From the NCBI GenBank assembly GCA_947470805.1, contig CANIVU010000077.1:1-43021 (forward strand): a stretch of 43,021 nt of DNA, given 5' to 3'. The DNA comes from Acidobacteriota bacterium (GTDB lineage: Bacteria; Acidobacteriota; Terriglobia; Bryobacterales; Bryobacteraceae). The position numbers were made by a program, and so were the translations under genes. Below are positions 1 through 43,021 of this stretch, piece by piece (the first letter of the stretch is position 1; each line of letters starts with the position of its first letter). Under the pieces are notes generated by a model, which saw only the letters and a list, made by a program, of their open reading frames with translations, made no database searches and was not told where the DNA came from.

Positions 1-149
1 CTGCCGGAGGCCGACGACACGCCCGTCACGCAGGCCCGCTTCGATGCCGCCGTCGAGGAGACCGAAGCGCTGCTGCTGGAGGCCACCAAACTCCGCCTGA
101 TCGCCGATGTGAAAGTAGGCGCGCTGCTCAGCGCCGGCATCGACTCTTC
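1..149. repeat. Terminal direct repeat, left copy (circular-contig overlap)
   Basis: These 149 bases are identical, base for base, to 42873-43021. Both copies lie inside the asparagine-synthase reading frame, and removing one copy makes a single full-length gene, so this is the overlap of a circular assembly and not a biological duplication. The implied circle is 42,872 bp. Confidence 0.95.
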
Positions 150-1194
150 CCTGCTCTGCTGGGCGCTGCGTGAACTGGGCGCCGATATCGGCACCTTTAC
201 TATCTCGACGCCGGGCGACCCGTCCGACGAAAGCGCCGATGCCGCCGCCACGGCGCGCCAACTGGGCCTCTCCCACCAGATCGTCTCTCTGCCCGAACAA
301 AGCGGCGACACGCTCGACGAATTCGTACAGGCCTTTGGCGAGCCGTTCGCCATCTCCTCCGGAATGGCCATGATGCGCGTGTCGGCCGCGGTCCGTCCGC
401 ATGCCACCGTGCTATTGACCGGCGATGGCGGCGACGATGTCTTTCTGGGCTACCCCTACCACCTGAATTTCTGGCGCGCGCAGCAGTTGGGCGCCGCGCT
501 GCCCGGCTTTGCCGCGCCACTGTGGCGCGCCGCCCGGCCGCTGGCCGCCGCCATCCCCGCCCTGCGCCGGCCCATGCATCTGGTTGATTACGCCACCGGC
601 GGACTGGGCGCTATCACGCGCGTCCACGACGGGCTGCCGTTCTACGAACGCGCCGGCCTGCTGGGCGAACAGCTGCGCGGGCTCCAGTTGCCCGAACGGC
701 AGATCCCGCTCGACGCCGCCAGCGGCCGCCGCCTGCTGGCCGATGAGCTGCACCACGAATGGCGCGTGCAGTTCTCCGGAGAGTTTTTGCCGAAGGTGGA
801 TGGGTCGACCATGTTCCATTCACTTGAAGCCCGTTCGCCGTTTCTCGATTCCCGGCTCTGGGAGATGGCCGCCCGGCTGCCGTTCGGCCTGCGCCTGCAC
901 GGCGGCGTTTTGAAAGCCATTCTCCGCGAAATCGCCCGGCGCCGGCTGGGGCCGGAGGTGGCCAACCGCCGGAAACAGGGCTTCACGATTCCGGTGGAAA
1001 AATGGCTGGCCACCCGATGGAAGGACGCTCTGGAACAACTGGCCAGAAAGAACCGGCTGGAAGAGGATGGCTGGGCCCGGCCCGGCTCCATCGCCCCAGC
1101 TGTCGCCGCCGCGCTGGCCGCCGGCAAAGCGCCCGTACAACTGTGGCGCCTGCTGATTCTCGATCGCTGGCTGACCGCTCAAGAACGCCCATGA
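1..1194 (+). CDS. asnB: Asparagine synthase (glutamine-hydrolysing), C-terminal synthetase part; gene continues from 42201
   Basis: This is the synthetase half of a class II glutamine amidotransferase whose start is at 42201, on the other side of the circle junction. Numbered on the joined 621-residue protein, the ATP-pyrophosphatase loop is SAGIDSS (268-274; the usual form is SGGxDS) and a conserved GDGGDD motif lies at 365-370. The family transfers ammonia from glutamine to an adenylated carboxylate. In polysaccharide clusters such enzymes often amidate a uronic acid or peptide-like substituent rather than making free asparagine; that role here is inference from context. The stop codon overlaps the ATG of the next GT2 gene (ATGA), so the two are translationally coupled. 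Confidence 0.93.
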   Translation: MPEADDTPVTQARFDAAVEETEALLLEATKLRLIADVKVGALLSAGIDSSLLCWALRELGADIGTFTISTPGDPSDESADAAATARQLGLSHQIVSLPEQSGDTLDEFVQAFGEPFAISSGMAMMRVSAAVRPHATVLLTGDGGDDVFLGYPYHLNFWRAQQLGAALPGFAAPLWRAARPLAAAIPALRRPMHLVDYATGGLGAITRVHDGLPFYERAGLLGEQLRGLQLPERQIPLDAASGRRLLADELHHEWRVQFSGEFLPKVDGSTMFHSLEARSPFLDSRLWEMAARLPFGLRLHGGVLKAILREIARRRLGPEVANRRKQGFTIPVEKWLATRWKDALEQLARKNRLEEDGWARPGSIAPAVAAALAAGKAPVQLWRLLILDRWLTAQERP

Positions 1195-2108
1195 CGCTCG
1201 ACATTCTCATCGCCACCTACCGCCGTCCCGACCTGCTGCAGCGTACGCTGGACAGCATTCTGCGCACTCCGGCGCCGCCGGAGCTCGACTGGGGCGTCAT
1301 CGTCGTCGACAACAACTCGCGCGACTCAACCGGCGAGCTGGTGGCAAGCTACGAAGCCCGCTTCGGCGGCCGGCTCCGCTATGTCGTCGAAACCAAACAA
1401 GGGCTGAGCCACGTCCGCAACGCCGGCATCGCCGCCTCGACGGCCGACATCGTCGCCACCATCGACGACGATGAAGAGCTGTGCGAGACCTGGTTTTCCT
1501 CGCTCCACGCCGCCTTTTCCGATCCTACTCTGGACTACATCGGCGGCCCCTACCATCCGCGCTGGGAGACGCCGCCGCCCGATTGGCTGCCGGTGGAAGG
1601 CTACGCCGGCGTGGTGGGCGTGGTCGATAGCGGCCCGGAGGCGCGCGACTATGGCCCCGGTTTCAACGCCGCCCCGGTGGGGGGCAACTCCGCCTTCCGC
1701 CGCCGCCTGTTCGAAAAGATCGGCCCCTACGATCCCGCCCTGGGCCGCACCAATCAGGGCCTGTTGAGCTGTGAGGATCACGACCTGTTTCTGCGCCTCC
1801 AGGCCGCCGGTCTGCGCGGCCGCTATCTCCCTGATTTCGGGATTCTGCACTGGATTCCCAACACACGGATGACCGGCGCCTATCACCGGGAATGGGTTTT
1901 CTGGCGGGCGGTCAGCGCCGTCAGCCTGCCACGGGAAGAAGGGGTGGTGCATCTGTTCGGCGTGCCCCGGTACTATTTCGGCGAGGCCGTGCGCCGCTCG
2001 GCGCGCTGGATCACCAGCGGCTTCAGCCAGCGCTACGCGCTGTTGGCGCAGTTGTACTGGATTGAAATTGCCGGCCGTATCCACGGTCAGTTGCGCGCCT
2101 CCCGGTAA
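1191..2108 (+). CDS. Glycosyltransferase family 2
   Basis: A 305-residue cytosolic GT-A enzyme expected to add one sugar to a lipid-linked glycan at the inner membrane face. Visible features are the N-terminal nucleotide-binding strand ending in VVDNNS (39-43 region), a DDD metal-binding motif at 92-94, and a CEDHD acceptor/catalytic segment near the C-terminal third. The open frame reaches back to 1002, but the ATG at 1191 is chosen because it overlaps the asnB stop as ATGA and puts the Rossmann-like strand at the N-terminus, as is normal for the family. The next gene (2114) is a close paralog with the same VVDNNS and DDD layout, suggesting an old tandem duplication. Sugar specificity cannot be read from the sequence. 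Confidence 0.92.
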   Translation: MTLDILIATYRRPDLLQRTLDSILRTPAPPELDWGVIVVDNNSRDSTGELVASYEARFGGRLRYVVETKQGLSHVRNAGIAASTADIVATIDDDEELCETWFSSLHAAFSDPTLDYIGGPYHPRWETPPPDWLPVEGYAGVVGVVDSGPEARDYGPGFNAAPVGGNSAFRRRLFEKIGPYDPALGRTNQGLLSCEDHDLFLRLQAAGLRGRYLPDFGILHWIPNTRMTGAYHREWVFWRAVSAVSLPREEGVVHLFGVPRYYFGEAVRRSARWITSGFSQRYALLAQLYWIEIAGRIHGQLRASR

Positions 2109-2113
2109 CGCCC

Positions 2114-3043
2114 ATGCTGCTCACGGTTTCTATCTGTACATACAATCGCTGCGAGATTCTGCGGAAAGGAATCGAGGCCATTCTGGCGCAGCGTGTGCCC
2201 GAAGGCATCGAGTGGGAGTTTCTCGTCGTCGATAACAATTCGACCGACGGCACACGCGATCTGATTCTCTCCTACTGCGCCCGCAACAGCCGTCTGCGCT
2301 ACTGTTTCGAGCCGAAACAGGGCGTCTCCAACGGCCGTAATCTGGCCACACGCGAAGCCCGCGGGGAGATCATCGCCTTCACCGACGACGATATCCAACC
2401 CGCGGCCGACTGGCTGGCCAACATCGTCCGCATCGCCACCGAACATCCCGACTGGGCTTTTTTCGGGGGAAAAGTACTGCCCTCCAACCCGGAACAGTTC
2501 CCCTCCTGGCTCACGCCCGGCCACTACTCGCCGCTGGCGCTGCTCGACCGCGGCGATGCACCGGCCATCCTGGGTCTCAATACCGGGCTGTTGGTGGGCG
2601 CCAATCTCACCATCCGCAAAAAGCTGATGGAGGTGGCCTCCTTTGACCCCAAACTCGGGCTGGTCAAACGCATCACCGGCTCCATCGAAGACGAAGACTA
2701 TTTGCAGCAGGCGCTGATGGCAGGACGCACCGGCGCCTATGCGCCATCGAGCATCGTCTACACCGAGGTGCAGCCGGAGCGGCTCCACTGGAAGTACCAC
2801 CTGCGATGGAGCTGGAACCACGGCTGGTTCAACGCCATGCGCTGGATGCCGGAGTGGGAGAAGTCACGCTACAACTGGCTGGGCGCGCCTGGCCATGTAT
2901 GGCGGCAGGGGCTGGAATCGGCGCTGCGGGTTCCGCTGTCGGTCTTCAACCCGCCGGAGTTGCTGCATAATCTCAACCGCGTGCTCTGGGCGGTAAGCTT
3001 CATTCGCCGCCGCCGTCAATTGCGGGCCAACACCCGATCGTAG
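2114..3043 (+). CDS. Glycosyltransferase family 2
   Basis: A 309-residue GT2 enzyme, tandem paralog of the preceding gene. It shares VVDNNSTDGT (about 38-47), KQGVSNGRN (about 68-76) and a DDD triad at 91-93, followed by a GALxxxD-type body and an EDEDY segment likely to carry the catalytic base. It starts 5 bp after the preceding stop and is the last gene of the plus-strand operon that begins at 39615 and crosses the circle junction. Its 3' end overlaps the convergent GT4 gene by 28 bp, leaving no room for a conventional terminator. The role is presumably to extend the repeat unit; donor and acceptor are unknown. Confidence 0.92.
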   Translation: MLLTVSICTYNRCEILRKGIEAILAQRVPEGIEWEFLVVDNNSTDGTRDLILSYCARNSRLRYCFEPKQGVSNGRNLATREARGEIIAFTDDDIQPAADWLANIVRIATEHPDWAFFGGKVLPSNPEQFPSWLTPGHYSPLALLDRGDAPAILGLNTGLLVGANLTIRKKLMEVASFDPKLGLVKRITGSIEDEDYLQQALMAGRTGAYAPSSIVYTEVQPERLHWKYHLRWSWNHGWFNAMRWMPEWEKSRYNWLGAPGHVWRQGLESALRVPLSVFNPPELLHNLNRVLWAVSFIRRRRQLRANTRS

Positions 3044-4137
3044 ACGGCGAGCAACCGCCGCTCCTGGGCGTCGGGGGTAAAGGCCTCGGCCCGGACGCGG
3101 CCCGCGGCGCCCAGCCGCGCCGCCAGCGCCGGTTCGTCCAGCATCCGGGCGATCGCCGCAGCCATCGCCCCGGGGTCCTCCCGCGGAATCACCAGCGCCG
3201 TTTCACCGTCGGTCACTGTCTCCGGCACCCCGCCCACGGCGGTCGCCACCGAAGGGGCGCCCGCCGCCATGGCCTCCAGCAATACGTTCGGCGAACCCTC
3301 GCTCAAGCTCGGCAACACGAACACCGTCGCCAGCGAATAGAGCGGCCGGACGTCGGGCTGCAGCCCCAGCCAGGCGATGCGTTCGCCTATGCCTGCGGCC
3401 GCCGCCTGGGCCCGAAGCTGCTCGCCGGCGATGCCGTCCCCGGCCACCACCAGCCGCCACGGCCGGTCGCGCAGCCGGGCCAACCCATCGAGCAGAACGT
3501 GGTGCCCCTTCTCGTGGGACAGCCGGCCGATGGCCACCAGCACCGGCTCCCCTTCCCGCACGCCGCACCGCTCCCGCCACCCGGCTAGTTCCCCGTCCCG
3601 CAGCGGGCGCGCCGGTTCCACGCCGTTCGGCACCACGTCGATGCGGTCCCGCTCGACGCCGCGTCCGCGCATCTCGGCCACGAACGGCTCGCACACCGTC
3701 ACCACGCGACGCGGCGTCCGCAGCGACCAGTTGTCGCAGTGGTTATACAGCCGCATCTTCCAATCCTCGGCCGTGTAGCCGTGGTGGAAGGCGATCCACG
3801 GCGTTTGCCGCCAGACGCCGCTCAACCGCAGCAGCAGGTGCGATTTTGTGTTGTGCGTCTGCACGATGTCGGGCGCCGATTCGGCGATCCGTTCGCGCAG
3901 CAGTTGCACGACGGCCCTGTCGAACCGGGCCTGTTCGGCAATGCCGTGCGCCTGCAATCCAATCCCGCGCGCGGCAGCCAGAAAGCCGTTATCATCGGCC
4001 CGACGCAGATACGTCGCCACTTCGATATCCACCCGCCCGCGCACCCGCCCGGCAAAGCGCAACAGGTTCTTCGCCGGCCCGGTAATCCGGTCGGCCTCCA
4101 TGATGGCGAACACACGAATCGGACGCGGGTCAGGCAA
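3016..4137 (-). CDS. Glycosyltransferase family 4 (GT-B fold)
   Basis: A 373-residue retaining glycosyltransferase. The N-terminal domain starts MPDPRPIRVF and has the GPAKN loop at about 20-24. The linker carries VPNGVE (169-174). The C-terminal donor domain has AIGRLSHEKG (202-211) and the E-x7-E pair E280/E288 within SEGSPNVLLEAM, the hallmark of GT4. These enzymes act on the cytosolic face, transferring hexoses from nucleotide sugars to polyprenyl-linked glycans. The gene lies 20 bp downstream of the large secreted protein (4158-6857) on the same strand and probably shares its transcript. It ends in a 28-bp convergent overlap with the GT2 gene. Confidence 0.93.
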   Translation of the reverse strand: MPDPRPIRVFAIMEADRITGPAKNLLRFAGRVRGRVDIEVATYLRRADDNGFLAAARGIGLQAHGIAEQARFDRAVVQLLRERIAESAPDIVQTHNTKSHLLLRLSGVWRQTPWIAFHHGYTAEDWKMRLYNHCDNWSLRTPRRVVTVCEPFVAEMRGRGVERDRIDVVPNGVEPARPLRDGELAGWRERCGVREGEPVLVAIGRLSHEKGHHVLLDGLARLRDRPWRLVVAGDGIAGEQLRAQAAAAGIGERIAWLGLQPDVRPLYSLATVFVLPSLSEGSPNVLLEAMAAGAPSVATAVGGVPETVTDGETALVIPREDPGAMAAAIARMLDEPALAARLGAAGRVRAEAFTPDAQERRLLAVYDRVLARN

Positions 4138-4157
4138 CGGGCTGCTTCCGCCTCATC

Positions 4158-6857
4158 CTAGTTCCACGGCAACAGCGTGGGCTTTCCATTCACCACCACC
4201 GCGCCATCAGAATCCAAATACTGGATGACGTATAGATGCTGGCCCAGGCGGGCATTGAACCGGACGCGGCAGCGGCCTTCCTCGCAGCCAAAGCCTTCCT
4301 GCTGGCCGCTGGGCCGGATCAGGACCAGACGCGCCGAAACGGCTTTGTCGGAGACCGTGGCCGGGTCCTCGGCCGGAATTTCAACGTCGGTCAGTTGCAC
4401 CGGAGGCGGGGGGCCTAAACGCCAGGCCAGATAGTTTTGCGCGCTCCCGGCGCCGCCCACAAACGCGAACTCCTTGGAGAGATAGGTCATCGTCAGAAAC
4501 GCCGGCGCGCTACCGCCGCTCACCACGTCGTTGTAGTTCCCGTGGCCGCCGTCGGTCAGCGGGCCACCCTTGGTGCCGCCGAGGTTGGCGGCGAACAGAT
4601 CGTCGCCGGCGCTGCGATATGTTTCGTCACCGGTGGCATAGTAGACGTAGCCGATGATCGAGTGCATGGCATTGGAAAGCGTTCGCGAAGGGTTGCTCGG
4701 GTACGCGCCGCCGATCTCGCAGTTGTATTTACCGCAGGAGCCAAACGCGCACTTCCCACAGTCGCCGCCGTTGCACTTCGTGTAGAAGACGTCGTAGAAC
4801 ATGCCGCGGCATTCCGGGTCGATTCCAAACTTCCGGACAAAGTCCACCCCGCGCCGCAGCGATTGCAGAACGTCCTCATCTCCGGTGATCCGGTGCAGCG
4901 CCACCAGGCCGTGCATGGAAAAGGCCATCTGCCACGGCAGCGTGCCGGGCCCATCGTAGCCGCAAACCGGACAGGCGTAGTTGATATCCATCCGCCAGCT
5001 TCCATCCGGATGCTGACGCGGCTTCCAATATTTCTGATAGGCGTTCTTCGCCTTGGCCAGCGCGCCCTGCCGGATTTGCGCGTCGGGATGCATCTCGGCA
5101 ATCACCGCCTGCCACCAGGTGGCGTAGCCGGCTTCCCGTAGATCGAACACGTTTTGCGATTGGTCTGGCAGCCAGTTTTGGATGAACGATACGTAGTCGC
5201 TATCGGCCAGACGGACGATCACCGGCCACATCTCCGGCCGCCCATCGTTGGCGCGCAGCATCAACCCCAGCAGCCCCTTCACACGCGGGGCGACACACCA
5301 ATACCCGTCCAGACAGGCGCGGCCCTCATCGAGCGGATAGCGATACCAACGGTCGGCCAGATCCCGCGCCATCGTCCGGTATTTTTCGTTCCCCGTCCGG
5401 TAGTAAAGCCGGTAATAGGCCAGCACCGCGTCGTAGTAATTCCAGTTATTCGACCCGTTGTACCAGCGGCCGTTCTGCTCGTTCGTCACGCGCCCATAGG
5501 AAACCCCGCGCCAATCGAGCGACGTGGCGTCAAACGCCGGATAGATGGTCATCTGCGTGTCGCTGGCGCAGGAGAGAACGATATAAACCCGCAAGCCCGT
5601 TTTGCGCGGCGTACTCGTATCGCCATCGAGGGGATAGTGAACGGCAATGTTATCGGACCCGTCACACTTGAACGTCGTCTTAAACGTCGTTCCGGTCCCC
5701 TGAATTTCCTTATTGCCGCGGCGCACCTCCAGGGTGCCGGCCAGCGGCTTACCGGGCGATTCTTCGATCGAAGTCGCCAAGGCATCGGCCACACTCACCT
5801 CGGTCTGATCGAACCACGGCCACGGGGACTCCCCGGAGCGCAACATCGGGCCGAGCAGGATCTTCGCCGATTCGTCAAACGGAGTAATCCGTCCGTCGTC
5901 ATCGGTGGCCACCGCCGAAACGCCATGCGTCAGGGAGGTCTCAATGCCGAGTTGATCCTTCGCCTTAATGAGGAATTTGTAGGTCCCGGTCACCGGAAAT
6001 AACAGATCCAGCGCCGCTCCATTCTGACCGGTCAACTGCGCCACAATCGGCCCGTCCACCTGTTCAATGGTGAACGCCGCCAGCGTACCGTCGCCGTTGA
6101 TGGCGTAGGTTTGGCTGAAATCCACCGTGACCGATTGGCCGGCGCGCGCCGCCGCCGGCGCCTTGACGATCACAACCGGCGGAAAGACCTGGGAATTCAC
6201 GTAGGAAAGCGCCGTCGCGCCCCGTAGGGCCAGCGGGAAAGCGAATGGACTGGTGTCAGCGGCCTCTCCGTCAAAGTCCACATTCAACAGGTCGCCAGGC
6301 TCACGCGGCTGATCGAACGGCGGTGAGGAGGCCAGCCCAACCACTCCCGTGTAGCACCGCACAAATCCAATGGCGCCGCTCAACTGGCTGCCGGTGCCCC
6401 ACATCGATCCGATGTAGTTCGTACGCTGGCCGTTGTAACTGCCGCGGACAAAAGTGGACTGGGACACGACATAGCCACTGCCATCGGCGTTCCACATCTC
6501 CAGGCTGATTTTGCCTGTCCCGTTGTCCCGTTGGAAGCGCACGCGGACATCACGCCGGCCATTCAGGTCGACATTCAAATGGTCTTCCATGCCGCGAAAG
6601 GTCCGGCATCGCAAATTCGTCGTGTTTGCCGGAATCTGGCACTGCCAGTCTCCATCGTTGTTTCCGAAAATCCCCTGTACCTGCGTGCTGACGCCAACAC
6701 CGTGCAGCCGGAACTCCACGCGCCAGGAAGAGAGGGACTGCCAGGCGCTGCCCGTGGGGGTGAACTGCAGATAGCCGGAGCCATTAAACGCCGCCGATTG
6801 GGGCAGGGCCCAGCAGGAGGCAACAAGCAACCAGGGAAGGAACGAACTACGGCTCAT
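4158..6857 (-). CDS. Secreted LamG-like / Ig-like / alpha-toroid protein, possible polysaccharide-active enzyme
   Basis: An 899-residue exported protein. A signal peptide occupies about 1-23. A LamG/concanavalin-like beta domain follows (24-175), then an Ig/PKD-like domain (about 235-315), a small beta domain with the phage-tail-like QGTGTTF motif (374-452), and a helical region rich in aromatic WNYYDAVLAYYRLYYRTG-type hairpins (about 455-800). That last region looks like the (alpha/alpha) toroid of glycan lyases and hydrolases. A cysteine cluster is inserted in the toroid: C629, C632, then C695, C700, C703, C708 and C713, which could bind a metal or form disulfides. A paralog lies at 8649-11540. 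I recognise no named family with certainty. Trimming or binding of the exported polysaccharide is inference. Confidence 0.85.
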   Translation of the reverse strand: MSRSSFLPWLLVASCWALPQSAAFNGSGYLQFTPTGSAWQSLSSWRVEFRLHGVGVSTQVQGIFGNNDGDWQCQIPANTTNLRCRTFRGMEDHLNVDLNGRRDVRVRFQRDNGTGKISLEMWNADGSGYVVSQSTFVRGSYNGQRTNYIGSMWGTGSQLSGAIGFVRCYTGVVGLASSPPFDQPREPGDLLNVDFDGEAADTSPFAFPLALRGATALSYVNSQVFPPVVIVKAPAAARAGQSVTVDFSQTYAINGDGTLAAFTIEQVDGPIVAQLTGQNGAALDLLFPVTGTYKFLIKAKDQLGIETSLTHGVSAVATDDDGRITPFDESAKILLGPMLRSGESPWPWFDQTEVSVADALATSIEESPGKPLAGTLEVRRGNKEIQGTGTTFKTTFKCDGSDNIAVHYPLDGDTSTPRKTGLRVYIVLSCASDTQMTIYPAFDATSLDWRGVSYGRVTNEQNGRWYNGSNNWNYYDAVLAYYRLYYRTGNEKYRTMARDLADRWYRYPLDEGRACLDGYWCVAPRVKGLLGLMLRANDGRPEMWPVIVRLADSDYVSFIQNWLPDQSQNVFDLREAGYATWWQAVIAEMHPDAQIRQGALAKAKNAYQKYWKPRQHPDGSWRMDINYACPVCGYDGPGTLPWQMAFSMHGLVALHRITGDEDVLQSLRRGVDFVRKFGIDPECRGMFYDVFYTKCNGGDCGKCAFGSCGKYNCEIGGAYPSNPSRTLSNAMHSIIGYVYYATGDETYRSAGDDLFAANLGGTKGGPLTDGGHGNYNDVVSGGSAPAFLTMTYLSKEFAFVGGAGSAQNYLAWRLGPPPPVQLTDVEIPAEDPATVSDKAVSARLVLIRPSGQQEGFGCEEGRCRVRFNARLGQHLYVIQYLDSDGAVVVNGKPTLLPWN

Positions 6858-7092
6858 AACACTTCAACCCGGCTTCCGGGGGAAGCGTTGCGCTCAGGGC
6901 TCACAATAACGCGGATACGAAACTCGGAAATCAAAGATACCCTCCGGCTTGAGTGGGCTACAGCGCTGTGTTCTCTTGCTGTCGTGACACGTTTCGCCGC
7001 CTCGGAGCCCGCGATGAACTCGCGAAATCGTGGAGGAGCACTCGCTTGCAGAATAACTCAAATTCCGCCCCGGATGGGATAATCGGCCTTTG
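6858..7092. other. Divergent intergenic region between secreted protein and GT-C genes
   Basis: This 235-bp region separates two divergently transcribed genes and should hold both promoters. For the plus gene the sequence TGGGATAAT ends 9 bp before the ATG. For the minus gene a loose TTGATT/GTTATT pair can be drawn. A short CTTCC/GGAAG hairpin lies near 6880. No copy of the plasmid palindrome or iteron is present. Confidence 0.4.
7075..7083 (+). promoter_or_regulatory. Candidate extended -10 element for the GT-C gene at 7093
   Basis: TGGGATAAT fits an extended -10 (TGn plus GATAAT). A start site about 7 bp downstream would fall at about 7090, making the mRNA nearly leaderless relative to the ATG at 7093. 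No convincing -35 or Shine-Dalgarno sequence is seen. Confidence 0.3.
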
Positions 7093-8643
7093 ATGTTACC
7101 TCCCGCCAGGCGGCCGTTTTTACTCGCAACAGGGATTTCGATCTTGCTGATCGGAACACTTCTGTCCGCCGGAGGCGCCTTCCGCGCGGAGTTCTCGGGA
7201 GCACCCGACGAACCGGCCTATTTCGTCACCAGCCTGATGATGCGCGACTATATCGGTCTATGGCCGCATCCGGCCCCCATTGACTGGGCCATTCAGTACT
7301 ACATCCACTATCCAAAAATCGCCCTCGGTCATTGGCCCCCCGGCCACTTCCTGCTGCAGAGCCTCTGGTGGATGCTCTTTACGCCCAGCCGCGCATCAGC
7401 CATGTGGTTCAACGGCGCCACCGCGCTCGCCGCCGCCGCGCTTTTCTATTCGTGGGCCCGCCGCATCGTCCCCGCCTGGTGGCTGCCGGCCAGCTGCGCG
7501 TTACTGCTGCTGGCGCCGCTTACGCAACAGGCCATGGCGCAAACCATGGCGGATTTAACCACCCTGCTCGCCGGCATCGCCGTGCTGTGGACGCTCACAC
7601 GGCTCGTCGAAGACGCCTCCCTGCGGCGGATGCTCGCGCTGCTGGCCTCGCTCGCCGCCGCCGTTCTCATCAAGCCTTCGGCCATCACGCTGGTTCCGGG
7701 CTGCCTGCTGGCGATGACCGTGGCGGGCGTCTGGCGCCGCCTCCGGCTCCCGCCCCTGCTGGTGGCCACCGCTGTTGCCCTCGGATTCCTCACCGTAGCG
7801 GCGGGCCTCTGGCAGGCGGGCCCAATCGCCGTATTCCTTCGCCGCTGGGCCGGAATGAATCTGTCGAATCCCTGGCACATCGACCAACTTGTCCTGGTCG
7901 CCGGTCCGGGTGTTCTCGCCGTCGCCCTCGGCGGTGCCGCGCTGGCCTTTACCCGTCGCCAACCCGCCGTACTGGCCGCGGCCTCCTGCCTTGCCGGGCT
8001 TGCCGCCATGTCCTACGTCATTCGCGCCATACGGGAGCCGCGACACTGGATCGTTACCCTCCCCATGTTGCTGCTGCTCGCCGCGGCCGCTCTCGTGTGG
8101 CTGCCCCCCCGTTGGCGCTGGGCCGCTGCCGTAGGCGCACTCGCGCTGTTCCCGTTCCAACTCTACCGCCAGACGCCGCTTGGCTTTGCCGCGCTCGCCA
8201 CCCAACTTCCCCTCCCCGCCCGCATGCTCGTATCTTCGCCGAATGGCTGGAGCGAAGGTTGCTGGATCGCCACCGTCGCCGCCGCCGAACACCGCCCGGC
8301 CAGCAAAATCCTCCGCGCCACCAAGACTCTCGCCAGCACCGATTGGAACTCCATGTCCTACCAGATGCTGGCCACCACGGCCGAGGCCGTCGAACAAATA
8401 CTCGACACAAACCGGATCGGCGCCGTTGTCCTGCACAATGCCAACGACGCCAACCCGTTGCCCCACCACCGCCTCCTCGCCGGCACCCTGGCCGCCAGTT
8501 CCATCTGGAAGCTCTGCGCCCAGGCCGGAGAGACGGCCGCCTATTGCCGCGTAAAACCGCCGCAACAGCCGCCCGTCCCCATCCGTATCGACCTCCGCCA
8601 GGACTTCGGCCGCATCATCGAGGAAGAAGACCCTCCCCGTTAG
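7093..8643 (+). CDS. Polytopic GT-C glycosyltransferase (GT39/ArnT-like)
   Basis: A 516-residue integral membrane protein with about ten hydrophobic segments. The first periplasmic loop contains GAPDEPAYF, matching the acidic catalytic DE of GT-C enzymes that use polyprenyl-phosphate sugars as donors, followed by HWPPGHF, a typical ArnT/PMT loop. Such enzymes add sugars on the periplasmic face after flipping. An in-frame TTG precedes the ATG directly (7090); ATG is preferred. It lies between the two secreted paralogs, divergent from one and convergent with the other (5-bp gap to 8649). A polyprenyl-phosphate donor could be made by the DPM1/ALG5-like GT2 at 21209-21958. Acceptor unknown. Confidence 0.85.
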   Translation: MLPPARRPFLLATGISILLIGTLLSAGGAFRAEFSGAPDEPAYFVTSLMMRDYIGLWPHPAPIDWAIQYYIHYPKIALGHWPPGHFLLQSLWWMLFTPSRASAMWFNGATALAAAALFYSWARRIVPAWWLPASCALLLLAPLTQQAMAQTMADLTTLLAGIAVLWTLTRLVEDASLRRMLALLASLAAAVLIKPSAITLVPGCLLAMTVAGVWRRLRLPPLLVATAVALGFLTVAAGLWQAGPIAVFLRRWAGMNLSNPWHIDQLVLVAGPGVLAVALGGAALAFTRRQPAVLAAASCLAGLAAMSYVIRAIREPRHWIVTLPMLLLLAAAALVWLPPRWRWAAAVGALALFPFQLYRQTPLGFAALATQLPLPARMLVSSPNGWSEGCWIATVAAAEHRPASKILRATKTLASTDWNSMSYQMLATTAEAVEQILDTNRIGAVVLHNANDANPLPHHRLLAGTLAASSIWKLCAQAGETAAYCRVKPPQQPPVPIRIDLRQDFGRIIEEEDPPR

Positions 8644-8648
8644 CCGGC

Positions 8649-11540
8649 CTACGGTACCCGGATCCGGCCCCGGTCTCCCGTGGCCAGCACTTTGTTATCC
8701 GTCGCCAGATACTCGATCAGTACCTGATGGTCGCCCTGACGCCGGTCCCCCGTCACATCGCACGGCGAACTCGTGCAAATGGACTGCGTCGACGCGCCGC
8801 TCGGCTGTGTCAGTGTCACCCTCGCCTTGGCCGCGTTTGGCACACTGCCCAGCGCTATCGACACTTTAAAGGTCACAGCCTGCACGCCCGGAACCGCCCC
8901 CAGCCGCAGGGCCAGATACGGTTGCGCGCCAGCCGCTCCCCCAGCGAACGCAAACTCTTTGGAGAGATACGTCATAGCCAGGTAGAGCGGCGCCGTTCCG
9001 CCGGAAATCACATCGTTGTAATGGCCGGCCACACCATCATTGCCCGGTCCGCCCAGCCCCAGGTTCTGCGCGAAAATCCGGTCCCCAACCGTCTTGTACG
9101 TGTCGCCTTGGCCGGTTGAATACAGGTAGCCAAAGTAGCCGTGCGTGGCATTCAGCAACGTTCGCGAGGCCTGCTTGGAATCCGCGCTCAAGCCATAGGT
9201 GTTATGACACGCCGATGGCGGTGTCACCCCGGCGCCGGCGTACTTGAGTATGCGGCGGCCCGATTCCGTAGACCCTCCGTAGGCCGAGGCAATCGTCATG
9301 CTTGTCTGGCTGGAACAGGAGTTCACCGTGTATCCGCGCCGCACCCCCGATCCATCCTGGATGGCAATCGTGTCGGTACCATTGCAGGCATACTGGGACT
9401 GGAACTGCGTCCCGTTGCCGGTGATTGTCGTACTGCCGTTGGTCACATTCGCCGTCCCGGTCCTCTCGGCTCCGTAATCCGGACAGTAGACGAATGTGGA
9501 ATCTTCATAAAACCCACCGTCGTTGGACACGTCGATCCCCTCGGCAATCATGTAATCGGCGTACTTCTTCAAGGTCGCCAGAACCAGCGGGTCACCGGTG
9601 TGCCGGTGCATAATCATCAGGTAGTTGGCCAGAAACGCGCCCTGCCATGGGAAACTGCCGGACCCCGCGTAATTCTGCTGCGGATCCAGAGTGAACGCCC
9701 ATCCGCCGTGGGCCTTTTGATTGTTCTTCCAGTAGTTGAACGCTAACTGGGACCGCGCCAACCATTTCGAACGCTCAGTCGCGTCCGGATGGAGAATCGC
9801 AATCAGAATCGTCCACAGGCTCACATATCCCTGTTCACGAATTTCGCCGATATCCGAGTTCGGTTGATACGGATAGTAGCCGTTCAGCCAGACGCTGTAA
9901 TTCAGCTCCGCGATCGCCAGAATGCCCGGCCAATACTCCGGTTTCCCGTCGACGGCGCGCAGCATCAGCCCGAAAAGCGCGAAACTGCGCGGCCCCGATA
10001 CCGATCCCCGGCCGCCATCGATGGGGAAAAGCCACCATTTGTCAGCCAGTGACTGGGCCATATCCCGGTACTTCGTAATACCCGTCCGGTAGTACAGCCG
10101 GTAGAAGGCCACCACCGCGTCATAGTAGTTCCAGTTATTGGACCCGTTCACCCATTGCGCCGACTCGTTCAGCGTCATTCTTCCGAATGACACCCCGGAT
10201 GCCGGCACCGATCCGGCGTCATATGGCTGATTCATCGTCAACTGCGTGTTACTCTGGCAACTCGTAAGAAAGTAAGGCTTCCGCCCCGTTCCGCCGCCCT
10301 GCAGCGGATAGTACAGCACGATCATTTCAGAGGTGCCGTTACAGGCGAAGACCGATAGGAACGATGTGCCGACTCCGGTCACAATGGCCGATCCCGGCGT
10401 CACAGAAACCGTCCCGGCCGCCGCCGGTGCCCCCGCCCCCGGAGGAATCGCCACCGACAACGCATCGGCGATCCGCTGTTCCGTCGTGTCAAACCACGGC
10501 CACGGCGATGTCCCGCTGCGCAGCATCGGCCCGAGCACTTTCTCCAATGCAGGCGATGGCAGTATCACCCGGTCACTCGTATCCGCCGGAACCGCCCCCA
10601 TCTCCACATCCACCGTCTGAAACTGCCCCTGCGAATCGGTAACCCGCAGACGGACTTTATAGGTGCCGCCGAGCAGTGTCCGCAGCCGGGCCGATGGACC
10701 GTTTCGCAATTCAAAGTCACACGGCAAAACCGGCGCCGATACGCACGTCCAGAAGTACTGCAACGGCTGATCGTCGGTCAGATTGCTCGATCCGGACGCA
10801 TCCAGAACCAGCGTCTGCCCGGCCCGTACAATCTGCACCGGCAGGCTCGTAGCCGGCGGAAATAACTGCGTATTGCTGAACACAGGCGGAGTTCCGGTCA
10901 GGCTCACGGAACGGTGTGCCGGCGAAGCGTCCGTCGTCACCCCATCCAGTTCGGCGTCAAACAGATCCGCCGGAACCGTCACAGAATCCGGCGGCGCCGG
11001 ATTCTGCAACGGGGCCAACGTCGAGTACCAGCGCAGGAACGCCACCGAACCGGTCAACTGGCTGCCGGCTCCCCATAAGGAGCCGATGTAGTTCGCCTGC
11101 CGGCCGTCATAGGCACCGGGTGTATACGGCATTTGCGCCGACACGTAGCCGCTTCCATCCGCGTTCCACACCTCCAGATACAGCTTTCCAGCCGTGTTAT
11201 CGCGCTGAAACCGCACCCGGATGTCGGTCCGGCCGTTGAGACTGATGTCCACCGACTGGTCCGTCCCTCGGTACGTCCGGCAACGCAACAGCGTCGAATT
11301 GGGCGGGATCTGGCACTGCCCGTCCCCATCGTTGTTCCCGTAAACGCCCTGCGTCTGCGTGGAGGTGCCGAAACCATGCAGACGAAACTCCACACGCCAC
11401 GACGTCAACGACGACCACGGAGAACCGGTAGGAGTGAACCGCAAATAGTTCGCCCCGTTAAATGTGGCCGACTGCGGAGCGGCCCAGCAGGCAGTGGCCG
11501 CCATCAGCGAGCCAAGAAGCAGAAAACGAATGTGTCTCAT
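8649..11540 (-). CDS. Secreted LamG-like / alpha-toroid protein, paralog with duplicated beta domain
   Basis: A 963-residue exported protein, clearly paralogous to the one at 4158-6857. It has a signal peptide (about 1-21), a LamG-like domain (22-175), an Ig/PKD-like domain (about 235-315), the SGxSPWPWFD linker, a beta domain with VTGVGTSF (376-453), a helical toroid starting with NNWNYYDAVVAFYRLYYRTG (about 468-487), and a C-terminal beta domain. Unlike its paralog it carries a second copy of the beta domain (695-765, TITGNGTQF) inserted in the toroid where the paralog has its cysteine cluster. It is cotranscribed downstream of the phage-tail-like protein (21-bp gap). Likely periplasmic or extracellular. 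Enzymatic activity on a glycan is a guess from the toroid. Confidence 0.85.
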   Translation of the reverse strand: MRHIRFLLLGSLMAATACWAAPQSATFNGANYLRFTPTGSPWSSLTSWRVEFRLHGFGTSTQTQGVYGNNDGDGQCQIPPNSTLLRCRTYRGTDQSVDISLNGRTDIRVRFQRDNTAGKLYLEVWNADGSGYVSAQMPYTPGAYDGRQANYIGSLWGAGSQLTGSVAFLRWYSTLAPLQNPAPPDSVTVPADLFDAELDGVTTDASPAHRSVSLTGTPPVFSNTQLFPPATSLPVQIVRAGQTLVLDASGSSNLTDDQPLQYFWTCVSAPVLPCDFELRNGPSARLRTLLGGTYKVRLRVTDSQGQFQTVDVEMGAVPADTSDRVILPSPALEKVLGPMLRSGTSPWPWFDTTEQRIADALSVAIPPGAGAPAAAGTVSVTPGSAIVTGVGTSFLSVFACNGTSEMIVLYYPLQGGGTGRKPYFLTSCQSNTQLTMNQPYDAGSVPASGVSFGRMTLNESAQWVNGSNNWNYYDAVVAFYRLYYRTGITKYRDMAQSLADKWWLFPIDGGRGSVSGPRSFALFGLMLRAVDGKPEYWPGILAIAELNYSVWLNGYYPYQPNSDIGEIREQGYVSLWTILIAILHPDATERSKWLARSQLAFNYWKNNQKAHGGWAFTLDPQQNYAGSGSFPWQGAFLANYLMIMHRHTGDPLVLATLKKYADYMIAEGIDVSNDGGFYEDSTFVYCPDYGAERTGTANVTNGSTTITGNGTQFQSQYACNGTDTIAIQDGSGVRRGYTVNSCSSQTSMTIASAYGGSTESGRRILKYAGAGVTPPSACHNTYGLSADSKQASRTLLNATHGYFGYLYSTGQGDTYKTVGDRIFAQNLGLGGPGNDGVAGHYNDVISGGTAPLYLAMTYLSKEFAFAGGAAGAQPYLALRLGAVPGVQAVTFKVSIALGSVPNAAKARVTLTQPSGASTQSICTSSPCDVTGDRRQGDHQVLIEYLATDNKVLATGDRGRIRVP

Positions 11541-11561
11541 GTCTTTGTCTCCGTATTCTGA

Positions 11562-13082
11562 CTACTGTGGAAACATCACAAACTGCGGCCGGCAGTAGTT
11601 CGCGCTCGTCTCGGCGCCCAGGCTGGCCGGCAGGGTGAATGAGCTCGCCGTACCCGTCGCCACCCCGGCCGCATGACCCCCCAACGTCTTCCCCCCCGGG
11701 AAATAGCTGGGTTGAGATCCGAACAGCGTATGGAGTTCATAAGGCAGCCCGTTATTGGTGCAGCTCACCTGCGCCGTGGCCGTCTGGGAAGCAACAACCA
11801 TCAGATATTCCGTGTCGATCGTCATCGTTACCGCCGCCGGCAGCGCGCAGACAGGAAAACTCCCGCTCACATTCACCGCCGCCGTGGCCGTATTGCACTC
11901 ACTGATCTTGGTCCCGGCGCTCGAATAGATCCCGATCCCCAATGTATCGGTCGATCCGTTCCACGGATACACACCAACGCCAATCCGCCGTACCACCCGG
12001 CTCCGGTCCGGTGTGAACCGGAAGAAGTAGGCGCGCGCCGCCGTCCCACCCAAACTGTAACTGCCCCCCGTGGAACAGTTGTCCAAGGGACACCAAATCT
12101 GCGAAAGCGTCCCCAGCGTCGTCGATCCGCCCCCGGACGAACCGCCGCCGCCGCTCAGCATCCGGAATCCCGTGCCGTCGTACCAGACCGCATACATCCG
12201 CCCGGCCGTCGCATCGCCCGCGGCCAGCGCCGACCCGTCGGCGGTCAACACAGCCACCGCCCCCACCAGATCGACATTCAATGTCGCCGCACCGGTGTTA
12301 GTAACATCCGGCTGCCAAAATAAGCGCATACCCGTAGTGTAGGCGCTTAACGCCGGGGACAACCCGCAGCTGTAGGCCGAAGTCGATCCGCCTGCCGAAA
12401 GACACCGCGTCGGCGCACCCGTCTGGTTGTTCGCCTTGGTCTCCAAAACGGCCGTATCCGCAAGATACTGCATCTCGATTTCACTGCCCGTATCGGTCCC
12501 CACCACCGTCATCGCCGAACCCGCCATCAGGTTCAACGTCGCCCGCGAACCCAACACCGTCCCGCCCGACTTCACCGTCAATGAGCCCGCCCCGCCACCG
12601 CCGCCGCTCACCGTCTGCGGCTCCCACTGTTGCGATGTCGCATTCCACGCCAACGCCTGGCCGCTCCCCGGCGCACTCGCCGCCACATTCCGCCCCTGAA
12701 TCCGGACAACCGAATTGGTGCCCACAGCGCCCGTCACATCCCCCCCAAGGGCCTGCCACTGCGCCGAAGTCCCGTCATTGCCCAACACCTTCCCGGTCTG
12801 CCCCGTAGCGCTCGGCAACGAAGTACCGCCGCTCTGCACCGCCCAGGTATTGGCAGCCACGCACCCGTACAAATTGGCGCCCGCCGCCGCGTTGGACTTG
12901 AAAAACATCTCGCCCGCCGCACACTGCGCCGGTAAAACCGTGCCCGTCTTCACCGGCCGCGTCATCGTTGCATTCGAAAAATCGACATTCTTGCCCTGAG
13001 TACGCAAGTCCAGTTGTGTCTGTTGTCCCCAGCATAGTACCGATACCAGTACGACGAGCCACAGGAAAAAAGCTTTTCCCAT
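11562..13082 (-). CDS. Secreted glycine/serine-rich protein with phage-tail-fibre-like repeats
   Basis: A 506-residue exported protein of unknown function. The frame is open to 13166, but the ATG at 13082 begins MGKAFFLWLVVLVSVLCWG, an obvious signal peptide, so this start is chosen. The body is low in charge and rich in G, S, T, A. It contains segments typical of bacteriophage tail-fibre or collar proteins (GDVTGAVGTNSVVRIQGR; AGDATAGRMYAVWYDGTG), a Gly-rich linker, and a C-terminal beta-rich domain with paired cysteines. A trimeric surface fibre or adhesin that holds or organises the polysaccharide is plausible but unproven. It is the first gene of a unit with 8649-11540. Confidence 0.75.
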   Translation of the reverse strand: MGKAFFLWLVVLVSVLCWGQQTQLDLRTQGKNVDFSNATMTRPVKTGTVLPAQCAAGEMFFKSNAAAGANLYGCVAANTWAVQSGGTSLPSATGQTGKVLGNDGTSAQWQALGGDVTGAVGTNSVVRIQGRNVAASAPGSGQALAWNATSQQWEPQTVSGGGGGAGSLTVKSGGTVLGSRATLNLMAGSAMTVVGTDTGSEIEMQYLADTAVLETKANNQTGAPTRCLSAGGSTSAYSCGLSPALSAYTTGMRLFWQPDVTNTGAATLNVDLVGAVAVLTADGSALAAGDATAGRMYAVWYDGTGFRMLSGGGGSSGGGSTTLGTLSQIWCPLDNCSTGGSYSLGGTAARAYFFRFTPDRSRVVRRIGVGVYPWNGSTDTLGIGIYSSAGTKISECNTATAAVNVSGSFPVCALPAAVTMTIDTEYLMVVASQTATAQVSCTNNGLPYELHTLFGSQPSYFPGGKTLGGHAAGVATGTASSFTLPASLGAETSANYCRPQFVMFPQ

Positions 13083-13270
13083 GAGCTGGCTGGTGTGGCC
13101 GTACGCGCGGCCAACCTCCCCGCAGAAATTGAGTAACCTCATGCCCCGAGTCTGGCAGCGCCGCACCGGCAGTCCTCTGGATCCTATGCGCTATGTATCT
13201 GGAAAACAATGTACTTAAAAATCTTATTATGCTCTTTACACACCACTCGCACCGGTTCATACTGTCTCTG
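13083..13270. other. Divergent leader region between fibre-like protein and transposase fragment
   Basis: 188 bp between divergent genes. Read on the minus strand, the leader of the fibre-like gene contains a GGCCG/CGGCC hairpin (within about 13095-13115). The middle (about 13190-13245) is markedly AT-rich, with CATAAT- and TATTAT-like -10 candidates on the two strands. No inverted-repeat ends typical of an intact insertion sequence are recognisable here. Confidence 0.35.
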
Positions 13271-13678
13271 ATGAGCGCCCCGGACGCAGTCGAAGAGCAG
13301 GCCCGCCAGTATCTGGAAGCCCTTCGCTGGCCCGATGGCCGCGTCCAGTGCCCACACTGCCAGGCCGAAGACGCCGGCCGCCGCATCCGCTCCCGCCGCC
13401 CCGGCCTATGGGCCTGCCGCGTCTGCCAAAAACAGTTCACCGTCACCGTTGGAACGCTGTTTGAGGATTCCCGCCTCCCGCTCCACATCTGGCTGCAGGC
13501 CATTGAACTGCTCTGCGCCGATCGCCACGGTCTCAGCGCCACCGATCTCCAAAAACGCCTGGGCATCTCCTACCGCACCGCCTGGACCCTCTGCGCCAAA
13601 CTCCGCTACGGCCTCTCGGAGGCGCCCGTCACCGAAGCGCTCCGCCAGCACCGGAGGCCCGATGCCCCGCGCGGTTAA
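13271..13678 (+). CDS. Truncated IS1595-type transposase: zinc ribbon plus helix-turn-helix only
   Basis: A 135-residue protein matching the N-terminal part of IS1595/ISXO2 transposases. It has YLEALRWPDG, a zinc ribbon CPHC...CRVC (two CxxC pairs), the FTVTVGTLFEDSRLPL segment, then a helix-turn-helix LSATDLQKRLGISYRTAW. Full transposases run about 300 residues, and the DDE nuclease domain that should follow is absent in all frames downstream. The ATG at 13271 (MSAPDAVEEQ) is preferred over upstream in-frame codons at 13193 and 13230 because family homology begins there. The frame is intact with no internal stop, so it could be either a relic or a domesticated DNA-binding protein. Confidence 0.7.
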   Translation: MSAPDAVEEQARQYLEALRWPDGRVQCPHCQAEDAGRRIRSRRPGLWACRVCQKQFTVTVGTLFEDSRLPLHIWLQAIELLCADRHGLSATDLQKRLGISYRTAWTLCAKLRYGLSEAPVTEALRQHRRPDAPRG

Positions 13679-13844
13679 GCTCAGTTTCCACCCGCTCTCC
13701 CCAGCCGAAGCCGTCCAGGCGCTGCTGCGCACCGTGCCCGCCCACAAACACCCGCAGGCCCTGGAACGCGCCGTTGCCCGGCTCGAACAACGTCATACCG
13801 GCAAGTCCAAACCGCCTAACGCCCCGGCGGAATCTCGACGTTGA
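13662..13844 (+). CDS. Small protein, 60 residues, coupled to the transposase fragment
   Basis: The ATG lies 17 bp inside the end of the transposase fragment and the frame ends in a 29-bp convergent overlap with the GT-C gene at 13816. The product begins MPRAVKLSFHPLSPAEAVQA, followed by a helix (LLRTVP) and a basic, proline-rich tail. It does not resemble a DDE domain. The end-to-start overlap and a helical SPAEAVQALL segment favour a real short gene, but the sequence is too short to place in a family. It may simply be an open frame in GC-rich DNA. Confidence 0.4.
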   Translation: MPRAVKLSFHPLSPAEAVQALLRTVPAHKHPQALERAVARLEQRHTGKSKPPNAPAESRR

Positions 13845-15363
13845 ACAGCTCGAAGCCATCGCCGGCCAGTTCCAACTTCGCCGTTCCGCCCAGGCGAATC
13901 GTCTCAGCCAGTTCCCAGGTCGGCACCCCGCGCTTACGCAATACCTGAAACCGCCACGGCCCGGCTTGCGGCCGGACCCATGGGCGGAACGGCAGGGCCG
14001 GTTCGGCGTGGGCTGTCGCCTGCAGGTTCAACAAAAACTCGCTGGTCCCCAGATAGCGAAGCTCCATCTCCGCCGAAGCCGGATAGGACACAAACGGCAA
14101 CCGCTCCCGATCCCGGTAGTGGTACAGCAGCAGGAACAGGTGGCCGTCACTCACCAGAACCGGACCGGTAAAGGCCGCCTTGTTCGCCCGCAGCCAGTCA
14201 AAGGAAACCGCCGGCTTCTGGTTATGCAGCCATTCCATCCGGATCTGCCGGCCAAGCGATGCCACGCAAAGGACAAGCAGAACAAAACCGGCCGCCGGAG
14301 CGAGCGGCCGCCAGGAATAGGCAACCGCCACGGCCGCCGCCATGCCGATAACGCCGGGCAAGACATATCGCATCACCACCGCCGAACCGGTCATCTTCGC
14401 GGCCAGTGCCCCCACTGCCGGCAATAACAAAAAGCCCGCAATCAGCAGCAATACGGGAGCGGGCAACCGGCCCTCCGACTTCCCTGCCCCGTCCCCCTTC
14501 GAAATCCAGTACAGAACCAGCAACAACACCACCGGCACACCCAAGCCGTCAAACAGCCCCCGGTAAATCTCCGGCAATGGCTCGGCCAAGGTCGCCTGCC
14601 AATGGTGTTCGCCGTAATACTTCGTGCTCGCCGCAATCAGTGGCAGATGCCAGGCAAGGGCAACCACAGGCGACACCAGCGCCGCCCATACCGGCCAATC
14701 CGGCCGCCGCCGCGGCCAGTCTCTCGCGCACTGCGCCAGCGAAAGCGGAACCAGAACAAACACGGCGTAGTAGTGTGTGGCGACCGCAAGGCAGGCCGCA
14801 ACGGCCATCCCGTGAATCGCCAGCATCCGCCGTGCTCCCGTGCTGCGATCCCAGCCCAGCGCCGCCAACGCGATAAACAGACTGAACATCGCATAGGGCC
14901 GGCCTTCCACAAAGTACATAAGCGCCGCCGTGTGACACAGCCCCAGCACCGCGATGCAGCCCGCCATCCGGCCAGCCCAGCCGCGTATCAGCACGTAGAC
15001 AATCCACAACAGCCCGCAGCCAAACAGCGCCGACAGATACCGAAACAGGAACTCCGAGACGCCCAGAACGCGGCCAGCGGCCTTCGCCACCCAGTACAGC
15101 ATCGGGGGCGACATATCGCCGCCGCGGGCCAGCATTTCGAGAACCGACGAGTCCTGAATCGACCGCAAATTGTAGAAACTGATGATCTCGTCAAACCACA
15201 GCGCCCGCCGTCCGATCAGCAGAAAGCTGTGCATGGCCACCAGCAGAATAATCCCCAACACGGCCACATCAGCCCGCCGTCCGGTCATGAGCCATTCATA
15301 CGCGCGCTCACCGGACCGCGCCAACCGTTCCAGCCGTCCCGGCGCCTGGCCGGCATTCTTCAT
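13816..15363 (-). CDS. Polytopic GT-C glycosyltransferase (GT39/ArnT-like), coupled to rep
   Basis: A 515-residue membrane protein with the GT-C signature. After the first transmembrane segment comes RRALWFDEIISFYN, whose DE pair corresponds to the catalytic acid of PMT/ArnT enzymes, then DMSPPMLYW, the conserved aromatic loop. About ten further hydrophobic segments precede a soluble C-terminal periplasmic domain. The ORF extends to 15441, but ATG at 15363 is chosen because it overlaps the stop of the replication initiator as ATGA. That coupling is odd: a glycan enzyme is expressed with rep. It would transfer a sugar from a polyprenyl-phosphate donor in the periplasm. Confidence 0.86.
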   Translation of the reverse strand: MKNAGQAPGRLERLARSGERAYEWLMTGRRADVAVLGIILLVAMHSFLLIGRRALWFDEIISFYNLRSIQDSSVLEMLARGGDMSPPMLYWVAKAAGRVLGVSEFLFRYLSALFGCGLLWIVYVLIRGWAGRMAGCIAVLGLCHTAALMYFVEGRPYAMFSLFIALAALGWDRSTGARRMLAIHGMAVAACLAVATHYYAVFVLVPLSLAQCARDWPRRRPDWPVWAALVSPVVALAWHLPLIAASTKYYGEHHWQATLAEPLPEIYRGLFDGLGVPVVLLLVLYWISKGDGAGKSEGRLPAPVLLLIAGFLLLPAVGALAAKMTGSAVVMRYVLPGVIGMAAAVAVAYSWRPLAPAAGFVLLVLCVASLGRQIRMEWLHNQKPAVSFDWLRANKAAFTGPVLVSDGHLFLLLYHYRDRERLPFVSYPASAEMELRYLGTSEFLLNLQATAHAEPALPFRPWVRPQAGPWRFQVLRKRGVPTWELAETIRLGGTAKLELAGDGFELFNVEIPPGR

Positions 15364-17057
15364 ACGGCGGCCGCGAGCTCGTTGGCCGAGACAGGCGAAA
15401 ACGGAAGCGACGCCTGCCGCGCCAGCCGGCGCAATCGCCACTTTTCAAACGGCGCCACCTGGTGCCGCCGCACCTGCGTCAGGACGGCCGATTCAGCCTC
15501 CTCCTGCTGCAACTGCTTACCCAGCTTCTGAAACCGTTCCTGCGGAGCGATCTGGCTGATTTTTTCCTGGTGTAGCTGTCGCCGCACCTCGTCCGGCATC
15601 TCTGCCAGCAAACGGCGCGCCTCCCGCTCGGCAAACTGCTCGTACTCTCCCAGCAACTCCCGTTCCACCATGTCCTCGTGCTGCCGCATCGCCGCCGCTT
15701 CCCGCCGACGGAAACTGGTGCGCAAGCCGCGCACGAATTCCCCGCCCGCCATTCGTTGCCGGGATTGCGGATCGCGCGCCAGTTTTACGATCAAACCCGC
15801 GCCATTGCGCAACGCCTGCGCCGTGCCTTTTTTCTGCTCGCAATAGCAGAGGCCAATCTCCAGCCAGTCGAGCGTCTCCCGGCAGTCGTCGATCGATGTC
15901 GCCGCGTCAAAACTCTTCTCCAGAATCTGCTGTGCCGCATGGAGCATCACGCCCTCCGCGACAACCCGCACCAACAAGTGCGCGGCCCGTTCCAGCATCT
16001 GAACGCCTTCGGGCGACGACCCTGCCCGCTTCCCCATTGCCGCAGCCAGTTCGGCAGGCAAACCAGCCGCCTGCAGTCCCTGCACGCTGCTCTGAAACCG
16101 GGATTCGTCGTCCATCCCGGCGACGCCACTCTCCAGCAACTGCCGCTCCGGCCTGTAATTGGGGTGCCGGCGAATCGCCATTCGCCACTCTTTTTCCGAA
16201 ACGATGTGCCAGGAACCGACCACTTCTTCCCGTTGCAACTGCTCCAAAGTCGGCTCCAGCGTCTGGAGCAGGCGAGAAAAGTACTTCGGCGGCTTGATGA
16301 TGCCCAGATGTTCGGTCGACAGCTTCCGCGCGTCGATCAACACCACGTCAAACCGTTCAAACGCCACCGCCAGATACCGGTACAGGTACTTGGTCGTCAA
16401 CCCATCCAGCATCATGTACCGCTTGGCGTCGACGAGCCGGAAAAACCCGCTGTCCATCGACTGGATGATCTTGTCGGTCCACGTAATCGACCCCAGACAC
16501 CGCCCCGTCTTCCGGTCCAGCGAAAAGCTGGCCTCCTGGAACACGTTCAGCCACTTCACGTCTTCGCTCTGGTCGGTCTGCATGATAGCCCGAAATCGCA
16601 GGGCGATAAACCGGTCCATGGCCAGTTTCAGCCGGTTGTAGAACTTGCCATGCACCCCGGCGATATTCAAAATCCGGGCGATTTCCCTGCCCTGAAAATG
16701 CACTGTCTTGGCGAACTGGTTGCGGAAGGTCAGCACACCCAGAGCGACGAAGATATCCAGATCCTGCTCGGTCGGCAGCCCCAGTTCGCTGTTGCCCTGT
16801 ACCTGCCAGATCACCTGCACTTCAGTCCCATCGGGGAGGGTTTTTGACCCCCTCACCTCGATCGAGGCGACGCGCTTGCCTACCCGTTGCTCCAAAACGG
16901 CAAACGGGATCGACCCCAGATTTTCTTCTTCAACACACAAGTTGAAGAGTGTTCCGCTATGAGCAGCCGGAGTGTAGGAACCTGCGTAGAGTGTCTCCAT
17001 CAGCGGTGACCCCGGAACCTGAAACATTCCCGAGCCTTTCTGGTTTTTACCATACAT
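15360..17057 (-). CDS. Plasmid replication initiator protein (RPA-like)
   Basis: A protein of about 565 residues resembling the 'replication initiator protein A' (RPA) family of plasmids. It has GSKTLPDGTEVQVIW, GLPTEQDLDIFVALGVL and a winged-helix-like core (FQGREIARILNI, then FYNRLKLAMDRF), followed by a long charged helical tail (ELLGEYEQFAEREARRLLAE). RPA proteins bind iterons and open the origin. The frame is open to an ATG at 17093, but those first codons (MCLTVNL) are themselves an iteron (17077-17092), so the ATG at 17057 is preferred; starts at 17027 and 17000 are also possible. The origin lies immediately upstream, and the stop overlaps the start of a GT-C gene. Confidence 0.82.
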   Translation of the reverse strand: MYGKNQKGSGMFQVPGSPLMETLYAGSYTPAAHSGTLFNLCVEEENLGSIPFAVLEQRVGKRVASIEVRGSKTLPDGTEVQVIWQVQGNSELGLPTEQDLDIFVALGVLTFRNQFAKTVHFQGREIARILNIAGVHGKFYNRLKLAMDRFIALRFRAIMQTDQSEDVKWLNVFQEASFSLDRKTGRCLGSITWTDKIIQSMDSGFFRLVDAKRYMMLDGLTTKYLYRYLAVAFERFDVVLIDARKLSTEHLGIIKPPKYFSRLLQTLEPTLEQLQREEVVGSWHIVSEKEWRMAIRRHPNYRPERQLLESGVAGMDDESRFQSSVQGLQAAGLPAELAAAMGKRAGSSPEGVQMLERAAHLLVRVVAEGVMLHAAQQILEKSFDAATSIDDCRETLDWLEIGLCYCEQKKGTAQALRNGAGLIVKLARDPQSRQRMAGGEFVRGLRTSFRRREAAAMRQHEDMVERELLGEYEQFAEREARRLLAEMPDEVRRQLHQEKISQIAPQERFQKLGKQLQQEEAESAVLTQVRRHQVAPFEKWRLRRLARQASLPFSPVSANELAAAV

Positions 17058-17076
17058 TCGCCCCGGACGATAGAGA

Positions 17077-17092
17077 TTTACGGTCAAGCACA
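17077..17092 (+). repeat. Iteron copy overlapping the upstream rep start codon
   Basis: TTTACGGTCAAGCACA, a one-base variant of the origin iteron. It covers most of the ATG at 17093, so Rep bound here would sit on its own upstream start or promoter, consistent with autorepression. Confidence 0.7.
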
Positions 17093-17210
17093 TGGCCCGG
17101 TCAGCGACCCGCCTGACGCGAACGATTTTTGCCTTTCCATTCCCCGCCTCTATTCGTAAACCCGAGCATTTCGGCGTTTGGTTATTGGGATCTGGTATTG
17201 GTTCTGTAGT

Positions 17211-17250
17211 TGTATATATATTATATACGTTCTTGTTTTTATAAGAACCT
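17211..17250. other. AT-rich unwinding segment with hairpin
   Basis: A run of TATATATATTATATA-type sequence in an otherwise GC-rich plasmid, followed by GTTCTT (17229-17234) and AAGAAC (17243-17248) around an 8-bp T-rich loop. Its position between rep and the iterons fits a DNA unwinding element. Confidence 0.6.
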
Positions 17251-17292
17251 TGTTTTCAGTAGTTTACGGTATATTTGGCCCGCGAGCGTCCA

Positions 17293-17364
17293 TGTGCTTC
17301 GCCGTAAATCCGCCGCAAGTGATTGAAACCAAAGGGCGAAGTGGGCTATGTGCTTCGCCGTAAG
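17293..17364 (-). repeat. Two inverted iterons
   Basis: TGTGCTTCGCCGTAAA at 17293-17308 and TGTGCTTCGCCGTAAG at 17349-17364 are reverse-orientation copies of the iteron, 56 bp apart. They lie between the AT-rich segment and the direct iteron array. Confidence 0.7.
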
Positions 17365-17408
17365 CCGGAAGTAGTTGAAAACACTAGCGTTATTTTCCGG
17401 CTTTGCCG

Positions 17409-17417
17409 TTTTCCACA
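17409..17417 (+). other. DnaA-box-like site
   Basis: TTTTCCACA differs by one base from the consensus TTATCCACA and lies 6 bp before the direct iteron array. A single near-match could be chance, but the location is right for an initiator site. Confidence 0.45.
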
Positions 17418-17422
17418 GAACG

Positions 17423-17544
17423 CTTACGGCCAAGCACACACCAGAGGGGTTGTTTTTACGGCGAAGCACACACGGATGGGCCTGTTTTTACGCCCAAGCA
17501 CACGGGATTTACGGCGAAGCACATCCCATTTACGCCCAAGCACA
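17423..17544 (+). repeat. Five direct iterons (TTTACGSCSAAGCACA)
   Basis: Five 16-bp copies start at 17423, 17455, 17487, 17508 and 17529. Start-to-start distances are 32, 32, 21 and 21 bp, that is three or two helical turns, so all copies face the same side of the helix. Variants are GGCC, GGCG and GCCC in the central four bases. This is the expected architecture of an iteron-controlled plasmid origin and a probable binding array for the Rep at 15360-17057. Confidence 0.8.
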
Positions 17545-17646
17545 TGCATGTGGCATCGCCACCCGCCCCGCCATCGGCGGCAATCGGCTGAATACATCGG
17601 GCGAACCATTCCCCGCGCCGGCGACTCAGCCCATATCGATCGCTGC

Positions 17647-17752
17647 AACCTGACTACTGTGGTCAAGTAATCTAGTCCGTTCCGCAAGCCGCAGGATCCA
17701 GGAACACCTGTCGGTAAATGGCCCCCCTGCCCCGGATCTCGATCTCCGCGAT
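17647..17752 (+). repeat. Imperfect direct repeat, copy 1 (pairs with 17833-17972)
   Basis: Begins AACCTGACTACTGTGGTCAA and ends with a CCCCGGATCTCGAT-like segment. Copy 2 has the same order of blocks: palindrome, GCAAG, GATCCxGGAAC, GGTAAA, CCCCGGATxTCGAT. Non-coding. Confidence 0.55.
17651..17665. promoter_or_regulatory. 15-bp palindrome (candidate centromere/operator site)
   Basis: TGACTACTGTGGTCA, one base from a perfect 7-1-7 palindrome. It is a solitary member of the family scattered from here to 22045, with one more copy at 32439. Confidence 0.65.
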
Positions 17753-17832
17753 GTGACCACTCTTCACCAAGAGTCGCAAGTGGGCTTGCGGGTGTGCCAA
17801 TCGCTCAACCGCTAACCGGTATCCATCCCGCC

Positions 17833-17972
17833 AACCTGACCACAGTGGTCAAGTGACTTGCGCCTCTCGCAAGGCCCAAGATCCGGGAACGTGGCGGCCA
17901 GTTCGCCGGTACCGGGCGGCGGATGTCGAGGCCGGTAAACAGTTCCCCGCCCCCGGATGTCGATCACGCGAT
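17833..17972 (+). repeat. Imperfect direct repeat, copy 2
   Basis: Second copy of 17647-17752, longer by about 34 bp through an internal GC-rich insertion. Non-coding. Both copies begin at a 15-bp palindrome, suggesting that the repeats spread by duplication together with the site. Confidence 0.5.
17837..17851. promoter_or_regulatory. 15-bp palindrome, perfect copy
   Basis: TGACCACAGTGGTCA is a perfect odd palindrome (7-1-7) of the plasmid family. Confidence 0.65.
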
Positions 17973-18087
17973 TCAACTCGCCAGACCTAGGGCCGCGCCC
18001 AGGAACGCAGCCACCTCCCGGTAACGTCCGGTAAGCCGTACGTTCAACCAAGCCACGGCCCGGATTAAACCGTTGATCTGCTTTACC

Positions 18088-18146
18088 TGACGACTGTAGT
18101 CAAGTAGCACTCTGCTATAGTCAAGAGCGCTAAGCTACAGTAGTCA
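18088..18146 (+). promoter_or_regulatory. parA promoter region flanked by two palindromes
   Basis: TGACGACTGTAGTCA (18088-18102) and AAGCTACAGTAGTCA (18132-18146) flank a TATAGT -10 candidate (18116-18121), which itself sits in a degraded copy (18109-18123). A protein bound to the pair would cover the promoter, the usual arrangement for autorepression of a par operon. The parA ATG is 37 bp further on. Confidence 0.55.
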
Positions 18147-18182
18147 GGTTGAAATGCGGGGGATAGGGAGAGAAACGCTACG

Positions 18183-18965
18183 ATGATTCGCTTGATGATC
18201 GGCAATCAGAAGGGCGGTGTAGGAAAGACGACGACCGCCATTTCCCTGGCCCGCTGCTTCGCCGGCCGTGGTCTGCGGACCCTGCTCGTCGATGCCGATC
18301 CGCAAGGCTCCATTGCCGTCACTCTCCGCCAGCGGCCCGAACGCTACCTGGCCGATTTCATCCTGTCCCAACTTCCCCTCGAAGACTGCGTCACCGGCGT
18401 TGCCCCGGACATGGATCTGCTCTGCGGCAACCGGGAAACCAGTGCCATGGAGCAACGCCTGCTGGCCTCCTACGGCCGCGAGTACGTCTTTCAGAAGGCC
18501 TTCAAGCCCTACCTCGGCCGCTACGACGCCATCATTGTCGACATCGCGCCCTCCATTTCCCTGCTCCAGGCCTGCGCCATGGTCTTCTGCGAACAGATCG
18601 TTATCCCGGTTTCCACCGATACGCTCAGCGTCTCCGGCGCTGGCGCCACGATCCTATCGGCGAAAGCGATCGCTGAAAGTCTGAACTGCCCCATCGCCGT
18701 GGCCGGCCTGCTGCCGACCATCGTCAACCGCAGTTACGGGTTAACCGGCGTCGTGCTGCAGATGATGGAGCAGTTGGGGGCGGCCTACTCGATTCCCGTG
18801 CTTCCCGAAATCCGCACCGACCAGGCGGTGGCCCGCGCCGCCCGCGCCCACCAGATGCTGGCCGATGTCGACCCGCGTTCCAAGGCGTTGCAGGACTACG
18901 AGGCCGCCGCGACCGTCCTTCTGAAATCGCTCGGATGGAAGAAGCAAAAGGGGACGCATGGCTAA
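18183..18965 (+). CDS. parA: ParA-type partition ATPase
   Basis: A 260-residue ParA/MinD-superfamily ATPase that segregates the plasmid by forming gradients on the nucleoid. The deviant Walker A is KGGVGKTT (10-17), Walker A' is VDADPQGS (36-43), and the Walker B region is IIVDIAPS (about 116-123). There is no N-terminal DNA-binding extension, so it is a small type Ib-like ParA that would rely on a separate centromere-binding partner. A purine-rich GGGAGAG precedes the ATG at 18183. The last 8 bp overlap the next gene (18958), which encodes a winged-helix protein and is the natural partner. Expression is probably repressed through the palindromes at 18088-18146. Confidence 0.92.
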   Translation: MIRLMIGNQKGGVGKTTTAISLARCFAGRGLRTLLVDADPQGSIAVTLRQRPERYLADFILSQLPLEDCVTGVAPDMDLLCGNRETSAMEQRLLASYGREYVFQKAFKPYLGRYDAIIVDIAPSISLLQACAMVFCEQIVIPVSTDTLSVSGAGATILSAKAIAESLNCPIAVAGLLPTIVNRSYGLTGVVLQMMEQLGAAYSIPVLPEIRTDQAVARAARAHQMLADVDPRSKALQDYEAAATVLLKSLGWKKQKGTHG

Positions 18966-19569
18966 CCAGGCGAAAAAAGGAAGCCGCTCGACTCCCGCGT
19001 TCGATCCGCTCGAACTGGATGATCTCATTCACATTCCCGCGGTCGGAACGGGCGTCTCCTCCCACCTGCTCCAACGCCAGCCAGCGCAAGTGACTACTGT
19101 AGTCAAGAAGGAAAAGGCCACTGTAGTCATTTCAAAGCCGCCCACACCGCCCGCCGCCGCTGTCCTCTGGAAAACCGAAGCCGGAACGTTCGTCACGCCG
19201 GTCAAAATACGGCCCGTCCAGGTGATCGACGATGTCCTCGCCGCGGCCGAAAAGACGGCACTCGAATACCTGACGCGCGCGGCCGCCGGTGGCCAATTGG
19301 TCCAGGCTGGCTACGAAGAGATCCTTCGGGGGACCGGGTTGTCCCGCAAGACCGTGCAACGGACGATCGCGAAGCTGCTCGATAAGGACTTTCTGATAAT
19401 CGAGACGGCGGCCAACATCTACACCCGCGAACCAACCGTCTACCGGCTGGTGGATCCCGATACGGTCATGCGCCAGCATGAGCGGAAGGGCCGCCGGTTT
19501 GTCGTGCATATTGGCCCAGGTGTCGTGTACGCCACCCCGGCCGCCACCAACCAGACCACTGTGGAATAG
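18958..19569 (+). CDS. Winged-helix DNA-binding protein, probable centromere-binding partner of ParA
   Basis: A 203-residue protein. A basic, Pro/Thr-rich N-terminal 75 residues is followed by a winged helix-turn-helix (about 95-160): ALEYLTRAAAGGQ, then GYEEILRGTGLSRKTVQRTI, then DFLIIETA. It is not a classical ParB: no CTPase/ParB-N motif is visible, and no ribbon-helix-helix. Its 8-bp overlap with parA and the surrounding palindromes make it the best candidate for the centromere-binding protein and par autorepressor. Three family sites lie within or at the end of its coding sequence, where they encode TTVV, ATVV and TTVE. Role in partition is inferred from position. Confidence 0.75.
   Translation: MANQAKKGSRSTPAFDPLELDDLIHIPAVGTGVSSHLLQRQPAQVTTVVKKEKATVVISKPPTPPAAAVLWKTEAGTFVTPVKIRPVQVIDDVLAAAEKTALEYLTRAAAGGQLVQAGYEEILRGTGLSRKTVQRTIAKLLDKDFLIIETAANIYTREPTVYRLVDPDTVMRQHERKGRRFVVHIGPGVVYATPAATNQTTVE
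19091..19129. promoter_or_regulatory. Palindrome pair, 24-bp spacing, inside the winged-helix gene
   Basis: TGACTACTGTAGTCA (19091-19105, perfect) and AGGCCACTGTAGTCA (19115-19129). Start-to-start distance is 24 bp. Confidence 0.65.
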
Positions 19570-19615
19570 AGTCACCTGGCTACAGTAGTCATTTATATAA
19601 GGACCACTGTAGTCA
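19553..19615. promoter_or_regulatory. Palindrome triplet, 24-bp spacing, at the end of the par operon
   Basis: AGACCACTGTGGAAT (19553), TGGCTACAGTAGTCA (19577) and GGACCACTGTAGTCA (19601), each exactly 24 bp after the previous one. The first overlaps the stop of the winged-helix gene. Confidence 0.65.
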
Positions 19616-19830
19616 ACTCCCGTCGAAGGGCGCATATACCGTAGCCGGACCGAGAGGGCCCGGGCGGGCGGTGTTGGCGGATTCGGAGGACCACGCCGGT
19701 GTTTCTGCCTGAGAAACGGGGTGAAGGCCAGCGCAGGCCGCCACCGTCCTGCGTCCGCAGTGAGAAACGCCCGCATCCGCTGTGCCCCAAAACGGATCCG
19801 GGGTTGCCTCCGGCAGGCGCTACCAGCGTA

Positions 19831-19885
19831 TGGGTTTGGCCGTAAAAGACTACAGTGGCAAGGAAGGACATGACTACTGTAGTCA
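19831..19885 (+). repeat. Composite module 1: iteron-like site plus palindrome pair
   Basis: TGGGTTTGGCCGTAAA (19831-19846, two mismatches to the inverted iteron) abuts AGACTACAGTGGCAA (19847-19861). The perfect TGACTACTGTAGTCA (19871-19885) follows at 24-bp spacing. Confidence 0.6.
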
Positions 19886-20001
19886 GGTGTATCTCCAGCA
19901 ACGGGATGAGCTGGCGGCAAAAGGGGCTCACCCGCTCCTGTTCACTGTTCGGCCCTGCACCGCACTTCGTCTCTGGGCGGCGACGTTTCGCACAACGGGC
20001 A

Positions 20002-20061
20002 TGTGCTTGGCCGTAAATCTCTCGGCCACAGTAGCCGGGAGCGACTTGGCTACTGTAGTCA
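20002..20061 (+). repeat. Composite module 2: iteron plus palindrome pair
   Basis: TGTGCTTGGCCGTAAA (20002-20017), then CGGCCACAGTAGCCG (20023-20037) and TGGCTACTGTAGTCA (20047-20061), the last two at 24-bp spacing. Same order and orientation as module 1. Confidence 0.6.
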
Positions 20062-20077
20062 AGTAACGCTGGCCGCC

Positions 20078-21130
20078 TCAGATCGGCACATCATGGCTGG
20101 CGCTGTCGGCCGCCGAAATCCGGCGCTTATCGTAGATCTGCGTCGTCGTAATATGCCGGTGGCCCAGCAGATCCTGCACCTTACGGATATCGACGCCCGC
20201 TTCCAGCAACAGCGTCGCCGTCGTCGCCCGCAGGCTGTGCGGCGTGTACAAACCCGGCGCGGCCCCGGGCAGCCGGGAGAGATAGCGCATCAGCAATCGG
20301 TAGAGTGTCGCCGGGTTCATCGGGGCAGGGGACAGCGTCTGGCTCCGGCTGCCGGACCGGGCGCGAAACAGCGGGCCGGCGGAGAGCCCGGCCACCTGCA
20401 GGTACTCGGTCAGCGCTTGGGCGGCCTGGAAGTGCAGCCCGATGGTCCGGATCTTCCCGCCCTTTTCGGCCATCCGGATGGTCGACTGCTCCTCGTCCTG
20501 ATGAAAGTCGGCCACCTGCAGACGGCAAACCGCCCCGATCCGGGCGCCCGAATAGAGCATGAACTTCAATATGGCCCGGTCCCGGTAGTCGAGCACCGAT
20601 TCGCCAGTCGGCAGGTTCACCAGTTGCCGCGCCCGAGTGGCCGACAGCGCCCGGGTCTCGTCGCGAGCGTCGCTCGATTCCCGGGAGATGAATTGCGCGT
20701 GAGCCGGGTTGGGAACCGTGATCGGCAACCGCATCTCCGCCGCCGCCGCCGCCAGGTACTTATAGAAACTGGAGAGCGAGGCAATCCGCCGGTTGATCGT
20801 CTTCGGCGCCGCGCCGCGCTCCTGCAGACCATCCCGGAACCCGAGCACGTCCTTGATCCCGGTGCGCAGCAATTCCGCCGCATCAAAAGGCCAGGACCAT
20901 CCCATATGTTTCACAAAAGACATCACATCTTCGCGATAGGCGCGCTGCGTGTGGGCGGACGGACGGCGCCGTACCCAGGCATCAAAGATGCTCTCAATCG
21001 AATCGTAGAACTGTTCCACCTGCTGCACGGCAACCGGCGTCAGGTGTCCGGCCAGGATCGGCGGCACCGGGCGGGCACGGGGTTCAATGGCAACGGCGCC
21101 GGTGGCGGGGGAGGGAACTGGCGTGCTCAC
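20078..21130 (-). CDS. Tyrosine recombinase (XerC/D-like), probable plasmid dimer resolvase
   Basis: A 350-residue site-specific recombinase. An SAM-like core-binding domain (about 38-130) is followed by the catalytic domain with the full set of active-site residues: R197 (SGARIGA), K226 (KGGKIR), H298 and R301 (PHSLRAT), H324 (LLGHRH) and nucleophile Y333 (QIYDKRR). Start is GTG at 21130, with no clear Shine-Dalgarno sequence. On a circular plasmid the expected job is resolving multimers. A 28-bp dif-like inverted repeat lies only 6 bp upstream of the start (21136-21163), a natural substrate. An integrase role is possible but no att duplication or tRNA target is seen. Confidence 0.92.
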   Translation of the reverse strand: MSTPVPSPATGAVAIEPRARPVPPILAGHLTPVAVQQVEQFYDSIESIFDAWVRRRPSAHTQRAYREDVMSFVKHMGWSWPFDAAELLRTGIKDVLGFRDGLQERGAAPKTINRRIASLSSFYKYLAAAAAEMRLPITVPNPAHAQFISRESSDARDETRALSATRARQLVNLPTGESVLDYRDRAILKFMLYSGARIGAVCRLQVADFHQDEEQSTIRMAEKGGKIRTIGLHFQAAQALTEYLQVAGLSAGPLFRARSGSRSQTLSPAPMNPATLYRLLMRYLSRLPGAAPGLYTPHSLRATTATLLLEAGVDIRKVQDLLGHRHITTTQIYDKRRISAADSASHDVPI

Positions 21131-21135
21131 TTATA

Positions 21136-21163
21136 AAGCAAGATAACAGATTTTATCTTGCAC
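21136..21163. other. dif-like recombination core next to the recombinase gene
   Basis: Left arm AAGCAAGATAA (21136-21146), 6-bp spacer CAGATT, right arm TTATCTTGCAC (21153-21163). The inner 9 bp of each arm are perfect inverted repeats. 11-6-11 with inner ATAA/TTAT ends is the layout of Xer dif/cer cores. It also overlaps the likely recombinase promoter, so an operator role is an alternative. Confidence 0.55.
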
Positions 21164-21208
21164 GAAAAGAACATTGCCAAGAAGGAGCGCGCGAGGAGCA
21201 AAAACTGC

Positions 21209-21958
21209 CTACTTCCCGTACGTCCGGCGGATGATCAGCACATCGAAAAACGCCCGGACAAAATCCCGGGGCCGCAGACGCGAGCCATCCACATCGCGCC
21301 ACTGGTGAAGAGGGAACTCGTAAATCGCCTTTTCCACCACCGGCAGGTCGTAGCCCTTCTGCCGGATGAAGCGGGCGATGATCTCCACGTCGAATACCCA
21401 CCGGGAGCAGAACGGCGTAGCAAACAGTTCGGCCAACCCCGGTGTCACGCGAAAGATCTTGGCGCCGCACTGGGTGTCGTAAATCGGCAGACGCAGCACG
21501 GTGGAAACGACCGTTGCAAACACCCGGCCCAGATAATGGCGCGAGGCGCGCCGTTCGATTGCCCGGCCCAACAGTTTCACGCGTGAACCGAACACCATGG
21601 CGATCTCCGGCCGCGCGGCCAGAATCGCCGACAGCTGTTCGATGGCTTCGAGCGGCGTCGCCAGATCGGCATCCCAGAACCCGGCATACAGACACCCGGG
21701 CCGCTCCAGCGCCTTCAACATCCCGGCGCGCACGGCCTCGGCCTTGCCGCCGTTCTGCGGCATGTCGAGAACTTCAATCCGGTCCGGTTGGCTTTGGCTC
21801 GCCCGCCGCAACACCGCGAGCGTTCCATCCTTACTGCCGTCGTTGACCAGCAGGAAATGAATCGCCGGCGTCGCGGCCGCGAAGGCGGTGAAGGTGTCGT
21901 AGGGAAACCGCCGCTCCTCGTTGTAGCAGGGAACGACGATTGTGCAAGGCGGGTTCAT
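21209..21958 (-). CDS. Polyprenyl-phosphate glycosyltransferase (DPM1/ALG5-like GT2)
   Basis: A 249-residue GT2 with the pattern of dolichyl/polyprenyl-phosphate sugar synthases: VVPCYNEE (8-15), VNDGSKDGT (38-46), FWDADLATP with DAD at 96-98, and the YDTQCGAKIFR segment. It lacks a C-terminal membrane anchor. Such enzymes make polyprenyl-phosphate-glucose or -mannose, the donor used by GT-C enzymes; the plasmid has four GT-C-like proteins (7093, 13816, 31579, 40612), so a supply role is a reasonable inference. ATG at 21958 is chosen because VVPCYNEE then lies at the usual distance; GTG at 21970 is an alternative. It is the last gene of the long minus operon, separated from the previous gene by a palindrome pair. 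Confidence 0.88.
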   Translation of the reverse strand: MNPPCTIVVPCYNEERRFPYDTFTAFAAATPAIHFLLVNDGSKDGTLAVLRRASQSQPDRIEVLDMPQNGGKAEAVRAGMLKALERPGCLYAGFWDADLATPLEAIEQLSAILAARPEIAMVFGSRVKLLGRAIERRASRHYLGRVFATVVSTVLRLPIYDTQCGAKIFRVTPGLAELFATPFCSRWVFDVEIIARFIRQKGYDLPVVEKAIYEFPLHQWRDVDGSRLRPRDFVRAFFDVLIIRRTYGK

Positions 21959-22006
21959 GAGCAAAGCCACATTCTTTCTATTGTGATGCAGGGAGCAAGA
22001 GAAGCG

Positions 22007-22045
22007 AGACTACAGTAGACACGTACCACCTGACTACTGTGGTCA
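22007..22045. promoter_or_regulatory. Palindrome pair, 24-bp spacing, between two GT genes
   Basis: AGACTACAGTAGACA (22007-22021) and TGACTACTGTGGTCA (22031-22045), in the 89-bp gap between the GT2 genes at 21209 and 22048. Position suggests either another partition site or control of the downstream GT2. Confidence 0.65.
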
Positions 22046-22047
22046 CG

Positions 22048-23154
22048 TTACCAGAAACTCCGCGCCGGACGGAACGCGATGGACCCGGCCCAGAGCGTCG
22101 CGGCCATCAAAACGACGAACGTCCGCACGGGCGCCGTCAGCCGGGAATCCACCAGCGCCAAAGAGTAGAACAGCACCTGACCGCCGGCAAACAAAAGGTT
22201 CCATGGGTTTGGCAGGAAGAACGACGCCCCCAGCGCGGCCAGCAACGCCCACGGCAAAAGGAGCCGGGAGAACTTGTGGGAAAGGAAGTGCCACAACATC
22301 CGGTTGCGCGGGCCGAACAGCGCCGGGTAGCAGGCGAACACCTGGTAGTTACCGGCCAGCGTCCGCACCTTGCGGCGGAACTCCTGGTTCAGCGCGGTGG
22401 GATTGTCGTAGGCCTTGGCGGCCGGGTCCAGGATTACCCGGTAGCCGGCGAAGAAGGCGGCCAGTGGCTGGTGCACGTCGTCGAGCAGTGTATAGGGCGG
22501 CAGCGGCCGGCACAGTTCGCGGCGCTGCGCGTAGACCGCGCCGGTGGCGCCGATGACGCTATCGACGGCCGATTGCCAGATCCGCAACTGCTTCTCATAG
22601 CGCCAATAGAGGCTCGTCTGTTCCTTCTCGGCCGTCTCGCCGGAGGAGATGATCAACTCACCCGAAGCCACGCCCACCGACGGATCGCCAAAACAGGCCA
22701 CCAGTTCGCGCAGACAGTTCCGATCGAGCGGCTGCCGCAAATCGGTAAAGAAGATAATTTCGCCGGTGGCGCGCGCGAGTCCCGCGTTCAGCGCCTCGCT
22801 CTTGCCCACGGCGAGCAGTTCCACCACATGCAGCCGCATGCCGGCCTGCGCGGCCGCTTCCTGACGGGCTGCAGCAACGGCGCACGTCCCATCGGTCGAT
22901 CCATCACTCAACACGAAAATCTCCACAAGCCCCGGCGGATAATCGAGCGCAAACAGCGAATCCAGCTTCCGCCCAATCCCGCTTTCCCCATTCCGCACGG
23001 CCACCAATACGCTGACCGTCCGCGGCGAAAACTCCTTCCGCACAGTGCGCCCCGCCCGCCGCGCCGCCCCGCGCAGCAGCAGCGGATAGCCGAACAGCAC
23101 GTAGAGCACGAACAGGATGCAGCCGGCGAAGACCAGGATGGCGGGGCAGGGCAC
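22048..23154 (-). CDS. Membrane-anchored GT2 (BcsA/NodC-like)
   Basis: A 368-residue GT2 with an N-terminal transmembrane segment (about 6-27), a GT-A domain (VSVLVAVRNGESGI; VLSDGSTDGT; FFTDLRQPLD), an SLYWRYEKQLR helix, LLDDVHQPL, RRKVRTLAGN, and two or three C-terminal membrane segments. This topology is shared with processive or membrane-bound synthases. The frame is open to 23343, but GTG at 23154 is chosen: GGAGG lies 8 bp upstream, and the N-terminal membrane helix then starts at residue 6. The GTG overlaps the TAG stop of the small ORF upstream (TAGTG). It could polymerise or simply extend the glycan. Confidence 0.86.
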   Translation of the reverse strand: MPCPAILVFAGCILFVLYVLFGYPLLLRGAARRAGRTVRKEFSPRTVSVLVAVRNGESGIGRKLDSLFALDYPPGLVEIFVLSDGSTDGTCAVAAARQEAAAQAGMRLHVVELLAVGKSEALNAGLARATGEIIFFTDLRQPLDRNCLRELVACFGDPSVGVASGELIISSGETAEKEQTSLYWRYEKQLRIWQSAVDSVIGATGAVYAQRRELCRPLPPYTLLDDVHQPLAAFFAGYRVILDPAAKAYDNPTALNQEFRRKVRTLAGNYQVFACYPALFGPRNRMLWHFLSHKFSRLLLPWALLAALGASFFLPNPWNLLFAGGQVLFYSLALVDSRLTAPVRTFVVLMAATLWAGSIAFRPARSFW

Positions 23155-23492
23155 TAGCGCGTCCTCCGCGAGCGCAGGCGGCGGCCGGGCAACGCACCCA
23201 CGGCTCGACGGCCCCGCCAAGCAACGAAAGAACCCGCGACGCCGTTCTCCCCAACCGAGGGCGCCAACGGCCGCATACCGACGACGACAATCCTCGCCGG
23301 GCCGAAACACACTTGATTCGAATGCCCCACGCCATCGCACCACGGAGCATCAGCAACGAAAGCCCTCGTTACGTCGTCTAACCCAACCGCTGGACCGAAC
23401 GGCCGCACAACACCGACGGCAACACTCGCCGAGCTACGGAGGCGTTCGTTTATATGCCCAGAACCAACCCAACCCCGCGCCACGCCGCCCAT
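23154..23492 (-). CDS. Unrecognised 112-residue ORF with an internal in-frame repeat
   Basis: The frame starts with ATG overlapping the upstream GT2 stop (TGATG) and ends with TAG overlapping the downstream GT2 start (TAGTG), exactly filling the gap. The DNA contains two ungapped copies of a 78-bp unit (23221-23298 and 23353-23430) offset by 132 bp, a multiple of three; I count 56 of 78 identical bases. In protein the copies share the pattern V.VG..RP..P.VG...V...FVA. Codon use (GTT, GGT, ATA, TCT) is less GC-biased than in the neighbours. No known family is recognised. It could be a small repeat protein, or a non-coding repeat that happens to be open. Confidence 0.45.
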   Translation of the reverse strand: MGGVARGWVGSGHINERLRSSASVAVGVVRPFGPAVGLDDVTRAFVADAPWCDGVGHSNQVCFGPARIVVVGMRPLAPSVGENGVAGSFVAWRGRRAVGALPGRRLRSRRTR

Positions 23493-24448
23493 CAATACGT
23501 TCTCCACAACCGGCGCGTCCAGCCGGCCACCATGCTGCCCAACGGGTTCGACACGGCCAGCGCGGCGGCATGCATCGGCATTCGCCAGCAACCCGGCACG
23601 GCAAAGCGCCGGCGCAGCGCCGAGGCCTCCCGCCACTGCCCATGCAACCCAAACAGGCACGCCGTCTTAAAGGCCCGAATGGCGAAGAAAGAAGCCAGCA
23701 CCGGGCGCAGCGCGGCCGGGCAATGCGCCTCAATATCCTCCGGATGCTGGAGGAACGGTTCCACCGGCCGCATGCCCCGCAGGTTGCCGCTCAACGCCGC
23801 CGCATCGCGCCAGATGTGCACGCGCGGCGCCATGGAAAAATAGACCGGCTCAGACAGCAACAGCCGCAGCCACATATGGGCGTCTTCGGCATACAGACAC
23901 CGCTTTTCGTAGAACCCGCCATGGCGGCGAACGGCGCTCGTCCGGGCCACCGTGCTGCACGGGTGCATGAACGAAACGGCGTAGACCAGCATGATCGGCG
24001 GCGTCTGGGGGCCCACGCGGAACGGCCCATCGGACAATCCCCGGCCGCGCCAGAGCGGTTCGTTCGAACCGGGCACGGGCATGTTGATCACGCTGGTGCT
24101 GACGGCGGCCGCATCGGTCGTATCCAATACGCCCACGCCGTTCTCCAGATGCGTCGGCAACCACTCATCATCGGCATCCAGGAACGCGCAATAGTCCGCC
24201 GTGGCCTCGGCCAGGCCGCGATTCCGCGCCGCCCCGGGGCCGGCATTGGCCTGCCGAATCAGCCGGAAGCGGGAATCGGCGGCAATGAACCCGGCGGCGA
24301 TTTCAGCGCTATCGTCACGCGAGCCGTCATCGACCACGATGGCCTCGAAATCGGCCATCGTCTGCGCGGCGATCGAGCGCAGCGACCGCAACACATAAGG
24401 GCCCTTGTTATAGAGCGGAACGATGATGCTGACGCGGGGGGAGCTCAT
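23492..24448 (-). CDS. Glycosyltransferase family 2
   Basis: A 318-residue GT2: VSIIVPLYNKG (6-16), VVDDGSRDDS (38-47), GPGAARNRG (70-78), metal-binding DAD at 91-93 and a YAEDAHMWLRL catalytic segment. The open frame extends to 24955, but ATG at 24448 is chosen because it overlaps the stop of the deacetylase gene as ATGA and puts the first beta strand at residue 6. The C-terminal part is helical without clear membrane spans. It belongs to the long minus operon (33096 to 21209) and probably adds a sugar to the repeat unit. Specificity unknown. Confidence 0.92.
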   Translation of the reverse strand: MSSPRVSIIVPLYNKGPYVLRSLRSIAAQTMADFEAIVVDDGSRDDSAEIAAGFIAADSRFRLIRQANAGPGAARNRGLAEATADYCAFLDADDEWLPTHLENGVGVLDTTDAAAVSTSVINMPVPGSNEPLWRGRGLSDGPFRVGPQTPPIMLVYAVSFMHPCSTVARTSAVRRHGGFYEKRCLYAEDAHMWLRLLLSEPVYFSMAPRVHIWRDAAALSGNLRGMRPVEPFLQHPEDIEAHCPAALRPVLASFFAIRAFKTACLFGLHGQWREASALRRRFAVPGCWRMPMHAAALAVSNPLGSMVAGWTRRLWRTY

Positions 24449-25209
24449 TGGCGCAACCGCCGCGCGATAGCCATATAAAACGGCCCGGCGCGCTTGATCA
24501 GTTTCTTGCTGTCCCACCAGAACCGGGTCCGCCAGCAGATCCAGGGCTGCCCGGCGGCGTAGGCGGCGGCATCGCCCGCCGTGTGGCCGCGATGAATGGC
24601 GTAGCGGCCCAGAATGCGGCATCCGTCCACTTCGTCCACTGTTTCCACGGGCTCGGAATTGTACAGCCAGCGGATGCCGGCCTCGGCCGCCGCGCGGGCC
24701 ACCTCGGTGGAATAATACCCGCCCGGCACGCTCGCCACCGGAGCGGGCTGGCCGAGAATCCCGGCAAGCGTCTCCGAGCTCCGCTTCCACTCTTCGCGCA
24801 GTTCGGCGGGGGAAAGCGTCGCCATACGCGTGGGGTGCGTCACCGAATGGCTGCCGATACAATGCCCTGCCGCGGCCAACTCCCGCAGCCCGGCGGCATC
24901 CAGAAAACCGGCCGTCCCGATGCGCCCCGTGGTGATGAAAAAATAGCCGCGCCAACCCATCGCCTCGAGCGCCGCCGCCGCCGGCCGCGCGCCCACGCCG
25001 CCATCGTCGAAAGTAATCTGCAACGCGCCATCCCGCGGCTCTCCGCCCGCCGGGGCCGCCCCGCGCCAGGAACTGGAAATCGCGCGCAAATGCTGATCGA
25101 ACTCAGCTTCGTTGAACTTGTAGTACTGGCTCCAGGGCCCGGGGAATCCGCTCGATTCCCAGTCCTCACCGGCCACCACGTCGTGGTACATCAGGGCGCG
25201 GGTTTTCAT
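24445..25209 (-). CDS. Polysaccharide deacetylase (NodB homology, CE4)
   Basis: A 254-residue CE4 enzyme: start MKTRALMYHDVV, motif 1 TFDD (66-69) with the catalytic and metal Asp, and motif 2 SHSVTHP (H121, H125) for the metal. No signal peptide is visible, so it would act in the cytosol or on membrane-linked intermediates, as PIG-L/NodB-type proteins in some glycan clusters do. The frame is open to 25545; ATG 25209 is chosen for the ATGA overlap with the GNAT gene stop. De-N-acetylation of a HexNAc in the repeat unit, freeing an amine that might be acylated by the adjacent GNAT/ACP pathway, is an inference. Confidence 0.88.
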   Translation of the reverse strand: MKTRALMYHDVVAGEDWESSGFPGPWSQYYKFNEAEFDQHLRAISSSWRGAAPAGGEPRDGALQITFDDGGVGARPAAAALEAMGWRGYFFITTGRIGTAGFLDAAGLRELAAAGHCIGSHSVTHPTRMATLSPAELREEWKRSSETLAGILGQPAPVASVPGGYYSTEVARAAAEAGIRWLYNSEPVETVDEVDGCRILGRYAIHRGHTAGDAAAYAAGQPWICWRTRFWWDSKKLIKRAGPFYMAIARRLRQ

Positions 25210-26315
25210 AGATGAATCGGCCCGTCGCCGTCGCCGCGCATCAGATGCACGCCCGGGCGGTTGGCGTCCCAGGGGTCCAGCAGCTTGGCCAGTTTCGGAG
25301 AAAACGCGAGATAGAAATTCGTCGGCCCGTTGCGCCAGCCGCAGCCGCGCAACGCGTCGGCCCAGCCGTGATGCGCGCAGTTGGAAATCAACAGATCCAC
25401 GCCGCGCCCGGTCAGCCACCGCGTGGCCGCCGCCGCCACGTGGGCCTCCCGGCCCGGCTCGGCCAGCATATCGATCAGCGTGCCCACGCGCAGATTCCCG
25501 AAATACTTGTCGTCCCGCATCACCGTATCGAGCATCACGGCCCACCCCATCAGCCGCCCCTGCTCCCGCACTTCCAGGCGCAGAAACCGCTCATCGGTTG
25601 CCGGATACAGACGCTCCACAACGGCCGCGTCCCGCACCGCTGAAAACGAATACGCTCCGCGCGCGCTGTTCCACAACGTGTCCAATTCGGCCGGCGAAAA
25701 CCGTTCCGTAAACGCCCCGCCTTCGCCCGTGGGTAGCGCCCCTTGCCGCACGCGAAAGGCTACCGACGCCATTCCGGTCCACGCCGCCACATCCATCGCC
25801 AACCGCCGCACCGCCGTTGTCCGCACCGCGCGCAACCCGCGCAGCACACGGCCCGGGCGCGCCGCGCGAAACAGAAAATCCACCGGCTCAAACGTCCAGC
25901 GCAGCCCCCGCAGCATGCGCGGCAGCGGCCGCTCCGGGTTGCCCATGCCGAGCGAAAACAGCAGCGGCTCCCGCTGTAACGCATCGCGCAGCAGCAGCCC
26001 GCCGATGGTGGCGTACTTCTTATCGATGATCCCCTCGGAGAGCGGTGCGCGGAAAAACCCCACCGTCCGCTCCTCGCCCGCCAGCCAGAACCTCTGCCGT
26101 TTCAACGCATAGCCGCCGCGCACGACATCGTCGTCCCAGGCCAAAAAGAACTCCTGATACGGCAGCGACCCGGCGCCATCGGGCGGAATCCACAACGCGC
26201 GCGAGCTCTCCTCCATCCGGAACGCCGGATCGGCGCCGCCGGCCGTCAGCCGGCTGTTGAAGGCCAGCACGGCCGCGACGTCGGCTTCCGTATAGGGGGC
26301 GATGCGCAGGGCCAT
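25206..26315 (-). CDS. GNAT-fold acyltransferase-like protein
   Basis: A 369-residue protein with a double GNAT arrangement. The N-terminal part (RIAPYTEADVAAVLAFNSRL) is typical of GNAT domains, and the C-terminal half contains LRLEVREQGRLMGWAVML and FGNLRVGTLIDML, a second GNAT-like beta core. Proteins of this type sit in exopolysaccharide clusters, and some use aminoacyl or acyl carriers. It lies 6 bp downstream of the acyl carrier protein and is coupled by ATGA to the deacetylase. Transfer of an acyl group from the ACP to an amino sugar is the natural guess but is not demonstrated by any residue I can identify. Confidence 0.75.
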   Translation of the reverse strand: MALRIAPYTEADVAAVLAFNSRLTAGGADPAFRMEESSRALWIPPDGAGSLPYQEFFLAWDDDVVRGGYALKRQRFWLAGEERTVGFFRAPLSEGIIDKKYATIGGLLLRDALQREPLLFSLGMGNPERPLPRMLRGLRWTFEPVDFLFRAARPGRVLRGLRAVRTTAVRRLAMDVAAWTGMASVAFRVRQGALPTGEGGAFTERFSPAELDTLWNSARGAYSFSAVRDAAVVERLYPATDERFLRLEVREQGRLMGWAVMLDTVMRDDKYFGNLRVGTLIDMLAEPGREAHVAAAATRWLTGRGVDLLISNCAHHGWADALRGCGWRNGPTNFYLAFSPKLAKLLDPWDANRPGVHLMRGDGDGPIHL

Positions 26316-26321
26316 GGCGGT

Positions 26322-26567
26322 CTATTGGCGGTGCTTGGCGATGACGCCGGCCAGCTCGCCCAGCGAATGCACGCCTTCAATTTCAGACGGATCCAGGCTG
26401 ACGCCGAACTGCTCTTCGGCCGCCATTACCAGATTCAAGTGGGCCACCGAATCCCAGGCCTCGACATTGTCCGGGCCGCTCGCCGCCGTCAGCGCCGCAG
26501 CCGGTACGCCCAGCACGTCGGCCGCCAGGCCGCGAATCGAATCCAGTAACTCTTGTGATGCGGACAT
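26322..26567 (-). CDS. Acyl carrier protein
   Basis: An 81-residue carrier protein. The phosphopantetheine attachment serine is S40 in WDSVAHLNL, followed by the acidic recognition helix (LVMAAEEQFGVSL) and a C-terminal helix. The length is exactly that of a stand-alone ACP. It lies 6 bp after the FkbH-like gene and 6 bp before the GNAT gene, with no ketosynthase or other fatty-acid gene nearby, so it is a dedicated carrier of the kind loaded by FkbH proteins. A phosphopantetheinyl transferase is not on the plasmid and must come from the chromosome. Confidence 0.93.
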   Translation of the reverse strand: MSASQELLDSIRGLAADVLGVPAAALTAASGPDNVEAWDSVAHLNLVMAAEEQFGVSLDPSEIEGVHSLGELAGVIAKHRQ

Positions 26568-26573
26568 ATAAAC

Positions 26574-28436
26574 CTAATCGTCTCCCATGGCGGTATGCAT
26601 TACGATCCAATCCGGAATCGCCGGCAGCGCGGCCGATACATCCAGCTCCCACAACGTCCCGCCCGCCTCGTCCTGCCGGGCCACTTGAAACCCATGCTGG
26701 GCATAGAAATCCTTGCATGGCGCGTTCTTGCGCGTGGGCAGAAACCAGCCCCGCAGCGTCCGGCAGCCGCGCCCGGCCACCTCCGCCGCCAGCCATCCCA
26801 ACAGCGCCGATTCCACACCCCGGCTGATCACCCGGCAACTCAGCAGAAACGTATCCACTTCGGCCGCGTCCCCGTCGATCGACACCATTGCCAGCCCGAC
26901 AATCCCGTTGTCCCCATACCGGTCCCGCACCCGGATCACCCGCACAATCCAGTTCCCATCGGCCGCCCGCGCGGCCACCTCCGCCTCCGAATACCGGCGC
27001 GTGGTGAGGTTGAACTGATTGGTCTTCTGCGTCAACTGCGCCGCCCGTTCCAAATGCCGCGCCGTCACCGGCAACAGGTCGGCCTGCTGTTCGAGCGAAC
27101 GCAGGAACTCTTCCACGCTCCCCGTCTCGCCGCGCAGCGCCGTACGTTCCCGCTCGGCGGCGTAGAGCGAACCCCGCTCGCGGTCCTCCTCGGTAATCGA
27201 CAGCCGCTCGAAAAACGGCTGCGCGGCCACGGTCGCCGCGTACTGCGCGGGATCGGCGGGCAACTCAATCACCCAGGCCTCCGGCACGTTATCGCGCACC
27301 TGCTGGCGTTCCACCGGATTGTCGTCAATAAATGCCAGCGAATCGACGCCCAGATTCAGCTCCGCCGCAATCGCCCGCAAGCTCTGGCTCTTCTCGTGCC
27401 AGTGGATCTGCAGCGCGGCGAAGTGCTCCCGGCGCAACAGCATATCGGGGTGGCGCGTGATGGCCTCCAGCGCGTCGTCCGGATTATTTTTGCTGGCAAT
27501 CGCGAGCAATATCCCGCGCCGGTACAAATCGAGCAGCACCTGCTGCAGCGCCTGAAAATGCGCGCCCGGCGGGTCGGCGGAAAGCCGAATGCCGTCGATG
27601 CCGTCCTCGCCGATCACCCCGCCCCACAGCGTATTGTCCAGATCGGTCACGCAGACCTTCGCCGTCCGCCCGGTCATCGGATGCAGGAACCGCATCCACT
27701 CGCGCGCCATCGGGAGCAGGGAAGTGGCGGCCAGCGGCTGCCGGACCGAATGCCATTTACGCGCATCGCCCCAGGCGGCGTAGCCGTGGCGCGCAGCCAG
27801 CGCCTCGGCATCCAGAACATAGACTCCCTGGCGCGCCAGCGCCATCCGGTTCAGCCCGCTGTTGAACGCCGCCACCTGCTCCCGCACGCCATCCGGCCGG
27901 CGGCTATCGAGCAGCCCTTCGGCCAGCCGCTCCGGCGGCCAGGCGTTGGTGACGATGATCCGCGCCTGGCTCCAACGCTGCAGCGCATCGACGGCGCTTT
28001 CCACGGCCGCCAGTGACGAAGCCGCCCCGCCCGGCGTATATAGATCCGGCAACGCCGTCCGCGGGTCCAGCGCCAGCAGCACAATGCCCGGCTGAAAACG
28101 AGCCACCGCCCCGTCGCCGTCGCGCGCCTCCTGCGCCCAGGCGTTGAACTCGCCCAGGTGGAATTGAATCTGAATGCCTTCCTGCCAGCACAGCGCTTCC
28201 ACCAGCGGCAGCAGCGGCTCCACGGTGTAGGAGCGCAGCACGGCCACCTGGGCCTGGACGAGCGCGCGCGGCCAATCGCCGGCCGCCGCCAACCCGGCCA
28301 GCTTCCGGTAGCGGGTATTGACGAACCCGGCCGCGGCCGACCCCGGTTCGGTTCTCCAGATTTCGCGTAATCCGTGGATCGCGGCGCCGTACTCGCCCGC
28401 TTCGATATGAAGGTCTGTCTGTTCGCGTACTGTCAA
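26574..28436 (-). CDS. FkbH-like HAD-IIIC protein (acyl-ACP loading enzyme)
   Basis: A 620-residue protein. The N-terminal region is TPR-like (about 1-75), a middle domain has an SGNH-like fold (about 80-250), and the HAD domain has the FkbH signature DLDNTLWGGVIGEDG (265-279), ASKNNPDD and FIDDNPVERQQVR. A GNAT-like C-terminal domain follows (about 430-610, NQFNLTTRRYSEAEV). In polyketide pathways FkbH removes phosphate from 1,3-bisphosphoglycerate and loads D-glyceryl onto an ACP. An ACP gene follows at once (6 bp), so a glyceryl-type donor for glycan decoration is the leading hypothesis. Start is TTG at 28436: no in-frame ATG or GTG exists upstream before the frame closes. It lies 37 bp after the DUF218 stop. 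Confidence 0.9.
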   Translation of the reverse strand: MTVREQTDLHIEAGEYGAAIHGLREIWRTEPGSAAAGFVNTRYRKLAGLAAAGDWPRALVQAQVAVLRSYTVEPLLPLVEALCWQEGIQIQFHLGEFNAWAQEARDGDGAVARFQPGIVLLALDPRTALPDLYTPGGAASSLAAVESAVDALQRWSQARIIVTNAWPPERLAEGLLDSRRPDGVREQVAAFNSGLNRMALARQGVYVLDAEALAARHGYAAWGDARKWHSVRQPLAATSLLPMAREWMRFLHPMTGRTAKVCVTDLDNTLWGGVIGEDGIDGIRLSADPPGAHFQALQQVLLDLYRRGILLAIASKNNPDDALEAITRHPDMLLRREHFAALQIHWHEKSQSLRAIAAELNLGVDSLAFIDDNPVERQQVRDNVPEAWVIELPADPAQYAATVAAQPFFERLSITEEDRERGSLYAAERERTALRGETGSVEEFLRSLEQQADLLPVTARHLERAAQLTQKTNQFNLTTRRYSEAEVAARAADGNWIVRVIRVRDRYGDNGIVGLAMVSIDGDAAEVDTFLLSCRVISRGVESALLGWLAAEVAGRGCRTLRGWFLPTRKNAPCKDFYAQHGFQVARQDEAGGTLWELDVSAALPAIPDWIVMHTAMGDD

Positions 28437-28473
28437 GAGACTCTTAGCCTTGAGTTTATCAACCTGTGTTTCT

Positions 28474-29094
28474 TCAAACCCAGCCTTTACCGCTATAGGA
28501 CAGCAGTTGCAGGGTCTCCATGCCCAATAGCCGGGCGGCTTCCCAGCGCCAGAACCAGGCGCCGTTGGCGCGCTTGGCGATATCGGGGCAGGGAAGCGGC
28601 TTCACCGCCAGCCCAGCCCGCGCAAACGCCGCCCCGGCACGCCGCATGTGATAGTCGCTCGACAGCAGCACCACCCGGCCCGCATCGGCGCCCAGCAGCT
28701 CCCGAATAAACACAGCGTTCTCGCGCGTCGAATCGGCCCGCGGCTCGGTAAGAATGATCTCCGCCGGCACCTGCAGCGCGATCAAAAACGTCCGCATCGC
28801 CGCCGCCGCGCCGCGCGCGCCACTCACAACCACGCGCCGGTAGGCGTGCTGTTTCCACGCCCAGGAGGCATAGACGCAGCGGAGCAGCGTACCCTGGCCG
28901 AGCGTCGCCGCCCGCCCGCCTTCTTCCTCCGTCACCAGATCGGCCGCCAGCACAATGAGAGTATCCCCGCCGCCGTCGCTCCATTCGCCGCGCAACGCCG
29001 CCGTCCACCAATAGACCAGCGGCGAGAACATGACGATCACCACCGCCGCCCCGCAGGCCATCAGCACCCGCCGTATCCAGCCAAACGCCCGCAT
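28474..29094 (-). CDS. DUF218 (YdcF/ElyC/SanA-like) membrane protein
   Basis: A 206-residue protein with one N-terminal membrane helix (about 8-30) and a periplasmic Rossmann-like DUF218 domain: DTLIVLAADL (44-53), RVVVSG, ADSTRENAVFIREL and LLSSDYHMRRA, all family hallmarks. Members influence envelope glycan metabolism (E. coli ElyC, SanA) but their reaction is not settled. Its start shares bases with the stop of the SGNH gene (position 29094), so it is coupled. Placement between the SGNH/MBOAT pair and FkbH/ACP suggests a role in the same decoration or lipid-carrier step. Confidence 0.88.
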   Translation of the reverse strand: MRAFGWIRRVLMACGAAVVIVMFSPLVYWWTAALRGEWSDGGGDTLIVLAADLVTEEEGGRAATLGQGTLLRCVYASWAWKQHAYRRVVVSGARGAAAAMRTFLIALQVPAEIILTEPRADSTRENAVFIRELLGADAGRVVLLSSDYHMRRAGAAFARAGLAVKPLPCPDIAKRANGAWFWRWEAARLLGMETLQLLSYSGKGWV

Positions 29095-30152
29095 CAGTTC
29101 CCGTCCGTTTTCGGCTTGGCCTCAGCCTGCCGCGTGACCGCCGCGGCGGTCACGTTCGCCAACTCCAGGGCGCCATCGTCGGTCAGGTGCACGTAATCGG
29201 CAAAGTAGCGCGGACCGGGCGGGATCGTCCGCGCCGCATCGGCCACCACCAGGCCGCGCGCCGCCGCCGCCTGCCGCAGCCGTTCGTTCAACTGCGCTTC
29301 CATGTCCAGGAATCCGTCCTCCCGCATCGTCGGGTAGGCCTGCCGCCAGGCCACCAGAATGGGCCGCTCCTCCGGCGTCACCTCTTTACCGAACCGGTGC
29401 GCGTGCGTGACGATCACCACCTGCAGTTTGTGCGAGGCGTAGAAGTCCAATAGCTTTTCGAGGTCGGCCGAAAACAACGCCACGTTCTGCGGCGGGATAC
29501 GGTCGACAATCTCGTCCTCCCGCCCGCGGAGCGACCGCTGCGTGTCCCAGGCCCGCATCCGGCCCGACAGCGCCGGCGGCGTCACACGGCGGAACAGCTC
29601 CTTGGCCTTGGTCACCATACGGATCTCCCGTTCCGGCACCGTTCCGGCCTTCAGCACGCCGTAAAAATCGGGGTGCACATAGGCCGAGACGCTCGTGTAG
29701 AGCACCACGATATCGGGCTTGGCGGCGGCGATCATCGCCGGCCCCTGGTGCAAATGGGTCCGCAGATTCGCACCCGGATAGGCCGTATTGATCACCGTAT
29801 AGCGCCGCGGGCCGCCGCCTTCGTTCAGCAACCGCTCCATCTGCCGGGGCCACTCGCCGCCCTCTTTTTCATACAGGCCGAATGTCTCCGACGCTCCCAC
29901 GCAGGCAATGCGTATCGCGCCCTGCTGCGGCTCCGGCCCGCGGTAGCCCAGGCTGTTCAAGTGCCATTTCAGGTACCGCGCGCCCGGAATGCCGCGGAAA
30001 TCCGCACCCGGCTTGTCGTAGAGAATGTTCTGGTGATACGCCCCCAACAGCGGCGCGCCCTGCGTCACCGTGTCCTCCACACGCGCGCACAGCTCCAGCG
30101 TCAGCGCGGCGATGAACAGGCAGGCGAGGATGCGGAGAGTTCGAAAAAGCAT
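29094..30152 (-). CDS. SGNH-hydrolase-like protein (AlgX/AlgJ/DltD-type partner of MBOAT)
   Basis: A 352-residue protein with an N-terminal signal anchor (about 4-22). Block I is GASETFG (86-92) with nucleophile S88. An N-x-AYPG segment follows, and block V is DYVHL with D319 and H322, completing a Ser-Asp-His triad, so it looks catalytically competent. In alginate, cellulose and teichoic-acid acylation, an SGNH protein acts with a membrane MBOAT to pass acyl groups onto the polymer. Here it lies 6 bp downstream of the MBOAT gene, supporting that partnership. It should act in the periplasm. Confidence 0.85.
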   Translation of the reverse strand: MLFRTLRILACLFIAALTLELCARVEDTVTQGAPLLGAYHQNILYDKPGADFRGIPGARYLKWHLNSLGYRGPEPQQGAIRIACVGASETFGLYEKEGGEWPRQMERLLNEGGGPRRYTVINTAYPGANLRTHLHQGPAMIAAAKPDIVVLYTSVSAYVHPDFYGVLKAGTVPEREIRMVTKAKELFRRVTPPALSGRMRAWDTQRSLRGREDEIVDRIPPQNVALFSADLEKLLDFYASHKLQVVIVTHAHRFGKEVTPEERPILVAWRQAYPTMREDGFLDMEAQLNERLRQAAAARGLVVADAARTIPPGPRYFADYVHLTDDGALELANVTAAAVTRQAEAKPKTDGN

Positions 30153-30158
30153 GAAGGT

Positions 30159-31589
30159 TTAGAACTGGAAGTAGATAAACGATTGCGGTTGGCCGCCGGC
30201 AAAGATGGCGGCATAGAGCATGGCCGCGTATATGGCGGTTCGGAGTTCAGCCGGGATCCAGCTGGCCGACAGCCAGAACAGCCGCCCGCTCCACACCTGG
30301 ATCACCTGCACCAGCACCAGCGGCACCGAATAGAACAGCACCAGCGTCGCCGTATCGGTATTGAAACCCTGCCAGGGTGTGGCGAGCGCCGCGGTGAACG
30401 ACATCACCTGCCCCAGGCTCGACGCCCGGAACAGCAGCCAGCCGTACAGCGTGAACTGGAACATCACCAGGATCTGCACGCCGGCAATGGCCTGCCGCAT
30501 CCAGCCCGGTTTCCCCTCCAGCGTCTTTTCCCACGGCCCGATCCAGGCCCGGTGCACGATCAGCAACGTGCCGTGATAGATGCCCCAGAGGATGAAATTC
30601 CACGCCGCTCCGTGCCAGAATCCGCCGATCACCATCGTCAGAAACAGGTTGCGATAGGTGGCGAACGCGCCGCCCCGGTTGCCGCCCAAAGAGATGTAGA
30701 GATAGTCGCGCAGCCAGCTCGACAGGCTGATGTGCCAGCGCGACCAGAACTCCTGCGGGTTCCTGGCCGCGTAGGGCAGGTTGAAGTTCAGCATGAACTC
30801 AAAGCCCATCAGTTTGGCCACGCCGCGGGCGATATCGGTATAGCCGGAAAAGTCGCAGTAGATCTGCACCGCAAAGGCCAGACACGCCGTCCACACCTCG
30901 CCGCCGGCCGCCGATTGTTTGGAAAAGGTGGCATCCACCAGCGGGGACAAATGATCGGCGATGAAGACCTTTTTGAAGAAGCCCCAGCACATCAGATGGA
31001 TGCCTTCGAGCACTTGTTCCCGCGTGGTGTGCCGCGGCTGGATCACCTGCGGCAGCAGCGAAGAGGCGCGCTGAATCGGCCCGGCCACCAGATGCGGGAA
31101 GTAGAGCACGGCCAGCAGGAAGTCCCAGAAACTGCTGATGGCGTGCAACTCGCCGCGGTAGACGTCGATCGTGTAACTCAGCGCCTGGAAGGTGTAGAAG
31201 CTGATGCCCACCGGCAGGATCACGCTCAAGGTCACCGGGTCGGGATGGAAGCCCATCGTCTCCAGCAGGTGGTGCAGGTTCTCGCTGAAGAAGTTGAAGT
31301 ACTTGAAGAAGCCCAGCAGCCCCAGATTGGTGATCACACTCAACTGCAGATAGGGCCGCATGTCCTTCTGCGTCTTGCCCTCGTGAATCATCCGCTCCAT
31401 GCGGCTGGCGCAGAAGAAGTCCATGACCGTGGAAAACAGTAGCGGCGCCAGGAATCGCCAGTCCCAGCAAGCGTAGAAAAACAGACTGGCCGCCAACAGT
31501 ATACGGTTCTGCGCGCGGTGTGGCAGCAGATAGTAGAGCGCCAGCACAGCGGGCAGGAAAAGTACAAATGAGAAGGAGTTAAAAAGCAC
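30159..31589 (-). CDS. MBOAT O-acyltransferase (AlgI/DltB-like)
   Basis: A 476-residue polytopic protein with strong AlgI/DltB features: MLFNSFSFVLFLPAVL start, GISFYTFQALSYTIDVYRGE (129-148), CDFSGYTDIARG, NPQEFWSRWHISLSSWLRDYLY (His286) and GGFWHGAAW with the catalytic His326. MBOAT proteins carry acyl groups across the membrane from an intracellular thioester to an extracellular acceptor. In the same operon lie an SGNH protein, an ACP and an FkbH loader, so the thioester donor may be the FkbH-loaded ACP. The gene overlaps the upstream GT-C stop by 11 bp. Confidence 0.94.
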   Translation of the reverse strand: MLFNSFSFVLFLPAVLALYYLLPHRAQNRILLAASLFFYACWDWRFLAPLLFSTVMDFFCASRMERMIHEGKTQKDMRPYLQLSVITNLGLLGFFKYFNFFSENLHHLLETMGFHPDPVTLSVILPVGISFYTFQALSYTIDVYRGELHAISSFWDFLLAVLYFPHLVAGPIQRASSLLPQVIQPRHTTREQVLEGIHLMCWGFFKKVFIADHLSPLVDATFSKQSAAGGEVWTACLAFAVQIYCDFSGYTDIARGVAKLMGFEFMLNFNLPYAARNPQEFWSRWHISLSSWLRDYLYISLGGNRGGAFATYRNLFLTMVIGGFWHGAAWNFILWGIYHGTLLIVHRAWIGPWEKTLEGKPGWMRQAIAGVQILVMFQFTLYGWLLFRASSLGQVMSFTAALATPWQGFNTDTATLVLFYSVPLVLVQVIQVWSGRLFWLSASWIPAELRTAIYAAMLYAAIFAGGQPQSFIYFQF

Positions 31590-33096
31590 GGCAGTCGCGG
31601 CAGCGGAATAGGAGGAATGGGCCGATTTGTCGCCAGCAGGCGTAGCGCCCGGCGAGCGCCTGTTTCTTATCGCGCAACTCGGGAGTGTCCCACAGATGCG
31701 GAGCGGCTACGGCGGACTCGCCGCAGGCCTTGGTGAAGAGAGGAATTTCGTTCTCGGTGCGAATGATCGCCAGCGGCGGTGTCTTGGCCAGGAACCCGTC
31801 CAGCATCGGCCCGGCCAGCCGCTGGTAAGTCGTCTGGTCGTGGAAGGAGACGGTATGGAACACCGCCGTCGCCGGCGGACGGTTCAGCCGGAACCACAAA
31901 TCGCGCGGCATCAGCCCCCAGGTCAACGGCAGCACCGGTCCGGCTGCCTCCATGGCGGCGCTCAACAGCTCCGGGCTCGCCAGTTCGGTGTAGCGGTACC
32001 GCACGCCCCGGCTGGCTTCCAGCAACAGCATCGCCCCAGCCAACCCGGCCAGCGCCACGCCCGCTATCCCGGCCTTCGTCCGGAACCCGGTCTCCAACAG
32101 CGCCTGTCCCAACAGCGCCGTCAGCGCCGCCGCCGGCACCAGCATCGTCACCGTGTAGTGGTGATAGAACTTGGCCGAAAACGCCCCGGCCAGCCATTCC
32201 AGCAGGAACCACAGCACCAGCCCGGCCGCCGCCGTCCGGTACGCCCCGCACCGCACCCAGCCCGCAGCCGCCCCGGCCAGCGCCAGCACCAGCAACCCGA
32301 AGCGCATCCAGTGCCCCAGTTGCTGCGCCGCCACTATCAACTTGGCCGCCACCGGCGAGGCCGAATACAGAAAATTGAAGGTAAACGCGGCGTCGATGTA
32401 GTCTTTCCACAGCCCGGCGCTCACCAGCGGACCCAACATGACTACAGTAGCCAGGAGGAACCCGGCCCCTGTCATCACCGTCTGCCGCACCACCCGGCCC
32501 GGCTCCGCCCGCAGCGCCCACGCCATCCAGCACAGCCAGAACAGCAGCGCCCCGGCGTTGTTCGGCCGCAGCTGAAACAGCGCCGCCCCGGCCGCGCCCG
32601 CTACCACCGCCGCCATCGTGCTCCGCAGCCGCAGCCAGGCCAGCGCAAAGATCGTCGCCTGCAAGCCCACCGAAAACCCTTCGGTCATATTAGGCGTCAC
32701 CAGCAGGCACAACACCCCCAACAACCCGGCCGCCTGACCGCCCACCGCCGCCGCCCCTCCGCACAGCCGCCGCACCGCGGCCACGAAGAAAATCCATCCG
32801 GCCGCCTGCATCACGCCCGCCACGGCCCAGACGCCCCATGCCGAACCCGGCGTCAATCGTGTACCTAGGCCATTCAAAAAGAACAATAAAGGCGGTTTAT
32901 GATCCCAGATATCCCGGTACAAACGCGTTCCCGTTCCCACCTGCTGGCCGATGTAATAGAACAGGCTGGCGTCCCCGGCCAGCAAACTCCACTGGCCGCT
33001 CCACAGCCAGCTCGCCCACGCCCCGGCGGTTAGAACAAGACTAATCGTCATCCACCACAAATGGCTTCTGGCGTCGTTTGTGGCGTTCGGCGTCAT
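31579..33096 (-). CDS. Polytopic GT-C glycosyltransferase (GT39/ArnT-like)
   Basis: A 505-residue membrane protein, first gene of the long minus operon. After the first transmembrane helix comes LLAGDASLFYYIGQQV with an acidic residue at the GT-C catalytic position, then RDIWDHKPPLLFFLN, a classic ArnT/PMT loop. About ten transmembrane segments and a C-terminal periplasmic domain follow. The frame is open to 33147; ATG 33096 (MTPNATNDAR) is chosen because the N-terminus then precedes the first membrane helix directly and leaves a 101-bp divergent promoter region to the ABC permease gene. One copy of the plasmid palindrome lies within the coding sequence (32439-32453). Confidence 0.86.
   Translation of the reverse strand: MTPNATNDARSHLWWMTISLVLTAGAWASWLWSGQWSLLAGDASLFYYIGQQVGTGTRLYRDIWDHKPPLLFFLNGLGTRLTPGSAWGVWAVAGVMQAAGWIFFVAAVRRLCGGAAAVGGQAAGLLGVLCLLVTPNMTEGFSVGLQATIFALAWLRLRSTMAAVVAGAAGAALFQLRPNNAGALLFWLCWMAWALRAEPGRVVRQTVMTGAGFLLATVVMLGPLVSAGLWKDYIDAAFTFNFLYSASPVAAKLIVAAQQLGHWMRFGLLVLALAGAAAGWVRCGAYRTAAAGLVLWFLLEWLAGAFSAKFYHHYTVTMLVPAAALTALLGQALLETGFRTKAGIAGVALAGLAGAMLLLEASRGVRYRYTELASPELLSAAMEAAGPVLPLTWGLMPRDLWFRLNRPPATAVFHTVSFHDQTTYQRLAGPMLDGFLAKTPPLAIIRTENEIPLFTKACGESAVAAPHLWDTPELRDKKQALAGRYACWRQIGPFLLFRCRDCRAF
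32439..32453. promoter_or_regulatory. Isolated 15-bp palindrome inside the GT-C gene
   Basis: TGACTACAGTAGCCA, one mismatch from a perfect palindrome of the family and about 10 kb from the nearest other copy. A weak 9-of-15 match lies exactly 24 bp further on (32463-32477). Confidence 0.5.
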
Positions 33097-33197
33097 CAGG
33101 AAGGTCACTAAGCAGTATATCGGTCTTTGGTTTATATCTCTGTACACAGGCCCGCTCCGGCACGCCTATGCTACTTTCAAGAAGACCCTCAAGAAAC

Positions 33198-34034
33198 ATG
33201 GCATCATCGTCCACGCGGGTTATTCTCCCCCCCTCCCTTTCCCTGCGTGCGTTCCGCCGCGGAATTACCGATCTGGCCGCTTATCGGGACTTGCTTCTCA
33301 GCCTGAGCCAGCACCGCGTCCGCGTTCGCTACAAGCAATCGGCGCTTGGCATGGCCTGGGCCGTGCTCCAGCCGCTGGCGCTGATGTTCATCTATACCAT
33401 TTTGTTTTCAGTGGTTTCCAAGGTTCCCTCGAGCGGCCTGCCCTATCCCGTCTTCGTCTTTTGCGCCCTGCTGCCCTGGACATTTTTTTCCACCGCCGCC
33501 GGTAACTCCGCCGCCAGCCTCACCAACCACCGCGAACTGATTTCCAAAGTGTTCTTCCCCCGCGAAATTCTACCGATTACTTACGTAATCGCCGCGGTTT
33601 TCGATTTTTTAATCGCCGGATTTATCCTGGCGGGGATGATGGTTTATTACCGCGTACCGGTCGGGCTATCCATTCTGTGGGTCCTGCCCATCATGACCGT
33701 CGCCACCATCTTCGTCACCGGGCTCAGCCTGCTCTTCAGCGCCCTGCAGGTGCGCTTCCGCGATATCAGCCTGGCCATGCCGCTGCTCATGCAGATCTGG
33801 ATGTTCGCCTCGCCCGTCGTCTATCCGCTCGATTCGGTCCCGGTCCGCTACCGCGAACTCTACCTGCTCAACCCCATGGCCGGCGTCATTGAGAACTTCC
33901 GCCGCTCCGTGCTCGGGCAACAACCGGTCGACACGCATTCGCTCGCCATCGCCGCCGCCGTCTCGATCATCACTTTTCTGGGCAGCTATCTTCTGTTCAA
34001 ACATCAGGAATCCACAATGGCGGACGTCATTTAG
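33198..34034 (+). CDS. wzm: ABC-2 polysaccharide export permease (Wzm-like)
   Basis: A 278-residue permease with six hydrophobic segments of the ABC-2 type: [21 protein letters not shown] before the first helix, [17 protein letters not shown], and [22 protein letters not shown], a typical Wzm/TagG signature. It forms the channel that exports a lipid-linked polysaccharide across the inner membrane, driven by the ATPase encoded 2 bp downstream. The frame is open to 33078; ATG 33198 is chosen for family length (260-280 residues) and an AAGAAG-type purine run upstream. It is transcribed divergently from the long minus operon. Confidence 0.92.
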
Positions 34035-34036
34035 CC

Positions 34037-35221
34037 ATGGCTGATCTGGAACTCCACGCCGTATCCAAGCGGTATCTGATCCCCGCCAACGCGCCTCCGG
34101 CCGACGGCCTCTTCGGACGGATCAAGCAGCGTCTTTCCCCGCCCCGGGCCGACTTCTGGGCCGTCCGCGACGTCAGCTTCGAGATCGCCCGCGGCGAGGC
34201 CGTCGGCATCATCGGCCACAACGGCGCCGGCAAAAGTACGCTGCTGAAGCTGCTCAGCTGCATCACCGCCCCCACGCGGGGCGAGATCCGCATCAACGGC
34301 CGCATCGCGGCGCTGCTCGAAGTCGGCAGCGGCTTCCACCCGGAACTCACCGGGCGCGAAAATATCTTCTTAAGCGGCGCCATCCTCGGCATGCGGCGCT
34401 CGGAAATCGCCTCCAAGTTCGATCGCATCGTCGAATTCGCCGGCATGAGCCGCTTCGTCGACGTGCCCGTAAAGCGCTACTCCTCGGGCATGTACGTCCG
34501 TCTGGGCTTCTCCATCGCCGCCCATCTGGAGCCGGAAATCCTGCTGCTCGACGAAGTGCTATCGGTGGGCGACGCCAGCTTCCAGGAAAAGTGTTTGACC
34601 CGGATCGAAGAACTGCGCCGCTCCGGCATCACCACGGTGTTCATCTCCCACGACCTGGCCGCCGTGCGCCGCCTGTGCTCCCGCGTATTGCTCATGAAGC
34701 AGGGCAAGCTCGAAGGCGATGGCGACTCGGCCGACATGATCATGCGCTACCACGAGATTTCGCGGTTCCAGAACACGCGCACCGTGGAGCGGGAAATCAC
34801 CGGCGGCCGCGCCTTCTGCACGGGCCTGGAGACCTTCGGCGCCGATGGGCAGGCGATGGAAACCCTCGCCAGCGGCCAACCGGTCCAGTTTAGCCTGGGC
34901 TACGAGGTACGGGAGCGGCTGGAAGACGCCTACTTTGGGGTCATCGTCGAATCGCTGGAAGGCTCGATGCTCTTTGTGCTCGACAGCAGCACCATCACCG
35001 GCCCGGCCAACGTGGAACCGGGTAAGGGAACGGTGAATTTCTTTCTGGAATCATTGCCCCTGCGCGACGGATTCTACAACATCACCACCGTCATTCATAC
35101 GCTGAAGGATGCCGAAGCGCTCGACTACCAGCCACGCTGCACGACCATCCATGTGCAAGGCGAACACGTCCGCCACGGGGTTTTCTACACGCCGCACCGC
35201 TGCGAGATCCGATCGGCGTAG
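34037..35221 (+). CDS. wzt: ABC polysaccharide export ATPase with C-terminal carbohydrate-binding domain (Wzt-like)
   Basis: A 394-residue ATPase. Walker A is GHNGAGKST (60-68), the signature YSSGM (148-152) and Walker B ILLLDE (168-173), within the teichoic-acid/O-antigen exporter subfamily ([13 protein letters not shown]). The extra domain of about 145 residues (250-394) is the beta-sandwich found in Wzt proteins that recognise a modified end of the finished glycan before export. This implies the polymer is completed, and its end marked, in the cytosol. It is cotranscribed with wzm (TAG-CC-ATG junction). Confidence 0.94.
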
Positions 35222-35390
35222 GGGCGGCCGGTCCGGGCAACAGGACAAACTTCTTGTTCAAAAGTCTAACCTCTCAAAAGTCGGACGACGACGATGAGCT
35301 TTGAGACGGGGCCAGGGAGGATTGTCGCGAGAGGGGATACGGATCGAAGCGTCATAGCCCACCAACGCTGGCACGGTTCCGGCGGGGGCA

Positions 35391-35669
35391 CTACGGCCAC
35401 TGCTGGGAACCATGTAGAACGCGGAGAACCTCAATCGCGTCTTTTCCAACACGGTAAATAATCAGAAAAGGGAAACCGGAAACTGTGAGCTCACGGGTGC
35501 CCGGTTTGCGCCCCGACCGGCCGAGGAGCGGCATGTCTTTCAATGAGTCGGCGACATCGTAGACGGCCATGGCGGCGCGGCGGGCTTGTGCTGCTCCAAA
35601 TCGCTTTTCCATGTAGTCACAAATATGCGTAAGGTCGGCCGCCGAGGGCTTGGTCCAGCGAATGATCAT
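35391..35669 (-). CDS. ParE/RelE-family toxin
   Basis: A 92-residue toxin-like protein: MIIRWTKPSAADLTHICDYM, RRAAMAVYDVADSLKDMP, GRSGRKPGTREL, SGFPFLIIYRV and EVLRVLHGSQQWP, the compact RelE/ParE fold, including the C-terminal VLRVLHG strand. Members are either gyrase poisons (ParE) or ribosome-dependent mRNases (RelE); the sequence alone does not decide, though length and motifs are nearer to ParE. It follows the antitoxin directly. On a plasmid such a pair would kill plasmid-free daughter cells. Confidence 0.9.
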   Translation of the reverse strand: MIIRWTKPSAADLTHICDYMEKRFGAAQARRAAMAVYDVADSLKDMPLLGRSGRKPGTRELTVSGFPFLIIYRVGKDAIEVLRVLHGSQQWP

Positions 35670-35894
35670 TTAACCCGGATACCGGGTTTCGATGATTCTG
35701 CGAACGTCCTCGTGCTCAACAAACTCGCCTTTTTCGGCCGCCGCCAATCCCTTATCAACTTCATGGGAAAACCACTCGTCATAGCCGAAAAGACGTTCCA
35801 CCGCTTCTTGGACAAGGGCTTCCGCTGCACGGCCTTGCGCCGTCGCTAAACGGGAAAGTTTGGCCTGTTGGTCTGGGGTAAATTGCACTTCCAT
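35670..35894 (-). CDS. Antitoxin of the ParE/RelE pair
   Basis: A 74-residue protein: MEVQFTPDQQAKLSRLATAQ, a helical middle (AEALVQEAVERLFGYDEWF) and a charged tail (EHEDVRRIIETRY). It resembles short ParD/CopG-like antitoxins with an N-terminal DNA-binding part and a C-terminal toxin wrap. The ATG at 35894 has a strong AAGGAG 8 bp upstream, so it is preferred over the longer frame (35918). The stop directly abuts the toxin ATG (no gap), the normal coupled order. Confidence 0.85.
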   Translation of the reverse strand: MEVQFTPDQQAKLSRLATAQGRAAEALVQEAVERLFGYDEWFSHEVDKGLAAAEKGEFVEHEDVRRIIETRYPG

Positions 35895-35935
35895 AGGGCT
35901 GGCTCCTTCCAAAAACAAAGCGGGCTACTCTTTCC

Positions 35936-35964
35936 ACATTACCGGATCAGGGAGAGCCTGTCAC
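35936..35964 (-). promoter_or_regulatory. Candidate promoter of the toxin-antitoxin operon
   Basis: On the minus strand, GTGACA (35959-35964) and TAATGT (35936-35941) are separated by 17 bp. The antitoxin ATG is 42 bp downstream with AAGGAG in front of it. Confidence 0.45.
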
Positions 35965-36008
35965 GAATGGAATGAACGGCAGCGCCAGCGTATTCGAACC
36001 CGCCCCTC

Positions 36009-37157
36009 TCAACGCCGCGCCAGCAGCTCCGCGTACCGGTCCAGAATCTTCGCCTGCGTATAGTTAGCTTCCACCAGCGCCCGGCCGGCCCCACACACCC
36101 GCGCCCGTAGGCCCGCGTCCGACAGCAACCGCTCCATCGCCACCGCCACCGCCGCGTCGTCGCCCAACGGCGTCACCAGCCCGCCCGTCTCCTGCCCAAT
36201 CAGCTGGACATTCGCCGGAATATCGCTCACCACCGCCGGCACCCCGGTCGCCATCGCCTCCAGCAGGGAAACCGGGAACCCCTCGAGCGACGACAGCAGC
36301 GCGAACAGATCCGCAGCCCGCAGCCATTCCCGAACACTATCTTCCGCCGCGAAACCGGTAAACCGCACCCGCCCGGCGAGTCCTAACTCCCGGACCTGGG
36401 CTTCCAATCCCGCCCGCTCCGGCCCATCGCCGATCAAAATCAGCTCCGCCGCCGGCCGCGCCACCGCCACCCGCGCAAACGAGCGAACCAACACCGGCAG
36501 CTCTTTTTCCGGCGCCATGCGCCCAACGAAGACGATGCACTCAGCGTCCGCCGCCAATCCCAGCCGTTCCCGCAACGCCGCCCGCTCCGCCGGCGCCAGC
36601 GGCGCAAACCGCGCCGTGTCCACCGGGTTCGGCATCCACTCCAGCCGTTCGGCCGGCAGCCCGGCCGCTTTGGCCTCGTCAGCCATCGCCGGATTAAGAA
36701 CCATCACCACGCGCGCCCACCAATCCAGAAACCGCAACTCCAGCCGCCCCAACCCGCTCGCCATCAGCGGGCGAATCGTGTTGCTGCCGGAGAACTTCAT
36801 CCAGATGGTCTTCCCGCAGAGCCGCGCCGCCGGCAACCCGGTGGCCAGCTGTAACCCGGTCATCAGGAAGTAGACAACTTCGTACTGCCCGCGCCGCCGC
36901 CAGATCTCCCACGCCACGCCCAGCGCATAGCCGTACCCGCGCAGCGCCCCCGGCCACCCCCGGCCCAACTGCTGCACCGGCGTGCCGTAGCTGTCTTCCC
37001 ACGCCTCGGCCTCCGGCATTTGCGGACCCGTCAGGCACAGCACCGACACCCGCCAACCCCGCTGCCGCAACCCCGCGCACACCCGCTGCCCTTCCACCTC
37101 CGAGCCGCCCACGACAGGCGGATAGGTGGTGGTCACCAGCAGCAGCGATGGTGTCAT
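36009..37157 (-). CDS. Glycosyltransferase family 4 (GT-B fold)
   Basis: A 382-residue GT4: N-terminal VTTTYPPVVGGSEVEG with the GGSE loop (about 17-20), MPNPVD (175-180), FVGRMAPEKEL (210-220), IGDGPE (242-247) and the donor-binding E-x7-E pair E292/E300 in LEGFPVSLLEAMATG. The frame is open to 37217; ATG 37157 is chosen because it overlaps the stop of the GT2 gene as ATGA. It is the third and last gene of the minus unit starting at 39594. Cytosolic, likely adding a hexose to the lipid-linked chain. Confidence 0.93.
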   Translation of the reverse strand: MTPSLLLVTTTYPPVVGGSEVEGQRVCAGLRQRGWRVSVLCLTGPQMPEAEAWEDSYGTPVQQLGRGWPGALRGYGYALGVAWEIWRRRGQYEVVYFLMTGLQLATGLPAARLCGKTIWMKFSGSNTIRPLMASGLGRLELRFLDWWARVVMVLNPAMADEAKAAGLPAERLEWMPNPVDTARFAPLAPAERAALRERLGLAADAECIVFVGRMAPEKELPVLVRSFARVAVARPAAELILIGDGPERAGLEAQVRELGLAGRVRFTGFAAEDSVREWLRAADLFALLSSLEGFPVSLLEAMATGVPAVVSDIPANVQLIGQETGGLVTPLGDDAAVAVAMERLLSDAGLRARVCGAGRALVEANYTQAKILDRYAELLARR

Positions 37158-38119
37158 ACCGTTTCCCCGCGCCGCCGCATGTACCACTTCACCGCCGCCG
37201 CCGTGCCCGCCGGCCACACGCTCAGCCCGGCCAGGATCAACGTCGTTTTCCGGCTCCGCAGCCGTTCGTTCGAAGCGCTCAACTCGCGCTTGGCGGTGGC
37301 ATAATCACCGGCAAAAAACGCCTTCCGCCCCAAGGCCAGCGACAGTTCGGCGTTCACCCCGGCCAGGGCATCGGTGGCCGCGGCGCGCTCGGCATCGGTC
37401 AACCCCTCCTGCCGCAGGAACTTCTCGTAGACGTGCCGCAGGCTGCGGTACATCCCGCTGGCGTCGCTGCTCAGGCTGGTTTCCCGCGCCCGGTAACGGA
37501 CCAGCGGCTCGTCCACATAAACCATCTCGTGCCCGGCGCGCGTGAAACGCAACCAAAGGTCAAAATCCTCCGAGGCCCGGATCTGCGCGTCGAACCCGCC
37601 CTGCCCGTCCAGCATCTCCCGCCGCATCACCAGGGAGCCGAAGACGTAGCACTGCCGCCGCAACAGCCGCTCGCAGGTGATCGCGCCCGCCCCGGCCGGT
37701 TTCGTGTAGATGTCGAAATAGCGTTTCCCCACCCACGGACCGCCGCCGAAGATCAGCGCGTCCGGAAACGCCGCCGCCGCCCGCGGATGGGCGTCGAGCG
37801 CCTCAATCAGCAGTTCCAGAAACCGCGGTTCCCAGATGTCATCGGAGTCGAGCAGGGCGACATAGCGCCCTTGCGCCACCTGGAGCCCGGCGTTGCGCGC
37901 GCTCGCCAGCCCGCCGTTCTCTTTGACGATGTAGCGGATCCGGTCGCGATAGGGCGCGAGCGCCGCTTCAAGCGCCGGCGTGTTCGGGTCGCCGTCGTTG
38001 ATGACCAGAATTTCCCAGTCCGTCCGCGTCTGCGCCAGCACCGAATCCAGCGTTTCGGCAATGTAGGCGGCCGTCCCATAGGCAGGGATCAGCACGCTGA
38101 CAGCAGCCCCGGCGCTCAT
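37154..38119 (-). CDS. Glycosyltransferase family 2
   Basis: A 321-residue GT2: VSVLIPAYGTAAYIAETLDS (7-26), VINDGDPNT, GGLASARNAG and metal-binding DSD at 91-93 (LLDSDDIWEP), then RASEDFDLWLRF, which carries the ED catalytic region. The C-terminal 80 residues are helical with a basic end. Coupled by ATGA overlaps to both the Wzy_C-type gene upstream and the GT4 gene downstream. Specificity unknown. Confidence 0.93.
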   Translation of the reverse strand: MSAGAAVSVLIPAYGTAAYIAETLDSVLAQTRTDWEILVINDGDPNTPALEAALAPYRDRIRYIVKENGGLASARNAGLQVAQGRYVALLDSDDIWEPRFLELLIEALDAHPRAAAAFPDALIFGGGPWVGKRYFDIYTKPAGAGAITCERLLRRQCYVFGSLVMRREMLDGQGGFDAQIRASEDFDLWLRFTRAGHEMVYVDEPLVRYRARETSLSSDASGMYRSLRHVYEKFLRQEGLTDAERAAATDALAGVNAELSLALGRKAFFAGDYATAKRELSASNERLRSRKTTLILAGLSVWPAGTAAAVKWYMRRRGETV

Positions 38120-39594
38120 GCCGGACGGAGAGCGCCCGAGGCGGGCCCGTTCGCCATCGCCGGACGGCGTGTGTTTTTCGACGCGGCTGCTTTTTCAATC
38201 AGCGGCAGCTCGTTCTGGATCGCCCATCGCAACGCAATCACCAGCCCGGACAGGAACGGCAGATAGAACCGGTAGGCCAGCGAGAGGAAGAAGATGGAGC
38301 AACAAAAGGAGACCTGCGACAGCAGCAGCAGGAAGCACAGCAGCCGCAGCTGCCGGACCTCCAGACAGTCCCGCGCCTTCCGCAACCGGGTGACAAGCTG
38401 ATTGAGAATCAGGAACGTCCCCAATAGCCCGCCGATCATGAAGGAGATGCCGGGGATTCCGGTTTCGCTCGATACCTGCGTATAGGCGTTGTGGGAAACC
38501 TGCCACGGCCCCAGCCGGTTGTTCGATACCGCGTCGTTACCGTCGTAGTTGATGAACTGATCCGGGCCCACGCCGAAGATCGGGTGGGTGATCGTGTGCT
38601 TCAGACTCTGCGTCAGCAGGTACATGCGCTTGGTGCGCGATGCCTTGGTTTCTTCCTCTTCTTCCTGGGTATTGAAAACGGTCAACAGACGGTTGACGGT
38701 CAAGCGCGGCAGGAAGGGAGTAATGGCGAGGAAGGCGACCGGGGCGACCACCAGAATCATGATCCGCTGCATGCCCGTACCGCGCCAGAGAACCATCAGA
38801 ATCATCATCAGCAAGGACACCATGGCGCCGCGGGAACCGGTTCCGAAAATCAGATACAGGCCCAAGGCGATCAGCCCGCCGCCACCGAGTCGAATGAGGA
38901 TATTCTTCTTGGGCCCGATGACGTAGTACGCCAGGATCGGCAACACCAGCAAAAGATGGGCCGCCATGTCGTTGGCGTTGGCAATGGAGCTGAAGGCGAT
39001 GTTGAACCGGCCGAACACGTCGTCGTTATCAAACGTGTAGGCCATGTAGACGTTGAACACCGCGGCCATCGAAACCGCGGAGACGATTTTCATGCAGTCG
39101 GAGATCGTCACCGCCATGCCGGCCACCAGCAGCATCATCGGAATTTCGGTACGCATGAAACTCTGCGCGCGCGGCCACGAGCCGCCGGGCCAGAAGCTGA
39201 ATGGAACGCACAACAGCAGCCAGATCGTGAACGCCATCCAGAACTTGGCGGTCGTACTCCGTAATGCCCGCGGAAATCCACCCGATATGAGTAGAAAGAG
39301 AAGAGAGGGCGGACCCAGAATATAGAGAATGTAGGTGTTGAATCCCAGCTTTACCGTCATCAACTCATGCAACAGGCTGAAACGAAAAAAGATGAAAACC
39401 AAGGCGATATAGAATCCCATGCGGCGCATCGGATTATCGCGGGCTGTCACCCAGACCGGGTCCTGTTTGAATCCCGCCGGCGCCGTCTCCTCGGCCGCTG
39501 CCGCTGGCTTCAATGGACGGGCCAAGGGGTTGGCCAGGCGGCTTGGGCTGGGTGGGGAGGGTCGCATCGGCGGTGGCATCTCTCTCTTATCCAT
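38116..39594 (-). CDS. O-antigen ligase/polymerase-like protein (Wzy_C / WaaL family)
   Basis: A 492-residue polytopic protein with about ten to twelve membrane segments after a Pro/Ala-rich cytosolic extension of about 55 residues. The Wzy_C region contains GTGSRGAMVSLL, a large periplasmic loop with HPIFGVGPDQF and SHNAYTQVSSETGIPG, the typical His-containing loop of ligases and polymerases. It either joins the exported glycan to a carrier (WaaL-like) or polymerises repeat units (Wzy-like). Because the exporter here is ABC-type and no Wzx flippase is present, ligase is somewhat more likely. AAGGA lies 7 bp before the ATG at 39594. Confidence 0.88.
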   Translation of the reverse strand: MDKREMPPPMRPSPPSPSRLANPLARPLKPAAAAEETAPAGFKQDPVWVTARDNPMRRMGFYIALVFIFFRFSLLHELMTVKLGFNTYILYILGPPSLLFLLISGGFPRALRSTTAKFWMAFTIWLLLCVPFSFWPGGSWPRAQSFMRTEIPMMLLVAGMAVTISDCMKIVSAVSMAAVFNVYMAYTFDNDDVFGRFNIAFSSIANANDMAAHLLLVLPILAYYVIGPKKNILIRLGGGGLIALGLYLIFGTGSRGAMVSLLMMILMVLWRGTGMQRIMILVVAPVAFLAITPFLPRLTVNRLLTVFNTQEEEEETKASRTKRMYLLTQSLKHTITHPIFGVGPDQFINYDGNDAVSNNRLGPWQVSHNAYTQVSSETGIPGISFMIGGLLGTFLILNQLVTRLRKARDCLEVRQLRLLCFLLLLSQVSFCCSIFFLSLAYRFYLPFLSGLVIALRWAIQNELPLIEKAAASKNTRRPAMANGPASGALRPA

Positions 39595-39614
39595 CGTCCA
39601 ATCCTTGTCTTAGC

Positions 39615-40604
39615 ATGACAGAATCAGTATTGAAGATGCGTATTATTACTAATTTCGCCGGTTTCCCGGCCACCTGGAGGACCCCGGACGGCGGGCAAGG
39701 TTCCACGCGCATCGTCGATACGTTAGAGGAGTTCGCGTCGTTTTCCTCCGATCCCGGCAATATTCTCGTCGTCAACTGTCAGCCCGGCTGGACGCTCCGC
39801 CTGGCCGCCTCCCGCCTCCTGGGCCGCCCGGCGCCGATCGTCGCCGTCGATCTCATCCTCCGCCGCCCCGCCACCGCCAGCCAGCGCCTTACGGTCTTCG
39901 CCAAACGCCAGGCCTTCCGCGGCGTCGATCTTTTCGTCCACTATTTTCGCGACGTCTCCGGGCTCGATGAGTGCTACGGCATCGACGAAGCCCGCAGCGT
40001 CTACGTCCCGTTCAAGTCCAATTTATGGGATCTGCGCCCGTCAGAACCGCTCGAAAAAGGTCAATTTGCGTTCTGTTTTGGCCGTTCTTTGCGCGATTTT
40101 GACACGTTTTTCGCCGCTATGGAGCTGCTTCCGCACATCCCCGGAGCCATTGTCGAACCCCACGCGGCCGGCATCTGGGAGCACGGCAGCCGTTTTACCC
40201 GGCCGATGAACGCCCTGCCATCGAACATCACCGTCCTCAAACACGACCTCACCCCGCAATCGCAGTTCGACGTTCTCGCCCAGGCCCGCCTGGTCGTGCT
40301 GCCCATTCTGCGCTCCAGCATCGTTTCGGCCGGCATCAGTACGGCCCTAAACGCCATGCTCACCGGCAAATGCATCATCGGCACCACCGGCCCCGGGTTC
40401 AGCGACATTTTCACCGATGAGGTCCTGCTGGCCCCGCCGGAGGACCCGCGGGCGCTGGCCGCGGTAATCGAAAAAGCCTGGACGGACGACGATCTGCGGC
40501 GCCGCACCGCGCTCGCCGGTTTCCGCCACGCCAACGCCAACGGCAGTCTGGACGATTTCTACCAACGCATCGCCACCGCCGTCGGCCAGCGGTTCGGAGC
40601 CTAA
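39615..40604 (+). CDS. GT-B glycosyltransferase-like protein
   Basis: A 329-residue protein with a GT4/GT1-like layout: an N-terminal domain with ILVVNCQPGWTLRLAASRLLG, VYVPFK (about 130-135), FCFGRSLRDFDTF corresponding to the GR-S/R donor loop, and a C-terminal VVLPILRSSIVSAGISTALNAM, in place of the usual E-x7-E region. The missing first Glu is notable, so the donor site may differ. Start is ATG 39615 (upstream frame to 39513 lies in the divergent gene); ATG 39636 (MRIITNF) is equally possible. Only 20 bp separate it from the divergent Wzy_C gene. It opens the operon that crosses the circle junction. Confidence 0.78.
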   Translation: MTESVLKMRIITNFAGFPATWRTPDGGQGSTRIVDTLEEFASFSSDPGNILVVNCQPGWTLRLAASRLLGRPAPIVAVDLILRRPATASQRLTVFAKRQAFRGVDLFVHYFRDVSGLDECYGIDEARSVYVPFKSNLWDLRPSEPLEKGQFAFCFGRSLRDFDTFFAAMELLPHIPGAIVEPHAAGIWEHGSRFTRPMNALPSNITVLKHDLTPQSQFDVLAQARLVVLPILRSSIVSAGISTALNAMLTGKCIIGTTGPGFSDIFTDEVLLAPPEDPRALAAVIEKAWTDDDLRRRTALAGFRHANANGSLDDFYQRIATAVGQRFGA

Positions 40605-40611
40605 TGCGGCA

Positions 40612-42195
40612 ATGACGAACACGCCCACTCCGGCCGCCCCCGGCGACCGCCTCTTCCGGATCGCCTTCGTGGCGCTGCTCGTGCTCCAGTGCCTGCCGTT
40701 TTGGATGTTTCCCTACGCCCCCTCCCAGGACGGGCCGTCGCACCTCCACAACGCGCACGTGCTGGCGCAGTACAGCGCCGAGCCGATCTATCAGCAGTAC
40801 TACGAACTGACCATGACAACGGCCGGCAATATGCTGACCCAGTTCCTGCTCGCCGGAATGATGAAGTTCATCAGCCCGCTGCTGGCCGGGAAGATCCTGC
40901 TGACCAGCTACGTCGTCCTGCTGTTTGTCTCCTTCCGGTATCTGCTGCGCGCGCTGACCCCCTACGCCGAACCGTTCGCTCTATTCGCCGGCATTCTGGC
41001 ACCCAACTGGTTCCAGTTCGTCGGCTTTTGGAACTTCCTGTTCAGCATCCCGCTGACGTTCCTCGTTGTCGGATACGTCTACCGGCGGCTCCCAACGAAA
41101 TGGACCTTGCCAAAGCTCGCCGTCCTGTCGGCGGCCAGCGTGATTCTCTACATGGCGCACGCGCTGTCCTGGGGGCTCTGCGGCCTGGCAATCGGCGTGT
41201 TCGCCCTGGTGCGGATCGTTGCCGCCTGGCCGGACAGGGCGGCGGCTCTCTCCCGGTTATTGGAAAACAGCAAGATGATCGGCGCCTACCTGCCGCCGGC
41301 CCTGCTGGCGTTGGCTCATGTCGCCAAGCCGGGAGCGGCGGCCTGCGTCAGTGCTCCGCAGTCGCTGCGCGAACGGCTCTGGCCGCTCTACAATCTGTCG
41401 ATTCTGCATACGCTCGGCCCGGCCGATTTCACGCTCGCCCGCGCGGTTGTCCTCCTGCTGGTGGCTGTAACGGCGTTCGCCGTCTGGTACGGCTATACGC
41501 GGCGATGTTTCGCCCGGGAAGGAACTGGCGTGCTGGTGATCAGCCTGCTGTATCTGGGGCTCTCCCTGTTCGGCCCGGACTGCATTGGCGAAGGGCTCTT
41601 CATTCGCCGGCGCGAGGAACTCTATGTCTGCGCATTCTTTGTCCTCTGGCTGGCCGCCGGACTACGGCTCTGGCCGGAATGGGCAGTGCGCGGGGTGGCC
41701 GCCGGGTTTTTCGCCATCACGGCGATTACCTTCGCCATCCATCTCCCGACGCTCTCCAGCTGGAACACGCAGCTCTCCGATGCCGTCACCCTGAGCCACG
41801 CCATTCCGCCCCAGTCCACCGTGCTGGGGCTTCGCACGGAACCCTCCCAAGGAAATTTCGATCCTTTGCGGCACGCCGCCGGCCTGCTGGCGGACAGACC
41901 GATCATTCTGCTGAAAAACTACGAGGCCGCCACGTCCCACTTTCTGACCTACTTCCGTGCCGGCCACTCGCCGTTCCCCTCGCTCGGCACCCTCTCGCAG
42001 CTGGAATCGAGCACGCCGGTCTTCGACGTCGCCCGCTACGAACAGCAGACGCGCGGCCGGGTGGACTACGTTCTGCTGGCCGGCGAAGACGCCCCGGCGG
42101 TCCGTGCGCAGCTCACCGGATTCGCCCGCATCGGTTCGACTCCGAATAACCGGATTCATCTTTATCAACGCCTCCGGCCTCATCTGGAACAATAG
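40612..42195 (+). CDS. Polytopic membrane protein, probable GT-C glycosyltransferase
   Basis: A 527-residue membrane protein with about ten transmembrane segments. After the first helix comes YAPSQDGPSHLHNAHVL, with an Asp in the position of the GT-C catalytic acid, followed by a long loop and TTAGNMLTQFLLAGMM. A C-terminal soluble domain of about 130 residues (from LSSWNTQLSDAV) would lie in the periplasm. It lies 7 bp after the GT-B gene and 5 bp before asnB, so it is co-expressed with both. It is less clearly GT39 than the other three GT-C proteins; a role as a transporter or assembly factor is possible. Confidence 0.75.
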   Translation: MTNTPTPAAPGDRLFRIAFVALLVLQCLPFWMFPYAPSQDGPSHLHNAHVLAQYSAEPIYQQYYELTMTTAGNMLTQFLLAGMMKFISPLLAGKILLTSYVVLLFVSFRYLLRALTPYAEPFALFAGILAPNWFQFVGFWNFLFSIPLTFLVVGYVYRRLPTKWTLPKLAVLSAASVILYMAHALSWGLCGLAIGVFALVRIVAAWPDRAAALSRLLENSKMIGAYLPPALLALAHVAKPGAAACVSAPQSLRERLWPLYNLSILHTLGPADFTLARAVVLLLVAVTAFAVWYGYTRRCFAREGTGVLVISLLYLGLSLFGPDCIGEGLFIRRREELYVCAFFVLWLAAGLRLWPEWAVRGVAAGFFAITAITFAIHLPTLSSWNTQLSDAVTLSHAIPPQSTVLGLRTEPSQGNFDPLRHAAGLLADRPIILLKNYEAATSHFLTYFRAGHSPFPSLGTLSQLESSTPVFDVARYEQQTRGRVDYVLLAGEDAPAVRAQLTGFARIGSTPNNRIHLYQRLRPHLEQ

Positions 42196-42200
42196 ACAAT

Positions 42201-43021
42201 ATGTGTGGAATCGCTGGCATTGTGGGAGATTGGGGGAGCGGGGCGGGTTTCCGCCTGACCGCCGCGCGCGCCATGCTCCCGCCGCTGGCCCGGCGTGGAC
42301 CGGACGCCGAAGGGCTGCACGAGTTTCCCGGCGCCGTCCTCGGCCACCGGCGGCTTTCCATTCTCGACCTGAGCCCGGCCGGCAATCAGCCGATGCTTTC
42401 CGGCGACCGCTACGGCCTGGTCTTCAACGGCTGCATCTACAACTTTCACGCCCTGCGCGCCGAACTGGTGGCGGCCGGCATTCCGATTACCTCGCAGTGC
42501 GATACCGAGGTGCTGCTGAAAGGCCTGATCCACTGGCCGCTCGATGTGCTGCTGGGCAAGCTGCGCGGCATGTTCGCCTTCGCCCTCTGGGACCAGCAGA
42601 CGCAGACCCTGACCATGGCCCGGGATCGGCTGGGCGTCAAACCCCTCTACTACTGCGGGGGAAAGCAGGGCATTGCGTTCTCGTCGAGCCCGGCCTCCCT
42701 GCGCGCCGCGGGCCTGGTGGACCGGCTGCGCCCGGCGGCGGTGCTTGAGTTCCTGGAGTTCGGCCACACCACCGCGGAAAGCTCCATCTGGGATGGCTCG
42801 GCCAAACTGCCGCCCGGCCACTGCCTGCGCTGGAGTCCGGGCCGGGAGCCGGTCATTGAATCCTACTGGCAACTGCCGGAGGCCGACGACACGCCCGTCA
42901 CGCAGGCCCGCTTCGATGCCGCCGTCGAGGAGACCGAAGCGCTGCTGCTGGAGGCCACCAAACTCCGCCTGATCGCCGATGTGAAAGTAGGCGCGCTGCT
43001 CAGCGCCGGCATCGACTCTTC
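42201..43021 (+). CDS. asnB: Asparagine synthase (glutamine-hydrolysing), N-terminal glutaminase part; continues at 1-1194
   Basis: The gene starts MCGIAGIVGDW with the class II amidotransferase nucleophile Cys2 after Met removal. Other glutaminase signatures are RRGPDAEG (31-38), LGHRRLSILDLSPAGNQPM (47-65), FNGCIYN (75-81) and SQCDTEVLL (98-106). The usual motif is NGEIYN; here residue 78 is Cys instead of the Glu that contacts the glutamine amino group in E. coli AsnB, so glutamine use may be altered. The frame continues without a break into position 150 of the window after removing the 149-bp overlap, giving 621 residues, normal for the family. It ends in the ATGA overlap at 1191. Confidence 0.93.
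   Translation, partial: MCGIAGIVGDWGSGAGFRLTAARAMLPPLARRGPDAEGLHEFPGAVLGHRRLSILDLSPAGNQPMLSGDRYGLVFNGCIYNFHALRAELVAAGIPITSQCDTEVLLKGLIHWPLDVLLGKLRGMFAFALWDQQTQTLTMARDRLGVKPLYYCGGKQGIAFSSSPASLRAAGLVDRLRPAAVLEFLEFGHTTAESSIWDGSAKLPPGHCLRWSPGREPVIESYWQLPEADDTPVTQARFDAAVEETEALLLEATKLRLIADVKVGALLSAGIDS
42873..43021. repeat. Terminal direct repeat, right copy (circular-contig overlap)
   Basis: Exact copy of 1-149. See the left copy; one of the two should be removed to obtain the true circle. Confidence 0.95.

What the first reader, a model, noticed from the sequence alone, without database searches (positions are those of the whole stretch)
17651..22045. A family of about sixteen 15-bp palindromes, mostly paired at exactly 24 bp, as a new type of centromere or operator
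Copies of TGACTACTGTAGTCA (7-1-7 odd palindrome) occur at 17651, 17837, 18088, 18132, 19091/19115, 19553/19577/19601, 19847/19871, 20023/20047, 22007/22031 and 32439. Five clusters share an invariant 24-bp step although the DNA between sites is unrelated and some lie in coding sequence. They surround parA and a winged-helix gene, and do not resemble the canonical chromosomal parS (TGTTTCACGTGAAACA).
Basis: partly seen in the sequence, partly recalled or inferred. Interest (0 to 1): 0.78.

Follow-up and report, generated by a model that had tools for sequence, protein, structure and literature searches.

The report
Plasmid centromere inside its binder's gene
A soil-bacterium plasmid carries a set of near-identical mirror-image DNA sites around, and partly inside, the genes that most likely pull plasmid copies apart at cell division, and many related bacteria have the same arrangement with a different site.

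Summary
The window is a circular plasmid (149-bp identical contig ends). Up to 3 mismatches the motif has 25 strand-matches against 0.21 expected. In the 8.7-Mb genome 11 of 12 places within 2 mismatches are here. Most sites surround parA and the next gene; six neighbouring steps are exactly 24 bp.

New: this is one member of a family. Of 49 loci with ParA at least 40% identical, all from the same class, 40 have a winged-helix ORF starting within 60 nt of parA's end. Most loci carry an odd palindrome, differing between lineages, repeated every 15, 18, 21 or 24 bp in the linkers flanking the winged-helix domain. In 28 of 38 loci synonymous-codon shuffles do not reproduce it. Motifs learned only from coding linkers recur in the same locus's flanks (27 sites against 2.7; 0 of 5000 permutations), mostly at the same step.

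Best reading: a ParA partition module whose ParB is a winged-helix protein without ParB's CTPase domain, and whose centromere is partly inside the binder's gene. Closest precedent: SCP2 parT, with one such site. Main rival: intragenic replication iterons, as in lambda O. Binding is untested.

The parts
18183..18965 (+). parA: Walker-type ATPase, 260 aa
   Evidence: AAA_31 1.7e-33, CbiA 1.1e-19; relatives with solved structures, best 6.8e-26, including Soj/ParA chains
18958..19569 (+). winged-helix partner gene, 203 aa; proposed centromere-binding protein; overlaps parA by 8 nt
   Evidence: only sub-threshold wHTH matches in Pfam; family HMM 8.2e-34, domain 19204-19536 (the window sequence is in the training set); 96% relative over residues 1-172 in a second MAG
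17651..17665 (.). palindrome TGACTACTGTGGTCA, upstream of parA
   Evidence: also a palindrome in the sister plasmid, with base changes inside the site
17837..17851 (.). palindrome TGACCACAGTGGTCA, upstream of parA
18088..18146 (.). parA-proximal cluster: copies at 18088 and 18132 with a half-site at 18109 between; possible operator
   Evidence: three base differences in the sister plasmid; no sigma-70 promoter match
19091..19129 (.). palindrome pair, 24-bp step, inside the winged-helix CDS (linker before the domain)
   Evidence: with 7-bp arms 0 of 60 synonymous shuffles reach the score, with 5-bp arms 17 of 60 do
19553..19615 (.). triple at 24-bp steps across the end of the winged-helix CDS (19553 is a half-site only)
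19847..19885 (.). pair, 24-bp step (19847 weak); abuts a reversed Rep iteron copy at 19831-19846
20023..20061 (.). pair, 24-bp step (20023 weak); next to a reversed Rep iteron copy at 20002-20017
22007..22045 (.). palindrome pair, 24-bp step, between two glycosyltransferase genes
32439..32453 (.). lone distant palindrome inside a mannosyltransferase-like gene (31579-33147 -)
15360..17093 (-). rep: RPA-like putative replication initiator, 577 aa (separate from the module)
   Evidence: PF10134 2.8e-4, below the curated cut-off; relatives at 52-57% in other genomes
17077..17544 (.). proposed replication origin: 8 copies of TTTACGGCSAAGCACA (up to 3 mismatches, both orientations) and a 44% GC stretch at 17100-17400
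   Evidence: function inferred
20078..21130 (-). tyrosine recombinase
   Evidence: Phage_integrase 1.9e-26

Best explanation
A plasmid partition module. ParA is the motor. The winged-helix protein encoded directly after it takes the place of ParB, without a ParB CTPase domain: it binds as a dimer to each 15-bp odd palindrome, neighbouring dimers stack at a fixed step (24 bp here; 15, 18 or 21 in relatives), and its basic N-terminal tail stimulates ParA. The clustered sites, partly in the binder's own gene and partly in the flanks, form the centromere; the copies just before parA would also repress the operon. Shown from sequence: the sites, the step, their confinement, DNA-level palindromes in coding linkers of most relatives, and the within-locus match between coding and flank sites. 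Inferred: binding, dimerisation, stacking, ParA stimulation, segregation, repression.
For: A winged-helix ORF starts within 60 nt of parA's end in 40 of 49 loci with ParA at 40% or more; none of 5 loci with ParA at 31-36% has a profile hit. Palindromes at DNA level: 28 of 38 loci beat all 60 synonymous shuffles at one arm length at least, 12 at both. Coding-derived motifs of 26 loci find 27 own-flank sites against 2.7 expected from other loci's flanks, 0 of 5000 permutations; without the window 19 against 2.6. A flank step equals a coding step in 6 of 7 loci that have a flank step under 40 bp. A Rep-like gene lies on the same contig in 14 of 48 module contigs. Sites are clustered on two circles. 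Between iterons and parA the sister plasmid keeps 55 of 60 shared-site bases without gaps, against 334 of 459 non-site bases with 145 gapped columns.
Against: No binding or stability data. The window gene has only two full coding sites. In 10 of 38 loci no palindrome beats the shuffles, and 13 of 26 passing loci show no strong flank site. Three of 49 loci have 2 kb or more of downstream DNA and no profile hit. PHROGs link the window protein (1 of 14 scanned) weakly to phage replication initiators, best 5.3e-5. On the circular G149 plasmid no initiator was recognised by Pfam in 30 of 40 listed ORFs scanned; on 34 of 48 module contigs no Rep-like match was found. Site similarity tracks domain similarity only weakly (Mantel r 0.18, 44 of 5000). 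The structure prediction failed (pLDDT 37).
Confidence: 0.7

Rival explanations
1. Replication initiator with intragenic iterons, as in phage lambda O: the winged-helix protein opens an origin lying within its own gene, and ParA is only a neighbour.
For: Weak PHROG matches of the window protein to replication initiation families, including an O-like one at 1.2e-3. Lambda iterons lie inside gene O at steps of 20, 24 and 23 bp. No Pfam-recognised initiator in 30 of 40 listed ORFs of the G149 circle, and none of the Rep-like families searched on 34 of 48 module contigs.
Against: This plasmid has its own RPA-like Rep with an iteron array and an AT-rich stretch away from the palindromes; 14 contigs carry both module and a Rep-like gene. 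No detectable similarity of the family profile to lambda O (hhalign probability 0.1 and 0.2%). The window protein lacks the C-terminal domain of longer relatives.
Confidence: 0.13
2. Operators of a local repressor: the winged-helix protein regulates the par operon and other plasmid genes through the palindromes.
For: Two copies and a half-site lie within 95 bp before parA and differ by three bases in the sister plasmid; a pair lies just before a glycosyltransferase gene that starts at 21970 on the minus strand.
Against: Arrays inside coding linkers are frequent in relatives; no sigma-70 match in 17040-20110, though other promoter types are not covered. Repression may be a second role.
Confidence: 0.1
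3. Coding repeats only: the linkers are repetitive low-complexity peptides and the palindromes are a by-product.
For: Coding steps are multiples of 3 and the linkers are repeat-rich; 10 of 38 loci do not beat the shuffles.
Against: Synonymous shuffles keep the peptide but not the palindrome score in 28 of 38 loci; the same motifs and steps occur outside the gene; in the window most sites are outside the gene.
Confidence: 0.03

Closest known systems
SCP2 ParA-ParT-parS (Streptomyces coelicolor; PMC12260392)
   Same: ParA with a ParB-like partner lacking the CTPase domain; a palindromic parS inside the coding sequence of the partner's gene
   Different: One 18-bp site there; here, in loci that pass the shuffles, 2 to 16 coding sites at a recurrent step plus flank copies in half of them, and different palindromes in different lineages. 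Homology with ParT not tested (SCP2 record not held)
Canonical type I ParABS
   Same: Walker ParA, partner gene directly after it, palindromic sites clustered nearby
   Different: No ParB_N or HTH_ParB match in the window protein or in 10 relatives; no canonical parS
pNOB8 AspA-ParB-ParA (archaeal plasmid; PMC5120986, passages)
   Same: Winged-helix protein on a palindromic putative centromere, forming multi-dimer arrays on DNA
   Different: AspA binds ParB, not ParA, and its 23-bp site is upstream of its gene; no AspA among five profile matches to solved structures up to E 5
Phage lambda O and its origin
   Same: Array of repeats inside the gene of the protein that binds them, steps of 20-24 bp, bound by dimers (PMC6022878, passages)
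   Different: Replication initiator, no ParA; no profile similarity

Membership tests
Type I ParABS | Walker-type ParA ATPase | tested here: met
   AAA_31 1.7e-33; solved ParA/Soj chains
Type I ParABS | partner gene encoded next to parA | tested here: met
   adjacent winged-helix ORF in 40 of 49 loci; that it binds centromere DNA is untested
Type I ParABS | ParB CTPase and HTH_ParB domains in the partner | tested here: not met
   no such Pfam match for the window protein at E up to 1 or 10 relatives at E up to 0.1
Type I ParABS | canonical 16-bp parS | tested here: not met
   0 matches within 3 mismatches in the window
Type I ParABS | partner binds the sites and stimulates ParA | not testable with these tools
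   needs biochemistry
SCP2 ParATS | sequence or fold homology to ParT | not tested
   SCP2 record not in the collections under the accession tried
[quoted passage not shown]
   one site there, a pair here and arrays in relatives; that these sites are parS is inferred
Winged-helix centromere binders (AspA; TubR named from recall) | recognisable sequence homology to solved members | tested here: not met
   none among the five profile matches up to E 5; fold comparison not possible
Lambda O-type initiators | homology to lambda O | tested here: not met
   hhalign probability 0.1 and 0.2%; weak PHROG O-like match, 1.2e-3, for the window protein only
Lambda O-type initiators | binding-site array inside own gene | tested here: inconclusive
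   arrays present in coding linkers, reference array; binding by the own product unknown

The most novel reading that the evidence does not exclude
A class of plasmid and integrative-element partition systems in Acidobacteria in which centromere and centromere-binding gene are largely one piece of DNA: flexible linkers are written in codons that spell a lineage-specific palindrome array at one of four steps (15, 18, 21, 24 bp), so that binder and centromere travel together and diverge together, giving each plasmid lineage its own segregation identity.
Probability: 0.5. Interest if true: 0.78.

Novelty: new variant of a known kind. Interest (0 to 1): 0.64.

Why it matters
If right, it adds a branch without the ParB CTPase to bacterial DNA partition and offers some 26 natural loci (a few sharing one site) in which binder and candidate site can be paired, for working out how centromere specificity and array spacing evolve. 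Because site and binder share one stretch of DNA, specificity could change without separating the two, which bears on plasmid compatibility. Relatives were found so far in one class of Acidobacteria only.

Tried and rejected
Plasmid, phage and viral collections: no relative of the winged-helix protein in 72,556 plasmid records with two queries; ParA relatives there and in phages were below 60% identity, the listed ones near 30%; the family profile hit nothing in 75 viral loci brought in by a ParA alignment. So the family was assembled from unnamed whole genomes. A first motif finder that mixed coding and flank DNA gave motifs I judged wrong in some loci (for example G121, G185) and was replaced by the linker-only design. 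Its Mantel test (r 0.195, 30 of 5000, 29 loci) was redone on 26 loci (r 0.178, 44 of 5000): the four closest pairs share or nearly share sites, mid-range pairs mostly do not. Specificity residues could not be read from the alignment. The promoter scan was empty. A count wrongly took 262 columns of unequal sequence start for gaps; it was corrected (147 gapped non-site columns, not 409).

Rows dropped: of the ParA rows, G021 was not taken (contig ends at parA). In the 38-locus tests the sister L025 (near-duplicate), G423 (odd domain coordinates) and G494 (profile hit not adjacent) were left out. Five ParA loci at 31-36% identity served as outgroup. Flanks may include pieces of neighbouring genes.
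Full report
THE OBSERVATION. All sixteen stated coordinates hold the 7-1-7 palindrome or a degenerate copy. Counting both strands up to three mismatches there are 25 matches where shuffles give 0.21. Copies within two mismatches on one strand at least are 17651, 17837, 18088, 19091, 19577, 19601, 19871, 20047, 22007, 22031 and 32439; 18132 and 19115 have three; 19847, 20023 and especially 19553 are weak. Six neighbouring steps are exactly 24 bp, three of them resting on a weak copy. In the 8.7-Mb genome the motif within two mismatches occurs at 11 places here and one elsewhere; at three mismatches the 25 matches outside this contig are no more than chance (the pattern read backwards gives 40).

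THE NEIGHBOURHOOD. parA (18183-18965) is a Walker-type ATPase. The next gene (18958-19569) overlaps it, has only sub-threshold winged-helix matches in Pfam and no solved structure below E 0.28. To the left lies an RPA-like Rep (15360-17093, minus strand; Pfam 2.8e-4, below the cut-off) with eight iteron-like repeats at 17077-17544 and an AT-rich stretch at 17100-17400. Two further iteron copies lie beside the pairs at 19847 and 20023. The scanned remainder is a tyrosine recombinase and mainly polysaccharide genes.

THE SISTER PLASMID. A 16.4-kb contig in another species of the genus carries Rep (99%), ParA (98%) and the first 172 residues of the winged-helix protein (96%) before it ends. From the iterons to parA (17545-18182) the four shared sites have 55 of 60 identical bases and no gaps, against 334 of 459 aligned non-site bases plus 145 gapped columns (which corrects). 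One site is present in only one of the two, and changes inside sites leave them largely palindromic.

THE FAMILY. A ParA relative in the same genus at 44% (G014) revealed a winged-helix gene packed with a different palindrome at 18-bp steps. ParA matches were found at E 1e-32 in 20 of 399 class genomes, at E 1e-50 in 36 of 237 family genomes, 4 of 200 of a second family and 5 of 297 in a phylum draw, all five in the same class; the window's genome is among them. I took 54 loci. Of 49 with ParA at 40% or more, 41 have a hit of the winged-helix profile and 40 an ORF with it starting within 60 nt of parA's end. Of the eight without a hit, five run off the contig within 1 kb and three (G200, G468, G524) do not. 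None of the five loci with ParA at 31-36% has a hit. The profile was built from 14 of these proteins, which match by construction.

ARCHITECTURE. The proteins share a basic N-terminus and a short helix-like motif, a variable linker, the winged-helix domain and, in many, a second linker and a C-terminal domain that the window protein lacks. Of 10 relatives scanned, nine have no Pfam match at E up to 0.1 and one a sub-threshold match.

SITES INSIDE THE GENE. In the linkers of 38 genes (24.6 kb) perfect 7-bp arms occur 26 times at a gap of 1, and odd gaps far exceed even ones; direct repeats peak at 24 bp (326, of which G634 alone gives 113) and 18 bp (289), with lesser peaks at 15 and 21. In parA plus domain DNA no offset exceeds 63. 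The commonest step differs by locus: 24 in the window, G141, G303, G121, G185, G435, G441, G478 and G634; 18 in G014, G168, G149 and others; 21 in G483 and one G529 module; 15 in G489, G445, G484 and one G503 module. To ask whether DNA or peptide is kept I permuted synonymous codons, holding peptide and codon usage. With 40 shuffles and 7-bp arms 27 of 38 loci exceed all; with 60 shuffles 26 do, and 28 do at one of two arm lengths, 12 at both. The window's own coding pair passes only with 7-bp arms (0 of 60; 17 of 60 with 5-bp arms). Ten loci fail at both. Motifs and arm lengths were chosen by score in real and shuffled DNA alike.

SITES OUTSIDE THE GENE. Motifs learned from coding linkers only were scanned in the flanks. 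The 26 loci have 27 sites in their own flanks against 2.7 expected from other loci's flanks; none of 5000 permutations reaches 27 (maximum 17). The window gives 8 of the 27; without it 19 against 2.6, 0 of 5000. Half of the loci (13 of 26) have such a site. Seven loci have two flank sites within 40 bp; in six a flank step equals a coding step (24, 18, 18, 18, 15, 15; G168 has also a 24), in the seventh it is 36 against 18. A step kept in DNA outside the gene points to protein contacts rather than codons. On a second circular plasmid (G149, 95-bp overlap; the other nine contigs tested show none) all eight copies of its motif within two mismatches lie in 4.8 kb of 55 kb, around the module.

WHERE THE MODULE LIVES. 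Rep relatives or RPA-type genes lie on the same contig in 14 of 48 module contigs, the window and its sister included; 40 genomes were searched with the Rep protein and 35 with PF10134, and two of the 14 (G425, G460) rest on matches below the cut-off. In G303 the module sits in a 5.6-Mb contig beside mnmE, a tyrosine integrase and a relaxase-like gene (1.1e-4, just below the cut-off), so integrative elements probably use it too. G149 is a conjugative plasmid with a TrwC relaxase and transfer genes.

MECHANISM. I favour partition (0.70). The winged-helix protein takes the ParB place: dimers on palindromes, stacked at a fixed step, with a basic tail reaching ParA. Contact, dimer and tail are inference, the last by analogy with ParT, whose N-terminal peptide binds and activates ParA (PMC12260392; abstract and outline, passages, and part 1 of the Discussion read). 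The strongest rival is an initiator with intragenic iterons. For it: weak PHROG matches of the window protein, lambda's four sites inside gene O at steps of 20, 24 and 23 bp, and no initiator recognised on the G149 circle (30 of 40 listed ORFs scanned besides parA and its partner). Against it: the separate Rep and iterons here, the 14 contigs with both, and no profile similarity to lambda O.

WHAT IS KNOWN. SCP2 ParT is the nearest published case I found: a partner without CTPase domain, with one 18-bp parS in its own gene. AspA of pNOB8 is a winged-helix protein on a 23-bp palindrome (PMC5120986, passages). Lambda O is described as binding each of four repeats as a dimer, with the origin inside O (PMC6022878, passages). 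Eight library searches listed no paper that I recognise as about this family or about arrays of lineage-specific centromere sites inside a partition gene; the library holds open-licence papers only, and all other papers were seen as listings.

VERDICT. Hence a new variant of a known kind, interest 0.64.

Noticed in passing
window 19831-19846 and 20002-20017: Two reversed Rep iteron copies lie directly beside palindrome pairs 19847/19871 and 20023/20047, as if replication and partition sites were interleaved.
   Followed up: partly
window 18183-18965 against family ParAs (alignment A4): The consensus of 11 family ParAs reads NQRGGVAKTT where the window has NQKGGVGKTT: the lysine that I recall as the signature lysine of this Walker motif is arginine in the majority.
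   Followed up: no
L092 (G520:C31): Two divergently oriented ParA/winged-helix modules sit about 3.6 kb apart with an RPA-type gene between them.
   Followed up: no
L213-L215 and L049 (G149:C9, 55-kb circle): Conjugative plasmid with TrwC, TrbI and VirB8 matches, a RepB_primase protein, an MmeI-type enzyme and a ParB_N protein away from parA; no initiator recognised among the scanned ORFs.
   Followed up: partly
L051 (G303) 4137-13159: Copy of the module in a 5.6-Mb contig beside mnmE with a tyrosine integrase and a relaxase-like gene: probably an integrated mobilisable element.
   Followed up: partly
window 109-42192: Many genes of the plasmid look like polysaccharide biosynthesis and export (glycosyltransferases, PMT-like proteins, ABC-2 and Wzt-like transporter); G168's locus also carries a Wzi-like capsule gene.
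   Followed up: no
window 32439-32453: A lone strong palindrome about 10 kb from the cluster, inside a mannosyltransferase-like gene.
   Followed up: no
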